NCBI RefSeq assembly: GCF_002067135.1
Contig: NZ_CP020105.1
Coordinates: 4,216,001-4,280,000 of the forward strand
Length of the DNA stretch: 64,000 bases
From: Spirosoma rigui
GTDB taxonomy: Bacteria > Bacteroidota > Bacteroidia > Cytophagales > Spirosomataceae
Direction: 5' to 3'
Position numbers and translations under genes: made by a program
Notes under the pieces: generated by a model
Seen by the model: the letters and a program-made list of their open reading frames with translations, nothing else
What the model was told of the DNA's origin: nothing
Databases searched by the model: none
Part shown: piece after piece, positions 1-64,000 of the stretch
Position numbering within the stretch: position 1 is the first letter of the stretch
Layout: each line of letters begins with the position of its first letter

Positions 1-498
1 TTCGATGAACACATCGAAATACCGATCATCGTCAAAGAGGCCGGTGTCGAGCAGTTCAAATTCAGGCTCCAGCCGGGTCCGCTGCCTGTTTTCGGCCAGC
101 AGCCGTTCGTACGGATACGCCTGCTGGGGATACTTGTAAAGCATCCGCTGGTAAGCGTGCGAAGGCGTAGCGTCCAGGTAATAATACAGTTCCTTAACGT
201 CTTCGCCGTGATTTCCCTCGTTGTTTGTCAGGCCGAAGTATCGCTCTTTCAGAATGGGGTCGCAGCCGTTCCAGAGCGCCAAACCCAGGCACATCTGCTG
301 CTTGTCGTCGCAGAAACCCGCGATGCCGTCTTCTCCCCAGCGATAAGCGTAGCTGCGTGCCCGATCGTGGGTGGTAAAATTCCAGGCGTCGCCGTTGGCG
401 CTGTAGTCTTCGCGAACCGTTCCCCACTGCCGATCGGAGACATAAGGTCCCCACTGTCGCCAGGCGGGATCGTCCAGACGCTGCTGTTCACTAGTCAT
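1..498 (-). CDS. MGH1-like glucosidase (GH63-related), N-terminal part
   Basis: Only the first 166 residues are present; the gene runs off the left edge of the window. The ATG at 498 opens a frame that stays open to base 1. The motifs [18 protein letters not shown] (about residues 16-33) and [20 protein letters not shown] match, from memory, the N-terminus of the roughly 880-residue Bacteroidota glucosidases of the MGH1/GH63-like type, which hydrolyse alpha-glucosidic or glucosylglycerate-type substrates in the cytoplasm or periplasm. No signal peptide is visible. It lies 20 bases downstream of a glucose-dehydrogenase-like gene on the same strand, so the two probably form an operon. The exact substrate cannot be told from this part. 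Confidence 0.75.
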
Positions 499-518
499 GT
501 TTTGGGTAGGCTACAAAA

Positions 519-1328
519 TCAACCGCCATCGGCAAACGATTCAAACACGGTCATGCCGCCGTCGATAAAAATGCTGGCACCCGTAATGTAATCAGATTTA
601 TCGGATGCCAGAAAAACAGCGAGGTTACCAATATCTTTCGGCTGGCCGATTCGGTTATACGGAATAAGCTGCATCAGGCTGTTGAGCGCCTGTGGCGTAT
701 CCCAGGCGGGCCGGTTGATGGGTGTCTGAATAGCGCCGGGGCATATGCTGTTGACCCGGATCTGGCGGTCGCCATACTCCTGCGCCAGCGATTGCATGAG
801 CATTTTTATAGCTCCCTTCGAGGAGGCATAGTTCACGTGACCCGCCCACGGAATAAGTTCGTGGACCGAACTCATGCAGATGATCTTGCCCGTAGCGGCC
901 GACACCTCGGGGCGCGGCCCCCGGCGCAGGAACTCCCGGATGGCTTCCCGGGCGCACAAAAACTGCCCCGTCAGGTTCACATCGATAACTTTCTGCCATT
1001 GGGCGAGGGTCATCTCGTCGAATTTGGCGTCTTGCTGAAGACCGGCATTGTTGACCAGAATATCGACCGTTCCGTAAGCAGCCACCACATCGGCAAACAT
1101 CTTGATCACCTCATCTTCCTTACTGACATCGCATTTGATAACCATACCCGCACCGCCCGCGTCGGTAATTTCTTTCAGGATGGCATCGGCAGCCTCGGTC
1201 GATTTATCCGACGAGTGGTTGATAATGACCGTTGCCCCGGCCTCAGCCATGGACTTTGCAATACCGGTACCGATACCACTGCTGGCTCCGGTAATAATGG
1301 CGATTTGCCCTTTCAGTTCAGTATCCAT
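519..1328 (-). CDS. SDR family oxidoreductase, glucose 1-dehydrogenase-like
   Basis: A classical short-chain dehydrogenase of 269 residues. The NAD(P)-binding TGASSGIG is at residues 13-20, NNAG at 93-96, the catalytic serine near 154 (MSSVHE) and Tyr167-x3-Lys171 in YASSK. The C-terminal GASIFIDGG is usual for SDRs with an oligomer interface. The family oxidises sugars or secondary alcohols; overall similarity is to glucose 1-dehydrogenase (YhdG-like) enzymes, but substrate cannot be read from the motifs. ATG at 1328 is chosen over a TTG one codon upstream. It is the first gene of a likely operon with the glucosidase that follows, which would release the free glucose such an enzyme could oxidise (inference). 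Confidence 0.85.
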   Translation of the reverse strand: MDTELKGQIAIITGASSGIGTGIAKSMAEAGATVIINHSSDKSTEAADAILKEITDAGGAGMVIKCDVSKEDEVIKMFADVVAAYGTVDILVNNAGLQQDAKFDEMTLAQWQKVIDVNLTGQFLCAREAIREFLRRGPRPEVSAATGKIICMSSVHELIPWAGHVNYASSKGAIKMLMQSLAQEYGDRQIRVNSICPGAIQTPINRPAWDTPQALNSLMQLIPYNRIGQPKDIGNLAVFLASDKSDYITGASIFIDGGMTVFESFADGG

Positions 1329-1487
1329 CAAAAAGCTGTTTACATAGGTAAGTCGATTCGGTGAGGTTTGGTTTATGAAAAATTTGGCATGAAATGACTA
1401 TGTTCGGTAACGGCAGCCGTTGCGTCTACCCCTCCGGACTAGTCGGCTACTGCCGTTTCATCCGCCACTTTCGCTCTTCTTACCGCT

Positions 1488-2501
1488 ATGTTCACCACCA
1501 AACGGGTTCCTTTTTACGTCGTTTTTCCGTTCGCTCTGCGTTCGGTAGTCCTCTTTCTGGCCTACTCCATCCTGATCTGTGTTCTTTATTCGGTGGCGGG
1601 CTGGACGTTTCTGGCTATTCCATTCGTGCCCGTAGCCACCATCGGGACGGCCGTTGCTTTTTACGTAGGTTTTAAAAGCAACTCCTCCTACGACCGGCTT
1701 TGGGAAGCCCGGCGCATTTGGGGCAGTCTGACCAACGCCAGCCGGTCCTGGGGCATAATGGTCCTGGATTATATTACAAATCGGGATACCCGTAATCCGC
1801 TGCCCGAAGAAGGGCTGCAGGAAATCAAACGCGAACTGATTTATCGGCACCTGGCTTTCCTGACGGCCCTTCGCGTACAGCTCCGGCAAAAACCCGTCTG
1901 GGAGCTGCACCGCGACCCCGCCCACGAGGTTGTGGAACGGATTAAAGAATTCCGGCAGTGCAGCCTCGACAAGGAGTTGAGCCGGTTTCTGTCCGACCGG
2001 GACATTGAGCAACTCATCAAGCACCCGAACCCCGCTACGGTGCTCATGCGCCAGCAGTCGGACCGGCTCCGGCAGCTACGCGATGAGCAGTACATTACCG
2101 ACTACTACCACGTCGATCTGGAACGGATGCTGGTCGAGTTTTACAACCAGCAAGGGGCCTGCGAGCGAATCAAGTCATTCCCATTTCCGCGTCAGTACGC
2201 TTTTTTCAGCTACGTGTTTGTGTGGTTGTTCATTGCCGTCCTTCCCTTTGGTCTGCTGACCGAGATGGCACGGACCAGCAGCTGGCACGTCTGGCTCACG
2301 GTCCCGTTCTTTACCGTCATTGCCTGGATCTTCAACACCATGGAAATTGTGGGCGACACCAGCGAAAACCCGTTCGAGAACAGCATCAACGACGTACCAA
2401 TGACGGCTATTTGCCGCAACATTGAAATTGACCTGCGCGATATGCTCGGCGAAACGGAATTACCCAAACGGATTCAGTCCATCAATAACATCCTCATGTA
2501 A
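1488..2501 (+). CDS. Bestrophin family ion channel
   Basis: 337 residues, the usual length for bacterial bestrophins (UPF0187), pentameric inner-membrane ion channels. The signature NSSYDRLWEARRIWG is at residues 65-79, just after a hydrophobic segment (about 15-60). The C-terminal GDTSENPFENSINDVPM near residue 290 is the conserved cytoplasmic neck/belt region that ends these proteins. Further membrane segments are seen near 225-280. The start is the ATG at 1488, giving a basic MFTTKRV N-terminus before the first helix. It stands alone, divergent from the SDR/glucosidase pair, so context does not reveal its ion or role. Confidence 0.9.
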   Translation: MFTTKRVPFYVVFPFALRSVVLFLAYSILICVLYSVAGWTFLAIPFVPVATIGTAVAFYVGFKSNSSYDRLWEARRIWGSLTNASRSWGIMVLDYITNRDTRNPLPEEGLQEIKRELIYRHLAFLTALRVQLRQKPVWELHRDPAHEVVERIKEFRQCSLDKELSRFLSDRDIEQLIKHPNPATVLMRQQSDRLRQLRDEQYITDYYHVDLERMLVEFYNQQGACERIKSFPFPRQYAFFSYVFVWLFIAVLPFGLLTEMARTSSWHVWLTVPFFTVIAWIFNTMEIVGDTSENPFENSINDVPMTAICRNIEIDLRDMLGETELPKRIQSINNILM

Positions 2502-2850
2502 GGTCTGACTCCACCGGGAAAGGCACGCGCCAACCGACTGGATCTTGGACAAAAGCCAGACAGACAAAAATTGTACTAAAAAATAGATTTTGTACTTTTC
2601 CGTTTAAAAATAGCGACTACTGCGATAAAAGTGACAATCGTTCAAATTATTAGAATAATACAACCCATGAGCAATTTATAGGGACTTATTGCACTTTTCT
2701 AATATTGACGCTATTATCCTAATACTGAATTGTCTTTTTAGACGAACTTTTGCTAAAACGTTGGTTGCCAAGGGTTGTACACTTGCATTGAGGAAGTTGG
2801 TTGCCCCACCTTTGTCCCGGTCAAACAACCAAACAACCACCAACCAACCA
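2502..2850. other. AT-rich intergenic leader region
   Basis: This gap holds no convincing gene. It becomes AT-rich after 2560. The last 90 bases form a peculiar leader of the next gene: GTTGGTTG at 2796-2803 is the exact reverse complement of CAACCAAC at 2841-2848, directly before the ATG at 2851. An open frame reading upstream from 2689 uses this leader and is judged not to be the real start. Confidence 0.5.
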
Positions 2851-3471
2851 ATGAAAAAGTTTCGTTTATCAATCGCTGTACTGCTGTCAGTATGGAGTCT
2901 GGCAGGCATGGGAGATGCCAAAGCCGACAATGGTTCGGGAGCTAATGGGGTGAAAATCGAGAAGTCCGAGAATAAGAAAGTTCGCCTATATATCCCAACC
3001 GAAGCATCCAAGTCATCGTCTTCTATCGATGTAGCCATCATCGACCTCGACGGTAACGTGCTTTACCAGGGTGTCGCCGTTCCGAGCAAATCGGGCCTGC
3101 AATCGTTCAACCTGAAAAACCTGCCCGATGGTCAGTATTACATCACGGCCAGCAACAACACCTGGTGGATGTCACAGGGCGTGACCGTCCGGGGCAACGG
3201 CCTGATCGTCGACTCACGGAACCTGCAACAGGTTATGGAGCCAACGATTACCGCCTACGAAAAGAACAAAATTGAAGTGAAGATGCCCGCTACCAACGTT
3301 TCGGATGCGAGCGTAGCCATCTACGACGCCCAGAATGTTCTGGTACACGCCGAACGGATGGAGAGCAGTGCCCGCCGGTTCGACCTATCGACGCTGCCCG
3401 AAGGTGCCTACACCCTGGTAGTAGGTCCTGAGCAGAAGCACTTCTCGGCCCGCGTAAACGTTCAGCGGTAA
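2851..3471 (+). CDS. Secreted protein with two sorting-domain-like beta repeats
   Basis: 206 residues from the ATG at 2851. That start gives a clean signal peptide (MKKFRLSIAVLLSVWSLAGM, cleaved near GDAKA); the frame extends further upstream but only through leader sequence. The mature part carries two similar units of about 75 residues, each with a strand pattern like VAIIDLDGNVLYQG...LPDGQYYI and VAIYDAQNVLVHA...LPEGAYTL. These resemble the fold of type IX secretion C-terminal tails, although the usual terminal signal is not clear. No family is recognised. It is probably a periplasmic or exported protein that forms a monocistronic unit ended by the hairpin at 3512-3557. Confidence 0.7.
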   Translation: MKKFRLSIAVLLSVWSLAGMGDAKADNGSGANGVKIEKSENKKVRLYIPTEASKSSSSIDVAIIDLDGNVLYQGVAVPSKSGLQSFNLKNLPDGQYYITASNNTWWMSQGVTVRGNGLIVDSRNLQQVMEPTITAYEKNKIEVKMPATNVSDASVAIYDAQNVLVHAERMESSARRFDLSTLPEGAYTLVVGPEQKHFSARVNVQR

Positions 3472-3511
3472 CCGGATCGGCCTCTCGGACAGGCCCGATC
3501 TGACGAATAGC

Positions 3512-3557
3512 CTAAGACGCCCCCACCAAGCTAAATAGCCTGGTGGGGGCGTCTTAG
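3512..3557. terminator. 17-bp perfect hairpin between convergent genes
   Basis: The arms at 3512-3528 and 3541-3557 are exact reverse complements (CTAAGACGCCCCCACCA and its complement) with a 12-base loop. It lies between the ends of the secreted-protein gene and uvsE, so it may act in both directions. There is no long T run. Confidence 0.7.
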
Positions 3558-3647
3558 CTATACAGTGATTACAACGGCGAACGACAAATCAAACCCGGCC
3601 TATGCCCCTGGTCAGGGTTGATCGGTCGGTCAGCGGTTGTAACGTAA

Positions 3648-4646
3648 TTACAGTACTGAGTCACTGGCGTCGGGCTCCACGACTTCAGCCGGTGGCGATT
3701 CGGGGTCCTGTTTTTTCTGCTGGTTCATCAATTTAGCCAGCTTAGGCGATATATCGGGTTCTTCACCCCGCAACCGCAGGATCGACAGTTCTTTCATCTT
3801 CGATTCAAAGACAATATCCACGTCCCGACCGTAGGTATTGACGGGTGCGTACAGCCAGTCGGCGTGGGCTTCTTTGCGGGCTTTTGGATCTTCGCGCTCC
3901 TGCCGCGAATCGGAATAGTGAAAGACCGGTCGAACGTCCCAGGTGTCGTAGGCCATCACAAATGCCTCTTCCTGCGTTAGTCCGCCGGGATGGAGAGAAT
4001 GGTGGAAATAGTCAAAGACAATGGGCGTACCAATGGTTTCATAAACGGGTACCAGATCCGCAACGCCGTAGAGCGTGGTCCGGTCATCGTTTTCGACCGT
4101 CAATCGGGCACGCAGGTTGGCGGACAATCGGCTGAAGTTTTGACAGAACCGGGCTAACGTAGCCACTTTGTCACCGTAGGTACCACCCGCGTGAATATTA
4201 ATTTTATTCCAGTGCGACGGAGCAAGTCCCATTAAATCGAACACCTCCGACTGGTATTCGAGATCGACAATGGTGTTGTCGAGTACCTTGCCCTGACCAG
4301 CCAGGTGGTTGAACGGGCCGGGGTGCATGGTTAGCCGAATGGGCCGGGTTCCAATCTCTTCGAGGGTAGCCCGAATTTCGGTATAGTCGGGCAGGCTGGA
4401 AATCCGGTATTCTGATGCCCAGGGAAACAAATCGGACGAAATCCGGAAAAGGCCAAAGCCGTGCACCAGATTCCAGTCTACAATTTTTAGGAGATCCTGC
4501 ACGTTTTTGAGGGCTAATTCGGAGGCATAGGCAACGCCCTTTTCGACGAATGTCTTTTTGATCATCCCCCGATTTGTCATAATTTTATCTACCTGCAGAC
4601 TTAAATTGATACAGGCGTAGCCCACGTTGACTGGTGATAACTTCAT
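3648..4646 (-). CDS. uvsE: UV DNA damage endonuclease UvsE/UVDE
   Basis: 332 residues from the ATG at 4646; a TTG two codons upstream is less likely. UvsE nicks DNA 5' of UV photoproducts and starts an alternative excision repair path, using a TIM barrel with a metal cluster. Family features seen: GYACINLSL near the start, FRISSDLFPWAS near residues 70-80, TMHPG, NIHAGG, and VENDD. These contain the His, Asp and Glu metal ligands of the AP-endonuclease-2-like barrel. The C-terminal 30 residues are a charged tail rich in K, D and E that is likely not part of the fold. It is the only gene in its unit. A spore-photoproduct-lyase-family gene lies 23 kb away. Confidence 0.9.
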   Translation of the reverse strand: MKLSPVNVGYACINLSLQVDKIMTNRGMIKKTFVEKGVAYASELALKNVQDLLKIVDWNLVHGFGLFRISSDLFPWASEYRISSLPDYTEIRATLEEIGTRPIRLTMHPGPFNHLAGQGKVLDNTIVDLEYQSEVFDLMGLAPSHWNKINIHAGGTYGDKVATLARFCQNFSRLSANLRARLTVENDDRTTLYGVADLVPVYETIGTPIVFDYFHHSLHPGGLTQEEAFVMAYDTWDVRPVFHYSDSRQEREDPKARKEAHADWLYAPVNTYGRDVDIVFESKMKELSILRLRGEEPDISPKLAKLMNQQKKQDPESPPAEVVEPDASDSVL

Positions 4647-4767
4647 AACCAATTAACCTAATTAACACCTTGGGGTTTCAATTTTCTACCGTTCGTTCAA
4701 AAGTCAGTTCGATTCGGTGACAATGGGTGGTCGATCACTTATATTTCACTGTACCCAAACCGGCTCC

Positions 4768-5670
4768 ATGAAAGCGTCGTTCACCTGGTTTCCGCTGTCT
4801 TGTCTGGCATTGACCAGTTGCGTCAACCTGCAGTCCGTTCAACTGTTTGGCACTGCTTCGGCGGTTTCGCTCCAACAGTATACGGCCGTTCCCGCTACGT
4901 TTACCGGTTTTTACCGACAACGGGTGCGGGACGACTCCCTCAGCCGACACCCGTTTGGCCGTATTCCGCTCATAGGCATTGACTTCTCGGATCGGGTCCG
5001 GCAGGATTCACTCCGGTCCTACCTACTTGCCGACAGCCTGACCAAAGCGGGGACCCAGCTGCTGACCGCTTATTTCAACGCGCTGGCCAACCTGGCTGTT
5101 ACCGGAAAAGCATTTGTCCCGGTTCGGCTGGCGTCGCCTACGGTTGAGCGTTTTTTGCAGACCCCGGCCGTTAAACTAACGCCGGAGCAATCGGCGTCCT
5201 TTATCCGAATGGCGAATCTGCTGGGTTCAATTGGAACGGGTGCCTACCGCCGTCGCCGGCTATCGCTCCTGTTGACGCAGAGCCACGACGATGTACACCA
5301 GGTGCTGGGTGCGCTTGCTTTTGCCTACGAACGGCTGGCTGCAGTGGTCGACATCAGCCGCGATCAGCAATACGGCTACTACAAGAACCTGTTGATTCAG
5401 GACCCAACGCTTACCTATACCCAAAAGCAGGACCTGGCCCGGCAGTGGATACAAACGAGCCAGACCATCGAACAAACCCGGCAGGCCGTGCTGACGCACG
5501 TGACAACGATCAGGACCGTTCAGTCGGGGTACGACACGCTCTACAGCCAGCGGAATGCATTGAATCGAAAAACGGTAATGACCGCCGTACAGACCTACGC
5601 CACCACCTTGCAACAAATCCGGAGCGATCTGGATCAACTGAACGCTGTTTATGGAAGACTTCACCCCTGA
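4768..5670 (+). CDS. Hypothetical lipoprotein
   Basis: 300 residues. The frame is open further upstream (GTG at 4717), but the ATG at 4768 gives a lipoprotein signal, MKASFTWFPLSCLALTSC, with lipobox LTSC; that start is chosen. The mature part is mostly helical and rich in Gln, Arg and Thr, with long amphipathic stretches after residue 150 that may be coiled coil. No family is recognised. The end overlaps the next gene by 20 bases, so the two are almost certainly translated from one mRNA. Confidence 0.7.
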   Translation: MKASFTWFPLSCLALTSCVNLQSVQLFGTASAVSLQQYTAVPATFTGFYRQRVRDDSLSRHPFGRIPLIGIDFSDRVRQDSLRSYLLADSLTKAGTQLLTAYFNALANLAVTGKAFVPVRLASPTVERFLQTPAVKLTPEQSASFIRMANLLGSIGTGAYRRRRLSLLLTQSHDDVHQVLGALAFAYERLAAVVDISRDQQYGYYKNLLIQDPTLTYTQKQDLARQWIQTSQTIEQTRQAVLTHVTTIRTVQSGYDTLYSQRNALNRKTVMTAVQTYATTLQQIRSDLDQLNAVYGRLHP

Positions 5671-6049
5671 GCAAATTGCGGTCATTGCCAACAGCTACCG
5701 CACAATGGCCCGCGCGCTGAATGAGTTTCAGGTACTGCGCTGGTCCGAATTCTCGCATGAGCAGCAATTGGATCTGAATGCCTACCAAAATAGTCTGCTC
5801 AACCGCGCGCAGGATCTGCAAACGATGGCGGTACGCCCGGCTTTCAAAAATACGGCTGAAATGACCAAAGGAATCCTGCAGGCAACGGAGTACGCTACCG
5901 ACAGTTTAAAACACATCCGGAATGTGACGCTGGCCCTGAACGTGGGGGCCATCACTGTAGCATTAGCCTCCTACGTTGCCCGGGCTAATTTACGCGGTAT
6001 CGAGACCGCCCTGCGCGAACTCGGTGACCTGCTGGTTACGGAAGAATAA
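5651..6049 (+). CDS. Hypothetical membrane-anchored protein
   Basis: 132 residues from the ATG at 5651, inside the end of the lipoprotein gene. The protein is mainly helical with one hydrophobic stretch (VTLALNVGAITVALASYVA, about residues 95-113) near the C-terminus. No family is recognised. The 20-base overlap with the upstream lipoprotein gene suggests the two products work together at the envelope, one on the outer membrane or periplasmic side and one anchored by its helix (inference). Confidence 0.65.
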   Translation: MEDFTPEQIAVIANSYRTMARALNEFQVLRWSEFSHEQQLDLNAYQNSLLNRAQDLQTMAVRPAFKNTAEMTKGILQATEYATDSLKHIRNVTLALNVGAITVALASYVARANLRGIETALRELGDLLVTEE

Positions 6050-6052
6050 TGT

Positions 6053-6150
6053 AGAAAAGAAAGCGGGGGACTCGGGGAAAGAAAGGGAACAGCGGCTTTA
6101 CTGAGCCTGTTTCTCCCTTTCTTTCTCCGCGTCCCCCGCCTTCTTTTCTC
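6053..6150. terminator. Long imperfect hairpin between convergent genes
   Basis: The segment starting at 6053 (GAAAAGAAAGCGGGGGAC) is nearly the reverse complement of the segment ending near 6150 (GTCCCCCGCCTTCTTTTC). The arms are over 35 bases with about three mismatches, and the loop is about 20 bases. It fills the whole gap between the ends of the membrane-protein gene and the FKBP gene. Confidence 0.65.
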
Positions 6151-6156
6151 CTTTTT

Positions 6157-6609
6157 TTACAATATCAACCCCGAGGGTGATTTTACGCCGACGAGTTCTA
6201 CTTCGAATACCAAGTCCTGCCCGGCCAGTGGGTGATTGGCGTCGAGTGTAACATTTGTTTCGGTCAGGTCACGAACAATAACCGGAATGGGCCGTGGGTT
6301 ACCGTCTTCGTGCATGTTAAGGGTCATCCCCATTTCGAGCGGAATATCGTTGGGAATATCGGTACGGTTCAGCGTGAAGATCATTTCCTCATTGGCTGGC
6401 CCGTAGGCGTCTTCAACCGGAATATTGATGGTTTTCTTTTCGCCCTGGTTCATCCCGGCAACGCCCTCGTCAAAGCCTTTGATGACCTGACCGCTGCCAA
6501 CGGTAAATTCTAATGGTGTGCGACCGGCCGATGAATCAAATACGGTTCCGTCGCTCAGGGTGCCGGTATAATGCACCTGAACGGTGTCGCCGGATTTTGC
6601 TTGTGCCAT
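6157..6609 (-). CDS. FKBP-type peptidyl-prolyl isomerase, SlyD-like
   Basis: 150 residues. The FKBP core starts at VQVHYTGTLSDGTVFDSS and continues through GQVIKGFDEGVAGMNQGEKK. The insert-in-flap region (PVEDAYGP...through VIVRDLTETNVTLDANHPLAG) is the chaperone domain typical of SlyD-type FKBPs. Unlike E. coli SlyD there is no His/Cys-rich metal-binding tail; the protein ends in SPSGLIL. It catalyses proline isomerisation and assists folding, probably in the cytoplasm since no signal peptide is seen. The start ATG is at 6609. The gene stands between a convergent hairpin and a co-directional thioredoxin-like gene. Confidence 0.92.
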   Translation of the reverse strand: MAQAKSGDTVQVHYTGTLSDGTVFDSSAGRTPLEFTVGSGQVIKGFDEGVAGMNQGEKKTINIPVEDAYGPANEEMIFTLNRTDIPNDIPLEMGMTLNMHEDGNPRPIPVIVRDLTETNVTLDANHPLAGQDLVFEVELVGVKSPSGLIL

Positions 6610-6669
6610 AATGCTGTTGGTTTGGTAAACGCTGTCACAAAAATACCGGGACTTCCGGTAAGGACTTGA

Positions 6670-7302
6670 CTATACGCTAACTTTTGACCAACTCCTTACC
6701 AGGGTCAAAAGTTCATGCTGCAGTGACTGGGTATGATCTTCATTGTACCAGCGCTGGGCCTGCTCAATCACTGCGTTGAAGGGCAGATTATCGGTGCGCC
6801 AACCGTTCATCAGGGCCTGTAAACCGGCCGGCCGGGGTCCCCAGGTACCGATTTCGGCGAGGTCATGCGTCCGCAGGCAGATCAATTTGGGAATCGACCG
6901 CCCCCCGTTTGTCCGGTACGCATCCATAACGGCCAGGTGCTGATCGCGCAGCAGGAACCGGATCTCAACATGGGGCGAGTGCCCGGCAATACGGTCCAGT
7001 ACGGGTATGCACTGAGCCGCATCGCCACACCACGACTCGGTGAGGACCAGCCAGGTCCACCGCTCCGGCAACTGGCTTATCTCGGTGCGCAGGTCTGCGA
7101 TGACCGACGTCAGTTTGTGGAGCCGGTTCATGCGATGCAGATTTAATTTAACATACCCCAGAATCTCAGACGTGTTGTAAGCTGGATCGTCGGAGGTACT
7201 CATGCCCTGCGCTAGCCGATCGGTTGATAATTGCTGGTATTGTTCATAGGTTAGTGCCGCTGTAAGCACGGCGGGGGTAATAACGGGTGATGATGTTGTC
7301 AT
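6670..7302 (-). CDS. Thioredoxin-like protein with WCGDA motif
   Basis: 210 residues, ATG at 7302. The thioredoxin-fold core begins near residue 70. The usual WCGPC is replaced by WCGDAAQC (residues 91-98), so the resolving Cys is missing at its normal place and a Cys six residues later may replace it. This form is known in a Bacteroidota thioredoxin family of unknown function. SIPKLICL near 135 supplies the cis-proline. No signal peptide is seen, so it is probably cytoplasmic. It is followed by the FKBP gene on the same strand, a plausible folding/redox pairing. Confidence 0.8.
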   Translation of the reverse strand: MTTSSPVITPAVLTAALTYEQYQQLSTDRLAQGMSTSDDPAYNTSEILGYVKLNLHRMNRLHKLTSVIADLRTEISQLPERWTWLVLTESWCGDAAQCIPVLDRIAGHSPHVEIRFLLRDQHLAVMDAYRTNGGRSIPKLICLRTHDLAEIGTWGPRPAGLQALMNGWRTDNLPFNAVIEQAQRWYNEDHTQSLQHELLTLVRSWSKVSV

Positions 7303-7368
7303 GACGTTGCGCTGTTCTCAGTATACACGAACAGGTAGGGTATTAACACCGTTTGAAAGCGCTTTTGT

Positions 7369-7893
7369 TTACCGATGCTGTTGCCATTGTATGCCAACCG
7401 ACAGGGGTACATCCCAATATCGGCTGATAGTCCCGTAGCGCTCATAAGCCGGACAAGCGCTGTAGGCCAGGCCGGCGGCAGCCAGCAACCCGAGCCGGTT
7501 GCCGAGCGCGTAACTGCCAACAACTTCTCCACCAGCCCGGTACGCAAATAGAGAGCGGGGTCTGAATAGCACCAGGCCGGGCATGGCATACAGACGGGCC
7601 GTGCTCGTAAGTCGGGATGACCGGAGCAGGGCATACTGAATTCCACTTTTCGCCAGCAGCTGATTTCCCCAGCCGGTATACCCCACTTCGGCACCAGCGA
7701 GCCAGCCCAGCCGGTTCGTTCCAAACTGGCTCCGTTCGGCCTGCACGGCCCAGCCATTCCAGCCCGCGTCGGTTACGGTATTGTACCTGACGGAGCCAAG
7801 CCGCTGCACCCGTACCTGCACGGCCGACGTTTGTGCCAGCAATGGGGCCGCGCCGATCCACAGCCCAACTAACCACCGTACGTTTAGATTCAT
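7369..7893 (-). CDS. Hypothetical envelope protein, possible small beta-barrel
   Basis: 174 residues with a signal peptide (MNLNVRWLVGLWIGAAPLLA, cleaved after LAQT). The mature part alternates polar and hydrophobic residues and ends in an aromatic-rich strand (YWDVPLSVGIQWQQHR), as in small outer-membrane barrels. No family is recognised. Its ATG overlaps the stop of the upstream hydrolase gene by four bases, so translation of the pair is coupled. Confidence 0.7.
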   Translation of the reverse strand: MNLNVRWLVGLWIGAAPLLAQTSAVQVRVQRLGSVRYNTVTDAGWNGWAVQAERSQFGTNRLGWLAGAEVGYTGWGNQLLAKSGIQYALLRSSRLTSTARLYAMPGLVLFRPRSLFAYRAGGEVVGSYALGNRLGLLAAAGLAYSACPAYERYGTISRYWDVPLSVGIQWQQHR

Positions 7894-8594
7894 AAGCCGA
7901 GGGTATTCATAAACGAGACAAATTGACGCGCTGTCTGCTGCTGCTGATCGGCCCGGCTGATGGACGCGCTACCATCGCCGGCCTGATCGCCGTAGGCACC
8001 AAACTGCGCGTGGTTCCCCCCCGTGATCGGCACCGTAATGGTGGACGAAGGCAGTCGGGCGTATGCTGTCGATAAGGTAGACCTATCCAGCACCATATCG
8101 TTGGTGCCGTAGATGGATAGTACCCCACCCGGCCAGCCGGAAAGATCATCGCTTTTAGCGGGATAGGCCGCCATCAATACCAACCCCCGCACCGACGCAG
8201 GCCTGCGCGCAACCCAGGTGCAGGCTATAGCACCGCCCAGTGAATGCCCCCCGATAACCCAGTTCTTTATTTCGGGATGGGCGGAGAGAATAGGCCCGGC
8301 GGCTTCGGGCTGGAGCACCGCCAGGTTGGCGGGGACTTTAGCGATGAACACCCGGTACCCCGGACCCGCAGCAGCCAGTTGCTGCATCAGGCTCAGGTAC
8401 GCGTGAGGGTCGACGAGCGCGCCGGGGTAGAACAGAAAGCCGGTAGTTGACCCGGTGCTCCCGGCTGCCGAGACAACGATGCTGGTGCGGTCTTCGGTGA
8501 GCGTAATCCCCGACACAGGGGGCGTTGGCTCCGGCAGGTACGAGCAGCCCAGAAGCAGCCCGGTGATGATGACGAGGAGGGGATAAAAACGCAT
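7890..8594 (-). CDS. Alpha/beta hydrolase lipoprotein
   Basis: 234 residues. MRFYPLLVIITGLLLGC is a lipoprotein signal with the lipid-bearing Cys at 17. The nucleophile elbow GHSLGG places the catalytic Ser at 118; the acid is probably in YGTNDMVLD and the base His in GGNHAQFG, giving a complete triad as in the alpha/beta hydrolase fold family 5. The substrate is unknown, and the enzyme should sit on the periplasmic face of a membrane. Translationally coupled (ATGA overlap) to the barrel-like gene that follows. Confidence 0.82.
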   Translation of the reverse strand: MRFYPLLVIITGLLLGCSYLPEPTPPVSGITLTEDRTSIVVSAAGSTGSTTGFLFYPGALVDPHAYLSLMQQLAAAGPGYRVFIAKVPANLAVLQPEAAGPILSAHPEIKNWVIGGHSLGGAIACTWVARRPASVRGLVLMAAYPAKSDDLSGWPGGVLSIYGTNDMVLDRSTLSTAYARLPSSTITVPITGGNHAQFGAYGDQAGDGSASISRADQQQQTARQFVSFMNTLGL

Positions 8595-8654
8595 AGGCCG
8601 GTGGATAACTCTCCACCGGCCTAACTCGTCTGCTACGTAAATGTTACAACCTGA

Positions 8655-10127
8655 CTAGTAGGCGCGGGCGAAAATAACCCGTCCCGTCGATGGTTTGCCG
8701 GAGTAGACACAAACGCCTTCCTCGGCTTCCTGATCCAGTGGGATACACCGTATCGTGGCTTTTGTGGCTTCCTTGATGGCTTCTTCCGTTTCCGACGTAC
8801 CATCCCAGTGTGCCAGCAGAAAGCCACCTTTCTCGAGTTGCTCCTGGAACTGCTCGAATGTATCGACCCGGAACGTATTGGTCTGCCGGAATGAATGCGC
8901 CCGATCGTAGATGGTTTGCTGAATATCGTCCAGCAGCCCCTTTATGTGGTCAGTCAGTCCGTCGAATGGCACGGTTTCTTTAGTTTTCAGGTCGCGCCGG
9001 GCTATCTCTACCGTCCCGTTTTCCAGATCCCGTCCGCCCATGGCCAGCCGAACCGGAACACCGCGCAGTTCATATTCCGCGAATTTCCAGCCGGGCTTGT
9101 TGGCGTCGGAGTCATCAAACTTCACCGAGATCCCCGCCTTGCGTAACTCAGCGACCAGCGGCTTTATTTTGGCCGAAATGGCCTCCAGCTGCTCCTCCGA
9201 GCGGTAGATGGGTACGATTACCACCTGGATGGGCGCCAGTTTGGGCGGCAGCACCAGTCCGTCGTCGTCGGAGTGAGCCATGATCAGGGCTCCCATCAGG
9301 CGCGTCGACACCCCCCAGGATGTTCCCCACACGTAGTCCAGCGTGTTCTGTTTGTTCAGAAACTGCACGTCGAACGCCTTGGCAAAGTTCTGACCCAGGA
9401 AGTGCGACGTACCGGCCTGGAGCGCCTTACCATCCTGCATCATGGCCTCGATACAAAGCGTATCGTCGGCCCCCGCGAAACGCTCGTTGGCGGTCTTGGT
9501 GCCTTTGATCACCGGCAGCGCCATCCACTCCTCGGCAAAGCGGGCGTAGATGTCGAGCATCTGGCGGGTTTCGGCTTCGGCCTCCGCCTTCGTCGCGTGA
9601 GCGGTGTGCCCTTCCTGCCAGAGGAATTCTGCCGTCCGCAGAAAGATCCGGGTTCGCATTTCCCAGCGCACTACGTTAGCCCACTGGTTGATGAGCAGCG
9701 GCAGATCCCGGTACGACTGAATCCAGTTCTTGTACGTGCTCCAGATGACCGTTTCCGACGTAGGCCGGACAATGAGTTCCTCTTCGAGTTTGGCTTCCGG
9801 ATCGACAATGACACCGGAACCATCTTCGGCATTCTTGAGCCGGTAGTGGGTGACAACGGCGCACTCTTTGGCAAACCCTTCAACGTGCGAAGCTTCTTTG
9901 CTCAGAAACGACTTGGGGATAAACAACGGGAAGTAGGCGTTCTGGTGCCCCGTCTCCTTGAACATATCGTCCAGGGCCCGCTGCATTTTTTCCCAGATTG
10001 CAAACCCATAGGGCTTGATAACCATGCAGCCACGGACGGCGGAGTTCTCGGCCAGATCGGCCCGTTTGACCAATTCGTTATACCATTCGGAGTAGTTTTC
10101 ACTACGGGAAGGAAGTGCTTTTGCCAT
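8655..10127 (-). CDS. proS: Prolyl-tRNA synthetase (archaeal/eukaryal-type)
   Basis: 490 residues, the length of the short ProRS type without the editing insert. It charges tRNA-Pro with proline in the cytoplasm. The N-terminus reads FSEWYNELV-like ([16 protein letters not shown]), and class II motif 2 ([20 protein letters not shown]) and motif 3 ([17 protein letters not shown]) are clear. The anticodon-binding domain ([12 protein letters not shown]) and the C-terminal zinc-binding-like extension follow. The ATG at 10127 is preceded by a Bacteroidota-type promoter at 10221-10254, back to back with that of the next gene. Confidence 0.95.
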
Positions 10128-10217
10128 GCTATTTCAGCCACCGATACGGATCAATGACATTATTTTTAAAACCGGATTAAACCATTCGATTCTAATTAGA
10201 ATCTAATAAGTGAAAAG

Positions 10218-10247
10218 TTGCAAAGATAGCTTTTTATCCTATTTTTG
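10218..10247 (+). promoter_or_regulatory. Bacteroidota-type promoter for the Gly/Tyr-rich lipoprotein gene
   Basis: TATTTTTG at 10240-10247 matches the -7 box TAnnTTTG, and TTG at 10218-10220 lies 19 bases upstream, a normal spacing for the housekeeping sigma factor of this phylum. The start codon is 78 bases downstream. Confidence 0.55.
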
Positions 10248-10254
10248 TAATCAA
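10221..10254 (-). promoter_or_regulatory. Bacteroidota-type promoter for proS
   Basis: On the minus strand TATCTTTG (10221-10228) is a perfect TAnnTTTG box, with TTG at 10252-10254, spacing 23. It overlaps the divergent promoter for the lipoprotein gene, so the two may compete for RNA polymerase. Confidence 0.5.
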
Positions 10255-10325
10255 TCGTTCCCGACTTGTGTTTATGTACATGAGACGGTACTTACACAGG
10301 TTTCACGACATAATTCCCTTGCCAA

Positions 10326-11651
10326 ATGAAAACGCAACGTTTATATCGATACCTGACGCTGGCCGCGTTGATGGGTTTCTGGAGTTGCTCCTCCAGCCGT
10401 CAAACCGCCCAGAACGCAGGTGAAGTGGACGACTTGTATGGCAGTTCGGCCAACGCGGCCGTATATGCCGGCAACGAGTCTGACGCGTCCACGGCAGCCC
10501 AGCGTCCCAGCCGTCAGCAGCAGCGCCTGGAGCGCCAGCGGTCTTCGCTCAGCGACAATCCTGAGTACTCCGACGAGCAGGGTTACGCGGCTAACACCGA
10601 TGAATACTACTCGGAGCTGAGCGCCCGAAAACTGAACCGGGGGCTTTCGCCCGATCCGGGCTGGAACGACCAGGACAGCTACAACTCGGGCTTTGCCAAT
10701 GGCTATAATGCCGCCAGCACTTCGGCCTACAGCTGGAACCGCTGGGGCTTCAACAACACCGGTTTTTACAATGGTCTCGGCCTGGGTTTAGGATTGGGTG
10801 CCTTTGGCGGGTTCAACAGTTTTGGCCTGGGTTTTGGCAGTCCGTTCTATTCTCCCTTCTATGGCAGTTCGATGGCCTACGGCTATGGAGGCTTTGGCGG
10901 ATACGGGTACGGCGGCTACTATGATCCGTTCTACAATCCTTACTACGGTGGTTTTGGCGGTTTCAACTCCTTCTATTCTCCGTTCTATGGTGGGGGCTTT
11001 TACGGCGGTGGCTTCGGTCGCCCTGTCATCGTCAACAACGTGATCGTATCGGGAGCCGACCCCTACCGGGCCAACCGGACGTATGGTCCACGCTCGGCCC
11101 GCTCGTCGTCCCGTTACAACGATGCTTTTGTAAATTCACCCCGGACGACTCCAACCAACGGTGGTCGTCAGTCGAGCGGGAACAACACCTACTACGCGCC
11201 CCGGAATAATTCGGGTAGTGCATCGGCGGCAAATGCTACTAGCGGTTCGAACAACGGGTACTACGCTACACCGCGCCAGAACAGCCGGGGAACGTATTAC
11301 TACGACAACGGTAGTAGCAATGGCCGTTCGAGCGAAACGGCAACAACAGCACCTGCCTACAACAGCGGATCGAGCAGTGAGTACTACGCACGACCCCGGC
11401 AGAACAGCCGTGGCAGTACCTATACGCCAGCCGACGTCAATAGCGGGTCGCGGGGCAGCTACAGCCAGCCCAGCTACCAGCGTCAGTCGCAGCCGAGCTA
11501 TCAGCAGCCAAGTTACCAGCAGCCTTCTTACCAGAGCCAGAGCCGCGGTAGCTACAGCGCACCCTCGCAGCCAAGCTACAGTGCGCCGGCCGCCAGTGCC
11601 CCCTCATCGGGTGGTGGCGGTAGCCGGGGTGGCTCGCGTGGTCCACGGTAA
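10326..11651 (+). CDS. Gly/Tyr/Ser-rich low-complexity lipoprotein
   Basis: 441 residues. MKTQRLYRYLTLAALMGFWSC is a lipoprotein signal (Cys near residue 21). A polar region (residues 25-110) is followed by an aromatic/glycine-rich core built from short units such as GGFGGYGYGGYYDPFYNPYY, then an NSG/Ser-rich stretch with three degenerate YYATPRQNSRGTYY-type units, then PSYQQ repeats and a GGGGSRGGSRGPR tail. Similar low-complexity surface lipoproteins occur in Cytophagales; function is unknown. The amino acid bias suggests an extended or phase-separating, sticky surface protein (inference). A strong terminator follows at 11681-11709. Confidence 0.8.
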   Translation: MKTQRLYRYLTLAALMGFWSCSSSRQTAQNAGEVDDLYGSSANAAVYAGNESDASTAAQRPSRQQQRLERQRSSLSDNPEYSDEQGYAANTDEYYSELSARKLNRGLSPDPGWNDQDSYNSGFANGYNAASTSAYSWNRWGFNNTGFYNGLGLGLGLGAFGGFNSFGLGFGSPFYSPFYGSSMAYGYGGFGGYGYGGYYDPFYNPYYGGFGGFNSFYSPFYGGGFYGGGFGRPVIVNNVIVSGADPYRANRTYGPRSARSSSRYNDAFVNSPRTTPTNGGRQSSGNNTYYAPRNNSGSASAANATSGSNNGYYATPRQNSRGTYYYDNGSSNGRSSETATTAPAYNSGSSSEYYARPRQNSRGSTYTPADVNSGSRGSYSQPSYQRQSQPSYQQPSYQQPSYQSQSRGSYSAPSQPSYSAPAASAPSSGGGGSRGGSRGPR

Positions 11652-11680
11652 ACGCAATTTGTGCCTTCCTATGAAAAATT

Positions 11681-11714
11681 ATCCCGCCGATACGGACAAT
11701 CGGCGGGATTTTTC
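11681..11714 (+). terminator. Intrinsic terminator
   Basis: ATCCCGCCGAT (11681-11691) pairs exactly with 11699-11709 around a 7-base loop and is followed by a T-rich run. It ends the Gly/Tyr-rich lipoprotein transcript. Confidence 0.8.
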
Positions 11715-11798
11715 GTTTTACTGGATACGGAGCGTTAAACGGTTTCCTGCCGGACGTGTCTTACCAACACGACGCACGATTTACTCCTTATTTGTACA

Positions 11799-13358
11799 AT
11801 GAACAGACGCATAGTTTTAACCGCAGGCCTGCTGACGACAGCTGTGGTTTCCTACGGGCAGTATGCCGGTGACGCCTTTCGCTACTCCGACCAAACCACG
11901 AATGGAACGGCCCGTTTTCAGGGACTTGGTGGTAATCATGCCGCGCTGGGTGGCGATGCCAGCAACGCTTTTGGAAACCCGGCCGGATTAGGCTTTTACA
12001 ACCGCTCCGAGCTGAGCATTACCCCTTCCTTTCGGCTAACCGACGTACAGGCGAACTTCCTAGGGCAGAATACGACCGCCAAGCAAACGCAGGCAAGCGT
12101 TGGTCAGGCGTCGCTCATCTTTGCCGGCAACCCCCGCAACAGCACCCGCGTTCGCCGGACCACTTTTGGTATCACCTATTCGCAACAGGCCAATTTCGCC
12201 AACCAGTTTATTCTGCGGGGCACGAATAACCGCAGTTCGCTGGCCGACAGCTACGTAGCCAGCGTGAACAGTTTCAACGTTCCCTCGGGTCAGCTGGATC
12301 AGGACTATACGCCCCCCAGCGGTAACCTGACGGTGGGTACGGCGGGCAGTCTGGAAGCTGCGGCTTACCAGTTGTACCTGGTCAACCCAACGCAGGACAA
12401 CGGAACCCAGTACTTCCGGTATGATCGGGGTATACCGGCAGCACAGCAGGTCAGTTACCAGTCGTCGGGCGCGCAATCGCAATGGGGCCTCTCCTACGCG
12501 GGAAACCTGGACGACAAGCTATACCTGGGTGGTACCCTTAATTTCACCCGGACCCGGTTTGACTTCACGCAGGTGTTCTCCGAATCGTACCTGGGCGGTC
12601 GGGTGTTCCGGGGCTTTGACGAAACCTCATCCTACACGGTTAAGGGAAATGGCGTCGGCCTCACGATCGGTACGATCTACAAACCTGACCCGAATCTGCA
12701 GGTGGGTGTAACGTTGACCTCACCAACGTTTACGTCGTACAAAGAGACGTACAACCAGTCGCTATCCATCGATCCAATCGGTATTCCGCAAGCGAACGGC
12801 TCCTTTCTGATCCCCGATACGCGTCGGGTGGATGTAGACCCAAATGACTTCGATTTCCGCATCACCAGCCCCTTTCGGGCCTCGGGTGGCTTGACCTATC
12901 TGTTTGGCACCAGCGGCTTCCTGACCGGTACGGTCGAATACGTTGGTTACTCCGGTATGCGGGTAAACACCAGTTACAGCCAGAATGCCGCCGACAATCA
13001 GGCATTCCGGGAAGACAACACCCTAGAGATTCAGCAGACCTACAAGAACACCGTGAACGTGCGGGTAGGTGGTGAGATTCGCGCCGGACTGTTCCGCGCC
13101 CGGGCTGGTCTGGCTTACCTGCCCAGTGCGTACAAGCAGAATCTGGATGGCCTGACCGCGGCCGACCGTCAGCGTCTTGTCTATTCGGCTGGTATCGGCG
13201 TTCGTAACACGCGCTTCTTCGCCGATATTTCGGGCGCTGTAACCTCGTTTAAAACGGCTTATACGCCCTACACGCTGAATGATCCCCGCGATTACGGTTC
13301 CGGCCTGCTCAGCAATAACAATACAAACATTGCCCTGTCATTCGGGGTGTTCTTCTAA
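11799..13358 (+). CDS. Outer-membrane transport barrel, OmpP1/FadL-like
   Basis: 519 residues with signal peptide MNRRIVLTAGLLTTAVVSYGQ. After it, DAFRYSDQTTNGTARFQGLGG and GGDASNAFGNPAGLGFYNRSE match the N-terminal hatch region of Bacteroidota OmpP1/FadL-like proteins, which let hydrophobic molecules cross the outer membrane. The remaining sequence alternates strand-like segments and ends with an aromatic residue (SFGVFF), the usual barrel C-terminus. Substrate is unknown. It is followed by a 32-bp perfect hairpin shared with the convergent shikimate kinase gene. Confidence 0.8.
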   Translation: MNRRIVLTAGLLTTAVVSYGQYAGDAFRYSDQTTNGTARFQGLGGNHAALGGDASNAFGNPAGLGFYNRSELSITPSFRLTDVQANFLGQNTTAKQTQASVGQASLIFAGNPRNSTRVRRTTFGITYSQQANFANQFILRGTNNRSSLADSYVASVNSFNVPSGQLDQDYTPPSGNLTVGTAGSLEAAAYQLYLVNPTQDNGTQYFRYDRGIPAAQQVSYQSSGAQSQWGLSYAGNLDDKLYLGGTLNFTRTRFDFTQVFSESYLGGRVFRGFDETSSYTVKGNGVGLTIGTIYKPDPNLQVGVTLTSPTFTSYKETYNQSLSIDPIGIPQANGSFLIPDTRRVDVDPNDFDFRITSPFRASGGLTYLFGTSGFLTGTVEYVGYSGMRVNTSYSQNAADNQAFREDNTLEIQQTYKNTVNVRVGGEIRAGLFRARAGLAYLPSAYKQNLDGLTAADRQRLVYSAGIGVRNTRFFADISGAVTSFKTAYTPYTLNDPRDYGSGLLSNNNTNIALSFGVFF

Positions 13359-13366
13359 AAAAAATA

Positions 13367-13443
13367 GGAGGGGTAACCAGAAGAGAAGGGGCTGACGCTA
13401 TAGCAAAAAACGCGTCAGCCCCTTCTCTTCTGGTTACCCCTCC
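13367..13443. terminator. 32-bp perfect hairpin between convergent genes
   Basis: The arms 13367-13398 and 13412-13443 are exact complements with a 13-base loop (13399-13411). A run of A before and TTTTG after the stem give U tracts in both directions, so it should end both the barrel gene and aroK. Confidence 0.85.
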
Positions 13444-13459
13444 CCTTTTGCGCCCTTTA

Positions 13460-13966
13460 TTACAACCACGTACCGATCAACCGCAGTACATTGTCTTCGC
13501 TGGTTTCACCAGGAATGGTGAGAGTAGCCTGGGAATAAAATGGCAACCGGTTTTGGTAACGAAGTTGTAGACTTTGGCGTAATTCGGGGTCTTTATGACT
13601 GTATAACGGACGATCATGCTGGGCATGGGCCAGCATCCGGTTGTAAAGCACCTCTACGGGCACATCCAGAAAAACGGAAACGCCGGTTGCGTTGATATAC
13701 GCCATATTGTCGTGAAAGCAGGGCATGCCACCACCCGTGGCAACGACCAGACTGCTGCCGGGTCGAATCGTTCGCAACACGCGCCGTTCGGCTTCCCGAA
13801 AGTAATCTTCTCCCGACTGCGCGAAAATATCGGCAACCGACCGGCCTTCTTCCCGCACAATCAGCCGATCGGTGTCCACAAAACGGTAATGAAGCGTATC
13901 CGCAATGCGCTTCCCCAGCGTGCTCTTCCCCGACGAAGGCATACCGACCAGATAGATATTTCTCAA
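13460..13966 (-). CDS. aroK: Shikimate kinase
   Basis: Phosphorylates shikimate at O3 with ATP in the chorismate pathway. The Walker A motif GMPSSGKST is at residues 8-16. VDTDRLI holds the shikimate-binding Asp, FREAE the conserved Arg, ATGGG the substrate loop, and DRPLY the lid Arg. The frame has no ATG. The TTG at 13966 gives RNIYLVGMPSSGKS at the N-terminus and 168 residues, the usual length; a GTG at 14044 would add 26 unrelated residues and is also possible. It lies 9 bases beyond the DoxX gene's stop if the longer form is used, so it is probably cotranscribed. Confidence 0.9.
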   Translation of the reverse strand: MRNIYLVGMPSSGKSTLGKRIADTLHYRFVDTDRLIVREEGRSVADIFAQSGEDYFREAERRVLRTIRPGSSLVVATGGGMPCFHDNMAYINATGVSVFLDVPVEVLYNRMLAHAQHDRPLYSHKDPELRQSLQLRYQNRLPFYSQATLTIPGETSEDNVLRLIGTWL

Positions 13967-14053
13967 GGATAGGAACAATGGATTGCTCGCGAAGAGGGGG
14001 AGACTGCCTGATCCGACAATTGCTGGCCCTGACGACTCCCCCACCGCGCGATG

Positions 14054-15199
14054 CTATTTACTTAGTGATAGTACTTCAGCCGCGTCTGGTGTCGTGTTGT
14101 AGTGCCACTTCCCCTTCACAACACCGTCTTTCAGAAGCCAGGTGCCAGGGTTTGACCGCATGATGGTTTTCAAAACGGTGGCATCGACTTTATAATACTT
14201 GATGTCAAGCTGAAACTGCTTGCGGAAGGCGTTGATCTCATCGTCACTTACCGATGTAAGGATATACGCTTCGACCGGCGACGATTTCAGGTCACGCACC
14301 AGCGAGCGAATAGCGGGTATGCTGCCCGCGTCAATACCCTTCGTGTTCTTGACGATCACGAATAGCTTCCTGCCCTCGAAAGTCTGCTGAGTGAAATCAC
14401 CTTCCAGATTGTCGTTCCAGACGCGGTAGTCGGTGATTTTCGGTTTGGCCCCTTCGTTGATGAGTACCATTTCCTTAAACTTATAGGTCGTATCGGTCGG
14501 GTACTGTTCGAAGGTTTCGGTCTTCCCGTTCTTTTCCATCACGTACTTGTACCGTAGCGGTTCCGAAGGTTTCATCTGAGCCGGAATGCTTTTGCCGACG
14601 GCATAAGGTAGCAGATCGAGGGGAGGCAGGAACTGGATGGCGTAGATACCCAGGCCCAGCGTCAGCACTGTTGTCAGCCCAACCAGCCAGCCCGTGTTGC
14701 GGGGTTTTATCCGGTTGCGGTGGCCAATGATGAACAGGATCAGGATGGTCAGTACAACGTCTTTCCCGAACGACGTCCAGGGCTTCAGTTTGATGGCATC
14801 CCCGAAACAACCGCAATCAGTTACGCGGTTAAAATAGGCGGAGTAAAAGGTCAAAAAGGTGAAGAAAACAATGAGAAAAAACAGCAGCCAGGTGGTAACT
14901 TTAGGCTTGTAGGAAGCCATGAGCGCCACGCCCAGAATGATCTCGGCCGCGCAGAACAGGACCGACATCGTTAGCGTGAACGGCACCAGCCCCATGAAGA
15001 AGTCGTGCAGGAACGGTACGTCCTGGGCGAAGACTTCGAAGTATTCCTCGAATTTGATCTGCGTTCCAACCGGGTCGTTTAGTTTGATGAGGCCGGAGAA
15101 GATAAAAACGATTCCGACCAGAAAGCGGGCTATCCGGGCCGCCCACAACATGGGTGGTGTACCGGTTTTTAGTTTAGGATGTGCGGCAGTTGGATTCAT
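14054..15199 (-). CDS. BT_3928-type DoxX family membrane protein
   Basis: 381 residues, ATG at 15199. The N-terminal half is a DoxX-like four-helix membrane domain (ARFLVGIVFIFSGLIKLNDP near residues 23-42), with a conserved VTDCGCFGDA motif near 140. The C-terminal half, from about 220, resembles a thioredoxin-fold soluble domain without CxxC. This architecture is the BT_3928 family of Bacteroidota, whose role is not known; DoxX domains are often linked to quinone or redox functions. It sits between a DUF1599 gene and shikimate kinase in one direction, a conserved neighbourhood in the phylum as far as I recall. Confidence 0.88.
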   Translation of the reverse strand: MNPTAAHPKLKTGTPPMLWAARIARFLVGIVFIFSGLIKLNDPVGTQIKFEEYFEVFAQDVPFLHDFFMGLVPFTLTMSVLFCAAEIILGVALMASYKPKVTTWLLFFLIVFFTFLTFYSAYFNRVTDCGCFGDAIKLKPWTSFGKDVVLTILILFIIGHRNRIKPRNTGWLVGLTTVLTLGLGIYAIQFLPPLDLLPYAVGKSIPAQMKPSEPLRYKYVMEKNGKTETFEQYPTDTTYKFKEMVLINEGAKPKITDYRVWNDNLEGDFTQQTFEGRKLFVIVKNTKGIDAGSIPAIRSLVRDLKSSPVEAYILTSVSDDEINAFRKQFQLDIKYYKVDATVLKTIMRSNPGTWLLKDGVVKGKWHYNTTPDAAEVLSLSK

Positions 15200-15262
15200 G
15201 TGGCTGTCAGAATTACAGATGTACCAAAAGGCCCTGCTGGGCTCGTTCTGTTACCCGGCCTG

Positions 15263-15814
15263 TTAATGGGTCAATTTGATCAGGCAGAATACGGCGTAGT
15301 TGATCATGTCCATGTAGTTGGCTTCTACCCCTTCTGAAACGAGTGTGTTACCGTGGTTATCCTCGATCTGCTTGGTACGGAGCAACTTCATCAGGATAAT
15401 ATCGGTCATGGAACTCACACGCATATCACGCCAGGCTTCACCATAGTCATGATTCTTGGCAAACAGCAGTTCCATCACCTGCTCAACCTGGCGGTCGTAG
15501 AGGTGTTCAAGTTCATCGGTCGGAATATCCATGGGGGCCGGACCCGTAGAAGCTGTCGCTTGAAACTCGAGCTGAATCAACGCCATGACGCAGTAGTTGA
15601 TGATACCAACGAACTCCGGTTCAATGCCTTCACCAACCTTGCTGATGCCCGTTTCCTGTAAGGTGCGGATACGCTGCGCTTTGATAAAGATCTGGTCCGT
15701 AATACTCGGCAGGCGAAGGATACGCCAGGCCGTACCGTAGTCTTTGTTCTTCTTAAGAAATAACGCTTTGCAGCGCTGTATAATGTGCCGATAGTCGGTT
15801 TCAGTTTGGGACAC
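15263..15814 (-). CDS. DUF1599 protein with duplicated domain
   Basis: 183 residues starting at a GTG (15814), since no ATG is in frame. The protein is two copies of the same unit: LFLKKNKDYGTAWR at 18-31 and LLFAKNHDYGEAWR at 116-129, then GEGIEPEFVGIINYCVMALI at 61-80 and SEGVEANYMDMINYAVFCLI at 160-179. This is the DUF1599 (nucleotide-modification-associated) arrangement; the biochemical function is not established. The KxxDYG...R pattern is shared by both copies and is likely an active or binding site. It starts a unit with the DoxX and shikimate kinase genes and is divergent from folP. Confidence 0.88.
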   Translation of the reverse strand: MSQTETDYRHIIQRCKALFLKKNKDYGTAWRILRLPSITDQIFIKAQRIRTLQETGISKVGEGIEPEFVGIINYCVMALIQLEFQATASTGPAPMDIPTDELEHLYDRQVEQVMELLFAKNHDYGEAWRDMRVSSMTDIILMKLLRTKQIEDNHGNTLVSEGVEANYMDMINYAVFCLIKLTH

Positions 15815-15931
15815 TTGATTTCGAGCGTTTGGACAGACCTGCTGATCAATAAATTCAGGACCGCCGGAATTTATGGTTCGTGGCTTTAGTTCTTACGCAC
15901 AGGCTGCCATGATCAAACCAATCAACAGAAA

Positions 15932-16777
15932 TTGTCGAAAGTTACAAAAAAAACGCTGAACTGCCGGGGACACCTGGTCGATTTGACCGTTCCGGCGGTC
16001 ATGGGTATCCTTAACATTACACCCGACTCCTTCTTCAGTGCCAGCCGTTCTACGGTGGAAAAATCGGTCGAAACGGCCCATACCATGTTAGCCAATGGAG
16101 CCACCTTTCTCGATATTGGCGGCTACTCGACCCGACCCGGTGCAGCCGAGGTCAGTCCGGCCGAAGAAGCTGACCGGGTGCTTCCCGTAATCGAAGCTAT
16201 TCTGGCCGACTCGCCCGACGCCCTGCTTTCGGTCGATACGTTCCGGGCATCCGTAGCGCGGCAGGCCGTCGAGGCTGGCGCCTGCCTGGTCAATGATGTG
16301 TCGGGCGGTTTGCTTGACCCTAATATGTTTTCGACCGTAGCCAGCCTGCCGGGGGTTCCGTATGTGCTCATGCACATGCGCGGGACGCCCCAAACCATGC
16401 AGACGCTGGCAACCTACGACAACATTGTCACGGAGGTAATCGACGAACTGACGGCTCAACTGGCCGTACTACGGGCGCTGGGTGTCCATGATGTCATTAT
16501 CGATCCTGGTTTTGGCTTTGCGAAGACACCCGCGCAAAATTTTTTTTTACTGAATAAGCTACCCACATTTCAGGTATTTGACGAGCCAATCCTGGTGGGA
16601 CTATCGCGGAAGACGACGATCTGGAAAACGCTGGGAATCACCGCCGATGAAGCGCTGAACGGCACTACTGTTTTAAACACGGCAGCGTTACTAAATGGGG
16701 CTGCCATCCTGCGGGTTCACGATGTTCGGGAGGCCGTCGAAGCGGTAAAATTGACCCAGCGATTAACTTTTTTTTAA
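15932..16777 (+). CDS. folP: Dihydropteroate synthase
   Basis: 281 residues. It condenses p-aminobenzoate with dihydropterin pyrophosphate in folate synthesis. MGILNITPDSFF (24-35) is the first signature, DIGGYSTRPGA the second, followed by LSVDTFR, LVNDVSGG, MHMRGTPQTM, DPGFGFAKT and GLSRKTTI; all substrate loops are intact. The start is a TTG at 15932: the nearby ATG at 15909 is in another frame. In many Bacteroidota folP is followed by a diadenylate cyclase gene; here tRNA-Lys follows instead. Confidence 0.95.
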   Translation: MSKVTKKTLNCRGHLVDLTVPAVMGILNITPDSFFSASRSTVEKSVETAHTMLANGATFLDIGGYSTRPGAAEVSPAEEADRVLPVIEAILADSPDALLSVDTFRASVARQAVEAGACLVNDVSGGLLDPNMFSTVASLPGVPYVLMHMRGTPQTMQTLATYDNIVTEVIDELTAQLAVLRALGVHDVIIDPGFGFAKTPAQNFFLLNKLPTFQVFDEPILVGLSRKTTIWKTLGITADEALNGTTVLNTAALLNGAAILRVHDVREAVEAVKLTQRLTFF

Positions 16778-16785
16778 CCCATCTC

Positions 16786-16816
16786 TTGCCATTACCAAAA
16801 CGAAACCCTACTTTTG
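16786..16816 (+). promoter_or_regulatory. Promoter of tRNA-Lys
   Basis: TTG at 16786-16788, 20 bases, then TACTTTTG at 16809-16816 (TAnnTTTG). The tRNA begins 44 bases downstream of the box. Confidence 0.55.
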
Positions 16817-16859
16817 CATTCCCAAACGACGAACAGCAGGTTTATCGAAAGGGAAAAAC

Positions 16860-16932
16860 GATCTGGTAGCTCAGCTGGTAGAGCAATACACTTTTAATGT
16901 ATGGGTCCTGGGTTCGAATCCCAGCCGGATCA
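16860..16932 (+). tRNA. tRNA-Lys(UUU)
   Basis: A 73-base cloverleaf. The acceptor GATCTGG (16860-16866) pairs with CCGGATC (16925-16931) including one G-U. The D arm reads AGCTCAGCTGGTAGAGC, the anticodon loop CTTTTAA gives UUU, and the T arm is GGTTCGAATCC. The next three bases are CCA (16933-16935), so the 3' end may be encoded. A second, nearly identical copy lies at 61856-61928. Confidence 0.97.
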
Positions 16933-16940
16933 CCACCAAC

Positions 16941-16980
16941 GAAAACGGCCGCTCAATTTGAGTGGCCGTTTTTTATTTTC
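16941..16980 (+). terminator. Terminator of tRNA-Lys
   Basis: AAACGGCCGCTCAA pairs with TTGAGTGGCCGTTT (one G-T step) around a very short loop, followed by TTTTATTTT. Confidence 0.7.
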
Positions 16981-17328
16981 AGCGTTGAGCATTGCCGTTT
17001 TCGCCACCCGACTAACGCCCGGTCATCCCTGACTATGGGTTGGCAGGTATCCTCCTATCTCCGTTGCTACAGGGCAGGCTTCTTTTTGCGCCAATAACCC
17101 GATTCACCGCTTTTTTCTGAACTCTACCCACCAGATGGTGTTTGGAACAGGCGTCAACAACACCAATCCAATCAACTATAAAGATAGTTTCGAGTTGTTT
17201 AACTGAACATTCATTTTACAAATCGCGCATAACACCAGCTGCTAGGCGTTGAATTATATTGTCTTTCTAAGAACATTTATAATCAAAATCACAATTAGAA
17301 CCACTGGTTATTAAATTCTGTAGAACAC

Positions 17329-17336
17329 TATTTTTG
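17329..17336 (+). promoter_or_regulatory. Possible gltB -7 box
   Basis: TATTTTTG matches TAnnTTTG and lies about 190 bases before the gltB ATG. No clear TTG is found at the expected distance upstream, so this is tentative. Confidence 0.35.
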
Positions 17337-17524
17337 CCAAATTTTTTTAGTAGTATATTGCGTAACTTTATCACAAACACTCGTCAGCCCGGCCATTATC
17401 TACTGATTCGATTACCCGCCGTGGGCATGTTACTTTTAGAATTTCCTAAAAACAGCAGTACTTTTTTGCCAATTTCATAACAGACTGGCAAAGGCGTATC
17501 GCACAACCCAACACTGTTACGACC

Positions 17525-20500
17525 ATGTCTGATCAGGTTGACCAACCCAACACCGTACCTGTCCATCAAGGTTTTGACCCGTCGGACCGTCCTACCGCTG
17601 GCTTGTACCGCCCCGAGTTTGAACACGATAACTGCGGCATTGGCTTCGTGGCCCACATTAAAGGGCGTAAATCCCACCAGATCGTGTCCGACGCGCTCCA
17701 GATGCTCCGGCGCATGGAACACCGTGGTGCCGTTGGTGCCGAAGCGAACTCCGGCGATGGTGCCGGCCTGCTCATTCAGATTCCGCACGAGTTTTTCCTC
17801 GACGAAACGCGCAAACTGGGTGTTCACCTTCCCCCCGCCCTTGAGTACGGGGTAGGCATGGTCTATTTTCCCAAGGACGTCTGGCTGCGGGAAGAGTGCC
17901 GGGCCGTTCTTAACCGGAAAATGAAGCGGTTAGGCCTGGAACTGCTCTGCTACCGGGTCGTGCCCGTCAACAACAGTGATCTGGGTAGCGGTTCCCGCTC
18001 CGCCGAGCCACAGATGGAGCAGGTCTTTATCAAACGACCCGCCGATATTACCAATCCCGACGATTTCGAGCGTAAACTTTACATTCTTCGTAACTACAGC
18101 ACCCGCATCATCAATGAGACGATAGCGGGCGTTGATACGTTCTATTTCTCGTCACTCTCCTGCCGCACTATTACTTACAAAGGGCAGTTGACGACCCTGC
18201 AGCTGGAGCCGTATTTCCCGGATCTTCAGCATGAAGATGTCGTGTCGGCACTCGGTGTCGTACACTCCCGGTTCTCCACGAACACCTTCCCCTCCTGGAA
18301 ACTGGCTCAGCCTTTCCGGTATATCGCCCACAACGGCGAAATCAACACGGTACGGGGTAACGTCAACTGGATGAAGGCCGCCGAAGGTTTACTCGAATCG
18401 GCAAAATTCACCAAAGATGAGATGGACATGCTTTTGCCCATCTGCGACCCGAAACAGTCGGACTCGGCCAACCTGGACAACGCCATTGAGTTACTCGTGA
18501 TGAGCGGTCGTTCGCTGCCGCACGTAATGATGATGCTTATTCCGGAGGCCTGGGACGGCAACGACCAAATGGACCCCGTTCGGAAAGCGTTCTACGAATA
18601 CCACGCGGCCCTGATCGAGCCCTGGGATGGCCCGGCGTCGATCTCGTTCACCGACGGTCGTATCGTGGGCGCTACGCTCGACCGGAATGGACTTCGTCCG
18701 TCGCGGTTCTGGGTTACCGATCAGGATATTGTCATCATGGCGTCGGAAGTGGGCGTCCTGGACATCGATCCCGCTACGGTCGTATCGAAAGGCCGGTTAC
18801 AGCCTGGCAAAATGTTCCTCGTCGACATGGAGCAGGGACGTATTGTCGCCGATGAGGAGATCAAGGAGCAGATCAGTTCGCGGAAGCCTTACCAGCAGTG
18901 GTTGAACAATAACAAGATCAAAATTCAGGATCTGGAAGCTCCGATCCGTACGTACAGCCACTACGATCCGAACAAACTGATGCGCATGCAGCAGGCATTC
19001 GGCTTCACGTCGGAAGATCTGCGCATGATTCTGGCGCCGATGGTTGAGACCGGAAAGGAAGCCCTCGGTTCCATGGGTACCGATGTTCCGCTGGCCGTGC
19101 TCTCCGAGCAGAGTCAGCACCTGAGCCACTACTTCAAGCAGTTGTTTGCGCAGGTTACCAACCCGCCCATCGACTCCATCCGGGAGCGGGCCATCATGTC
19201 GCTCATCTCGTTCGTGGGGGCGACCTACAACCTGCTTAGCGAATCGCCGGAGCATTGCCGCCAGATCGAACTCGACCAGCCGGTACTGACCACCCAGGAA
19301 TTCGACAAGCTACGGTTCATCGACCGGCCTAAATTTCAGGCTAAGACGATCAACTGTCTGTTTACAACCGACGGACATGGGAAGTCGCTCGAACGGGCGC
19401 TCGACCGGATTTGCCGTTACGCCGAAGACGCCATTCAGGACGGGTATTCGATCTTGGTCCTGTCCGACCGCGCTATCGACTCCAGCCACGCACCCATTCC
19501 CTCGCTGCTGTCGACATCGGCCATTCACCACTACCTCATTCACCGGGGGCTGCGGGGCAAGGTGGGAATCGTTGTCGAAGCCGGCGACGTCTGGGAAACG
19601 CACCACGTGGCTACGCTCATCGGGTACGGCGCATCGGGTGTGAACCCTTACATGGCATTCGAGACCATTGCCAACATGAAAGAAAAAGGGCTGCTGCAGG
19701 TCGATTACGACCTCGACAAGCTCTATAAGAACTACGTGAAAGCCGTTAACGGTGAGTTGCTCAAGATCTTCTCGAAGATGGGGATCTCAACGCTGCAGTC
19801 TTATCAGGGTGCCATGATCTTTGAGTGCCTGGGGCTGAACACGGAGGTTGTTAACCGCTACTTCACCGGTACCGTATCGCGCATTGGTGGGATGGGACTT
19901 GATGAAATTGCCCGCGAAATCCTGATCCGGCACTGCGTAGCCTTCCCGGATATGCCCGTGGCTATACCAAGGCTTGAAGTGGGTGGTATCTACCAGTGGA
20001 AACAGCGGGGCGAGAAACACATTTTCAACCCGGACACGATCCACCTGCTTCAGCAGTCGACGCAGCGGAACGACTATTCGCTGTTCAAGAAATACTCGAA
20101 GCTGATCGACGACCAGTCTCAGAAAGCGATTACGCTACGCGGCCTGTTGAAATTCAAAAAAGGAACGCCCGTCCCGATCGATGAAGTTGAGCCCATCGAA
20201 AGCATTTTCAAACGGTTCGCTACGGGGGCTATGTCCTTCGGATCGATCTCGTGGGAAGCGCATACCACCCTCGCCATTGCCATGAACCGCATTGGCGGTA
20301 AGAGTAACTCGGGCGAAGGCGGAGAAGACGAGCTACGCTATAAGGATCTGCCCAACGGCGACAGCATGAACTCGGGTATCAAGCAGGTAGCTTCCGGCCG
20401 TTTCGGGGTTACGAGCCACTACCTGACCAATGCCCGCGAACTACAGATCAAGATGGCGCAGGGTGCTAAGCCCGGCGAAGGTGGTCAGCTGCCCGGTTTC

Positions 20501-22147
20501 AAAGTCGACGACTGGATTGGTCGCACGCGCCACTCGACACCCGGTGTGGGCCTGATTTCGCCCCCGCCCCACCACGATATTTATTCGATTGAAGATCTGG
20601 CGCAGCTTATCTCCGACCTCAAGAACGCCAACCGGGCCGCCCGCATCAGCGTTAAGCTGGTGTCGGAGGCAGGCGTCGGTACCATTGCGGCCGGCGTAGC
20701 TAAAGCCCACGCCGACCATATTCTGATCTCAGGCCACGATGGTGGTACGGGAGCCTCTCCCCTGTCCAGTATCCGCCACGCGGGATTACCCTGGGAACTG
20801 GGACTGGCCGAAGCACACCAGACGCTGGTTCGGAATAAACTGCGGGGTCGCGTAACGGTGCAGGCCGACGGGCAGATGCGTACCGGTCGTGATCTGGCCA
20901 TTGCCGCGTTGCTCGGTGCCGAGGAATTCGGTGTTGCCACGGCTGCACTGGTAGCGGCCGGCTGTATTATGATGCGGAAATGTCACCTGAACACCTGCCC
21001 GGTGGGCGTAGCCACGCAAAATAAAGAACTGCGCGCCCTGTTCACCGGCAAGCCGGAGCATGTTGTGAACATGTTCACGTTCATCGCTACCGAACTGCGG
21101 GAGATCATGGCCGAAATGGGCTTCCGGACCATCAACGAGATGGTTGGTCAGGCTCAGATGCTCGAACTACGCAGTGACCTCCCTCACTGGAAGTACAAGA
21201 ATATCAACCTCGACGCGCTGCTCTACAAAGAGCCAACAAACCTGGATGTGGCCCTGTACAAACAGGAAGAGCAGAACCACGAACTGGAGCACGTACTCGA
21301 CCGGAAGCTGATCGAACTGGCCAAGCCAGCGCTGGATTCGGCCGAAGCCGTGTACGGAGAATTTACGGTGCAGAACATCGACCGGAGCATTGGTACGATG
21401 CTCTCGAACGAAATCTCCAAACGCTACGGTGGTCCCGGTCTGCCCGACGGTTCGATCCACATCAAACTGCGCGGTACAGCCGGTCAAAGTTTCGGTGCAT
21501 TCGCCACGGCGGGTATCAAGCTGGAACTGGAAGGTGACGCCAACGACTATTTCGGCAAGGGCCTCTGCGGTGCTCAGCTCATTGTGTATCCCGACCGGAC
21601 AGCACAGTTCAAACCCGAAGAAAACAGCATAGTCGGTAACGTATCATTCTACGGAGCAACCTCCGGCGAAGCGTACATCCGAGGTATGGCTGGCGAACGC
21701 TTCGGGGTCCGCAACTCCGGTGCTAAAGTAGTTGTTGAAGGAGTAGGTGACCACGGACTCGAATACATGACCGGCGGACTAGCCATTATCCTCGGACAAA
21801 CGGGCCGCAACTTCGCAGCGGGTATGTCGGGGGGGGTAGCCTATGTCTACGACCTGGACGGAACGTTCTCCTCGAAGGTAAACATGGAAATGGTCAGCCT
21901 GGAAACACTGAACGTCGAAGACCACGGCATTGTGCGGGAGTACGTCGAGAAGCATTTTGAGTACACCACCAGTAATGTTGCCTTGGCCCTGATGCAGGAC
22001 TGGGATCAGCAGATCGGTCGGTTCGTGAAGGTGATGCCCGCCGACTTCCGGAATGCACTGGCCGGACGGGGCATTTCACTGGCCGATCAGATTCGGGATA
22101 AGAATGTTGTTTATCAAGACATTACGGTGGACGTGACGCACGGATAA
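17525..22147 (+). CDS. gltB: Glutamate synthase, large subunit
   Basis: 1540 residues, full length. GltB takes the amide of glutamine (N-terminal class II amidotransferase), channels ammonia, and makes glutamate from 2-oxoglutarate on an FMN site. EHDNCGIGFVAH places the catalytic Cys at 37 after a 36-residue propeptide. The central and FMN-binding domains follow (SGEGGEDELRY, GAKPGEGGQLPG, SVKLVSEAGVGT). The 3Fe-4S cysteines are in CIMMRKCHLNTCPVG (from Cys1147). The C-terminal GXGXG beta-helix domain runs from about 1290. gltD lies 635 bases downstream on the same strand, separated by two broken small genes. Confidence 0.98.
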   Translation: MSDQVDQPNTVPVHQGFDPSDRPTAGLYRPEFEHDNCGIGFVAHIKGRKSHQIVSDALQMLRRMEHRGAVGAEANSGDGAGLLIQIPHEFFLDETRKLGVHLPPALEYGVGMVYFPKDVWLREECRAVLNRKMKRLGLELLCYRVVPVNNSDLGSGSRSAEPQMEQVFIKRPADITNPDDFERKLYILRNYSTRIINETIAGVDTFYFSSLSCRTITYKGQLTTLQLEPYFPDLQHEDVVSALGVVHSRFSTNTFPSWKLAQPFRYIAHNGEINTVRGNVNWMKAAEGLLESAKFTKDEMDMLLPICDPKQSDSANLDNAIELLVMSGRSLPHVMMMLIPEAWDGNDQMDPVRKAFYEYHAALIEPWDGPASISFTDGRIVGATLDRNGLRPSRFWVTDQDIVIMASEVGVLDIDPATVVSKGRLQPGKMFLVDMEQGRIVADEEIKEQISSRKPYQQWLNNNKIKIQDLEAPIRTYSHYDPNKLMRMQQAFGFTSEDLRMILAPMVETGKEALGSMGTDVPLAVLSEQSQHLSHYFKQLFAQVTNPPIDSIRERAIMSLISFVGATYNLLSESPEHCRQIELDQPVLTTQEFDKLRFIDRPKFQAKTINCLFTTDGHGKSLERALDRICRYAEDAIQDGYSILVLSDRAIDSSHAPIPSLLSTSAIHHYLIHRGLRGKVGIVVEAGDVWETHHVATLIGYGASGVNPYMAFETIANMKEKGLLQVDYDLDKLYKNYVKAVNGELLKIFSKMGISTLQSYQGAMIFECLGLNTEVVNRYFTGTVSRIGGMGLDEIAREILIRHCVAFPDMPVAIPRLEVGGIYQWKQRGEKHIFNPDTIHLLQQSTQRNDYSLFKKYSKLIDDQSQKAITLRGLLKFKKGTPVPIDEVEPIESIFKRFATGAMSFGSISWEAHTTLAIAMNRIGGKSNSGEGGEDELRYKDLPNGDSMNSGIKQVASGRFGVTSHYLTNARELQIKMAQGAKPGEGGQLPGFKVDDWIGRTRHSTPGVGLISPPPHHDIYSIEDLAQLISDLKNANRAARISVKLVSEAGVGTIAAGVAKAHADHILISGHDGGTGASPLSSIRHAGLPWELGLAEAHQTLVRNKLRGRVTVQADGQMRTGRDLAIAALLGAEEFGVATAALVAAGCIMMRKCHLNTCPVGVATQNKELRALFTGKPEHVVNMFTFIATELREIMAEMGFRTINEMVGQAQMLELRSDLPHWKYKNINLDALLYKEPTNLDVALYKQEEQNHELEHVLDRKLIELAKPALDSAEAVYGEFTVQNIDRSIGTMLSNEISKRYGGPGLPDGSIHIKLRGTAGQSFGAFATAGIKLELEGDANDYFGKGLCGAQLIVYPDRTAQFKPEENSIVGNVSFYGATSGEAYIRGMAGERFGVRNSGAKVVVEGVGDHGLEYMTGGLAIILGQTGRNFAAGMSGGVAYVYDLDGTFSSKVNMEMVSLETLNVEDHGIVREYVEKHFEYTTSNVALALMQDWDQQIGRFVKVMPADFRNALAGRGISLADQIRDKNVVYQDITVDVTHG

Positions 22148-22470
22148 TGACGTTAGAACTTCCTTTTCTGGTCGCAGAAAGTAAACTAACTCAGTACCTG
22201 CTTGTCCCTCTGTTGAGAAATGATGAATCAAACTACCTACGATTGGCCGGTTACGAAATGGAAAACTGGCCAATCTTGGAAAGAGACCTGATCATGTTGG
22301 CATAAACTGACGATGCATACGCTGAGAACGTATTCCTTTATGGGATCTCCGACAGCATCACTGGAAGTTTGTTTGCCCCCGATGGGCGCTTGTTGATGGT
22401 AAAAGCCATTTGGAGGAAGGAAAGTAAGACAGGATTGACTAAATTCATAAGCTTATATCCTCCTCTATGA
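22147..22470 (+). pseudogene. DUF6883-like small gene with in-frame stop
   Basis: The ATG at 22147 overlaps the gltB stop by one base. The frame encodes 52 residues (MTLELPFLVAESKLTQYLL...) and is then interrupted by TAA at 22303-22305. The same frame continues for another 54 codons to a TGA at 22468 with clearly protein-like sequence: NVFLYGISDSITGSLFAPDG, VKAIWRKES, FISLYPPL. From memory this matches DUF6883 (pattern YG...GxLxGPNGR...VxTxW...YP). A single base change (CAA or AAA to TAA) would explain the stop. It sits directly before a DUF4926-like gene, a pairing I recall in other bacteria. Sequencing error is not excluded. Confidence 0.65.
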
Positions 22471-22473
22471 ATC

Positions 22474-22715
22474 ATGAAATTACCATTGTATCGACAAGTT
22501 GCTTTGTTGAAAGGCTACCCTGAGGAGGGCTTGTTAGCTGGTGACGTGGTAACCACTATGGGGTTCCCGGCGTCGCCAAAACCCGGCGTTCCGAACGGAT
22601 ATTTCGTAGAAGTATTCAATGCACTGGGCAAGACAATCGCCGTTTTTACGAGGGCGACATTGAGCCATTAACGGATGATGCTGTTCTGCGTCGCAGGACG
22701 CTGGAAACTGCGTAA
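22474..22715 (+). pseudogene. DUF4926-like small gene with a frameshift
   Basis: The ATG at 22474 follows the DUF6883-like frame by 3 bases. The frame reads MKLPLYRQVALLKGYPEEG, then LLAGDVVTTM and EVFNALGKTIAVF, which match DUF4926 (about 75 residues, small beta proteins of unknown function). It then leaves the family pattern and stops at 22671. If one T is added to the TTTTT run near 22645, the frame continues as YEGDIEPLTDDAVLRRRTLE and ends at TAA 22713-22715, restoring the expected DUF4926 C-terminus. A one-base deletion in a homopolymer is therefore likely. Confidence 0.65.
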
Positions 22716-22781
22716 AAGAGTCGTAAAGAACCATACGTGCAGTTCACGTAAACTGTACTGACTATTGAGCATACCATTACC

Positions 22782-24272
22782 ATGGGAAAACCTACCGGAT
22801 TTTTAGAGTTTACGCGTGAGCTGCCTAAAAAGCGCGACCCGCAACAGCGCATTCACGATTACAAAGAGATTGAAGTGCCGTTTTCGGAGCAGGATTCACA
22901 GCGACAGGCGGCACGCTGCATGGACTGCGGCACACCATTCTGTCACAGTGGTTGTCCACTCGGCAACATCATACCGGAGTTCAACGACGCGGTATATGAG
23001 CAGAACTGGGCCTACGCCTACGAGATTCTGGCCAGCACCAACAACTTCCCTGAGTTTACGGGCCGCATCTGCCCCGCCCCCTGTGAGGCCTCCTGCGTAC
23101 TGGGTATCAACAAACCCCCGGTTGCCATTGAATTTATCGAAAAGTCCATTGCCGAGGTAGCTTTCGAGAAAGGCTACGTTAAAGCCAGTCCGCCCAACGT
23201 ACGGACGGGAAAGCAGGTTGCAGTAGTGGGTTCCGGCCCCGCCGGTTTAGCGGCTGCCGCCCAGCTTAACAAAGCGGGTCATACCGTTACCGTGTTCGAA
23301 CGGGCCGATCAGGTTGGCGGTTTGCTGCGTTATGGTATTCCTGATTTTAAACTCGAGAAATGGACCATCGATCGCCGGCTGGCGGTGATGGAAGCCGAAG
23401 GAATTCAGTTCAAAACCGGCGTCAACGTAGGGGTTGACGTGCGGGCCAAAGACTTGATGGATCAGTTCGACCTGGTGATGCTTACCGGCGGCTCAACCGT
23501 TCCACGCGACCTTCCGATTCCCGGCCGTGACCTCAAAGGTATTTATCCGGCGATGGAATTCCTGAGCCAGCAAAACAAACGCAACGCCAACCGCCCCGTT
23601 GACGTCGACCACCAGGGTATGCCCTACGGTGACGGGGAGTTGTGGGCAACCGGAAAAAATGTGGTTGTCATTGGTGGTGGCGATACGGGTTCCGACTGCG
23701 TGGGAACCTCCAACCGCCACGGTGCAGCCAGTGTTACCCAGATTGAACTGATGCCCATGCCCCCTAAAGAGCGGGCCGCCAACACCCCATGGCCCAACTG
23801 GCCCATGATGCTCCGCACCAGCACCTCCCACGAGGAAGGCTGCGAGCGCCAGTGGTCGATCAACACGAAAGCTTTCATCGGCGATGAAAACGGTAATCTG
23901 AAAGCACTACGTCTGGTTGACCTGACCTGGAAAAACGAAGGCGGCCGGATGCAGATGGTTGAACTACCCGGCTCGGAACGCGACGTTCCCTGCGAACTGG
24001 CCCTGCTGGCTGCTGGTTTTCTGCATCCGCAGCACAACGGCCTGCTCGACGAACTCGGACTGGAATACGACGAGCGTGGTAATGTAAAAACGAACAAGTA
24101 CCAGACCTCGACCAACCCGAAAGTTTTCGCAGCGGGCGACATGCGCCGGGGTCAGTCGCTCGTCGTGTGGGCCATCTCCGAAGGCCGCGAAGCCGCCCGC
24201 GCTGCCGATTGCTACCTGATGGGAGAAACCCGGCTTGAAGCCAAAGCGGTATCCATGATCGAAGCCGTTTAA
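22782..24272 (+). CDS. gltD: Glutamate synthase, small subunit
   Basis: 496 residues, full length. GltD oxidises NAD(P)H on FAD and passes electrons through two 4Fe-4S clusters to GltB. The cluster cysteines are C46, C49, C54, C58 (RCMDCGTPFCHSGCPLG) and C97, C101, C105 (CPAPCEASC). The FAD-binding GSGPAGLAAAA and the NAD(P)-binding GGGDTGSDCVG are intact, and FAAGDMRRGQSLVVWA closes the FAD site. ATG at 22782. It would normally be cotranscribed with gltB; the 635-base gap here carries a broken two-gene insert but no obvious terminator. It ends 30 bases before a 30-bp hairpin. Confidence 0.97.
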   Translation: MGKPTGFLEFTRELPKKRDPQQRIHDYKEIEVPFSEQDSQRQAARCMDCGTPFCHSGCPLGNIIPEFNDAVYEQNWAYAYEILASTNNFPEFTGRICPAPCEASCVLGINKPPVAIEFIEKSIAEVAFEKGYVKASPPNVRTGKQVAVVGSGPAGLAAAAQLNKAGHTVTVFERADQVGGLLRYGIPDFKLEKWTIDRRLAVMEAEGIQFKTGVNVGVDVRAKDLMDQFDLVMLTGGSTVPRDLPIPGRDLKGIYPAMEFLSQQNKRNANRPVDVDHQGMPYGDGELWATGKNVVVIGGGDTGSDCVGTSNRHGAASVTQIELMPMPPKERAANTPWPNWPMMLRTSTSHEEGCERQWSINTKAFIGDENGNLKALRLVDLTWKNEGGRMQMVELPGSERDVPCELALLAAGFLHPQHNGLLDELGLEYDERGNVKTNKYQTSTNPKVFAAGDMRRGQSLVVWAISEGREAARAADCYLMGETRLEAKAVSMIEAV

Positions 24273-24301
24273 AGGTAGTCGCCGGTAAAGCCCGGCCAAT
24301 C

Positions 24302-24370
24302 CCGTAAAATAAGACCCGAAAAAGCCCAACTGGTTAAATTAGTTGGGCTTTTTCGGGTCTTATTTTACGG
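24302..24370. terminator. 30-bp perfect hairpin ending gltD and ridA
   Basis: Arms 24302-24331 and 24341-24370 are exact complements with a 9-base loop, and AAAAAG/CTTTTT runs lie inside the stem. The stop codon of the convergent RidA gene (24360) is inside the right arm. Confidence 0.85.
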
Positions 24371-24806
24371 CTATCACTTCTACTTCGATGAGGACGTCAT
24401 CCCGGACAATCTTCTCAAGACTTTTCACCTGCTGCAAACCCGGCGCTATCTGCCCAAAGAAACCGGCCCCAACGGAAGAAGCCGTTTGGGAAGCAGCCGC
24501 ATTCACCTGCCCGGGAGTACCCCGGAGGTGATACGTCACCTGCTTCACGTTACGCATGGTCATTCCTACCCGGTCCAGGGCAGCAACCAGATTCTGAAAC
24601 ACCTGCCGGGTCTGTTCACCCAAGTTACCAGTGCCTACCAACTCACCGCTGGCGTTGTAGGGCCGTTGCCCGCTGATATACACCTCTTTGCCCACCACAC
24701 CGGTATCAACCTTATAGGTATAGCCCAACTGCGGATTTGGATTCGTTTGCGCCTGCACGAACGTCGTCAGCAGGAGGCTCGCCAGACAGGTAAAGAAAAA
24801 CTTCAT
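24360..24806 (-). CDS. RidA family protein with signal peptide
   Basis: 148 residues. RidA (YjgF/YER057c/UK114) proteins hydrolyse reactive enamines/imines; this one is predicted to be exported (MKFFFTCLASLLLTTFVQAQ). The core shows GKEVYISGQRPYNASG, LGEQTRQVFQNLVAALDRVG and DVLIEVEVIAV, the last containing the Glu of the active site. The usual catalytic Arg position (in the motif near VNAAASQTASSVGAG, normally an R before the A/P turn) is not obvious, so it may belong to a Rid subfamily without deaminase activity. The last codons and stop lie in the hairpin shared with gltD. Confidence 0.85.
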   Translation of the reverse strand: MKFFFTCLASLLLTTFVQAQTNPNPQLGYTYKVDTGVVGKEVYISGQRPYNASGELVGTGNLGEQTRQVFQNLVAALDRVGMTMRNVKQVTYHLRGTPGQVNAAASQTASSVGAGFFGQIAPGLQQVKSLEKIVRDDVLIEVEVIAVK

Positions 24807-24822
24807 AGAGGATAAAACGTGG

Positions 24823-25533
24823 TTATAAGGTAACAGGCTCTTCCTTCTCGTCGAAAAAGAGGTAATTCAGTAGGTCACAGTATGGTTTTATCAGTTGGCA
24901 TCCCCGTATGACTTCATCCGCAAAATTAACTTTTATAACCTCCTTGTCGGTGTAGCGGTGAATGAAAAACAGTTCTTTCCGACGTAGCAGGTCAATTTCG
25001 GGATGGTCGGCGGAGTACCCTTTCGGTGTTGTTTTCATCGACTCCCCCGACACCTCCGGAAAATAAGCCCGGAACTGATCGGCCTCAATAATATCTTTCA
25101 ACTCCTGCACATTGTAATCGACCTCCTGCCGAAACTTAGCCAGGTTAGCCGGTGTGGGCTGCCACATACCCGCCCCCAGAAATGATTTGTTACCGGGCTG
25201 GATTTGCACGTAGTAGTCGATGCGACCCGAATGACGACCACCGGGGCCAATGGCAAAAGCCAGGTTCGACTTATACGGGGCTTTATCCTTCGAGAACCGA
25301 ATATCCCGGTTAATCCGGAATATGCAGTCCCTGACAGCTGTATTCGCCAGTGGCTCAAAGGCACTCATACCCGTGAGCACCCGCTCCACAACCCCACATA
25401 ATTCGGCCTTGGCGGCATCATACCGACTCCGGTTGGCGTGAAACCATTCCCGGTGGTTATTGTCAACGAGTTCCGTCAGGAACGTAAAAGTTGGTTTGGT
25501 GAAAGTTGCTTTTGAACTATTTTTTGTTGTCAT
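24823..25533 (-). CDS. DUF2461 domain protein (TIGR02453 family)
   Basis: 236 residues, ATG at 25533. The family pattern is clear: FLTELVDNNHREWFHANRSR near residue 18, RINRDIRFSKDKAPYKSN near 95, GRIDYYVQIQPGNKSFLGAG near 120, and ADHPEIDLLRRKELFFIHRY near 180. The function is not known. No membrane segment or signal is seen, so it is probably cytoplasmic. It is 16 bases upstream of the RidA gene and likely in one transcript with it. Confidence 0.9.
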   Translation of the reverse strand: MTTKNSSKATFTKPTFTFLTELVDNNHREWFHANRSRYDAAKAELCGVVERVLTGMSAFEPLANTAVRDCIFRINRDIRFSKDKAPYKSNLAFAIGPGGRHSGRIDYYVQIQPGNKSFLGAGMWQPTPANLAKFRQEVDYNVQELKDIIEADQFRAYFPEVSGESMKTTPKGYSADHPEIDLLRRKELFFIHRYTDKEVIKVNFADEVIRGCQLIKPYCDLLNYLFFDEKEEPVTL

Positions 25534-25581
25534 TATTAACCAAAGATAAGCAATACACCAAAACGCATCGCCAGAATTTAC

Positions 25582-26517
25582 TTAATTTGTTACAAAAAGT
25601 TTTCGCTTAAACTGCCGGGGACACATACGCTCAATGGACCGGAATGTGTTGCTGAAATGGGTAAGGCTGTTAAAACCCGACTCATAGCAGGCGTCGGTAA
25701 TGCTCTTGGCCGGGTTGCTCAGAATAACCTTGGCGCGCCGGATGCGTTCGGTCAGGATGAACTGAGCGGGCGACACACCGAGTTCACTTTTAAAAAGGCG
25801 GAAGAAATGCGATTTTGATAGACACGCCTTGTCGCACAGTTCTTCGATCGACAGAGATCGGGTCACGTTTTCCCGGATATATGACACAATGTAAGCCAGC
25901 CGGTTGGTGCTCAGGTGTTGTTTCGTATGGGTCAGCAAATCGGTTTGTACCTGTACCTGCGATAAACGAATGATCAGCTCTTTCAGGGTGTTCTTGATAA
26001 AAAACGATTTGAACGGGTTGTTTTCCCGAAAGAGCCGGGCCAGTTTATCGACCAGCGTACTGATTTCGGGGTCGTTCTGCAGATGGTAACTGTTGGTATG
26101 CAGTTGCCACTGATCATTTACTTCCACCCGCGCCACCTGTTCGTTCAGTTCCGCGACGGTTTGTCGGATAAACTCATCCGAGATGGTTAAAGCCAGACAA
26201 CGGGTTGGTTTAGCGATGGTAGCCTCCGGATAATCGACAAACAGGGTATGATTGGGCGCCATCAGCAGCGATTCGCCGGGCCGGTACTCGAAAGATGGCT
26301 GATCAGGATGGTGCACAACCTTTCTCCCACTCAACATACTCGTCATGACGGGCGTATCGAAGCGCAGTTCGACATGACTGGCCTGCTGAAAGGTTTCGTA
26401 CAGGTGCAGTTCAGCCGAATCGTGACTTAACGTCAGCTTGTTCTCCACCAGCTCATCAATTCGATTACCCCACATGCCAACCGCTTCGTGGCCGGGACTG
26501 ATTCCTACCTTTTTCAT
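25582..26517 (-). CDS. AraC family transcriptional regulator
   Basis: 311 residues from the ATG at 26517 (a TTG two codons upstream is disfavoured). The N-terminal 180 residues form a ligand/dimer domain. The C-terminal part carries the double helix-turn-helix: SIEELCDKACLSKSHFFRLF, then ITDACYESGFNSLTHFSNTF and CPRQFKRK. It is divergent from a DUF779 gene, 187 bases apart. In other bacteria AraC regulators of this kind and DUF779 genes flank an aldehyde dehydrogenase; regulation of the neighbour is a reasonable inference. Confidence 0.92.
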   Translation of the reverse strand: MKKVGISPGHEAVGMWGNRIDELVENKLTLSHDSAELHLYETFQQASHVELRFDTPVMTSMLSGRKVVHHPDQPSFEYRPGESLLMAPNHTLFVDYPEATIAKPTRCLALTISDEFIRQTVAELNEQVARVEVNDQWQLHTNSYHLQNDPEISTLVDKLARLFRENNPFKSFFIKNTLKELIIRLSQVQVQTDLLTHTKQHLSTNRLAYIVSYIRENVTRSLSIEELCDKACLSKSHFFRLFKSELGVSPAQFILTERIRRAKVILSNPAKSITDACYESGFNSLTHFSNTFRSIERMCPRQFKRKLFVTN

Positions 26518-26703
26518 AATCAATGAATGTACAGTTGCGCAAGTATGTATCTACATAACGAAAAATCAGTTGTACAATTTGAGCAAAATTTGTGAAGAAA
26601 CTTCACAGTATCCGGTAAGTTAAACATTGATGGTCTGGAATCGGCTTACTACCTTGAGCCACCAACGGCCCGGACTAACGACAAACGGCGGGCTTCGGCT
26701 ACC

Positions 26704-27087
26704 ATGCACCAACGCCTTGCTATCACCCCGGCCGCTGCCGACGTACTCAATAAGCTCCGCGCGCAGCACGGCCCGCTCATGTTTCATCAGAGCGGAGGAT
26801 GCTGCGACGGCTCATCCCCCATGTGCTACGCTGCAGGCGACTTCATCATTGGCTCTCAGGACATATGGCTCGGTCAGATCGACGGCTGCGACTTCTGGAT
26901 GTCGAGCGACCAGTTCGAATACTGGCAACACACCCATCTGACAGTCGATGTGACACCTGGACGGGGAGCCAGTTTTTCCCTCGAAATCCCAATGGGTGTC
27001 CGCTTCCTGATCCGGTCGCGCATGTTCGAGCCCCAGGAACTGAACAACCTGCTCCCTGTTCAACAGGGTCCTTTCGAAAATGCCTGA
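26704..27087 (+). CDS. DUF779 domain protein
   Basis: 127 residues, ATG at 26704. The near-invariant family motif MFHQSGGCCDGSSPMCY begins near residue 26, followed by DIWLGQIDGCDFWMSSDQFE and the C-terminal GRGASFSLEIPMGVRFLIRS. The Cys cluster suggests metal or redox binding. DUF779 genes are usually beside an NAD-dependent aldehyde dehydrogenase; none is present here. The frame before the ATG is also open but does not match the family. The gene is divergent from the AraC regulator. Confidence 0.92.
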   Translation: MHQRLAITPAAADVLNKLRAQHGPLMFHQSGGCCDGSSPMCYAAGDFIIGSQDIWLGQIDGCDFWMSSDQFEYWQHTHLTVDVTPGRGASFSLEIPMGVRFLIRSRMFEPQELNNLLPVQQGPFENA

Positions 27088-27197
27088 GTAATATGGCTGC
27101 CTGGATTGGCAGCCCCTTTTTTTAAAAACATCAATCTACTTATTCTGGTTATTTAATAGAATAGTCACTTAATTACTAACCACAGTTAGTCAACGTT

Positions 27198-27395
27198 ATG
27201 CCAGACAAGACATTAGAAAAAGTAGAGAAGGAGTACGACGATCAACGCATCACGGGTAACCAGGACAATGGCACCCAGCATGGCCAGACTGGCAACGGGC
27301 GTAGTTCGACATCGCACAAAAGCAGTAAGCATTCGAAGGGGTCAAGCAGCGCCGGCAGTTCAACCGGTGGTTCCAAAGGTGGCCACAGCAACTAA
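27198..27395 (+). CDS. Small polar low-complexity protein
   Basis: 65 residues, ATG at 27198. The N-terminal third is charged (MPDKTLEKVEKEYDDQ) and the rest is almost only Ser, Gly, His, Lys and Thr, ending SKGGHSN. It has no hydrophobic segment and should be disordered. No family is recognised. Support: an ATG after a 110-base gap, a following hairpin at 27401-27471 just after the stop, and composition unlike a random frame. The function is unknown. Confidence 0.5.
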   Translation: MPDKTLEKVEKEYDDQRITGNQDNGTQHGQTGNGRSSTSHKSSKHSKGSSSAGSSTGGSKGGHSN

Positions 27396-27400
27396 CTAAG

Positions 27401-27471
27401 CCGGTATATCTTTTAACGACGAAGGGGAATCAGTAGCACTGGTTCCCCTTCGTCGTTAAAAGATATACCGG
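27401..27471. terminator. 29-bp perfect hairpin between convergent genes
   Basis: Arms 27401-27429 and 27443-27471 are exact complements around a 13-base loop. The stop codon and last codons of the radical SAM gene (stop at 27456) lie in the right arm. Confidence 0.8.
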
Positions 27472-28493
27472 ATGGTACACCACGGGATTTCTTCGGCCAG
27501 GAGTCGACTGAATATTTCTACCATCTTTCCTTTCAGCTGGTGGTCGTAGCGAATGTTCCAGCCCCCAAACTGGCTCACTTTACTTTCCTGCAGCGACGGC
27601 ACCCAAAGCAGTTCTTCGGCCTTTGGATTGATAGCCAGATTCGCCTGGTGCTGCCCCTGATTGTGCGTCAGAAATATGACCTCGCACCGGAGTTGTGCCT
27701 TAACCTCGGGCCGAAGCTGCGCATCCAGTTGCCGAAATAACTCCCGGTAGTCGTCACGCCAAGCTTTGCCACCATACACGATAACGGGTGAGAAGTTGAC
27801 GTGAACGTCGTAGCCGGCGTCGTAGAAGTCGTTGATTGCCGCAATTCGTTTTTCAATGCTATCCGTTCGTACGTCGACCAGTTTGCTCACGTGGCTCGGC
27901 ATCAGGCTGAACCGAATACGTACCTTCCGCTGCGGATCGAAACTGAGCAGATCGGGGTTCACAAATTTGGTAGCAAAGGTTGCTTTGGCGCGGGAATGAT
28001 CCCGATAGAATTCAAAAACCTGCCGAATCCCGTCCGACAGACTGTAGTCAACTGAAATGTCGGAGTTACAACCGATATCGTAGGTCCAGAACGTATCGTC
28101 GGTCTGGTTGGCGGGTTTAGGCCATGCCAGTGCCTGAACGTGACTGTCCACGGCTGCGGTTATTTCTTCAACGTTCGTAAACAGGGTGATGGGGTTCACT
28201 TTCTTGTGCCGATCGACGTAGCAGTACGCGCAACCACCAAAGCAGCCATTGGCAAGACTTGGCGCAATATAGTCTGAGCTTCGCCCACTCCATTTAATCT
28301 CTTTCGTCTTCAGTTTACCCAGCACCAGTACGTCGGACTTGACTTTGAAGTGGTTCATACCAAGTTCAGGCAGACGGTTGTGCTGCGCCACCTGGAGCAT
28401 TTCTGCCTCGGGGTAACTGGCCAGCACGGCCTCCCCCCGATCGTTCAACGCGTCGGCAGTATATAGGATAAGACTTGGCTTGAAATCGGGCAT
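27456..28493 (-). CDS. Spore photoproduct lyase family radical SAM protein
   Basis: 345 residues, ATG at 28493. The family repairs the thymine dimer 5-thyminyl-5,6-dihydrothymine using S-adenosylmethionine and a 4Fe-4S cluster; non-sporulating bacteria carry homologs of uncertain role. The cluster motif is C84-F-G-G-C88-A-Y-C91, in an unusual CxxxCxxC spacing that is normal for radical SAM enzymes. WTYDIGCNSDISVDYSLSDG and RIRFSLMP follow, and SPVIVYGGKAW near 245 also fits. It is the second UV-repair type gene in the window (see uvsE). Confidence 0.88.
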   Translation of the reverse strand: MPDFKPSLILYTADALNDRGEAVLASYPEAEMLQVAQHNRLPELGMNHFKVKSDVLVLGKLKTKEIKWSGRSSDYIAPSLANGCFGGCAYCYVDRHKKVNPITLFTNVEEITAAVDSHVQALAWPKPANQTDDTFWTYDIGCNSDISVDYSLSDGIRQVFEFYRDHSRAKATFATKFVNPDLLSFDPQRKVRIRFSLMPSHVSKLVDVRTDSIEKRIAAINDFYDAGYDVHVNFSPVIVYGGKAWRDDYRELFRQLDAQLRPEVKAQLRCEVIFLTHNQGQHQANLAINPKAEELLWVPSLQESKVSQFGGWNIRYDHQLKGKMVEIFSRLLAEEIPWCTIRYIF

Positions 28494-28925
28494 GAAACTG
28501 AGTTAAGTTGGGTACTTCTACAACAGCAGTCAGGTTAAATTGGTTCGACAAATTATCTAGCTAATTCACTCTATTACAGATAGTTACTATCATAGCATCA
28601 AACTTTTACTTCACCATTATCGGTCTCTCGATAGCTTGTTTCGGGCATCGATAAACACCGCTGTTTTTCATGCGTTCTCTGGTAGCCTACACGTACTAAA
28701 TTCCGGAACAAATGGACCTTTTGTGGACTTCCACAGCGTCCGTCAAATCGGTTGATGGGGCTGATCTGGTGGAGTGCGCGGCCGCATAGTAAGCTGATAC
28801 GGGCCCATGGCCCAGGCTTGCTCGTGGGCGAAACCGGCCGGACGAACTAGACTGGCAAGCACTTAAAAGCCCGATGCCAGGATAGACATCGGGCTTTTAA
28901 GTGCTTGCCAGCTTCGGATCGTTTG
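28494..28925. other. Intergenic region between the radical SAM gene and the RND permease
   Basis: No gene is supported. It holds the promoter side of the radical SAM gene (28494 onward, AT-rich to about 28640) and a 25-bp hairpin at 28852-28911. The part at 28700-28850 is GC-rich and shows nothing I recognise. Confidence 0.6.
28852..28911 (-). terminator. 25-bp perfect hairpin ending the RND operon
   Basis: Arms 28852-28876 and 28887-28911 are exact complements, with a 10-base loop. It lies 15 bases beyond the stop of the permease gene on the minus strand. Confidence 0.8.
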
Positions 28926-31900
28926 TTACTTGTCGACCATCTGCGGCTGTTCTTCGAGCTTGGGTTGATTTTTGGCATTCTCCCGCAATTTTGCCAGCCC
29001 TTCCTTACCATACGCCAGACGGGTTATGCCTATGTAAAGCACCGGCACAACGAAGATAGCCAGCGACGTTGCCGCCAGCATACCACCCAATACGGTACGG
29101 CCGATGGTAGCCCGCGCGACGCCACCCGCCCCGGTAGCAATTGCCAGCGGGATAACCCCGAGAATGAACGCCAGAGACGTCATCAGGATTGGGCGTAGCC
29201 GCAGACGTACCGCTTCTATGGTCGATTCGAGCAGGTCTTCGCCCTTATCCACGCGCTCTTTGGCAAATTCGACAATCAGAATGGCGTTCTTGGCTGCCAG
29301 ACCGATGAGCGTGATAAGACCGATTTGGGCATACACATTATTGGTCAGGTACGGGAACATGATCAGCGCGAGTATGGCACCCAGCGCGCCAATGGGAACC
29401 GATAGCAGAACCGAGAACGGTACCGACCAACTCTCATAAAGGGCTGCCAGGAACAAGAATACAAATCCGATACTCAGCGCGAAGATGTAGATGGAGCTGT
29501 TACCCGCGTTGATCTCTTCCCGGCTTAATCCGCCAAAGTCATAGGCATAGCCGGCGGGTAACACTTTAGCCGCTACCTCGCGCAGGGCGTCGTTGGCCTG
29601 GCTGGTACTATAGCCTGGTTTAGCCCCCCCGTTTAGTTCGACGGAGCGGAACAGGTTAAAGTGTGAAATTAACGGGGCATTCTCGATGACACTGGTCTTG
29701 ATCACCGTACTGATCGGTACCAGTTGACCGGCTCCGTTGCGAACGTAGTAGTTGTTGAGGGCTTTGATATCGGCCCGGTACATGGTATCGGCCTGGGCCA
29801 CCACCCGGAACTTGCGCCCGTAAATAATGAAGTCATTGACGTATTGACTACCCAGCAGGGTCTGCATCGTCGTATAGACCGAGCTTACCGGAATGCCGAG
29901 TTTCTTGCACTTTTCGCGGTCCACATCAACCCGGTAGGCAGGTGATTTAGCCGTAAAATACGTGAAAGCACGGGAGATTTCGGGACGCTTGTTGGCCTCC
30001 GCCAGGAAGTTCTGCACGACGTTGTCAAACGCCCGCACATCATCGTTGGATTCCCGCTGCTGGATTTCGAAGGTGAAGCCCGAGGACTGACCCAGGCCCG
30101 GAATAGCGGGCGGCTGCAACACCTGCGGACGGGCATCGTTCAATACCGACAGTTCCTTTTGCAGCTTCACCACCAGCGAATCGGCCTGCATATTTCGCTC
30201 CTTACGTTCTTCCCAGGGCTTCAGCTGCATAAACACCGTACCGCTGTTCGACTTGGACGCAAAGGTGATGGCGTTCAGACCGCCCAGAGCCGCGAAGTGA
30301 TTGACGTAGGGTTGTTTTTTCAGGATTGCCATGATCTTGTTGAGCACCTCTAAACTACGCGTAGTAGAAGCCGCTTCCGGAATCTCGTAGGTAACGATCA
30401 AGCGCCCTTCGTCTTCCGTTGGGATAAAACCGGTTGGTTTGGCGCGGAACAGCAGACCCGTTCCGATGTAGACTACCACCAACCCGACAATGACCAGGGG
30501 CGTTGCTTTGATCAGGCGCTGTACGGCGTTCGAGTACGCGTTGGTAACCCGTTCGAACCACTGGTTGAACTTGTAAAAGAACTTGTTGAGGCCCTTCGCA
30601 TTTTCGTCGATGTGCATTGGTCGCAGCAGCAGCGTACACAAAGCCGGCGTGAGTGACAGGGCCACGAACGCCGAGATCAGCACCGATACGGCAATGGTAA
30701 TGGCAAACTGCTGATAAAGTCGCCCTACGATACCGGGAATAAAACCAACCGGTACGAATACCGCAGCTAGGATCAGCGCAATGGCAATAACCGGGGCGGC
30801 AATCTCACGCATAGCCTCTTTGGTGGCCTCCTTGGGCGTCATCCCTTTGTCGAGGTTCACCTGCACGGCTTCCACCACCACAATGGCATCATCGACCACG
30901 ATACCAATAGCGAGTACAAACGCAAACAGCGTCAGGGTATTGATGGTAAAACCAAGCGGTACGAACAACGCGAACGTACCGATAATCGATACCGGAATGG
31001 CCAGCAGCGTAATGAGCGTGGCCCGCCAGCTTTGCAGAAACAGGAACACCACCAGAATAACCAGCACCAGCGCTTCCCCCAGTGTCTTGATTACCTCGCC
31101 GATGGATACCTGGATAACCGATACTGATTCAAACGGTACGACATACTCAATGTCTTTCGGGAAGGTCTTCTTCAGATTGTCCATGGCCGCATAGACACCC
31201 TTTGCCGTTTCGAGGGCGTTACTGCCGGGCAGCTGGTACACCAGCAGATAGGATGCCCGCTTACCGTCGACGAAGGAGTTGCTGGCGTACGAGAACTTGC
31301 CGAGCTGCACCCGCGCCACATCTTCGAGGTAGACGAGCGAGCCTTTAACCGGATCACTACGCACAATGATTTTCCGGAAGTCATTCTCTTTACTAAGTCG
31401 GCTATTAGTAAACACCGAATACTCGAACGCCTGGGAAGCCGGCTGTGGCGAGGCTCCTACCGAACCTCCCGCCACCTGCAGGTTCTGTTCCTGCAAAGCG
31501 GCTACCACATCGTCGGGGGTCAGGTTCAGCTGGGCCAGGCGGTCGGGTTTGAGCCAGATCCGCATACTGAAATCGTCGGCCCGGCTGAAGATGTCCCCCA
31601 CGCCCGGTACCCGCAGGAGCGCATCCCGGATGTAAATGTTCGTGTAGTTATCGAGGAACGAAACGTTGTGCGTACCGTTCGGTGAGTACATCGCCACCAG
31701 CATGAACAGCGACGGGTTACGCTTGCGTACCACCACCCCCAGACGGGTAACCTCCTGTGGCAGCTGCGGCTGCGCAATACCCACCCGGTTCTGCACGTCG
31801 AGGGCGGCAATGTTCACGTCGGTACCCACTTTAAAGGTTACGTTCATGCTCATCCGACCATCGTTGGTCGCGTTGGTCTGAACATAGTCCATACCGGGCG

Positions 31901-32117
31901 TACCATTCACCTGGGTTTCAATAGGCGTAGCTACGGTCTGCTCTACCGTCTGGGCATCGGCTCCGGTATACGTTCCTGTCACCTGCACCACGGGGGGCGT
32001 AATGTCGGGATACTGGCTGACGGGCAAACTCAACAAAGCCAGCACACCCAGCATAACAATGACAACCGATGCGACAATGGCAGTAACGGGGCGGTTGATG
32101 AATATTTCTGCGAACAT
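28926..32117 (-). CDS. RND efflux permease, HAE1/AcrB type
   Basis: 1063 residues, full length, ATG at 32117. It is a proton-driven inner-membrane trimer that exports drugs or other amphiphiles through the adaptor and TolC channel encoded just upstream. MFAEIFINRPVTAIVASVVI is the first helix, followed by SQYPDITPPVVQVTGTY. The proton-relay Asp pair is in GIVVDDAIVVVE (TM4), and RPMHIDENAKG marks the linker after TM6. The C-terminal GVIPLAIATGAG and GRTVLGGMLAAT complete the pattern. It is the third gene of a minus-strand operon tolC-adaptor-permease. Confidence 0.96.
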   Translation of the reverse strand: MFAEIFINRPVTAIVASVVIVMLGVLALLSLPVSQYPDITPPVVQVTGTYTGADAQTVEQTVATPIETQVNGTPGMDYVQTNATNDGRMSMNVTFKVGTDVNIAALDVQNRVGIAQPQLPQEVTRLGVVVRKRNPSLFMLVAMYSPNGTHNVSFLDNYTNIYIRDALLRVPGVGDIFSRADDFSMRIWLKPDRLAQLNLTPDDVVAALQEQNLQVAGGSVGASPQPASQAFEYSVFTNSRLSKENDFRKIIVRSDPVKGSLVYLEDVARVQLGKFSYASNSFVDGKRASYLLVYQLPGSNALETAKGVYAAMDNLKKTFPKDIEYVVPFESVSVIQVSIGEVIKTLGEALVLVILVVFLFLQSWRATLITLLAIPVSIIGTFALFVPLGFTINTLTLFAFVLAIGIVVDDAIVVVEAVQVNLDKGMTPKEATKEAMREIAAPVIAIALILAAVFVPVGFIPGIVGRLYQQFAITIAVSVLISAFVALSLTPALCTLLLRPMHIDENAKGLNKFFYKFNQWFERVTNAYSNAVQRLIKATPLVIVGLVVVYIGTGLLFRAKPTGFIPTEDEGRLIVTYEIPEAASTTRSLEVLNKIMAILKKQPYVNHFAALGGLNAITFASKSNSGTVFMQLKPWEERKERNMQADSLVVKLQKELSVLNDARPQVLQPPAIPGLGQSSGFTFEIQQRESNDDVRAFDNVVQNFLAEANKRPEISRAFTYFTAKSPAYRVDVDREKCKKLGIPVSSVYTTMQTLLGSQYVNDFIIYGRKFRVVAQADTMYRADIKALNNYYVRNGAGQLVPISTVIKTSVIENAPLISHFNLFRSVELNGGAKPGYSTSQANDALREVAAKVLPAGYAYDFGGLSREEINAGNSSIYIFALSIGFVFLFLAALYESWSVPFSVLLSVPIGALGAILALIMFPYLTNNVYAQIGLITLIGLAAKNAILIVEFAKERVDKGEDLLESTIEAVRLRLRPILMTSLAFILGVIPLAIATGAGGVARATIGRTVLGGMLAATSLAIFVVPVLYIGITRLAYGKEGLAKLRENAKNQPKLEEQPQMVDK

Positions 32118-32222
32118 AATTCAAAGAGTGACAGAGCGATTGGGTGAAAGGGCGTCTCTGGTGGTCCGTGACTCAGGCGTTCTTACCCCATTCACACACC
32201 TGCCCTTTCATTAGTTCACTTG

Positions 32223-33392
32223 TTATTGGTTTGCGGCTGTCTGCCGACTGCTGGAATCTCCCGCCGGGGCAGTCTGCTCGCCGGTTTGGGTGATCTTGAC
32301 TTTTGCTCCTTCGCGGATTTTCTGCGTACCTTCCGTAACAACCGTTTCACCCTCGTTGAGACCGGCTTTCACAATCACTTTATCGTTCACACGGGCACCC
32401 AGGGTCACTTTCTTCTGCGTCACCTTGCTACTGTCACCAACGACGAAAACAAAGTATTCGCTCATCTGCTCCGTCACGGCCTGATACGGTATCAGCAGTT
32501 CCGGCCGACCTGTACTATTTTTCACCCGCACATTGGCATTCACCCCTACTTTCAGTTCCTTGCTGGGATTGGGGAAAGCAACCCGAACCCGGAGCGTACC
32601 CGTTTGCGGATCAACCGCCCGGTCAACGATCTGTACCGTACCGGGGTACTTATACGTACTGCCGTCGGGCATGATCAGCAGCAACGTTGAATCGCGGGTG
32701 ACGTTCTTCTGATTTTGGAGTCGCAGGAACCGGGGAATTTCGGCAGCGTCGACCTGTAGATCGGCCGAGATCGGATCGTCGGCCGACACTGTGTTAAGCG
32801 GTGCGGACCCGGGGGCAACGGCGGCACCTAGCCGCACCTGCGAAATGCCGATCGTCCCGTCGAGCGGGGCGTAGATGGTCGTGTATTTCAGGTTGGTCGC
32901 AACCTGCCGGATGTTAGCCTGGGCGGCCTCGACCTGCATCCGTGTAGCCTCGAGCGTCGCGGTGGCGTTGTCGACAACCTGCCGGGCAATGGCATCCTGC
33001 TGCGCCAGCGTCGTGTACCGGTCGGCATCTTTCTGGGCCCGGTTCAGATTGGCTTTCTGGACATTCAGGTTTGCTACCGCTTGGTCGTAGCCGGCGCGGT
33101 ACTGCTGGGCATCGATGGTGTAAAGTTTTTGTCCTTTACGAACCTGCTGGCCGTCCTGAAAAAAGATACCGGTTATGTTACCCGCTACCTGCGGCTGAAT
33201 TTCCACCTCCCGGAGCGCCGTGATCGTCGCCGGAAACTCATCGTAATACGTAGCGGTGCCTTTGGTAGCTTTGATCGCTGACACCTGGGTTGGCGGAGGG
33301 GCCTGCGGCTGTTCCTCTTTCTTACCCCCACAGGCGGTGACAAAACAGGCTATCCCAATCACCAACGCGGCCGGATTTAGATACTTTTTCAT
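32223..33392 (-). CDS. RND efflux periplasmic adaptor, AcrA type
   Basis: 389 residues, ATG at 33392. The lipoprotein signal is MKKYLNPAALVIGIACFVTAC (lipid Cys at 21). The membrane-fusion pattern follows: YDEFPATITALREVEIQPQV and GNITGIFFQDGQQVRKGQKL for the biotinyl-like domain, a long alpha hairpin (about 100-160), IYAPLDGTIGISQVRLGAAV for the second half of the lipoyl domain, and a beta barrel after 200. It bridges the permease and the TolC channel. It sits between them in the operon, 105 bases before the permease and 114 bases after the TolC gene. Confidence 0.96.
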   Translation of the reverse strand: MKKYLNPAALVIGIACFVTACGGKKEEQPQAPPPTQVSAIKATKGTATYYDEFPATITALREVEIQPQVAGNITGIFFQDGQQVRKGQKLYTIDAQQYRAGYDQAVANLNVQKANLNRAQKDADRYTTLAQQDAIARQVVDNATATLEATRMQVEAAQANIRQVATNLKYTTIYAPLDGTIGISQVRLGAAVAPGSAPLNTVSADDPISADLQVDAAEIPRFLRLQNQKNVTRDSTLLLIMPDGSTYKYPGTVQIVDRAVDPQTGTLRVRVAFPNPSKELKVGVNANVRVKNSTGRPELLIPYQAVTEQMSEYFVFVVGDSSKVTQKKVTLGARVNDKVIVKAGLNEGETVVTEGTQKIREGAKVKITQTGEQTAPAGDSSSRQTAANQ

Positions 33393-33506
33393 AGTGTTTT
33401 TGAAGGTATTCTTGCGTGAGCCGGTCTATAATTCCGTCACTGTTACTGGCTATAAAGAATCAGATTGGCGAACGATTATCGGCAACCATCCGGCCCATAC
33501 ATCACA

Positions 33507-34847
33507 TCAGAAACTAATCTGCCCGAGGGCCCGCTGCACATCCAGCTTACTGATCAATACCTGATTAAGGGCGTTGAACACGTTGAGCCGGGCCGTTCGC
33601 AGGTCGGCTTCGGCAATAGTCACGTCCAGATAGGCTTTCACCCCGGACCGGTACTGCAGGTTGATGATTCGGTAGACGTCCTCGGCCAGCTGCTGGTTCT
33701 CGCGCAGGGCCAGGTAGTTGGCCAGGTTACCTTTGTAGGTTGCCAGGGCCTGGGCGTATTCGGCGTCGATGGAACTGGTCAGTCCCGCCAGATCCCACTG
33801 AAGTCGCTTCACCTGCAGTTCAGCAATTCTGGTTTGCTGAATTCGTCGTCCACCCTGAAAGATGGGCAACGCAACTGACAGGCCAATGAGTGAGTTCGGA
33901 AAGTTCTGACTATATAACTGGGGGAAGATGTTGTTCTGATAAAGGAGGTTGTAGTTGGCATTGGCGCTTACCGTTGGCAGGTACGCCCATCGGTTGTAGC
34001 GAACATTGGCGTCGAGCAGGCGTCCCTGGGTTTGCAGCAGTTGATACTCGATGCGATTGACCGGGTTAACCAGCAGGGTTGTATCCAGCGCAACGTCGTT
34101 CGCCAGTTGCAGGGTATCATACACCAGGTTAATGACTTTGGTGGGCGGGTAGCCCATCAGTTGTTTGAGGACCTGATACTTGGCTCCGACCAGATCCTGG
34201 TACTGCTTTCGCTGGGCAACGGTGTTGTTCAGGGCGATTCTGGCCCGTTGCGGGTCGGTCTTGTCGACAATGCCGCTCTGGTACTGGTTCGACGCGTCCT
34301 GCAGGCTACGTTGCAGACGGGCAATGTCTTCGGTCAGAATATCGGCCTGACGCTGGGTCAGGATCACATCGTAGAAGGCCTTGCTCACGTTAACGACCAC
34401 ATCGATTTTGTTGTTGATCGTTGTCTGGGACGCCTGAACACGATAGGCATCAGCCGTGCGACTGGCCAGCAGCACGTCCCGGCTGAATACCGTTTGACTC
34501 AGCGAGAACGAAGCAGTCGAGGTGTTCTTCGCACCCAGGGCCACCGGACGGCGTTCGCCCGTAGTCGCATCCGGAATCAAGGTAACAGGAAGTTTCAGGT
34601 AGTGAAGGACGTTGTATCCCGCGTTAAGCTGGGGGTACCAGGCCGCCAGTGCGGAGCGTACCGTCCGGTCGGCAATTTCCTGATCAATTAACGACTGCCG
34701 AACGAGCGGTTGATTTTCCAGCGCGTACCGGATACAGTCGGGCAGCTGTGCCTGTTGCCCTAGTGTGTCCGCCGTTTTCTGCGCAAAGGCTTCTCCTTGA
34801 AGCCCTATACATAAGCTAATGAAACAAACAAACCAACAATTTTTCAT
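33507..34847 (-). CDS. TolC family outer-membrane efflux channel
   Basis: 446 residues. The ATG at 34847 gives a signal peptide (MKNCWFVCFISLCIGLQGEAFA); the frame extends 7 codons further but without a better start. Two homologous halves with long helices and strand pairs are visible: LPDCIRYALENQPLVRQS and ARIALNNTVAQRKQYQDLV in the first, RIEYQLLQTQGRLLDANVRY and GLSVALPIFQGGRRIQQTRI in the second. TolC forms the outer-membrane exit of the tripartite pump. First gene of the operon with the adaptor and permease. Confidence 0.94.
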   Translation of the reverse strand: MKNCWFVCFISLCIGLQGEAFAQKTADTLGQQAQLPDCIRYALENQPLVRQSLIDQEIADRTVRSALAAWYPQLNAGYNVLHYLKLPVTLIPDATTGERRPVALGAKNTSTASFSLSQTVFSRDVLLASRTADAYRVQASQTTINNKIDVVVNVSKAFYDVILTQRQADILTEDIARLQRSLQDASNQYQSGIVDKTDPQRARIALNNTVAQRKQYQDLVGAKYQVLKQLMGYPPTKVINLVYDTLQLANDVALDTTLLVNPVNRIEYQLLQTQGRLLDANVRYNRWAYLPTVSANANYNLLYQNNIFPQLYSQNFPNSLIGLSVALPIFQGGRRIQQTRIAELQVKRLQWDLAGLTSSIDAEYAQALATYKGNLANYLALRENQQLAEDVYRIINLQYRSGVKAYLDVTIAEADLRTARLNVFNALNQVLISKLDVQRALGQISF

Positions 34848-34985
34848 AACGTAAAGACCGGCCACCACATCACCGTCGGGAGATAGTCAACGGTGTGTAC
34901 TATCTTTAAACCACCATCACTTACCGTTTTGTTCGCGCCAGTCGCAAATAAAGTAATTGAGGGAGCCGCCCGAAATCGAACGCGG

Positions 34986-35017
34986 TTTGTCAAACCCACC
35001 CAATCGCCGTAATTTCG
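34986..35017 (+). promoter_or_regulatory. Possible glnS promoter
   Basis: TTTG at 34986-34989, then 20 bases, then TAATTTCG at 35010-35017 (one mismatch to TAnnTTTG). The ATG is 25 bases downstream. Confidence 0.4.
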
Positions 35018-35042
35018 GCCTATTATTAGCAGCCTGAGTACC

Positions 35043-36767
35043 ATGACTGACGTATTAAACGAATCTGAAGATCCGCACGGAACTGACAGCACGGCTGGCA
35101 GTTCTCTTAATTTTATTGAACAAGTTGTTGAGGAGGATATTGCTGCCGGCAAGAACGGCGGGCGTATTCACACGCGCTTTCCGCCCGAGCCCAATGGCTA
35201 CCTGCACATCGGCCACGCCAAGTCCATTTGCCTGAACTTTGGCCTTGCCGACAAGTATGGCGGGCAGACAAACCTGCGTTTCGACGATACAAACCCCGTC
35301 ACGGAGGATACCGAGTACGTCGATTCGATCAAGAACGATGTACAGTGGCTGGGCTTTCAGTGGGAAAACGAGTTTTACGCGTCCGATTATTTCGAGCAGA
35401 TTTATGGTTTCGCCGAAACGCTGATCCAGAAAGGACTGGCCTACGTCGACGATTCCTCGGCCGAAGAAATAGCGGCCCAAAAAGGGACACCCACCGAGCC
35501 GGGCCGGGCGAACCAGTACCGCGATCGGTCGACTGACGAAAACCTCGACCTGTTTCGCCGGATGCGGGCCGGCGAATTCGCCGATGGCGCTAAAGTACTG
35601 CGGGCCAAGGTCGACATGGCCTCGCCGAATATGCAGCTGCGCGACCCCATTATTTACCGGATCAAGCACGCGCATCACCACCGGACGGGCGACGCCTGGT
35701 GCATTTACCCGATGTATGATTTTGCCCACGGGCAGTCGGACGCCATCGAGCACATCACGCACTCGCTCTGTACGCTGGAGTTTGAAGTACACCGTCCGCT
35801 CTACGAATGGTTTATCAAACAGCTGGACATTTTCCCCTCCCGCCAGATCGAGTTTGCGCGGCTCAACCTGACCTACACGGTCATGAGCAAGCGGAAACTG
35901 AAACAGCTGGTAGAGGAAAAACACGTGAGCGGTTGGGATGATCCACGGATGCCCACTATCGCGGGTATTCGTCGCCGTGGTTACACCCCCGCCAGCATTC
36001 GGGAGTTTGCCGACCGTATCGGTATCGCCCGGCGCGAGAACCTGATTGACCTAGGTTTGCTGGAGTTCTGCATCCGCGAGGAACTGAACAAGACGACCCA
36101 CCGCGTCATGGCCGTGCTGGATGAACAGCCGCTTAAGCTCGTGATTACGAATTACGAAGAAGGGCGCGAAGAGATCCTGAACATCGAGAACAATCCGGAA
36201 GAGGAAACGATGACGTACCGCAAGGTACCCTTCAGCCGTGAGGTGTATATCGAGCGGGACGACTTCATGGAGAACCCACCGAAGAAGTTCTTCCGCCTGT
36301 TTCCCGGTGGTATGGTCCGGCTCAAAGGGGCCTACATCATCAAGTGTGATGAAGTGGTGAAGGACGACGCGGGGGCCATTACCGAACTGCGCTGCACTTA
36401 CATACCCGAAAGCCGTTCGGGTTCCGATACGTCGGGCATCAACGTCAAAGGAACGATCCACTGGGTGTCCGTTCCACACGCCGTCGAAGCCGAAGTCCGG
36501 CTGTATGACCGGCTGTTCTCAGTTGAGAACCCGGCCGCCGACGAGCGCGACTTCAAAGAGCTGATCAACCCGAATTCGCTGAACGTGGTCCGGGCGTTTG
36601 TTGAGCCGGCCCTGGTTGAAGCGGCCCGTAGTGGTGAGCAGACCAACTTCCAGTTCATGCGTAAAGGCTATTTCATTCTTGACGCTGACTCTACCGCCGA
36701 ACGGCCCGTTTTCAACCGGACCGTTACGTTAAAAGATGGCTGGGCCAAGGAGCAGAAAAAGGGCTAG
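35043..36767 (+). CDS. glnS: Glutaminyl-tRNA synthetase
   Basis: 574 residues, ATG at 35043. It charges tRNA-Gln directly. The class I HIGH motif is at 55-58 ([15 protein letters not shown]) and the KMSKS-equivalent is VMSKRKL at 280-286. FDDTNP near residue 80, [11 protein letters not shown] near 298, and the two anticodon-binding beta barrels after about 340 are normal for GlnRS rather than GluRS. A 22-bp hairpin ends the gene. Confidence 0.97.
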
Positions 36768-36783
36768 TAACTGCCATCCGGTT

Positions 36784-36837
36784 CTATAGACAGCAAAACA
36801 GGCTTTTCATACGGGAAGCCTGTTTTGCTGTCTATAG
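36784..36837 (+). terminator. 22-bp perfect hairpin after glnS
   Basis: Arms 36784-36805 and 36816-36837 are exact complements with a 10-base loop; it lies between the convergent ends of glnS and the cysteine synthase gene. Confidence 0.8.
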
Positions 36838-36916
36838 GGCTGATGTATTCTGAACGTCTACGTCCGGACGTAAGCGTCTTGAGGTGAGCGATGAACGAAT
36901 TCGATTGCGATACTTA

Positions 36917-37984
36917 CTAAAACACCCCTGGCCGGCCGACCAGCAAACGACTGATGGGTCGGTAATCGGTGAACTCGACGTAGGGCGCTACGTAACCGGG
37001 CCGAATGGGTTCTTCGCGCACCAGATCAGTGCTCAGGTATTTCTTGTTGCTGTCGCAGAGAATGGTTACCACCCGGGCCCGGGCACCCATTGCTGACTGC
37101 AGGTTGATGGCGCCAATCAGGTTAGCGCCCGACGAGATCCCGACGGCTACGCCAAGTTGTAAGGCCAGTTTCTGCGCCACCAGAATCGAGTCGCCATCGT
37201 TAGCCTGTACGACGCTGTCCAGCTCGTCAAGTTTTAGAATATCCGGGATAAATTCATCGAAAAATCCCTGAATCCGGTGGCTTCCGTTCTTATGCCCTAC
37301 CGACAGCGTGGGCGATTCGGCGGGTTCGAGCGGGTGGATGCGGATATCGGGTTTGCGCGAACGCAGGTAGCGACCCACGCCCATGACCGTACCGCCGGTG
37401 CCAACCCCCGCCACAAACGCGTCGGGCGTTACGTCGACGCCCTGTAGCTGGAGCCATATCTCCTTTCCCGTGGTCAGGCGATGGGATTCGGCATTGTATT
37501 TATTGGCAAACTGCCGGGGCAGAAACACCGTCGGGTCGCTGGCCGCCAGCTCCTCCGACCGCCGGATAGCCCCCATAAAACCCCCTTCTTCTTTAGTGAA
37601 CAGCACAATGTCGGCTCCCAGGCTCCGAATGATGTCAATTCGTTCCTGGCTGATACCAGCAGGCATAATGATCGTAACGGGGTGACCCAACGCCCGTCCT
37701 ACCGCCGAAAACGCAATGCCCGAGCTACCGCTGGTCGCTTCCACAATCCGGTCGCCGGGCTTGATATTACCTTCCCGGTAGGCCTGGTGCAGCACATGAA
37801 GCGCCATCCGATCTTTCATGCTCCCCGTCAGGTTGTAGTGCTCACACTTGACGTAGAGCGAGCGGGGTTCTCCCCGGTAGGTATAAAATAATTCCAGCAT
37901 GGGCGTATTGCCCACCAGGTGCCAGAGGTGTTCAAATTTTTCCTGAATAGCGGGTTTCAGCGTACTGTCGGCGAGTGAATGCAT
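36917..37984 (-). CDS. PLP-dependent cysteine synthase family protein
   Basis: 355 residues, ATG at 37984. The fold-type II PLP family makes cysteine from O-acetylserine and sulfide, or related beta-replacements (cystathionine beta-synthase group). The PLP lysine is K57 in NLTGSMKDRM, the substrate loop is EATSGSSGIA, and the phosphate-binding loop is GVGTGGTVMGVG. The SGSSG loop differs from the SGNTG of standard O-acetylserine sulfhydrylases, so the exact substrate may differ. No CBS domain follows. It is divergent from the DUF4385 gene. Confidence 0.85.
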   Translation of the reverse strand: MHSLADSTLKPAIQEKFEHLWHLVGNTPMLELFYTYRGEPRSLYVKCEHYNLTGSMKDRMALHVLHQAYREGNIKPGDRIVEATSGSSGIAFSAVGRALGHPVTIIMPAGISQERIDIIRSLGADIVLFTKEEGGFMGAIRRSEELAASDPTVFLPRQFANKYNAESHRLTTGKEIWLQLQGVDVTPDAFVAGVGTGGTVMGVGRYLRSRKPDIRIHPLEPAESPTLSVGHKNGSHRIQGFFDEFIPDILKLDELDSVVQANDGDSILVAQKLALQLGVAVGISSGANLIGAINLQSAMGARARVVTILCDSNKKYLSTDLVREEPIRPGYVAPYVEFTDYRPISRLLVGRPGVF

Positions 37985-38222
37985 ACGGATGGTGAGCCGA
38001 GTGGTACGGTGACCCTAGTAATCGGCAGGTAAAAATAAAGGCCCTGCCGAGTTATTTGCAGGCAGGCCGTCAGATTATTAAGGGAAGCCTATTTTTCCCT
38101 CGTTAGCTACCAGCTCTGGACGGGCGATCCTGGCGAATGACGATTTTTTTACCCGACGGCCCCGCCAGTGACCGCGGATTCGGGGTTATGCACACGGGAG
38201 AAACTCAAAACCCCATTCTGTC

Positions 38223-38723
38223 ATGCCTACGAACGATCGCGCCTTCAACTACGACCTCGATTACCGAACCCTCGATCTGCGCCAGCAGCCCGAGTTATAC
38301 CGGGTTGGTAAAGGTGAAATGGGCGTGCTACTCGTCCAGCCGTACAAGTCCGAAATCTTGCCCCACTGGCGTTTTAAAACCCCCGACATTGCCCGTGCAT
38401 CGTCGGAGAAGATTTACCAGCTATTTCTCGACTATAAAGAAAAGGGTGATTTTGTGGGGATGGACATGGCCCGAAAGTTTCTGCAGATGGGCTACACCCG
38501 GTCCCGGCGGTATGCCAATCATAAGACTGGCCAGAAGTACGACGGCCCCGTTCCCGACGATAAAAAGGGGGTATCGGGCGCCCACGGCCGCGAGCAACTT
38601 CCGCGCCAGGAAGATCCCGTCAAAGCGGAGTCAGCGCGAATCTTCTACGCCAAATACCTCGAAGCCCGGGAAGACCCCGAGTACAAGCAACTGAAAAAGG
38701 AGTGGCAGCAGCAGTACGGGTAG
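38223..38723 (+). CDS. DUF4385 domain protein
   Basis: 166 residues, ATG at 38223. [40 protein letters not shown] and [20 protein letters not shown] match DUF4385, a cytoplasmic family of unknown function. Most of the protein is polar and basic in the C-terminal half. Followed by folD on the same strand after 103 bases, which may be a separate unit. Confidence 0.88.
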
Positions 38724-38826
38724 TTCCCGATTCTTTCCGACCTTTGCGCCAACAATTGTCATCATAAACACGGGCGCGATTACCCATTCTCACCGGCCGC
38801 TCCTGTGCATTTTCGCTCGTTCATCT

Positions 38827-39705
38827 ATGCAACTCCTTGACGGTAAAGTACTCTCAGCACAAATCAAACTAGAAATTGCGGCCGAAGTCGCGAAAATACG
38901 TGAGCAGGGCGGCAAGATTCCGCACCTCGTCGCGATTCTGGTCGGCACCAAAGGCGCGTCGGAAACCTACGTGGCGTCGAAAATGAAAAACTGCGAAGAA
39001 GTGGGCATGACCTCAACCCTCATTCGTTTTGAGCCAACGGTTACCGAAGCCGAACTACTCGACAAAGTGCGGGAAGTGAATGAGAACCCAGATATGGACG
39101 GGCTCATTGTGCAACTCCCCCTCCCCGACCATATCAACCCCGACCGGGTGATGGAAACCATCAACCCGGCTAAGGATGTGGATGGTTTTCACCCCATCAA
39201 CATCGGCCGAATGGCTAAGGGGCTACCTGCCTACGTATCAGCCACACCGCAGGGTGTACTCGAAATGCTGAAGCGGTACGATATCAAAACTGCGGGCAAG
39301 CACTGTGTGGTGGTGGGCCGGAGTCAGATCGTTGGCCTGCCCATGTCTATTCTGATGCAGCGCAATACGTATCCCGGCAACTGCACCGTAACCCTTACCC
39401 ACAGCCGTACCCAGAACCTGGCCGACATCTGCCGCACGGCCGACATCCTGGTTGCTGCCCTGGGCCGCCCTGAGTTCATCACCGCCGATATGGTGAAGGA
39501 AGGCGCCGTGGTTATCGACGTAGGTCTGGAACGGGTACCGGACGCCAGCAAGAAAAGCGGCTTCGCGCTCAAAGGCGACGTGAAGTTCGATGAAGTAGCG
39601 CCCAAGTGCAGCTTTATTACCCCGGTACCGGGGGGCGTAGGGCTCATGACGATCTGCTCCCTGATGCAGAACACGCTGAAAGCCGCCCGGGGCGAAGTGT
39701 ATTGA
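38827..39705 (+). CDS. folD: Methylene-THF dehydrogenase/methenyl-THF cyclohydrolase
   Basis: 292 residues. FolD interconverts 5,10-methylene- and 10-formyl-tetrahydrofolate, supplying one-carbon units. [17 protein letters not shown] holds the catalytic Tyr/Lys pair (YVxxK), [14 protein letters not shown] the folate site, [14 protein letters not shown] and [10 protein letters not shown] the second signature, [12 protein letters not shown] the NADP loop, and [19 protein letters not shown] the C-terminal signature. ATG at 38827. The only other folate gene in the window is folP, more than 20 kb away. Confidence 0.96.
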
Positions 39706-39760
39706 TAAATGGGATGATGGAGCAAAAAGTAAGCTTTATGGGGTAGGCTATTTTTTGTTC

Positions 39761-39815
39761 TGCTGACGAAGGAAGCATCTTCGGGAGGCTGTTTTAGATG
39801 CTTCCTTCGTCAGCA
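39761..39815. terminator. 20-bp perfect hairpin after folD
   Basis: Arms 39761-39780 and 39796-39815 are exact complements, with a 15-base loop; about 55 bases beyond the folD stop. Confidence 0.7.
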
Positions 39816-40052
39816 GGCCAGAAAGCTCAATAGAGATAGGCTGTAGCTCTTTCGTCCTACTCTCCGACCCCTACCGTGCAGGCGAACGTTACCGAATGGG
39901 AAACCGCCGGGTCGTTCGCCAGGCCCTTTGACGAGCAGCAGGGTTGATACGTTCATCTGCAGGTAGATGCGGAAAACCATCCCGGTATATGCTGGCGGAA
40001 GCGGAAAGCAGCAGGTCTCTCTCCAACGCAACGCTTTTGCTTAACAAACTTT
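39816..40052 (+). other. Candidate structured RNA
   Basis: Between two terminators lies a GC-rich stretch with many short stems: GGCGAACG/CGTTCGCC (around 39881-39921), CCCT/AGGG, CATCT/AGATG, and TGCTG/CAGCA enclosing a GC-GGAA-GC hairpin. A Rho-independent terminator on the plus strand follows directly. That fits a small non-coding RNA or a leader. I tested it by eye against SRP RNA, RNase P RNA, tmRNA, TPP and cobalamin riboswitches and found no convincing match. Confidence 0.25.
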
Positions 40053-40087
40053 AACAGCCCGTCCGGACCCGGACGGGCTGTTTTTTT
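40053..40087 (+). terminator. Intrinsic terminator on the plus strand
   Basis: AACAGCCCGTCCGG (40053-40066) pairs with 40069-40082, followed by a run of seven T. No annotated gene precedes it directly, which suggests an RNA is transcribed from 39816 onward. Confidence 0.75.
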
Positions 40088-40185
40088 GTGTATTTTTGAC
40101 CGCTAAATGCTGACAGGCTCCTGTTTGTCTGTAGCCGTTTTTATTTAAACAGGCTCAACCCTGTGTTACGTTAATCTCCACTCGT

Positions 40186-43140
40186 ATGCCCTCATTCAAA
40201 CGCCTGAACATCCTCACGGGCTGGTTCGTTTTCGCCGTCGCGCTCTTTACCTATGCGATGACCGTTGAACGAACAGCCAGTTTCTGGGACTGTGGCGAGT
40301 TCATTGCGTGTTCGTTTAAACTACAGGTACCCCACCCGCCCGGTGCGCCATTCTTTTTGTTGCTGGGCCGCATTTTCTCTATGCTCTCGTTCGGTAACCT
40401 GACCAACGTAGCGTATTGGGTCAATATGGGATCGGTGCTGGCCAGTGCCTTCACCATCGCGTTCCTGTTCTGGACCATCACGATGCTGGCGCAAAAGCTG
40501 CTGGGACGGCCCGAGAGTGAATTCTCAACGGCCGATACGCTGCTCGTCATTGGTACGGGTGCGGTGGGCGCTTTGGCTTACACCTTCTCGGATACGTTCT
40601 GGTTTTCCGCCGTTGAAGCCGAAGTATACGGTATGTCGTCGTTCTTTACGGCTATCGTTGTATGGGCGGCCTTCAAATGGGAGCGCATTGAAGACGAAGC
40701 CGCGGCTAACCGCTGGCTTATTTTCATCGCCTACCTCACGGGTTTGTCCATCGGTGTTCACTTGCTGAACCTCGTGACACTGCCTGCGCTGGCCCTGATT
40801 TATTACTTCAAAAAATACCCCAAGCCTACCTTCTGGGGTGGCGCAGCGGCTTTCGGCATCGGTATGGTTATCCTGGGTATCATCAACTCGGGTATCATTC
40901 CGGGTTTGCCCGGTATGGCTTTCGTTGTTGAGCGCTTCTTCGTTAACACCCTCGGCCTGCCGTTTAACTCCGGCATGACGTTCTTTGTCGTCGTGTTCCT
41001 GGGCGCCGTCATCTACGGTATCATCTGGTCGGCGCGGCAGAAGCGGGTAATTCTGAATACATCCATGCTGGCACTGGCATTCGTACTCATCGGGTACGCA
41101 TCCTATATGCAGGTACTGGTCCGGGCGGACTTCAATCCCCCGATCAACGAGAATAACCCGGACGACGCGCTTAACTTCCTGTCGTATCTGCGTCGGGAGC
41201 AATACGGCAGCCGGTCGCTGCTGTATGGCCCCGTCTTTACGGCCCGCCCCATCGATCAGAAACAGGGTGCACCGATGTGGAAAAAAGAAGGCAACAAATA
41301 CGTAGTCTTCGATCACCAGCCGGAATACATCTACGCCCCCGGCGACGAGATGCTGTTTCCCCGTGTGTATAGCAGCCAGCAGAATCACCCGCAACTGTAC
41401 CGCCAGATGCTGGGCCTGGCCGAAGGGCAGAAACCCACCATGGGCGACAACCTGAAGTTTCTCTTCAGCCACCAGTTGGGACACATGTGGTGGCGCTACT
41501 TGATGTGGAACTTCACCGGCCGCGAAAGTGACGAGGAAGGCGCGGGCTACCTCCTGCCCTGGTCGTCAGACGAAGGCATACCCGATCTGTTGAAGGCCAA
41601 TAAAGCCCGCGACAACTTTTATATGTTGCCGTTCCTGCTGGGTCTATTCGGTATTGCGTTCCAGTATTTCCGCCGTCGGCGCGACTTCCTGATCGTTGGA
41701 TTACTCTTCCTGTTTACCGGTATTGCGCTCCAGATCTTCCTGAACTCGCCCCCGTCCGAACCCCGTGAGCGGGATTATATCTACGTCGGCTCGTTCTATT
41801 TCTTCGCCATCTGGCTGGGCCTGGGCGTGATGTCCATTGCCGAAGGGCTGCGAACGTATCTGAAAGCAGATACCATGCGCAACGGCCTGGTCGTTGGCCT
41901 GTGCCTGCTCGTACCAGTCATGATGGGATCTAAAAGCTGGGATAACCACAACCGTGACAAGCGGTACCAGTCAGTCGACTTTGCCAAGAACCTGCTGAAT
42001 TCCTGCGCGCCCAACGCCATTCTGTTCACCGGTGGCGACAACGATACCTTCCCCCTCTGGTATGTGCAAGAAGTAGAGGGCTTCCGGCGTGATGTGCGGG
42101 TGTGTAACCTGAGTCTGCTCGGCACAGAGTGGTACATTCAGCAGATGAAGCGGAAGACCTACGAGTCGGATGCGCTGCCGATCTCGCTGGAATTCAATCA
42201 GTTCAACAAGGGCAAGAACGACATTGTACCGTTCTACGAAGTGCCGGGCGTGAAGAACGGCATTGACCTGAAGCAGTACATCAACCTGATCAAAACGAGC
42301 AGTCCTGCCATCCAGGTGCCGCTCACGAACGGCGACATGACGAGCGTACTACCTTCATCGGTGCTGTTCCTGCCCATCGACAAAGCAGCCGTGGAGAAAG
42401 CTAATTTCGTGCCCGCTGCGCTCAAACCCCTGATGAAAGATACGCTGCAGTGGACCATCGGCAAGAAGGACCTCTATAAGCCTGACCTCATCATGCTCGA
42501 TATGATCGCGACCAATAACTGGCAGCGGCCTATCTATTTCTCCAGCACGCTGGCCAGCGACAACTACCTGAGCCTGAAAAACTACATGCAGCTCGAAGGC
42601 TACGCATATCGCCTGATGCCGGTAGCAGTTCCGGGCGCCACGGATGGCTACGTGAATTCGGATATCATGTATACCAACATGACCAAGAAGACCTTCTGGC
42701 GCGAGTTCAACAACCCGGATGTGTACTATGACGAAACGTACAAAGGACCACCGGTGATCTCGGCCCGTATTGCGTTCTTCCGCCTAGCCGATCAGTTTAT
42801 CCGCGAGGAAAAACCAGCCAAAGCGAAGGAAGTCCTGGATTACTCGCTGCGCGTCATACCCGACAAGAGCATCCCCTACGACCAGATTTCGTCGAACTAC
42901 GTGCGGTTCTATTTCACGGTGGGCGACACGAAGAAAGCGCTCGAAATTGCCAACACTATGGCTACCCGCGCCGACCAGAATCTGACCTATGCCAAATCGG
43001 GCAACGGCCGGTTCGGCAGCCCCGACGCTGATTTGTACGTGCTGCAAACCATCGTTGAGGCCTGCAAAGAGGCCAAGCAAACGGCAGCGGCCAACAAGTA
43101 TGAAGCCATCTTCCAGAAGCACATAAACGCCTTCGGTTGA
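40186..43140 (+). CDS. DUF2723 membrane glycosyltransferase (GT117-like)
   Basis: 984 residues, ATG at 40186. These proteins are Bacteroidota-specific membrane glycosyltransferases related to protein O-mannosyltransferases. The signature SFWDCGEFIACSFKLQVPHP is near residue 31-50, where the acidic pair of the GT-C catalytic loop is found, followed by PPGAPFFLLLGR. About ten membrane segments fill the first 600 residues, and a soluble C-terminal part with GGDNDTFPLWYVQEVEGFRR and a TPR-like end (about 860-984) follows. It probably transfers a lipid-linked sugar to proteins on the outside of the inner membrane. The gene stands alone. Confidence 0.9.
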   Translation: MPSFKRLNILTGWFVFAVALFTYAMTVERTASFWDCGEFIACSFKLQVPHPPGAPFFLLLGRIFSMLSFGNLTNVAYWVNMGSVLASAFTIAFLFWTITMLAQKLLGRPESEFSTADTLLVIGTGAVGALAYTFSDTFWFSAVEAEVYGMSSFFTAIVVWAAFKWERIEDEAAANRWLIFIAYLTGLSIGVHLLNLVTLPALALIYYFKKYPKPTFWGGAAAFGIGMVILGIINSGIIPGLPGMAFVVERFFVNTLGLPFNSGMTFFVVVFLGAVIYGIIWSARQKRVILNTSMLALAFVLIGYASYMQVLVRADFNPPINENNPDDALNFLSYLRREQYGSRSLLYGPVFTARPIDQKQGAPMWKKEGNKYVVFDHQPEYIYAPGDEMLFPRVYSSQQNHPQLYRQMLGLAEGQKPTMGDNLKFLFSHQLGHMWWRYLMWNFTGRESDEEGAGYLLPWSSDEGIPDLLKANKARDNFYMLPFLLGLFGIAFQYFRRRRDFLIVGLLFLFTGIALQIFLNSPPSEPRERDYIYVGSFYFFAIWLGLGVMSIAEGLRTYLKADTMRNGLVVGLCLLVPVMMGSKSWDNHNRDKRYQSVDFAKNLLNSCAPNAILFTGGDNDTFPLWYVQEVEGFRRDVRVCNLSLLGTEWYIQQMKRKTYESDALPISLEFNQFNKGKNDIVPFYEVPGVKNGIDLKQYINLIKTSSPAIQVPLTNGDMTSVLPSSVLFLPIDKAAVEKANFVPAALKPLMKDTLQWTIGKKDLYKPDLIMLDMIATNNWQRPIYFSSTLASDNYLSLKNYMQLEGYAYRLMPVAVPGATDGYVNSDIMYTNMTKKTFWREFNNPDVYYDETYKGPPVISARIAFFRLADQFIREEKPAKAKEVLDYSLRVIPDKSIPYDQISSNYVRFYFTVGDTKKALEIANTMATRADQNLTYAKSGNGRFGSPDADLYVLQTIVEACKEAKQTAAANKYEAIFQKHINAFG

Positions 43141-43155
43141 TTGGTTAATCACTTA

Positions 43156-43246
43156 GCAAAAAGCCCGGATCACGTAACGTAGTCCGGGCTTTTTTGCAAT
43201 GAACGAATGCCATATCTCCAAGATATGGCATTCGTTCATTGCAAAA
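43156..43246 (+). terminator. Two tandem hairpins after the DUF2723 gene
   Basis: The first (43156-43195) has AAGCCCGGA and TCCGGGCTT arms with a T run. The second (43192-43246) is a perfect 26-bp stem with a 3-base loop (43218-43220). They share a few bases, so only one may form fully at a time. Confidence 0.75.
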
Positions 43247-43480
43247 CCCAGGGTTCTACCCGCAAACTCATTTACTGGCGTGCGGCTTCTTTAGCTGTTG
43301 CCAATTGAAACACACACGTGGTTCACAGCTGCTGGCTATTTATTCCCCGACGGACACGTCCGGGTGTAAATTGACCATGATTTCACGCCCCGACGTATCC
43401 GTCCGGGAGACGGTACCCCATAAAACGAAACAGCCCCAATCCGTAGGGACTGAGGCTGCTTAAGGAAATATCAGATTAGA
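43247..43480. other. Remainder of the gap before dnaJ
   Basis: No supported gene. It contains two similar 22-base motifs, CCCCGACGGACACGTCCGGG at 43345 and CCCCGACGTATCCGTCCGGG at 43388, and the dnaJ terminator at 43431-43458. Confidence 0.5.
43431..43458 (-). terminator. Terminator of dnaJ
   Basis: CAGCCCCAATCC and GGGACTGAGGCTG form a stem with small mismatches; on the minus strand it is followed by TTTCGTTTTAT. It lies 22 bases past the dnaJ stop. Confidence 0.6.
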
Positions 43481-44650
43481 TCAACCATGAAAAAAATCTT
43501 TCATCTTGTCGAAAAACCCTTTTTCGTTCTTATTCGGTTTTGGCTGGAAGTTCGGCGAGTTGCGCAGCTTTTCGAGTATGCTGCGTTCCTCCGACGATAG
43601 CATCTTAGGCGTCCAGACGTTGACATGAACGATCTGATCGCCCCGTCCGTAGCCGTTCAGTTCCTTGATGCCTTTTCCTTTCAGGCGCAGCATTTTACCG
43701 CTTTGCGTACCAGGCTCGAGGGTGATCCGGGCCTTACCATCGATGGTGGGTACCTCCACACTCGTGCCAATGGCGGCATCGACGAAGTTGACATAGAGGT
43801 CAAACACGACATTGCTGCCGTCCCGCTTCAGGTCGGCGTCTTCCTCTTCCTCCACCACAATGAGCAGGTCGCCCGCAACACCACCCCGTGGGGGAACATT
43901 ACCTTTGCCACCTACCGACAGTTGAATGCCTTCGGAGACACCCGCCGGGATTTTGATGGGAATAACGTCTTCCTGCAGAACCCGCCCTTCGCCGAAACAA
44001 ACGTCGCAGCGGTCGGTCACGAGTTTGCCTTCGCCGTTACAGGTTGGGCAGGTGCTGGTCGATACCATCTGGCCCAGCATGGTGTTGACAACCTTACGCG
44101 TTTGTCCACTACCGTTACAGGTGGAACAGGTTTGTACGGCGGTTCCGTTCTTGGAGCCGTTACCCCCGCAGGTCGTACACGATACGTGCCGTTTTACCTT
44201 AATTTTCTTCTCAACGCCGTTGGCAATTTCCTGAAGGTTAAGCTTCAGCTTGATGCGCAGATCGGAACCGCGACGAACGCGCTGCCGCTGGCCACCGCCC
44301 CCCTGCGAACCACGGAAGAAGCTGCCAAACGGTGAATCATCGCCGAAGACATCGCCAAACTGACTAAAGATGTCTTCCATCGAAGGACCACCCGGGCCGT
44401 AGCCACCACCACCGGCGGCTCCACCCATTCCCGCATGACCAAATTGATCGTAGCGGGCTTTTTTATTGGGGTCGTTCAGGACATCATAGGCCTCAGCGGC
44501 TTCCTTAAACTTCTCCTCGGCGGTGGGATCGTCGGGGTTTTTATCCGGGTGGAACTTGATGGCCATTTTGCGATAGGCCTTTTTCAGATCCTCCGGCGAT
44601 ACGTTCTTATCGACGCCTAATATTTCGTAATAATCGCGCTTCGTTGCCAT
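43481..44650 (-). CDS. dnaJ: Chaperone protein DnaJ
   Basis: 389 residues, ATG at 44650. It stimulates the DnaK ATPase and delivers unfolded proteins. The J domain carries HPD near residue 33 ([10 protein letters not shown]). A Gly/Phe-rich linker (72-115) follows, then four zinc-binding repeats [24 protein letters not shown] and CDVCFGEG, and two C-terminal beta domains. It is the second gene after grpE; the whole gap between them is a 21-bp hairpin. Confidence 0.97.
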
Positions 44651-44658
44651 GTAAAGGT

Positions 44659-44708
44659 ATGAATGACATCTGGTTGATACTGTTCATTATCAACCAGATG
44701 TCATTCAT
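44659..44708 (-). promoter_or_regulatory. 21-bp hairpin filling the grpE-dnaJ gap
   Basis: Arms 44659-44679 and 44688-44708 are exact complements with an 8-base loop. On the transcript the hairpin starts 3 bases after the grpE stop and ends 8 bases before the dnaJ ATG. There is no T run after it, so it is not a classical terminator; it may set relative levels or act as a processing or attenuation site. Confidence 0.6.
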
Positions 44709-44711
44709 TTT

Positions 44712-45332
44712 TTAGCTTCCTACAATCACTTTTGCGAACCGAATGACCTTGTCATTCAGGTAATATCCTTTTTCTATTTCGTCAATGACTTTGCCCTTGA
44801 GGTCGTCGCTCGGGGCCGGAAACTGGGTCACCGACTCGTGCAGATCGGCGTTGAAAGGCTCTCCTTTGGCCACCATGGGCTTTAGCCCTTTGCCTTCCAG
44901 CGTCTTGAACAGTTTGGTGTAGATGAGCGAGACACCTTCTTTAAGGGCCGTCACATCATTGGTGTTCTCGATCGACTGCATAGCCCGCTCAAAGTCGTCC
45001 ACGACGGGAATAAGTGCCTGCAGCACCCCTTCGTTCGCGTTGCTGATAAGGTCGAGCTTTTCCTTGGCGGTACGCCGGCGGAAATTTTCGAAGTCAGCAT
45101 AGAGACGCAAGTATTTGTCTTTGAGTTCCGCGACTTCCCGGCTGGCTTTTTCGGCTGCAGATTCCTGAGGAGCTGATTCAGCGGCTGCATCGGTTGGTTC
45201 GCCACCGTTAACGGTCACAGCTTCCTCGGTTGTCAATTCAGTATGTTCGGCCGATGCCGTTTCAGCGGTCAGGTTGTCAGGCTGTTGGGTATCAGTGGAC
45301 TGTTTTTCGTCCATTGTGTCTTTATTTTCCAT
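44712..45332 (-). CDS. grpE: Nucleotide exchange factor GrpE
   Basis: 206 residues from the ATG at 45332. The open frame reaches 45419, but that N-terminus is not protein-like. GrpE releases ADP from DnaK. An acidic, Gln/Thr/Glu-rich N-terminal tail (1-70) leads into the long coiled coil ([20 protein letters not shown] near 72-91) and the C-terminal beta domain ([36 protein letters not shown]). First gene of the grpE-dnaJ operon. It is divergent from queG. Confidence 0.95.
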
Positions 45333-45549
45333 TGATGAACTACTATGTCTCTTCCAGAAATTCATGTGCAAAGATGGGCAAAACAACGGCCAAATCCGCA
45401 TTAACTGCCAGATTGACACACTTTGCCAGACACCGGTTCCGGACGATTACCCAATAGTGGCGGATTTTTTACCAACCAAACGACGTTTATTCCCTGACTT
45501 GCCTGAACAACGTTGGCTATTCATTCCGGAATCAGCGTCCGGCTTACCT

Positions 45550-46491
45550 ATGAATTTATCTAAGACCCGTCATACTCAACTTATTAAAGCCAAAGCCCGG
45601 GAATTGGGTTTTGATTTCTGCGGAGTGGCTAAAGCCGATTTTCTGGAAGAGGAAGCCCCCCGGCTCGAAACATGGCTCAAGAACGGCATGCACGGGCAGA
45701 TGAATTACATGGCCAATCATTTCGACAAGCGACTCGATCCTCGCTTACTCGTTGACGATGCCAAGTCGGTGGTGACCATGCTGCTCAATTATTATCCCGC
45801 ACAACGCCTTCCCGAAGGTGAGTCTGACTACAAGCTGTCAAAATACGCCTATGGTGAGGATTACCACTTCGTCATTAAAGACAAGCTGCGCGAGTTGATG
45901 ACCTATGTACGGGCCGAAATCGGGGAGGTCGGTGGCCGGGCTTTTGTGGATTCGGCCCCGGTCATGGACAAAGCCTGGGCAAAACGGGCCGGGTTGGGCT
46001 GGGTGGGCAAGCATACGAATCTGATCAATCGTGAGATTGGATCGTTCTTCTTCATTGCCGAGCTGATCCTGGATCTCGACCTCGAACCCGACGGTCCCAT
46101 TACCGACTACTGCGGTACTTGCACTCGCTGCATCGATGCCTGTCCAACCGACGCTATCGTTGACCCTTACGTTGTAGATGGCAGTAAATGCATCTCCTAC
46201 TTTACCATCGAACTGAAGGAATCTATTCCGGAAGAAGTCAGGGGACAATTCGACAACTGGGTATTCGGCTGCGACATCTGCCAAGACGTGTGTCCCTGGA
46301 ACCGATTTGCCAAGCCTCACAAAACCCCCGCTTTTACACCCCATCCAGACCTAGAAACCCTGAACCAGCGCGACTGGGAAGAGATTACAGCGGATATTTT
46401 CCAGACAATTTTTCGTCGATCGGCTGTCAAACGGACAAAATTGGCCGGTTTAAAACGAAATGTGTCTTTTTGTAAGCCAAATCGTCCCTAG
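45550..46491 (+). CDS. queG: Epoxyqueuosine reductase
   Basis: 313 residues from the ATG at 45550; the frame is open far upstream but the extra part has no family match. QueG uses cobalamin and two 4Fe-4S clusters to reduce epoxyqueuosine in tRNA to queuosine. [20 protein letters not shown] near residue 15 and [11 protein letters not shown] begin the cobalamin domain, [20 protein letters not shown] follows, and the ferredoxin domain has [16 protein letters not shown], then [15 protein letters not shown]. The HEAT-repeat domain of some QueG proteins is absent. Confidence 0.94.
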
Positions 46492-46613
46492 TGTTATATG
46501 CGGTTAAATAACCATTGACGATAAGAAAAGTTAAGTAGGCAAGACCCGTTAACTTTACTTGGAGTTACATATTGGTTACATTATTTTTTGGCCCATATCC
46601 TCACGCACGCACT

Positions 46614-47252
46614 ATGACACGAGACCGTACACAGACTGAGCAGCGACTTATCGATGCCGTAGGTCAGGAAATTACAGAAAATGGATTTGATAAATTAGGT
46701 ATAAATCGAATTTCGAATCGGGCAGGCGTTAATAAAGTACTGATTTACCGGTACTTTGGTGATCTCAACGGGCTTATCAAGGAATACTACAAACGTACGC
46801 ATCCGATTATTCCGCTGCCGGATATTGATCTGCAGGAACTGAAGGATGCACCACTGGATGAATATTTCGATCGGATGTATGATCAGTTCACCCGCGAGTT
46901 CCGGCGGCTTCGTGCCAACACCGACGCCAAAGAGTTTATCAAGTCGGCATTGACAAGCCCCAATTGGAATCAGAATCCTGCTGCGGGCAACACCGAAGTA
47001 AAGCTCCAGGAAAAAATAGACACACTGTCCGAAATCGTTCAGGAAAAAAACGGTCGGCCAATGGCGGCTATTATGATTAGTGCTATGACCGTATTGACCC
47101 TCATGAGCCACCAGAAACGAACGCTATTTGGTATCGATCTGGCTTCGGAAGAGGGCTGGCAACAAATAGAAGACGCATTGAGCACGCTAAATTATGGCAT
47201 TTACCTGGCCACCAGTGAACGCTTAAGCGGTACGGGCAAAAAAGCGGCTTAA
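46614..47252 (+). CDS. TetR family transcriptional regulator
   Basis: 212 residues from the ATG at 46614 (a TTG at 46572 is less likely). The N-terminal helix-turn-helix reads LIDAVGQEITENGFDKLG, then INRISNRAGVNKVLIYRYFG, with the usual YRYF recognition ending. The C-terminal ligand domain is not specific. Its 3' end overlaps the 3' end of the convergent kynureninase gene by 30 bases, so it may regulate its own region, but target and ligand are unknown. Confidence 0.92.
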   Translation: MTRDRTQTEQRLIDAVGQEITENGFDKLGINRISNRAGVNKVLIYRYFGDLNGLIKEYYKRTHPIIPLPDIDLQELKDAPLDEYFDRMYDQFTREFRRLRANTDAKEFIKSALTSPNWNQNPAAGNTEVKLQEKIDTLSEIVQEKNGRPMAAIMISAMTVLTLMSHQKRTLFGIDLASEEGWQQIEDALSTLNYGIYLATSERLSGTGKKAA

Positions 47253-48521
47253 CGCATCGCCCACGCGCCACACGTCTTCGAAAGTATTATAGAGTGGTGT
47301 GGGGGCCAGTCGGATACAATCGGGTTCACGCCAGTCGCCAATGATACCTTGTTCGGTCAGGTACGTAAATAGTGCCTTCCCCTGCTCACGGACCAGCAGT
47401 GACAACTGACAGCCGCGCTGGTTTGGATCGCTGGGAGTTAGAACAACGATCTGGTCAAACGGAGCCAGCACGTAATCCAGATACCCCGTTAATAGCTCAC
47501 TCTTTGTCCGGAGCGCGCCCATGCCCGCTTCGGCGGTGATGCTCAGCGAGGCCCGATGCAGGGCAAGAGCGGGAATGTTGGGAGTGCTCAACTGCCAGCC
47601 ATCGGCACCCGGTGCGGGCAGAAATCCCGGAGTCATCTCAAACCGTTTGTCCTCCCGATAGCCCCACCAGCCCGCCAGTCTGGGCAGATTGGCCAGGTGG
47701 TGCTTCTCATGGACAAAAACGCCCGAGACAGCCCCCGGGCCACCGTTAAGGTATTTGTAGGAGCACCAGGTTGCGAAATCGACACCCCAGTCGTGTAGCC
47801 GCAGGGGTACATTACCAAGCGCGTGGGCCAGGTCGAACCCAATGGGAATGCACTGTTGCCGGGCGGTTTCGGCGATGGCAGCCATGTTGTACACTTGTCC
47901 GGTATAATAGTTCAGGCCACTCATCCAGATTACAGCCAGTTCGTCGGCGTGGGCGGCAATAGCGTGTTGAATGTCTGTCGTATGAATTAACCCCGTCCTC
48001 TCCTCCGGCCGGGGACCGATCTCGATGAGTACGTCGGTCGGATTCAGTCCATGATGCCTGACGTGCGTTTCCAGGGCGTATTGGTCAGAAGGGAAATCAC
48101 CTTTAATGGTCAGTATTTTGTTTTTCCGGGCATCAGGTCGGTAGAAGGAAGCCAATAACAGGTGAATATTGACGGTCAGCGCGTTCATCGGGCAGACCTC
48201 AACGGGTTCAGCACCGGCAACATGCGCGAGGGCACTTTTGCACGTAGTGTGGTAGCTCAGCCAGGTTTGCTCAGCCAGTTCGGCTTCCGGCTCATGGTTT
48301 CCCGGTTCAAACCACCCCTCTACCCCCAGGTTTTGCCAGGTTGTCAGCTCCCGTTCGAGAGCGGCCCGGGCTGCTTTGGGTTGTAGCCCGAGCGAGTTAC
48401 CACACAGGTACGTCAACGGCCGGCCATCCCGCTGAGGAATATAGAATCGTTCGCGAAACGACCGAAGCGGATCGACCTGGTCAAGTGCCTGAGCAAAGGC
48501 ACGGTTATTTTCGTAAATCAT
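47223..48521 (-). CDS. kynU: Kynureninase
   Basis: 432 residues, ATG at 48521. It cleaves kynurenine or 3-hydroxykynurenine to anthranilate or 3-hydroxyanthranilate with PLP. YLCGNSLGLQPKAARAAL is the N-terminal signature, GDFPSDQYALETHVRHHGLN the PLP ring loop, GFDLAHALGN holds the PLP-binding Asp, and the Schiff-base lysine is in WCSYKYLNGGPGA. RLAGWWGYREDKRFEM and the C-terminal GIIGDWREPDCIRLAPTPLY fit the family. Other kynurenine-pathway genes are not in the window. Its start overlaps the stop of a small upstream frame by two bases. Confidence 0.95.
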   Translation of the reverse strand: MIYENNRAFAQALDQVDPLRSFRERFYIPQRDGRPLTYLCGNSLGLQPKAARAALERELTTWQNLGVEGWFEPGNHEPEAELAEQTWLSYHTTCKSALAHVAGAEPVEVCPMNALTVNIHLLLASFYRPDARKNKILTIKGDFPSDQYALETHVRHHGLNPTDVLIEIGPRPEERTGLIHTTDIQHAIAAHADELAVIWMSGLNYYTGQVYNMAAIAETARQQCIPIGFDLAHALGNVPLRLHDWGVDFATWCSYKYLNGGPGAVSGVFVHEKHHLANLPRLAGWWGYREDKRFEMTPGFLPAPGADGWQLSTPNIPALALHRASLSITAEAGMGALRTKSELLTGYLDYVLAPFDQIVVLTPSDPNQRGCQLSLLVREQGKALFTYLTEQGIIGDWREPDCIRLAPTPLYNTFEDVWRVGDALSRFFARTA

Positions 48522-48733
48522 TCAAGTCGTTTGTAGGTGTACGTCAGCCAAAACACACTGTCTAGCCGGTGAATATAGGCATCAATCTCTTCCAGCCCAC
48601 TTTCCATGCCAATACGGGGCAGGCGGTTACGGACCTGCGAAGGTATGAACAGCCTGATCGATCCAGACGGGTCGTGTGCTGAATCTTGGGAGAAACCGGT
48701 ATCCCTGGTTAAGCTTTTCTGCTCACTGGCCAT
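48518..48733 (-). CDS. Small hypothetical protein upstream of kynU
   Basis: 71 residues from the ATG at 48733; the frame stays open about 25 codons further upstream (reading FCAEPDIPIKNVGVDIDFLL), so the real start may be an alternative codon or the gene may be truncated. The stop TGA overlaps the kynU ATG (ATGA), which suggests translational coupling. The C-terminal half (GLEEIDAYIHRLDSVFWLTY) is protein-like, but no family is recognised. Confidence is limited by size. Confidence 0.4.
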   Translation of the reverse strand: MASEQKSLTRDTGFSQDSAHDPSGSIRLFIPSQVRNRLPRIGMESGLEEIDAYIHRLDSVFWLTYTYKRLE

Positions 48734-49777
48734 CGTACCAAGCAGTAAAAAGTCAATGTCAACGCCAACGTTTTTTATTGGAATATCAGGTTCTGCACAA
48801 AAATGGGCAGACCGTTACGTTGCTCACCGACCTTAGACACTCAGTATCAGCCTATTCATGTCAGCAGTAAGGCTGACTGGATCAGCGGGACTCCACCGAT
48901 GGAATGCACTAAACCCTTGGCACAGCGGTTCCATAGATAAAATTATACTCAGTATACAAATAATTTAGTTAACTAGTCTTTGATTTGCAATCGCGCTTTG
49001 TTCAGAAACGTATTTACATCTTTACAACGATCATCTCTCATGGCAACTACCAATTAGCTGAACCCGATTTCTTCGGCACAGGGCTTTTCAAAGCCAGCGA
49101 TAATCCCCGGTCAGGCCCTTTCAGCAGGGCACCAGGATTTGTTGCGCCACACCCTGTCCCTAGTTCGCTGGTATAAACAATCCGGATTTCGGTGGGCCTG
49201 TTCCGGCCTATCGATTATATCGCTTGTCATTGCGTTGTTTTATGCCATGTCTGCCCTGGAAATTGATCCCGGTGGCATCGGTGATGATTTTGGTGATGTT
49301 TATGATATTCACCTTCCCGCCCAACGGGTAGAGACAGTGGGGTTGTCTCATGCAGCGGTGAAACCGATTCTCGCCCCCCCAACCTTACTCGTCTATCGCT
49401 CCTGCAGCACCTTTCGGGCGTGGCTGATACCGGCCAAGGTAGTCTATATCTGGCCGCCCCCCTGTACAATTATCCTTTATCTTTTTTATCGGGTCCTGCG
49501 GCTATGAGCCGTTATCCAAACGACACTTTTTCGACATAGCCGCTCCTGCTCCGGTAGGACCTGGGTATGCGTGTGTCTGTAGACGACCAAAGCGGACGGA
49601 TACTCCTTCTGTATTGGCCGCTATTGATCGACTTGTCGTTTCCCACTCCCTTTCGCGAAGAACGTAAGGCATCTGTTTGCTATTGAAGCAGACTGATCTG
49701 GCCTGTTTCTTCCAATATCCGCAGAACAGACTCTCTCGAGGCTCATTCCACCATTCATTATTTATATATATAACGTC
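48734..49777. other. Region with no firmly supported gene
   Basis: Over 1 kb between kynU and the Wzi-like gene. One plus-strand frame (49139-49507) is described separately at low confidence. The remaining parts, 48850-49120 and 49510-49770, show no clear coding, no tRNA and no repeats; the composition is intermediate between the GC-rich chromosome and the AT-rich island. Confidence 0.5.
49139..49507 (+). CDS. Doubtful hydrophobic open frame
   Basis: 122 codons from a TTG. One hydrophobic segment (LSIISLVIALFYAMSALEI) is followed by an acidic stretch (DPGGIGDDFGDVYDIHL) and a second hydrophobic end (CTIILYLFYRVLRL). This TM-acidic-TM layout is like that of the small membrane protein at 51546, but sequence similarity is weak. 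There is no ATG and no family match, so this may be a decayed gene or chance. Confidence 0.25.
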   Translation: MLRHTLSLVRWYKQSGFRWACSGLSIISLVIALFYAMSALEIDPGGIGDDFGDVYDIHLPAQRVETVGLSHAAVKPILAPPTLLVYRSCSTFRAWLIPAKVVYIWPPPCTIILYLFYRVLRL

Positions 49778-51418
49778 GTGAACATCCGTTGTTTAGAGCT
49801 TTATTCAAGCTCTTTTGGAGGGCACAAACGCCTGTTCGTCGCGCTGCTTTGTCAGCTTACTCTATTTACAGGCCTCCGTCCAGCAAGCGCGCGGGTCCAT
49901 ATGCCAGATACACTCGGACTACCGCGCGCCCTGCCGTCTCGGGTCAATCAGACCACTGCCGATTCATCGGACAAGCGATCGTTGCAGGGTTGGCTTGAGT
50001 TGGGTGGATTTGCTTCATCCAGCACGTCGACACCATTCTGGCTGCAAGCTAATCAGTTTGGCACCATCCCCGAAACAGCGCCCGCTGGTTTAATGCGCTT
50101 GGGAGTCGGGCTTGGTTATCATCCTGCCTCTGCTGCCAGACGCCGAAAAACCGACTGGGGCTACGGCCTCGAACTCGTCGGTCAAACGGGGCAGGTGAAT
50201 CGACTACTCATTCCGGAGGCTTACATCAAAGCCCGGCTGGGTGTGTTTGAAGCGTTCGCCGGTCGCCGTAAACAAATCGTTGGCCTGGTAGAAAGTAGCC
50301 TTTCGTCCGGTTCGTTTATCTGGTCGGGCAATGCCTTGCCTTTACCACGGGTGCAGATCGGAATTCCAACGTATACAGCGCTCCGGTTTACCCGCAACTG
50401 GATAGCGATAAAGGGTTTCTTTGCACACGGCTGGTTTGGGAATCTACCTTACGTGAGTGGTTCTTTTCTCCACCAGAAAGCCATCTTTTTTCGGTTGGGC
50501 AAAGAGGAGTCGCGTATCCGACTTTATGCATCCTTTAATCACCAGGCGCAATGGGGTGGCTACGCCCCTTTTCTGGAGAGCGACCCCAACAGTTCATTTG
50601 GTGGTCAGTTTCCGACCAGTCTGGAAGCCTACGCACACGTAGTGATCCCCATGAAATCGGATGCGTTAAAGAACCTGTCGAAATTTACGACCTACGACCA
50701 GAACCGGGTCGGTGACCACCGGGGTGCTGCCGAAGCTGCTATAGAGTATCAAACAAAAACGTGGGCGCTCCTATTTTATCAGCAGCACTTTTACGATTTG
50801 GGGCGTAAGCTGTACAATGGACGCAACATTGAAGACGGGCTATACGGTCTGCGCTTTGAGCGAAAGCATCAACCGACGGGTATTCAGGAGGTTATTGTTG
50901 AGTTGTTCAACTCCGGCGGGCAGGGATACATTCAGTTTGGCCGCACACTGGGGGGCGAACCCGAAAACTACTTTATAAATGGGCAGTATCCCGACGGATG
51001 GTCCTACCAGGGGCGTACGATCGGAACACCGTTTATCACCCAGGCCAGCGTTAGTAATGCCGCTTTACCCCGTATCCCTTTCCATGGGTACACGGCTGCC
51101 AATGAGCTGATCACGGGCGACTACGCCATTAACAACAATCGGGTTTGGGCCCTGTATACAGGAATACGAGGGCAGGCGGGTCCCCGATGGGGCTATCAGT
51201 TGAAAGGGTCGTTTAGTCAGAATTACGGCACTTTTCTGGCACCTTTTCCGGGTGGTACAAATCAATATTCAGCCCTTGCCTCGCTATCGAGACGCCTGAT
51301 GTTCCTTCAGGGCTCCACGTTGTTGTTGTCAGTTGGCTATGATGAAGGAAAGTTACTGGCCAGTTCGCGGCAGTATGGCGGATACCTGGGTCTTCGCAAG
51401 ACATGGGCCGGTCGCTAA
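49778..51418 (+). CDS. Capsule assembly Wzi family outer-membrane protein
   Basis: 546 residues, starting at a GTG because no ATG fits a signal peptide (KRLFVALLCQLTLFTGLRPA). The body is a large beta barrel: GWLELGGFASSSTSTPFWLQ near residue 70, AFAGRRKQIVGLVESSLSSG near 170, and LYNGRNIEDGLYGLRFERKH near 345 are Wzi-type features. Wzi helps attach capsule to the outer membrane in Proteobacteria; Bacteroidota homologs are common and less studied. The C-terminal YGGYLGLRKTWAGR ends the last strand. Two small genes for a membrane protein and a LytTR regulator follow on the same strand. Confidence 0.82.
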   Translation: MNIRCLELYSSSFGGHKRLFVALLCQLTLFTGLRPASARVHMPDTLGLPRALPSRVNQTTADSSDKRSLQGWLELGGFASSSTSTPFWLQANQFGTIPETAPAGLMRLGVGLGYHPASAARRRKTDWGYGLELVGQTGQVNRLLIPEAYIKARLGVFEAFAGRRKQIVGLVESSLSSGSFIWSGNALPLPRVQIGIPTYTALRFTRNWIAIKGFFAHGWFGNLPYVSGSFLHQKAIFFRLGKEESRIRLYASFNHQAQWGGYAPFLESDPNSSFGGQFPTSLEAYAHVVIPMKSDALKNLSKFTTYDQNRVGDHRGAAEAAIEYQTKTWALLFYQQHFYDLGRKLYNGRNIEDGLYGLRFERKHQPTGIQEVIVELFNSGGQGYIQFGRTLGGEPENYFINGQYPDGWSYQGRTIGTPFITQASVSNAALPRIPFHGYTAANELITGDYAINNNRVWALYTGIRGQAGPRWGYQLKGSFSQNYGTFLAPFPGGTNQYSALASLSRRLMFLQGSTLLLSVGYDEGKLLASSRQYGGYLGLRKTWAGR

Positions 51419-51545
51419 GTCCCTCAATTTTAGTCGTTGACACCGGCTGTGTTCATTTACCAGCATGTGACCTGTCAACGTCAGGCTTCTCAGCGATGCG
51501 CTGAAGTCTTTCGTTAAGCAGGCAACCTGGTCTTTACGTCTGATC

Positions 51546-51752
51546 ATGAAACAACAAGCGCTGCTGATACTACTAATCGCCATCAGTTTGGCTGGCTTTT
51601 CCGTCTATTGTTACGCCTGGATCGATTGGGTACAGGACCTCAGCGGTGGAGTATATACTACAAACATCTGGGAAGGCTCCTACGAAACGACTGCCCTATT
51701 GATTTACACCGCTGCCGCTTTGCGTTTCATGGCTCGTCGCTTTATCAAATAG
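51546..51752 (+). CDS. Small two-helix membrane protein
   Basis: 68 residues, ATG at 51546. The first helix (LLILLIAISLAGFSVYCYAW) and the second (TALLIYTAAALRFMARR) flank a short polar loop. No family is recognised. It lies 13 bases before the LytTR regulator, so the two are probably cotranscribed; the protein could be a sensor or anchor for it (inference). Confidence 0.55.
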   Translation: MKQQALLILLIAISLAGFSVYCYAWIDWVQDLSGGVYTTNIWEGSYETTALLIYTAAALRFMARRFIK

Positions 51753-51765
51753 CATTTCTCTCCTC

Positions 51766-52221
51766 ATGAAAACGAACGCTAATGTCTATGTGGTCAAACG
51801 CTCACACGCCTTCAAAGGGCAGCAGCTTCGGCTACCTGGTCACCGTCAGCAACAGGATCTCAAATCGATTAAATTGCTGGCTGGTGATGGCAACTATACG
51901 AAAGTATTTCTGCTGGATGCAACCCACCCCCTGATGGTGAGTCATTCGCTGAAATTTTTTGCAGATCAATTACCCGGTTTTATCCGCGTTAGCAGAGGCA
52001 CGCTACTCAATCCAAATGTCATCAGGAAAGTAATACTTGTGCACTCCAAGTTGATGAAGCTGGAACTGACAACAGGTGAATTTATCACGGCATCCCGCCG
52101 ACGCATTTCAACGGTACTGGAGCAGCTTTCGTTGCCACCCTTGAAAGCTACCGAAGAGTCACCTTTAGGAAATGGCATAAATGAGTATTCAGTCAACGGG
52201 TTGCTGGATAGGAGGGCTTGA
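51766..52221 (+). CDS. Stand-alone LytTR DNA-binding protein
   Basis: 151 residues, ATG at 51766. The LytTR domain spans about 30-125: IKLLAGDGNYTKVFLLDATH, FADQLPGFIRVSRGTLLNPN (the basic beta hairpin region) and RRRISTVLEQL. There is no receiver domain, unlike typical LytTR response regulators, so the signal probably comes from a partner such as the small membrane protein in front. The C-terminal 25 residues are polar and unmatched. Such single-domain LytTR proteins are common in Bacteroidota. Confidence 0.82.
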   Translation: MKTNANVYVVKRSHAFKGQQLRLPGHRQQQDLKSIKLLAGDGNYTKVFLLDATHPLMVSHSLKFFADQLPGFIRVSRGTLLNPNVIRKVILVHSKLMKLELTTGEFITASRRRISTVLEQLSLPPLKATEESPLGNGINEYSVNGLLDRRA

Positions 52222-52334
52222 TTTATTCAGCTACGATAGCCTGTTTTAATCAGACGACAACTATTGGGCTACTATGAGTCGCCGGAATACTCTTCTGCTG
52301 ACATCTCTTACGGCGAAGAGTACGCGCATCAAGG

Positions 52335-52446
52335 ATTGAGACCTTGCTTAATAGTCAGACAGTGCTACCCCCTTTCTGTCACAACGACGGTACCTAAAAC
52401 AAAAACGCTCCGATCGACATGATCGGAGCGTTTTTGTTGTGATCAC
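52335..52446. repeat. Imperfect direct repeat, island left copy
   Basis: Read on the minus strand, this copy shares with the tRNA-Leu copy: GTGATCACA against GTGGTCACA, the stem AACGCTC and its complement with loop TGTCG/GGTCG type bases, TTGTGACA, and TAAGCAAGGT, all in the same order and spacing. The other copy is at 61010-61125. Confidence 0.6.
52400..52436. terminator. Hairpin in the left repeat copy
   Basis: CAAAAACGCTCCGATC (52400-52415) pairs exactly with 52421-52436, 5-base loop; A and T runs at both ends make it work in both directions. Same loop and flanks as the hairpin after tRNA-Leu. Confidence 0.8.
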
Positions 52447-52588
52447 TAGAAACATCTTTAAAAAGAACTGATGCATACTATACCCCTTTTTGAATACCTG
52501 CGATCACCCTTTGGCAATGACGCCACCGGGATTACTATGAGATGGTCTAATTTATCGGCACACTGGACTTGCTTAACTTAGCAAGATC

Positions 52589-53790
52589 ATGCAGCAATCA
52601 AGCAGACCCAAAACCCGGCGTAAAGATGATGCTGACTGCTCAGGCAGCCCTGTTCAAAAGTGAAGGCGTCAAAATGTTGGCTAATAGCCAGACAGCGGCC
52701 TATATTTCCAAAGCATTAGATGTTTCAGTGAATCTCATCTACCGCTGGAAGAATCACAACCCAGGGGTAAAAAAAGTAAGTAGCGAGCAAAATGGGCTGG
52801 TGTTAGAAAACCAGCAGTGCAAGGATCGAGTGCGGCAACTAGAAACAGAGCGTGAGGTTTTAAAAATGCCCGGCAGGCGCTCCTGTTTAGCATTTTCAGC
52901 CGACAGACCTGAGGTTACACTATAAACTCATTCATACGCTGACCGATATGTTTACGGTCGAAACACTCTGCTCTGTACTAGGCGTGAGTCGGACAGCTTA
53001 GTATCGTTACCAGCGCGGAGACAGTTACAAACCAACGGTTAAAAAGTGAAAGAAGCAGCCATTGATCGAACAGGTTTTTTGTCAATCATAAGCGCCGGTA
53101 TGAGAGTCGCCGGATTATAGCTAAACAAAAAGAACAAGGCCATGTCACGGGGCGACATCAAGTGCGAACACTTATGAAACTACCGGGGCACCGGTGCGAC
53201 TGGTTTACAGCCAATTCAACCTAAATCATTTGTGCGGCAACGGCCGACCGTCTCGTACAACGGATAGTACCCACGGGAAAGGCTACTGGCCTAACGTATT
53301 ACTAGATCAGTCTTTGCCTTTAGAGCCAGATTCAGTTTGGGTCAGCGGCATAACCTATTTGCCATTGGTTAACGGCGGATGGGCCTATTTAGGAAGCTGG
53401 ATGGATTGGTCCACCACCGCGGTTGTTTTCTCGCAAAGTAGTCAGTTGGCGAGTAGATGACAATATGGAAGATGAGCTGATCGTCATTCCACTGCGACAT
53501 GCATTACAATCGCGTCAGCCGTCACCTGGTCTGATTGCCCATTCGGATCGAGCAGGGCGGCCTGTGCCGTGGTCAATGCGTATCGAGTGCTTTGCACGAG
53601 CTAATCAATTTGTGGCATATTAGGCCCAGTATGAGTCGGGCTGACGATCCGTATGACAATGCTTTTGCGGAGTCATTCTGGATCAGTCCGCCGAAGCGGC
53701 CGTTTGAAAGCGGAATTATTCTGAGGGACATTCTTGCGTGTCGAAGATTCTCGAACTGAAATCTTCGACAGGGCTGCCTGAGCAGTATAT
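52589..53790 (+). pseudogene. Decayed IS3-family insertion sequence
   Basis: Two overlapping frames of an IS3-type transposase are present in pieces. OrfA: MQQSSRPKTRRKDDADC from the ATG at 52589, then shifted, ISKALDVSVNLIYRWKN and RVRQLETEREVLK. OrfB: fragments around 52920-53760 such as DSVWVSGITYLPLVNGGWAY, then shifted, RKVVSWRVDDNMEDELIVI, LIAHSDRAGRP and MSRADDPYDNAFAESF. Stops and frameshifts interrupt both. The first catalytic Asp (normally GDITY) is changed to Gly (SGITY), so even a repaired protein would be inactive. Terminal repeats were not identified with confidence. Confidence 0.8.
53739..53770. terminator. 11-bp hairpin near the end of the IS remnant
   Basis: TGTCGAAGATT (53739-53749) pairs exactly with 53760-53770; 10-base loop. 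It may be an insertion-sequence end structure or a terminator. Confidence 0.45.
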
Positions 53791-53828
53791 CGAAATGTAC
53801 TACATACTGTACATATTTTCAAACTACC

Positions 53829-55454
53829 TTATTTTAATATTTTGTTAATTCGATATAAAAGTACGCCATTATTTAGACTTGCAAGTTGGTATCTATATTT
53901 TTGCTTAATCAATTTATTCATTTCGCTTTGACTAGCCAAAACTTCGTCATTTTGTTTTAATTCATACGGATTTTTAAAGGTTACTTTTTGACCCAAGTCA
54001 TTCAATACATTTGCGTAAATTTTTATATGATGGTTATAATTTGGGTAAACTATAAAAGCATTAGAATCAAGATTAAAGATGTGGCCCGGGTCATTTTTCC
54101 GGCTAACATGTAGCGGCTTTTTAGAATCCCTCGCGAGTCTTATATCGTTTATTTTATCAAAATACATAATGATAGTATAATTTGCCTGAGTATACATATT
54201 ATAAAATATTGAATTGGGCAATTTATCATAAATTGAACGTTGTAAGAGATAACAAATTGGATACACTTCCTTATCCCACTCATGCTCATTGTTATTGTAA
54301 ACCTTACCTAAAATCCGCAAGTAAGGAAAGGCAAATACCACCAATAAGAGTAATATTTTACCCATTACCACTAATGCCTGACTATTGAAAACATTATCGA
54401 CAAATAAATAGAAACGATAGACAAATAGAGCTACCAACAACGCCATAAATGGATAAGAGGGAATCGCATACCAATACAATTTAGTCTGAGAAAATGAAAT
54501 AATTAGCAAATAAGCAGTGGTGAACAGCGTTGCAAAAATAGTGAAGTCATGAGAACATAATTTATTTGAGCTCCAACCTACTAAAATACCTAATGGTACC
54601 ATCCAAATCCAATATTTAAAAGTCCAAGTATACATACGATTTAAATAATAGCCAAAACTACCACTATTCCCTTCATTTACTTTCAAAAAACGTCCACCTA
54701 ATTCATTATCCCACACCGCCTGTATATATCCAGGTGTTTCGTGTTCATGTAAAAGATAATATCCAACTGTAATCATCAAAAAAAATGCACCATCTATATA
54801 TAGCCATTTTGACAGTAATAAGGGTGCTAATTGACGCTTCAGGATAATATATATGATAATAGCAGGCATGAAAATTAACCCTTGCACTCCTTTGGTAAGT
54901 ACTGCCAGACTGAGTGCAATAAAAAATAAATGTAAATAACTTTTTTTCTTAGTATCGATGTATAAGAACAAACTTAGCGAGAAAAGAGTGGTGAATAGAC
55001 AAAGTAAAGCATCATATTCACCAGAACGGCTAGCATGTTCTAGCAGATATCCATCAGAAGTCACCAGTGTTAAAACCGCAAATAATCCAATTTGATAATT
55101 TCTAAAATAAACGATGGAGAAGATAATTATCACTAAAAAAGTCAACACAGCTGCTAAAGCCGATGGTAACCGAATAGCCAATTCGCTAAACCCGATTAAC
55201 TTAATAAACCCAACTTGCAACCAGGTCAATAAAGGGGGCTTAACACTCGACATTTGTGGTTTACCATCGAAGTAAGTCACTAAGTAATTGTTGTTTCTAC
55301 TCATCTCATAAGCACTGAACGTCATAAAAGCCTCATCCCATTGACGAAAAGGCTTTTTATGTAAATTAAGAAAAAGTGGAATGACTATAAGGTGAACAGA
55401 GAGTAGCACGATTAAAACAGTACGATACCTACTAAATAAGGAAAGGATGTACAT
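53829..55454 (-). CDS. GT39-type membrane glycosyltransferase (ArnT/PMT-like)
   Basis: 541 residues from the ATG at 55454 (a TTG at 55490 is disfavoured). FRQWDEAFMTFSAYEMS near residue 38 is the first loop with the GT-C catalytic acid, SSVKPPLLTWLQVGFIKL follows, then about eleven membrane helices and a soluble C-terminal domain after residue 400. Such enzymes move a lipid-linked sugar onto lipid A, a glycan or a protein. Codon use is strongly AT-rich compared with genes before 52 kb, which suggests transfer. No other glycan gene is adjacent; the FkbM methyltransferase lies 4 kb away. Confidence 0.82.
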   Translation of the reverse strand: MYILSLFSRYRTVLIVLLSVHLIVIPLFLNLHKKPFRQWDEAFMTFSAYEMSRNNNYLVTYFDGKPQMSSVKPPLLTWLQVGFIKLIGFSELAIRLPSALAAVLTFLVIIIFSIVYFRNYQIGLFAVLTLVTSDGYLLEHASRSGEYDALLCLFTTLFSLSLFLYIDTKKKSYLHLFFIALSLAVLTKGVQGLIFMPAIIIYIILKRQLAPLLLSKWLYIDGAFFLMITVGYYLLHEHETPGYIQAVWDNELGGRFLKVNEGNSGSFGYYLNRMYTWTFKYWIWMVPLGILVGWSSNKLCSHDFTIFATLFTTAYLLIISFSQTKLYWYAIPSYPFMALLVALFVYRFYLFVDNVFNSQALVVMGKILLLLVVFAFPYLRILGKVYNNNEHEWDKEVYPICYLLQRSIYDKLPNSIFYNMYTQANYTIIMYFDKINDIRLARDSKKPLHVSRKNDPGHIFNLDSNAFIVYPNYNHHIKIYANVLNDLGQKVTFKNPYELKQNDEVLASQSEMNKLIKQKYRYQLASLNNGVLLYRINKILK

Positions 55455-55830
55455 AATGATTATATTGTTAACAAGTGAATAAACTTGCAATACACGTAAA
55501 TTTAATTATGGTATTAATTATACGCCGATTGTGGCTTAAGCGTAATCTATCATTCAAATAACTAATCATTACAAAAAAATAAATTTCTTACATTTTTGCG
55601 AAAACGGAATGTATCTGCCGTTTTCGCAAAATTCGAGAAAGAACCTCTTGACATAAGTGAAGTAGCTGTTACAAAAGCCGTTTCGGCTTTTAATCCTTAT
55701 TTTTGCTATAAAATTACTTACGGCCATCTCTTTTATAGTCGTTTCAAGTGCATACAAGACCTTTGCAAGAGCCAGTGTAGGTGTAGAATAAATCTTTAAA
55801 TGTTTTTAATTATTAACTAAGTCCTCAATT
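55455..55830. other. AT-rich gap with two hairpins and a promoter box
   Basis: No gene; the 67-codon plus-strand frame at 55596-55799 only crosses the hairpins. The hairpin at 55594-55631 has perfect 14-bp arms (TTTTGCGAAAACGG). The 8-bp hairpin at 55673-55691 ends in a T run. TATTTTTG at 55698-55705 fits the -7 box and may drive the small gene at 55831. Confidence 0.5.
55594..55631. terminator. 14-bp perfect hairpin
   Basis: Arms 55594-55607 and 55618-55631 are exact complements with a 10-base loop, upstream of the glycosyltransferase start and of a promoter box. Confidence 0.5.
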
Positions 55831-55995
55831 ATGTTATCCAATATTTTACTCGCATTAGTGGCTATCCCACTTTTTATATTCTTTCTGATTGAAATGCGTC
55901 GGGTTAGCATAAACAAGACAGCAGCGACAATAGCTTGGCTATTGATTATCACTATAGTATTGGCATTCGCTTTTCATAAGAATTTGAGAATCTAA
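55831..55995 (+). CDS. Small two-helix membrane peptide
   Basis: 54 residues, ATG at 55831, not found in larger frames. Two hydrophobic segments (ILLALVAIPLFIFFLIE and IAWLLIITIVLAFAF) are joined by a short basic loop (MRRVSINKTA). Small peptides of this form can be type I toxins or membrane components. No family is recognised. A promoter box at 55698-55705 is 125 bases upstream. Confidence 0.45.
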   Translation: MLSNILLALVAIPLFIFFLIEMRRVSINKTAATIAWLLIITIVLAFAFHKNLRI

Positions 55996-56129
55996 ATGCT
56001 GTGTTGCCTGTATTCAACAGTAGTATGATTCCCACCCCTGTTGTATAGACAGGGATATATTATTCGATTAATATTTGTTTCAAAGTTGAATGATGTTTAA
56101 ACCAATATTTATCTTACACAAATGCTAAC

Positions 56130-56538
56130 TCATTCAAAAATGCCTCTTGCTTTTAAAACCCCTTCTTTCTTCACCTGAAATAATTCGTCTCTATGAGTGC
56201 CCATAAGACAAAACGCTCGATTGTCTTTAATGGTAGAATAAGGTTCAGGATACCACTCCTTAATTTTTTTCAACGCTTAAGGAGCTTACATCAAAGGAAA
56301 CCGGCTTAGCAAACTCAAGCTTTATTGCTTTCAATGATTTGCGGTGGTACTCGTCGAATTTGTACGGATTACCACAACTAGTCCATTTGCCTTCTTTGGT
56401 TTTGTATACGTCGAAGTATTTCTCATGATACCACTCTTCATTGTGTTGGGATACAAACAAAAGTACGTAAAAATGAGGTTCCTGATCATCGAATGTTTGC
56501 ACATCGCGCCCACTAAAACTAGGTAAACTATCTGGCAA
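56130..56538 (-). pseudogene. Hypothetical gene with a single frameshift
   Basis: The frame starting at a TTG (56538) reads GRDVQTFDDQEPHFYVLLFV, ..QHNEEWYHEKYFDVYKTKEG.. and stops after SSLSVEKN. If one A is removed from the run of seven A near 56266 (minus strand), the frame continues as IKEWYPEPYSTIKDNRAFCL, then MGTHRDELFQVKKEGVLKAR, and stops at 56130. That gives a protein of about 137 residues. A stop lies two codons before the TTG, so the N-terminus may also be lost. No family is recognised. Basic, polar, no membrane segment. Confidence 0.55.
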
Positions 56539-56594
56539 AATGACTTATAGGTGACAGGTAATCCGGGTAAGAGGAAGGATACTGCTAGCTAATC

Positions 56595-57167
56595 ATGAAG
56601 ACATTGCAAAAGGACCAGTATTGGGCTTATCTACTGTTGGCAGCCCGTGTACTCTTAGCCTGGACGCTATTTCGCTACGGCTGGGCCAAACTGACTGATA
56701 AACAATTTGGTGTTGATGAGAAGACAATGAATCTGCCCCTAAAGGATGTGGGCTTGTTCCAGCTCTCTTTGTATCTAGCCGATCAACAACCCTTCAAAGC
56801 GTTTGTTGGCGTATCTCAACTTGTTACAGCCTTACTTTTGAGTATGAATCGAACGGCTCTGCTGGGTGCTTTTTTCTCTATTCCTATTTGGCTTAACATC
56901 TTACTGTGGGATATGACATTTATGGAAGGATTTACTAGCGCATTCACCTTTCGCCTATCGTTTTATTTACTCCTGACCGCTCTTCTACTCTATCAAGCTA
57001 AATCGCAAGTCTCACCTGCCTTGCTGACTATTACGAGCCGATCCAGCAACCCAATCAGCTTCCCTGTGTGGACTTATTTTCTGCTACCACTTGCCGCCAT
57101 TGGGCTTGAAGTGATTGGTGCGATTCCCAATGCTCTTGTGTACTACGGGCAACTGTTGGTAAAGTAG
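56595..57167 (+). CDS. DoxX-like membrane protein
   Basis: 190 residues, ATG at 56595. Four or five hydrophobic helices: ARVLLAWTLFRYGWAKL, FKAFVGVSQLVTALLLSM, LLGAFFSIPIWLNILLW and LSFYLLLTALLLYQ, plus one near the C-terminus. The first helix with FRYGWAKL resembles DoxX-family proteins, but the Cys/Gly features of the BT_3928 type are absent. Codon use fits the AT-rich island. The next gene begins 98 bases later; the function is unknown. Confidence 0.7.
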   Translation: MKTLQKDQYWAYLLLAARVLLAWTLFRYGWAKLTDKQFGVDEKTMNLPLKDVGLFQLSLYLADQQPFKAFVGVSQLVTALLLSMNRTALLGAFFSIPIWLNILLWDMTFMEGFTSAFTFRLSFYLLLTALLLYQAKSQVSPALLTITSRSSNPISFPVWTYFLLPLAAIGLEVIGAIPNALVYYGQLLVK

Positions 57168-57265
57168 TGGCTGCTACCGCTTATTCAGCTGAATTTATAA
57201 AGATTCTGGCACTGTACCCGAAGAATTTTCCGTACAAAACGTTACGTTTCTAAACTCGTATTATC

Positions 57266-57682
57266 ATGAAAAACACCATACGTACCCTGCTTATTTTAGG
57301 GGGCCTAAGCAGCTCAACGACTTTATTGGCTCAAGTGAATGTCACGACCGAGGTAAGTGGCGATGCTTCGACGGGTAAACAATTAATCCAGGCCAAAGTA
57401 ACGGGTGGATCTGGCCAGTACAGTTACGCCTGGGGGCTGACTACGCCCGGTGCTGTACCGCCCAACAGTGCATCGGACGTTTTGTTGGTACCCACTCAAG
57501 AAGCCGAATACATTGTCTTTGTTCGAGACAAGCAGACGGGCGCGAGTGCTTTTTCGACAATCGTCGTAAAAACAGGAGCTGTGAACGAAAAGCACCTGAT
57601 CAGAATGCCTGGCGAAGGCAACAAACTGAAGCTCCGTTATTCGGCAACCGGAGCGCTACCGGCTGATCCAGCTAAAAAGTAG
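57266..57682 (+). CDS. Secreted protein with a single Ig-like/PKD-like domain
   Basis: 138 residues. Signal peptide MKNTIRTLLILGGLSSSTTL, cleaved after LLAQ. The mature part reads TGGSGQYSYAWGLTTPGAVP, then EAEYIVFVRDKQTGASAFST, a pattern like PKD/SprB-type repeats, with strands and a C-terminal strand. No type IX signal is clear. Followed by a perfect hairpin terminator. Confidence 0.65.
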   Translation: MKNTIRTLLILGGLSSSTTLLAQVNVTTEVSGDASTGKQLIQAKVTGGSGQYSYAWGLTTPGAVPPNSASDVLLVPTQEAEYIVFVRDKQTGASAFSTIVVKTGAVNEKHLIRMPGEGNKLKLRYSATGALPADPAKK

Positions 57683-57686
57683 TTAG

Positions 57687-57730
57687 AACGATCTACAGCA
57701 TTGATTATATCGCTAATGCTGTAGATCGTT
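57687..57730 (+). terminator. 16-bp perfect hairpin terminator
   Basis: AACGATCTACAGCATT (57687-57702) pairs exactly with 57715-57730, 12-base loop, followed by a short T run; ends the secreted-protein gene. Confidence 0.75.
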
Positions 57731-57876
57731 TTAAGGTTAATACGTAAGCACTTATACAACAGATATTCAATTAATGCTGGCGATTTAACTAAATAAGCAT
57801 TTTTATGAGTTTATACTTTTGAAACAACCACATACAGGCTTCGTTGGAAGAAAATGTTTATCCGAAACCTTATACC

Positions 57877-58569
57877 ATGCGCTCTCTTTCCATTACAACA
57901 TCACTTGTTTTTACAGGCACAATGGTTGGTCTGCTTCAATTCGGAAGTTTGAGTTCATATGCCCAAAACAGTAATTTGGAACAGTGTCTTGAAACACTAC
58001 ACAAAACCAGGCAGGCTATAAATCAGAGTAGAGTTCCAAATCAACAGGCACTTTTTCCAGCCCTAGATCCTACCTATCAACAGCATAAACAGAATTACGA
58101 AAATTGGGCAGAATGTGTCAAAGGTAGAAAAGCACCTTTGACGTTTGTCCAGACACTGGATGGCAAATCGTATGATGTCGCTACTTTCTCGGGGAAGATC
58201 TTGGTAATAAATTTTTGGTCTACTACCTGTTTACCTTGCATTGCAGAAATGCCAGCTTTAAATAAACTCGTCAAAGAATATCAGGAAAACAATGTTCTTT
58301 TCCTTGGTTTTGCAGGGGATAAAGCGACAAGATTGACATCTGCTTTTTTTACGAAGCATCCCTTTGATTTTGAAATTATACCCGAATCACAAAACATGAT
58401 GAGTCTATTCCATACAAATACTTTACCTACCACTTATATCATAGATCAGCACGGAATTATTCGCAAAGCTTGGATGGGTCTAGACAGTAACAATGAAATG
58501 GATAAACTCGCTCCCTATTACAAAGCTAAATCAGTTATTGATGATCTATTAATAACTTCTGGCAAGTGA
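57877..58569 (+). CDS. TlpA-like thiol-disulfide oxidoreductase
   Basis: 230 residues from the ATG at 57877; the frame is open to 57844 but the TTG there is disfavoured. The signal peptide is MRSLSITTSLVFTGTMVGLL (cleaved near AYAQ-like SYAQNS). The thioredoxin domain runs from about 88: APLTFVQTLDGKSYDVATFS, then INFWSTTCLPC with C118 and C121, NNVLFLGFAGDKA, and TLPTTYIIDQHGIIRKAW with the cis-Pro. It acts in the periplasm, reducing disulfides for cytochrome maturation or other targets. Codon use is AT-rich. Confidence 0.82.
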   Translation: MRSLSITTSLVFTGTMVGLLQFGSLSSYAQNSNLEQCLETLHKTRQAINQSRVPNQQALFPALDPTYQQHKQNYENWAECVKGRKAPLTFVQTLDGKSYDVATFSGKILVINFWSTTCLPCIAEMPALNKLVKEYQENNVLFLGFAGDKATRLTSAFFTKHPFDFEIIPESQNMMSLFHTNTLPTTYIIDQHGIIRKAWMGLDSNNEMDKLAPYYKAKSVIDDLLITSGK

Positions 58570-58673
58570 AATAAAAAGTGCTGTTTTTATCTACTTATAT
58601 TTTGTTCGAATTATCTATACTTATCTCTATAAACGTAAAAGTACTTATGTAACATTCTAAGATCTAATTCACA

Positions 58674-59424
58674 ATGGCGCTACAAACAGTTAAAATTTTT
58701 GCTATCATACTGCTAGGACTAGCTCTATCTTTTCCAGGGTTTAGCAAAAAAAACTCCTGATTTCTACAGGTACTAAATTAGTAGACACATCCTTTGTCCG
58801 ACTTATTGAGCATTTTGACGAGCAGAACCGATTACGGGAAGATACTCTTCAACTTCCTACCTTACTAGCTACCGAAAAGTATAATATTATTCTTGCAGAT
58901 TCCGCTTTGCATTTGACCAAACAGCGTCGAGTATTGACCAACCCGTTTAGTTCAGATAAATACCCCCCTTTCCTACTTAGTATTCTATCAGAATTATCTA
59001 GTAAGTTTGTTCAGCCCCGGGTACTTTACTTGTTTCCCTGTCGATAATTGGAGACGCAACCTAACCCTAGAGAAACAGTTGAATTCCAAACGATTTTAGT
59101 GACACTGGTTGATTGACGGTCAACTGATTGGTTTAGCTGCTAGACAGTACTGGCAGTTTACGACTGAAAACAAATGGCAACCTCACAGATGGTCAGTACC
59201 TTTTGGAGAGCGGCCTAAGCTATTTGAAGACACTTCCTATCTGGTATATAATGAATGTAATGGGGAATTTGGAGGACGATTTCTCTTCTTTGATAAGCAG
59301 ACTTATCCTTCTTTATGATTCCGAAAAGGGTAAAAAGGTTGGAATCCGCTGTATTACACTGACTATTAACCTGATTATACTTGACAATCTCTTCCTGGCT
59401 GTCGAAACCAACGAAAGTGTGTAA
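58674..59424 (+). pseudogene. Decayed hypothetical gene
   Basis: The ATG at 58674 opens a frame with a signal peptide (MALQTVKIFAIILLGLALSF) and soon stops after a run of eight A near 58748. With one A added the frame continues as LLISTGTKLVDTSFVRLIEH, then TLQLPTLLATEKYNIILADS, and so on to a stop near 59045. Further pieces in other frames (RQYWQFTTENKWQPHRWSVP, YLVYNECNGEFGGRFLFFDK) continue to 59424. At least three frameshifts are needed, so this is a pseudogene. No family is recognised. Confidence 0.55.
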
Positions 59425-59572
59425 AAGGAAAAAAAAGACTGCTGACTAAAGCATATTAAATTATACTCGCAATCCTGTTATCATGATAAGTAAATAAATT
59501 AAAGTAAAACAGAAAATAATTTCTCTACCTATATTTATATCCTTCAGCCAAATGCGCAAATTTAATATATTA

Positions 59573-60406
59573 CTACTGACGCTTACAAAATATATTCAAC
59601 TGATTTTCGAAACCTTTTTTTTCATTATCATGAAAAGGGTACCTTACACCACCGATTGCAGGTTGTATAATATACCTAAACCCAGCCCTTTTTAACAAAT
59701 CTAATATCTCGCCTAGTTGCTGAGGCTCATTATACATGCCATGGTATTCTAGAAATATAAAAGGGATTTTACTAATTAATTGCTCAATATCTGGCATTAA
59801 CTTATTCTCAGCACCCTCTATATCTATTTTCAAAAAATCAACATCGTTCGCTCGCAAATAATCTTTTAAATCAACTGCTTGCACTAAATACTTCCTATCA
59901 TTATTCTCTATGTAATTAATTGTTGTAGAGCCTGCTAGAGATCCTTCTGAAAAAAAATTCAATTCAGTGTTTTCTATCCAAACTGCGGCATTGTGAATAT
60001 TTACATCACTAAAACCACTTGCATTGATATTTGCTGTTAATAAATCAAATATATTACTATCTGGCTCGAATCCAATAATTTTTGCTTTCGGAAATTTACT
60101 CTTGAAGTATAAAATACTTAAACCAATATTGGATCCACAATCAATAATCGTTGGGTTATCTTTTTCAGGAATAAAATTGTAAACTTCATTTATGAATATC
60201 TCTTCAACAGAATGAAGGAATCCAATAGCGTCAGCGTATTTTATGTCGTAGCTCAGAAACTTCGCTTTTCCACCTTCGAATCTGTCTGTCGATATAATTC
60301 GTTGGTATTCACGAAGGTCCATATATTGGAAATATGGGTTTTTAAACTTAAACCTTTTGGCTACTTTTTTAATTGCCTTGACAAGTTCTTTTTTTGTGTG
60401 GATCAT
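59573..60406 (-). CDS. FkbM family methyltransferase
   Basis: 277 residues, ATG at 60406. The SAM-binding region is NPTIIDCGSNIGLSILYFKS, then KAKIIGFEPDSNIFDLLTAN and IDIEGAENKL, the FkbM pattern. FkbM enzymes methylate sugar or other hydroxyl groups, often in surface polysaccharide loci. The protein begins with a basic helix and has no membrane segment. It is strongly AT-rich in codon use, as is the GT39 gene in the same island, and the two may act on one surface glycan (inference). Confidence 0.85.
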   Translation of the reverse strand: MIHTKKELVKAIKKVAKRFKFKNPYFQYMDLREYQRIISTDRFEGGKAKFLSYDIKYADAIGFLHSVEEIFINEVYNFIPEKDNPTIIDCGSNIGLSILYFKSKFPKAKIIGFEPDSNIFDLLTANINASGFSDVNIHNAAVWIENTELNFFSEGSLAGSTTINYIENNDRKYLVQAVDLKDYLRANDVDFLKIDIEGAENKLMPDIEQLISKIPFIFLEYHGMYNEPQQLGEILDLLKRAGFRYIIQPAIGGVRYPFHDNEKKGFENQLNIFCKRQ

Positions 60407-61076
60407 TGGTAATTGGTTAAATTTTCGTGTATTATTTTTCCATTTATTCTACAATGAAAATCACAAATTAAGCTACCAGTTCAACTTCATTAATGCAATC
60501 AAAAAGGCGTTATCTTTGGTAAGACGTACTGATGATCAACTGAAATTTGATAACCGTATCTTACTCAAACAAGATAGGTAATTATTAAGATTACCTAAAT
60601 ATCTTACATTATAAGACGTGAAGCTAATTAAATTACTACCCCCACTGTTGCTCTGCGGCAGGGATATCAATACTTTATAAAAAATATCATGTGCGTTTCG
60701 GCAAGTTCCGAATCTTCTCTTGCTAGGCTAAAAAACCATTTTTTGCCAGCCACTCTTCCTTTCTATCCAGACTGATTCCTTTGTCATTTTTGAGCATACT
60801 GGAAAACTGCCGCGTAGGTTAGTGCCCCATCTCCATACCATCCGATAGGCGTTCACTTTTGGTAGGTAAACTCACCGCTTACGAATGATATTTTCCTGCT
60901 GTTCAGACCAGGACCCATACGCCAACGCCCACTATTTGGACAGATCATCGTCGGCTGGTTTACTCAGAAATGGAAGCTTGTAGGGGTAATTCTTAGACAT
61001 TTTCGGGCGAGTAAAACCTTGCTTAGAAACTAAGACGTTCTGCCACGTTTTTGTCACAAAGGTGGCAACAAAAACA
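60407..61076. other. Decayed DNA downstream of tRNA-Leu
   Basis: No intact gene. On the minus strand, after an ATG at 61000, MSKNYPYKLPFLSKPADDD is followed by a stop, ALAYGSWSEQQENIIRKR by another, and a different frame ends ISLDRKEEWLAKNGFLA near 60730. These look like the remains of one gene of about 90-110 codons with at least two frameshifts. The 60430-60640 part is AT-rich and featureless. Confidence 0.45.
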
Positions 61077-61125
61077 AAAAACGCTCAAATCGACCTGATT
61101 TGAGCGTTTTTATGTGTGACCACGG
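61010..61125. repeat. Imperfect direct repeat, tRNA-Leu copy
   Basis: The DNA from the last bases of tRNA-Leu to about 61010 is similar to 52335-52446 over about 110 bases, with the same order of elements: tRNA end, terminator hairpin, TTGTGACA and TAAGCAAGGT (all on the minus strand). Confidence 0.6.
61077..61111 (-). terminator. Terminator of tRNA-Leu
   Basis: AAAAACGCTCAAATC (61077-61091) pairs exactly with 61097-61111, loop GACCT, with A and T runs on both sides; 6 bases past the tRNA end. Confidence 0.8.
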
Positions 61126-61198
61126 GGAGACTCGAACTCCCATGCCTTGCAGCACCACCCCCTCAAGATGGCGTGTCTACCAGTTTCACCACGTGGCC
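61117..61198 (-). tRNA. tRNA-Leu(GAG)
   Basis: An 82-base class II tRNA. The acceptor GGCCACG pairs with CGTGGTC (one G-U). The anticodon arm CCATC-TTGAGGG-GGTGG gives GAG, the long variable arm TGCTGCAAGGCA is present, and the T arm is GGAGTTCGAGTCTCC. CCA is not encoded. Its 3' end coincides with the end of the repeat that recurs at 52.4 kb. Confidence 0.96.
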
Positions 61199-61351
61199 AA
61201 TTCCTTGATTGCGGGTGCAAAGATATGATTTTGCTTTTCCTTTGCAAAAAGATGCCGACAAAGTTTCTCTTTTTTTAAGGCTCTATGCCCCAAAAACGGG
61301 CAAAATTTCGTACTTTTATCTCTCCAAATCATCATAAATAGCCTGACAGTT

Positions 61352-61771
61352 ATGGCACTGGAAATAGTTGGTAAGCTTATAAAAGTACTGCCCGAAGTAT
61401 CGGGGCAGAGTCAGAAAGGTCCGTGGAGCAAGCAGGAGTTTGTTCTTGAAACACTCGACGCATCCTATCCCAAAAAAGTATGTTTAACCGCCTGGGGCGA
61501 TAAAGTAGCTGATCTGAAACAGTTTGGCGATGGTGATACCATCAAAGCGACCTTCAGCGCGGAATCCCGTGAATACAACGAACGCTGGTATACAGAACTG
61601 CGGGCCTTCCGAATTGAATCGGCCGACGGTAGTAACGATTCCGGCGCTGGCTACGCAGCACCCGCATCGCGTCCTACACCACAGGCTCAGGCTCGCCCTG
61701 CTCAACAGAGCCAGCCAGCCCCTTCGTTTAACACTACGTTCGACGATGAGAGCAATGATCTGCCGTTCTAA
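61352..61771 (+). CDS. DUF3127 protein with an SSB-like acidic tail
   Basis: 139 residues, ATG at 61352. The N-terminal 80 residues form a compact beta domain (ALEIVGKLIKVLPEVSGQSQ, KKVCLTAWGDKVADLKQFGD) like an OB fold, the DUF3127 family of Bacteroidota. A Gln/Pro/Ala-rich linker (about 90-130) leads to the tip DDESNDLPF, which closely resembles the C-terminal DDDIPF tip of single-stranded DNA-binding proteins that recruits repair and replication partners. Function is not known; a DNA-binding role is inferred from the architecture. Confidence 0.85.
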   Translation: MALEIVGKLIKVLPEVSGQSQKGPWSKQEFVLETLDASYPKKVCLTAWGDKVADLKQFGDGDTIKATFSAESREYNERWYTELRAFRIESADGSNDSGAGYAAPASRPTPQAQARPAQQSQPAPSFNTTFDDESNDLPF

Positions 61772-61787
61772 TATAAAGGCATAATGC

Positions 61788-61849
61788 AGGAAGGGGAGAA
61801 AAAAGAGAAGGAAGCGCTATGCAATCCTTCTCTTTTTTCTCCCCTTCCT
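61788..61849. terminator. 25-bp perfect hairpin
   Basis: Arms 61788-61812 and 61825-61849 are exact complements with a 12-base loop, between the convergent DUF3127 gene and tRNA-Lys. Confidence 0.8.
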
Positions 61850-61855
61850 CTTTCG

Positions 61856-61928
61856 TGATCCGGCTGGGATTCGAACCCAGGACCCATACATTAAAAGTGT
61901 ATTGCTCTACCAGCTGAGCTACCAAATC
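61856..61928 (-). tRNA. tRNA-Lys(UUU), second copy
   Basis: 73 bases, identical to 16860-16932 except for the fourth base (T instead of C) in GATTTGG, which gives a second G-U pair in the acceptor. The anticodon is UUU. CCA is not encoded here (the next bases are CGA), unlike the first copy. A divergent promoter box lies at 61978-61985. Confidence 0.96.
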
Positions 61929-61977
61929 ATTTGTCGAACCAGCAACCAATCTGGTGTGCTGTCCCGTAATTGTGGTG

Positions 61978-62008
61978 CAAAACTATGGTCTCATTTTATT
62001 CAAAGCAA
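61978..62008 (-). promoter_or_regulatory. Promoter of the second tRNA-Lys
   Basis: On the minus strand TAGTTTTG (61978-61985) is a perfect TAnnTTTG box, and TTG (62006-62008) is 20 bases upstream. It overlaps the start codon of the divergent BatE-like gene. Confidence 0.5.
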
Positions 62009-62728
62009 GCCCTACGCCTTAAAATAAGCCTATTTTTTTGCCTGACGACCGTTTTCTCAGTCTGTCGGGCGGGCTCAGCAGAGACAATCCGGCAGGCCGA
62101 TTCGCTGTTTGCGGCTGGTAATGAGAATGATGCTGCCCGTCTCTACGAAACGGCTATTGCCGACGGACATACGGCAACCGATCCTATGTTGTTAAAATTA
62201 GCCAGCGCCTACGAACAGCAAAATGACCTGCCACACCTGCTTTATTACCTGCAGGTGTATTTCAACCGGCATCCCGACGATAGTGTGTTGCGAAAAATGA
62301 ATGACATTGCCCGGGCCAATAACCTTAACGGCTACGAAACCGACGACCTGAATTACTTCTATCTCTTCTACCGCAAATACGGCACTTACCTCCTGCTATT
62401 TTTGCTCATTCCCGGCGTGTATGTGTTTAGCGTGTTGATGGTCAAACAACTCCGTAAACAGCCCGTCGACCAGCGCCAGAAATGGGTAGCGCTCATGTAC
62501 CTGCTGCTCCTCCTCTTATTTGTTAACCTGCCAGAGGGGGTTCAGTCGGGTATCACGAGCCGCGACCGGGTTCTGCTGCGAACCGATCCGTCGGCGGCCG
62601 CGCCCGTCAGTGAGGTAATCGGCCGCGGCCATAAAGTGAATATCCTTGGTAGCACTGATATCTACCTGCGCGTTCTCTGGCGGAACGAACTGTTTTACAT
62701 CCGGCGCGACAACGTATGGGTAATTTAA
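61985..62728 (+). CDS. BatE-like TPR/SH3 membrane protein
   Basis: 247 residues from the ATG at 61985 (the frame begins at a TTG 5 codons earlier). Signal peptide, then TPR-like helices (ADSLFAAGNENDAARLYETA, LLKLASAYEQQNDLPHLLYY), two membrane helices (YGTYLLLFLLIPGVYVFSVL and WVALMYLLLLLLFVNL), and a C-terminal SH3-like domain (LLRTDPSAAAPVSEVIGRGH, LRVLWRNELFYIRRDNVWVI). The architecture matches BatE, the last protein of Bacteroidota aerotolerance (bat) operons, but no other bat genes are adjacent. Confidence 0.75.
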   Translation: MVSFYSKQALRLKISLFFCLTTVFSVCRAGSAETIRQADSLFAAGNENDAARLYETAIADGHTATDPMLLKLASAYEQQNDLPHLLYYLQVYFNRHPDDSVLRKMNDIARANNLNGYETDDLNYFYLFYRKYGTYLLLFLLIPGVYVFSVLMVKQLRKQPVDQRQKWVALMYLLLLLLFVNLPEGVQSGITSRDRVLLRTDPSAAAPVSEVIGRGHKVNILGSTDIYLRVLWRNELFYIRRDNVWVI

Positions 62729-62771
62729 ATCCGTTGAACAGTGGGTGCCTGCCCAACTAGTCAATAGGTTT

Positions 62772-63581
62772 CTAACGCTTTAGCGGAGAGTCTTTTTCTT
62801 TGGCGAGCGTATTGTATACCAGCGTATCGGCCAGCGAAGGGAGCCATTTATTCAACCAGATCGTGAGTTTGCCCTGTGCTGTCAAAACCAGATCGCGCCT
62901 GCGTTTTTTGACGGCCGTCAAAATATGGTCAGCGCATTCTTCGGCGCTCATCATACTGCTTTCATCACGCATGGTTTCGCCTACAACCTGTCCGTTAGCC
63001 CCCAGAGCAGCAAAGCGAATGTTTGAAGCGGTAAAGCCCGGACAAGCCGTCAGTACGTGGACACCGGTATGAAGCAGCTCCGTACGGAGCGCTTCCAGAA
63101 ACCCGTTCATCGCAAATTTTGACGCCGAGTACCCACTCCGCACCGGGAGCCCCCGGAAACCGGCAATGGACGAAATACCCACAATCGATCCTTTGGTTTG
63201 CTGAATGTAAGGCAGGGCATAACGCGTTGCGTAAACAGTGCCCATAAAGTTGACATCCATCAGTTTCTGAATAACCGACGGATCGGTGTCGATCAGCATG
63301 GAGCGCATACTGATACCGGCATTATTAATCAGCACGTTCAGCTTGCCAAAGTGGGCAATCGTCTGATTGACGAGCTGCTTTACGTCAGCTTCCACACTAA
63401 CATCGGCCTGTAGGGCCAATACATTGATGTTGGCGGCTTTCAGCGCTTGGCTGGCCTGCGCGAGTGCATCAGCTTTACGCCCGCAGATCACGATGTTAGC
63501 GCCTTCACGACCGAAGGCAAAAGCCAGCGCCAGCCCAATTCCCGACGATGCGCCGGTGATAAGAATTACGGTATCCTTCAT
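62772..63581 (-). CDS. SDR family oxidoreductase
   Basis: 269 residues from the ATG at 63581; the frame runs 19 codons further, but the extra part does not fit the SDR start. TGASSGIG is at residues 9-16, LINNAGISMRSML holds the NNAG, and the catalytic Tyr-x3-Lys is in SGYSASKFAMNG. The long C-terminus with KRRRDLVLTAQGKLTIWLNK suggests a membrane-associated SDR, such as those acting on retinol- or steroid-like lipids (DltE/DHRS7-like); the substrate is unknown. Confidence 0.88.
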   Translation of the reverse strand: MKDTVILITGASSGIGLALAFAFGREGANIVICGRKADALAQASQALKAANINVLALQADVSVEADVKQLVNQTIAHFGKLNVLINNAGISMRSMLIDTDPSVIQKLMDVNFMGTVYATRYALPYIQQTKGSIVGISSIAGFRGLPVRSGYSASKFAMNGFLEALRTELLHTGVHVLTACPGFTASNIRFAALGANGQVVGETMRDESSMMSAEECADHILTAVKKRRRDLVLTAQGKLTIWLNKWLPSLADTLVYNTLAKEKDSPLKR

Positions 63582-63638
63582 AATAAGTGCCGCAAAGATA
63601 AGCGGGATCGCAGGGATTACGGCGATCGTGTAGCGCAA

Positions 63639-64000
63639 TCATCGCATCAGGGTGAGCGGCCCCTTAAATGTTCGTTTCGTGGTTTGAATCAGGTAATAGT
63701 AAGTACCGATGGGCGCATTTGCTCCCGACCAGCGAAACAGGGGATCGACGGACGAATAAACCAGTTGTCCCCACCGGTTGGTAATCTCCACCGATGTAAA
63801 CTGTTCGGCACAGGCATTCTGCGGTAAGTCCTTCACGGCGAAATAATCGTTGACACCGTCACCGTTTGGGGTGAATACGTTAGGAACCGTAATCTCCTGG
63901 CTCACCGACAAATCTCTGACCCGGAAGGTTACCGTCGTCGTATCAGCGTGACCAGGTTGACACGAACGGTCGTCGACCGTGAAGTCAACTACGAATACCG
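63639..64000 (-). CDS. Gliding motility-associated C-terminal domain protein, C-terminal part
   Basis: The last 120 residues of a larger protein running off the right edge. ITVPNVFTPNGDGVNDYFAV is the start of the gliding motility-associated C-terminal domain (CHU_C type), followed by FTSVEITNRWGQLVYSS, APIGTYYYLIQT and FKGPLTLMR. This is the type IX secretion signal that attaches large surface proteins to the cell. The N-terminal part is outside the window. Confidence 0.88.
   Translation of the reverse strand, partial: VFVVDFTVDDRSCQPGHADTTTVTFRVRDLSVSQEITVPNVFTPNGDGVNDYFAVKDLPQNACAEQFTSVEITNRWGQLVYSSVDPLFRWSGANAPIGTYYYLIQTTKRTFKGPLTLMR

Follow-up and report, generated by a model that had tools for sequence, protein, structure and literature searches.

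The window analysed here is a 64,000-nucleotide stretch of the Spirosoma rigui genome, which is a single contig of 5.83 Mb. On its minus strand, grpE (44712..45332, an open reading frame with an ATG start and its stop codon at 44712-44714) is the cistron upstream of dnaJ (43481..44650, ATG at 44650). The dnaJ frame exceeded the cut-off of the TIGR02349 model, and for the grpE product GrpE models were the sole matches among the 25 families shown, all of them under the curated cut-offs. Between the two cistrons is a gap of 61 nt (44651-44711). Read along the coding strand, it consists of 3 nt that separate the grpE stop from the stem, a 21-nt 5' arm (44688..44708), an 8-nt loop (44680..44687), a 21-nt 3' arm that is the full complement of the 5' arm (44659..44679) and an 8-nt unpaired leader that runs from the stem to the dnaJ ATG (44651..44658), all on the minus strand. 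The hairpin occupies 50 of the 61 bases, and 21 of its 21 base pairs are Watson-Crick. The first-pass annotation had described a gap-filling hairpin with a 21-bp stem and an 8-base loop that stops 8 bases from the dnaJ ATG, and we confirmed both its coordinates and its pairing. When 161 nt around the hairpin were folded as RNA, the z score was -7.0 and none of 200 shuffles folded equally well, indicating that the perfect grpE-dnaJ stem is far from chance.

The same annotation had noted that no T tract follows the stem, and this is correct for the coding strand, where none was found 3' of the stem. The antisense strand does have a run of five T beyond the stem (44709..44713, plus strand), which was scored as terminator-like by consensus in the terminator scan. 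This run is mainly the A-rich stretch downstream of the grpE stop, and it is not conserved, with at least five A in the 8 nt preceding the stem in 5 of the 45 hairpin-bearing gaps described below.

The grpE-dnaJ gap in related genomes

We assembled a close set of 49 distinct grpE-dnaJ gaps with a dnaJ identity of at least 82%. Gaps of relatives below 82% were excluded, L046 was removed as a duplicate (the same gap as L034), and five genomes of the genus were left out, G024-G026 because no dnaJ matched at the limit and G019 and G032 because their dnaJ was partial. The dnaJ genes of Fibrisoma montanum and Spirosoma telluris are 92% identical to that of the window. We found a stem with a score of at least 12 in 45 of the 49 gaps and one of at least 18 in 36. 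Gaps with a hairpin have a mean length of 93 nt, of which the hairpin makes up 82% on average, and the four hairpin-free gaps measure 9, 21, 22 and 25 nt. Within the window's genus, the hairpin was present in all 31 genomes with a full gap sequence (L003-L032, L035); the S. telluris record of the named collection has a 25-nt grpE-dnaJ gap and no hairpin. The stem begins at most 7 nt after the stop codon in 35 of the 45 gaps and ends 6-12 nt upstream of the ATG in 36, and arm length is 17-46 in 42 gaps. These results show that nearly all close relatives carry the hairpin in this gap and that it fills the gap nearly edge to edge. That four relatives do without it argues that it is not essential.

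Among farther relatives, a stem of at least 20 bp was predicted in 16 of the 75 named-collection loci with an adjacent grpE, two of these 16 (L046 and L047) also being in the close set, and in 42 of the 75 the gap was at most 45 nt long without a stem of 12. The 25-nt gap of S. telluris (L058) looks like one arm out of a family of stems found elsewhere in the genus, as if the remainder of the hairpin had been deleted.

We then compared the arms themselves. In 42 hairpins, the identity of an arm to its own partner arm was 0.93, compared with 0.56 to arms from other genomes. Twelve of the 45 gaps, hand-picked as alignable, made up the covariation set; in these, 97.6% of 420 cells were paired, 12 of 36 pairs were altered on both sides, and there were 32 double-sided cells against 6 one-sided ones. 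The first-pass annotation had looked to compensating changes in relatives as the check on its hairpin, and these were found in strength: none of 500 shuffles reached any of the five measures of covariation, and slid controls collapsed. Eight same-register pairs gave 20 double Watson-Crick changes against 7 one-sided changes. Contrary to this, a broad close-pair tally over 59 alignable stems, which mixes many weak or genic stems and repeated species pairs, gave 212 one-sided against 57 double Watson-Crick changes; because of this mixture, our reading does not rest on it. Together, the comparisons within the grpE-dnaJ gap showed that the arms change together as the sequence turns over, and homogenised arms with double-sided changes are the pattern by which a template-switch hairpin is recognised.

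The loops were compared as well. L027 and L030 (from genomes G021 and G001) have stems that differ at one base pair and loops that are reverse-complemented relative to each other, with 11 of 12 positions matching in this orientation compared with 4 of 12 in direct orientation. This inversion is the only clear case in 224 loop pairs, and it constitutes moderate evidence on its own because 42 of 200,000 shuffles do as well. In addition, L013 and L026 have a common 13-nt loop word in opposite orientation.

Long stems across the genome

Sixty tiles of the window's own genome (1.2 Mb, about one-fifth) were sampled, with genes called by our own hexamer-based method. This sample contained 118 stems with a score of at least 15, none of them mainly within called genes, and an A-C-swapped control gave 0 hairpins in 1.2 Mb. 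Of these stems, 56 lay in convergent gaps (4.4 per kb), another 56 in tandem gaps (0.57 per kb, at a median of 16.5 nt past the stop) and 4 in divergent gaps (0.10 per kb). Extrapolated from the sample, the genome carries hundreds of long stems just downstream of stop codons. Two congeners were richer, with 103 and 72 stems per 0.4 Mb, and a more distant family member, probably a Dyadobacter by its dnaJ identity, had 15 per 0.4 Mb and none of score 30. Stems with a score of at least 12 were also found in the gldL-gldM gap, before gldM, in 22 of 30 cases and in the gap before atpC in 20 of 30, and in both gaps the stem sequences vary by species. Because similar hairpins follow stop codons genome-wide, and the same type fills the gaps before gldM and atpC, the hairpin is not heat-shock-specific, and a heat-shock-specific form of the structure-based switch that the first-pass annotation had considered is not supported.

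In the portion available of Petrillo et al. 2006 (PMC1590033), bacterial 3'-end intergenic stem-loops lie after stop codons, in excess in convergent gaps and depleted in divergent ones. The Spirosoma stems share this placement and gap-type bias; unlike those stem-loops, they are longer, near-perfect and mostly without a T tract, and the stem at dnaJ fills a gap between cistrons while its sequence turns over fast. That portion of the paper does not name Spirosoma. A literature search by lineage names found no passage on Spirosoma hairpins, by which we do not claim their absence from print.

The convergent gaps of the window hold long stems with arms of 30-44 bp (6045-6157, 13361-13449, 24302-24370 and 27401-27471), and the 5' arm of the stem at 6045-6157 is purine-rich. 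The word GGCTGACGC recurs near hairpin apices, in the stem at 13361-13449, in the L017, L026 and L038 gaps and in the tiles of G008 and G022. In the tiles of G000, G008 and G022, 14 of its 17 intergenic copies were in detected hairpins; the tiles of G161 had no intergenic copy.

Strand asymmetry of mismatches

If pairing were selected at the mRNA level, G-U mismatches on the transcribed strand should exceed A-C mismatches. The short T-tailed terminators of the same four genomes, used as the control, behaved in this way (G-T 72, A-C 21); a 50-kb piece of E. coli DNA yielded only 6 control terminators and was therefore not pooled with them. Long tandem stems from three genomes gave 196 G-T and 180 A-C, and the dnaJ gaps (here 44 gaps with an identity above 84%) gave 28 and 24. 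Fisher tests against the terminator control gave 7e-6 for the long tandem stems and 0.005 for the dnaJ gaps, on counts that come from related species and are not independent. The excess of G-U over A-C on the transcribed strand that marks a selected RNA structure was therefore seen neither in the long stems nor in the dnaJ gaps. Contrary to this, a strict scan of the dnaJ gaps leaned to G-T (19 against 10), and the gldL-gldM stems (L267-L296) had an RNA-type wobble, with G-T 43 and A-C 11, suggesting that the structure in this gap may indeed be selected as RNA. The stems of the atpC gap (G-T 16, A-C 23) showed no RNA-type pattern. In these counts, too, related species are not independent.

We also found that, in the window's own genome, pairing runs past the terminator T run in 8 of the 28 convergent cases counted by strand, compared with 0 in a shifted control, which also points to a DNA-level process. 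Compensatory changes usually count as proof of a selected RNA structure; here they are abundant, yet the strand test is flat, and this test has a positive control within the same genomes. Because the long stems lack a wobble excess on the sense strand, compensatory changes alone are no proof of RNA-level selection. Collectively, these data support that pairing is renewed at the DNA level, and not by mRNA selection on each base pair.

According to the available portions of two papers, arms become homogenised and spacers inverted through template switching in yeast (PMC8604942), and template switching is proposed to both create and maintain RNA hairpins (PMC8794818). The hairpins studied here resemble such template-switch or quasipalindrome hairpins in their arm homogenisation, double-sided changes and perfect long stems, and one or two species pairs may also share the spacer inversion. 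Whereas those portions deal with RNA genes and yeast coding DNA, here an operon gap is kept genus-wide through near-complete sequence replacement, and a strand wobble test is set against terminators.

Possible roles and competing explanations

We give about an even chance to the reading that the hairpin is an intercistronic RNA element of the grpE-dnaJ mRNA, kept for its use and renewed by template switching. One arm would template the other during replication, by template switching or quasipalindrome correction, so that near-perfect pairing is renewed in the DNA, and the hairpin would be retained because it is useful in the mRNA. Its presence in 45 of 49 gaps and its steady spacing to the ATG argue for use. 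The likeliest use would be as a double-stranded processing or exonuclease-stop element. RNase III acts on RNA duplexes from about 20 bp upwards. An RNase III gene is present in the genome, the 21-bp stem has the length of a substrate, and a perfect stem of at least 21 bp would be a natural one, with RNase III cleavage as the presumed step. Such an element would separate the grpE and dnaJ messages and protect the 3' end of grpE. Chaperone mRNAs are cleaved at intercistronic stem-loops in the groESL operon of Agrobacterium and the dnaK operon of Bacillus. Like these, the hairpin lies between heat-shock cistrons and is a putative processing site; unlike them, its type extends beyond chaperone operons. 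Our search of the literature on intercistronic chaperone hairpins found nothing usable.

The hairpin would also leave a short unpaired leader for dnaJ, insulating its start. According to the available part of PMC6847099, translation in Bacteroidetes does not begin by Shine-Dalgarno pairing, and initiation is tuned by structure close to the start. Thus, a stem that ends 8 nt upstream probably lowers dnaJ initiation, and with it the translation of dnaJ compared with that of grpE. A processing site between the two cistrons and a lowering of dnaJ expression are both plausible as candidate roles.

More tentatively, and with confidence well short of even, we propose that the function needs shape and position only: template switching during replication would rewrite the sequence from arm to arm, and the structure would be inherited across the genus without conserved sequence. 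If this is true, structure conservation can be inherited through mutation, and elements of this kind, having no conserved sequence, would escape RNA searches based on homology. These genomes would then offer a natural setting in which to test template switching and the effect of intercistronic double-stranded RNA in operons without Shine-Dalgarno signals.

The main rival to a useful element is a mutational by-product, in which template switching makes and self-repairs harmless palindromes and the dnaJ hairpin, functionless, persists by self-mending; we consider this possible rather than probable. It is consistent with the flat wobble test of the long stems, with the same pattern in unrelated operons, with the lack of the hairpin in four relatives, and with the absence of stems from coding regions and their rarity in divergent gaps, where harm is expected. 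However, unused inserts are expected to be deleted often, and this would be expected for a useless insert of 60-100 nt, yet 45 of 49 gaps retain the hairpin and the spacing to the ATG is held to 6-12 nt in 36 of 45. Loss of SbcD, a subunit of a palindrome-cleaving nuclease, was rejected as the reason why palindromes are tolerated, as the hairpin was found both with and without an SbcD match over the cut-off. SbcD is over the cut-off in the window's genome; several congeners (for example G001, G004, G023 and G031) have no match over the cut-off, and all of these have the dnaJ hairpin.

It is unlikely that the hairpin belongs to a dispersed family of palindromic repeats, REP- or MITE-like, whose copies land after genes and replace one another over time. 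Like REP and other extragenic palindromes, the stems lie outside and after genes, and in two congeners many arms fall into families (38 of 96 hairpins in one and 22 of 66 in the other were not singletons); a single 15-base arm word has between 0 and 41 copies in each genome of the genus, compared with 0-1 for its reversed control, and the apical word recurs as described above. Unlike REP, which occurs in many similar copies, the hairpin is single-copy in the window's genome, with no further copy there and none in the plasmid collection; of the 117 hairpins sampled from this genome, 115 were singletons. Moreover, it fits the edges of the gap, and no target-site or flank remnants were seen.

Still less credible is a role in terminating or attenuating transcription between the two cistrons. 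The strong stem right past the grpE stop is in the usual position for a terminator, and the antisense strand scored as terminator-like. However, just 1 of the 45 gaps has five or more T within 8 nt past the stem on the coding strand, G-C pairs are few (7 of the 20 pairs counted in the terminator scan), and only 8 nt downstream of the stem are left for a dnaJ promoter. With no U tract and no room for that promoter, a terminator is unlikely, and we rejected assignment to the canonical intrinsic (Rho-independent) class on the G-C content and the T-rich tail.

An RNA thermometer or heat-operated switch controlling dnaJ can be set aside almost entirely: the genes are heat-shock genes and the structure adjoins the start codon, but the stem stops 8 nt before the ATG and leaves the start codon free, whereas thermometers of the ROSE or FourU type pair the start codon or ribosome site. 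Moreover, the fold energies suggest that perfect stems 21-46 bp long would stay closed at growth temperatures, and the same element type lies upstream of atpC and gldM. At gathering score, Rfam matched nothing in the whole window but two tRNAs. A permissive scan gave 34 sub-gathering Rfam matches to the gap, led by microRNA models, which we judged spurious because any perfect hairpin resembles such models.

The 3' side of dnaJ carries three crowded stems (43158-43408). The first (43158-43194) is terminator-like, with 18 bp and A/T flanks, the second (43192-43246) is perfect over 26 bp, and the third (43344-43408) is weaker.

Follow-up and report, generated by a model that had tools for sequence, protein, structure and literature searches.

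Probable repeated insertion of mobile DNA beside tRNA-Leu(GAG) in Spirosoma rigui, with the remnant of an integrase start in both copies of a repeat

Mobile DNA has probably been inserted at least twice beside the tRNA-Leu(GAG) gene found at positions 61116–61198 (minus strand, detected with ARAGORN) of the window, that is, the stretch of 64,000 nucleotides from Spirosoma rigui analysed here. Insertion of mobile DNA beside tRNA genes is an ordinary route of island gain in bacteria, and the system in the window is a heavily decayed case of this familiar biology. What is new is that each of the two copies of a repeat that follows this tRNA contains the beginning of a dead integrase gene. We consider it likely that elements of the same family integrated in tandem at this gene, and that both have since decayed.

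The repeat downstream of tRNA-Leu(GAG) and its integrase remnants

An earlier note on this DNA had claimed that the sequence following the tRNA recurs in the same orientation at 52335–52446, and this was confirmed by pairwise alignment. The distal copy (copy 2), located approx. 8.7 kb away, is 70% identical to the tRNA-proximal copy (copy 1) over approx. 110 bp. The aligned span goes from the last bases of the tRNA through a terminator to TTGTGACA and then to TAAGCAAGGT. The two copies align with a local score of 85, far above the value of 15.3 ± 2.3 (maximum 28) obtained from 1000 dinucleotide shuffles, and the part that follows the terminator, taken alone, scores 36, the highest of 2000 shuffles being 28. 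Both terminator hairpins are on the minus strand, at 61077–61111 in the proximal copy (alignment and terminator searches) and at 52402–52434 in the distal copy (terminator searches of the window and the genome). The distal hairpin is accompanied by a tRNA-end-like octamer, GTGATCAC, at 52439–52446 on the same strand, whose counterpart in the tRNA is GTGGTCAC. This repeat at the far boundary is diverged and the tRNA itself is matched over 8 palindromic bases only; a second tRNA body was looked for upstream of the octamer in copy 2 and none was present.

A strong hairpin is present in all 33 trailers of tRNA-Leu(GAG) in Spirosoma, which speaks for the idea that the repeat is a common tRNA trailer or a chance match. 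Nevertheless, the terminator core occurs twice in the window versus 0 expected, and when up to 3 mismatches are allowed the whole genome of 5,828,404 bases contains only the two repeat copies. The trailing motif TTGTGACA...TAAGCAAGGT is also restricted genome-wide to these two copies and was found in 0 of the 58 relatives searched, and the shuffles never reached the observed score. Since terminator and motif are confined to two genome sites and the motif is absent from these relatives, a terminator family shared by many tRNAs, named in the earlier note as a possible refutation, is ruled out, and the probability that we assign to a common trailer or to chance is negligible.

The DNA that follows the terminator in copy 1 is the remnant of an integrase gene (integrase 1, 60848–61057, minus strand), which comprises the first approx. 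70 codons with internal stops and has a GTG start 58 bases past the last base of the tRNA, as seen by translated search and read-through. An independent translated search (60848–61054) gave 61% identity to residues 2–70 of P0001, with an E value of 8e-24; the read-through translation is VTKTWQNVLVSKQGFTRPKMSKNYPYKLPFLSKPADDDLSK*WALAYGSWSEQQENIIRKR. Hence, the decayed frame that had been noticed directly downstream of the tRNA is the recombinase gene located at the element end next to the RNA gene, and given that it is broken, it has no activity at present. In copy 2, read-through, alignments and shuffles point to a decayed start of a second integrase (integrase 2, 52341–52384, minus strand) of about 15 codons, TTGTGACA...TAAGCAAGGT, that reads VTERG*HCLTIKQGLNP. 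Its distance from the tRNA-end-like GTGATCAC is the same as in copy 1, the spacing between tRNA end and integrase start being 58 bases in copy 1 and 56 bases in copy 2. The motif is coding sequence and corresponds to the first approx. 15 codons of a tyrosine recombinase that starts approx. 60 bp past the tRNA. Of the two element heads that would be present at one site, the first is clear, and the second consists of the tRNA end, the terminator and approx. 15 codons only. The statement that no intact integrase remains also holds, given that both copies keep only N-terminal fossils. No significant integrase similarity was detected in copy 2 past codon 15 or so, despite a suggestive multiple alignment, so that its past as a complete element is an inference.

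The integrase family and tRNA-Leu(GAG) in related genomes

In several Spirosoma congeners, the tRNA-Leu(GAG) trailer consists of a terminator of this kind and, about 60 bp past the tRNA, a frame that begins MAKKWQKLLINK(H/Q)GL..RPKMPKNYPYK. In S. profusum BT702 this integrase frame is nearly intact, being open for >320 residues; it has a match to the PHROGs integrase family (E 2e-16) and a weak one to a phage-integrase SAM-like domain, and an intact relative of the integrase matches Phage_integrase. The relatives align with conserved blocks RP..ELR, KHTG and RHS..QT..YLRDLG, a layout that can be read as that of a tyrosine recombinase. A tRNA or tmRNA gene ends no more than 400 bp before the integrase match in 27 of the 36 testable loci, i.e., those with enough upstream sequence, and these RNA genes include tmRNA as well as tRNAs for Leu(CAG), Leu(GAG), Ala, Pro, His, Ser and Met. 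The typical distance between tRNA and integrase in close relatives is approx. 60 bp, as in both copies of the window. The family targets RNA genes, and Spirosoma thus has integrases that are directed to tRNA and tmRNA genes and lie at an almost constant spacing from them. The Cytophagales loci L153–L164 (Spirosoma, Larkinella and Dyadobacter) carry the same family roughly 60–130 bp past a tRNA or tmRNA gene, mostly as intact frames, in contrast with the window, where only N-terminal fossils are present. Regarding direct repeats that could close these elements, the intact S. profusum element gave only a 13-bp match located 26 kb away, which is not significant, and none were seen within approx. 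20 kb of sequence for two tmRNA elements.

Other insertions at the same gene define tRNA-Leu(GAG) as an integration hotspot in Spirosoma. One congener (G007) has a 20.2-kb element between tRNA-Leu(GAG) and a perfect 37-bp direct copy of the tRNA 3' end. This element shares tRNA target and genus with the window; however, it has a different terminator and a different integrase, which is an integrase-like gene (named from its sequence, no domain search) placed at the far end. In two other congeners, a copy of the tRNA end followed by a terminator of the class found in the window lies 59 kb (G029) and 77 kb (G013) downstream of the tRNA; the trailer that now follows this tRNA belongs to another class, and the displaced copy of G013 retains the integrase start. 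Each of these distant copies is an older head that a newer insertion has displaced.

Among 33 genomes, 12 classes of tRNA-Leu(GAG) trailer can be distinguished. This diversity was considered as proof of element turnover and was dropped as evidence because the trailers of the neighbouring tRNA-Lys are just as variable (13 classes in 28 genomes), and no integration was noticed there. The window itself has two tRNA-Lys(TTT) genes, at 16860–16935 and 61855–61928, 45 kb apart. In five of the loci (L060, L061, L064, L068 and L069), the tRNA-Leu(GAG) trailers carry pairs of TGNAACA-like repeats, spaced by about 11 bp and resembling integrase arm sites, followed by a short frame around 'NKRFF.AIDELVKR'.

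The proposed order of the insertions

The att repeats produced by a single integration share only what attP and attB had in common beforehand. In the window, the shared part runs through the terminator into the integrase start and, therefore, the target would already have held a head of the same family; for this reason, the head of an older member of this family is a better reading of copy 2 than a simple attR. The succession of events would be as follows. The tRNA-Leu(GAG) gene would be the site for elements with a tyrosine-recombinase gene about 60 bp past the tRNA 3' end, and the terminator between the tRNA and this gene would be carried in the att region of the element. The first element, on integrating, would have rebuilt the tRNA 3' end and added the terminator that it carried. 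Later, another element of this family would have entered the same tRNA, shifting the first head (tRNA end, terminator and integrase start) outward. Both would then have decayed, leaving the newer integrase broken after approx. 70 codons and the older one cut to approx. 15 codons, and an IS3-type element would have landed beside the older head.

Two other explanations were weighed against this succession. The presence of only one element, with the 61 kb copy as attL and the 52.3 kb copy as attR, would agree with the common orientation of the copies, with their start at the tRNA end and with an AT-rich interior that stops at copy 2; nevertheless, an integrase start on both sides is not produced when one element enters an empty site, and would require an att site in which the same family was already present, so that we regard this explanation as unlikely. 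Of the diverged att-type repeats claimed in the earlier note, the repeat itself stands and its interpretation as a simple attL/attR pair is the less likely one, both copies holding the integrase start; a long 'att repeat' can in reality be two integrase heads. In the second explanation, the tRNA trailer together with the integrase start was duplicated locally, with no mobile element involved, and insertions then parted the products. The duplicated part is short and the two copies are mutually nearest (70% identity versus at most 61% to other sequences, bootstrap 85, about 110 sites), a sister grouping that would fit tandem integration and local duplication equally. However, the break at the tRNA end, with no tRNA body, is at the place expected for site-specific integration, and displaced heads are found at the same tRNA in congeners; a local duplication thus seems quite improbable.

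Tandem integration has a parallel in the ssrA islands of Dehalococcoides: successive integrations are marked downstream of ssrA by partial copies of the RNA-gene 3' end, the integrase adjoins the RNA-gene end, the cargo is strain-specific, and some (older) islands have no integration genes of their own (PMC3146451). The window would resemble these islands in the repeated integration at one RNA gene, the partial 3'-end repeats and the adjacent integrase; in contrast, the Dehalococcoides islands involve a serine recombinase, ssrA and 20-bp repeats (PMC3146451), and the window a tyrosine recombinase and tRNA-Leu, with two heads only and without an intact integrase. Regarding Spirosoma islands at tRNA genes, the titles and opening lines of abstracts retrieved from the literature held nothing relevant, and no publication on the att/terminator combination in Bacteroidetes was found. 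As a tentative generalization, it is possible that every successive element of one family arrives with a tRNA terminator of its own as part of its att region, and that the stacked terminator-plus-integrase heads of the Spirosoma tRNA-Leu(GAG) array form a readable record of integration.

The variable segment and its putative cargo

The nearest syntenic relative (G012, locus L049) is colinear on the tRNA side and, after a break in synteny that extends from the tRNA trailer to 48,586, becomes colinear again to the left of this position (chromosomal flank 38604–48586). Between these flanks the relative has 1.43 kb, with a terminator of the same class and a truncated integrase start, versus 12.5 kb in the window. 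The left boundary had been placed at 52,335 in the earlier note; this has to be corrected, given that the variable segment reaches 3.7 kb further left. Its proposal of an integration at the tRNA 3' end is in turn supported by the decayed integrase after the tRNA, the base composition, the break in synteny and the clean elements of congeners at the same tRNA. Within the flank, at 43344–43411, there is an imperfect intergenic palindrome of approx. 68 bp with matches in both orientations, which has a counterpart at the matching place in the relative (L049, 7608–7676).

The left part of the segment that is not colinear (48587–52438) contains Wzi-like and LytTR genes, recognised by their domains, and the genes between 48.6 and 52.3 kb have a near-normal GC content (0.505). 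Congeners have relatives of the Wzi-like and LytTR genes grouped at other locations, and in G012 the relative of the Wzi-like gene is on another contig. The group formed by a small protein, the Wzi-like and the LytTR genes (49058–52221) recurs as such at other chromosomal places in congeners. This part is possibly the cargo of the older element or a chromosomal module that was moved; a third repeat closing the array at 48.6 kb was not seen.

The region 52447–60847 would be the cargo carried by the newer element. Its GC content is 0.382 versus 0.541 in 1–48586, in agreement with the AT-rich interior that had been described. No transfer genes (relaxase, coupling protein or mating pore) were recognised in a Pfam scan of the main frames from 48.6 to 61.1 kb, and for this reason the element is not classed as ICE or IME; these genes may have been lost by decay. 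Plasmid records were compared and gave no informative match. At 52551–53780 (plus strand) there is a broken transposase remnant, for which a dead IS3 element had been claimed; the broken frames bear this out, and the rve match, found in one fragment, is weak (E 4e-4, below cutoff), so that the remnant is consistent with a dead IS3-type element. The intact frames code for a GT39/PMT_2-type glycosyltransferase (53829–55490, minus strand; PF13231, E 2.5e-16), a DoxX-like membrane protein (56595–57167, plus strand; PF07681, E 1e-4, just under the cutoff), a TlpA/AhpC-TSA-like thioredoxin-fold protein (57844–58569, plus strand; PF00578, E 4e-18) and an FkbM-type methyltransferase (59573–60406, minus strand; PF05050, E 6e-16), the first and the last being the glycan genes that had been predicted. 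The GT39 gene was found in 0 of the 35 congeners searched, and for FkbM only diverged homologues were detected in the congeners searched, the best with 58% identity; relatives with the same genes at an unrelated site, the refuting condition of the earlier note, were not seen for these two genes. A further cargo gene, at 58674–59320, is frameshifted and visible as several broken frames.
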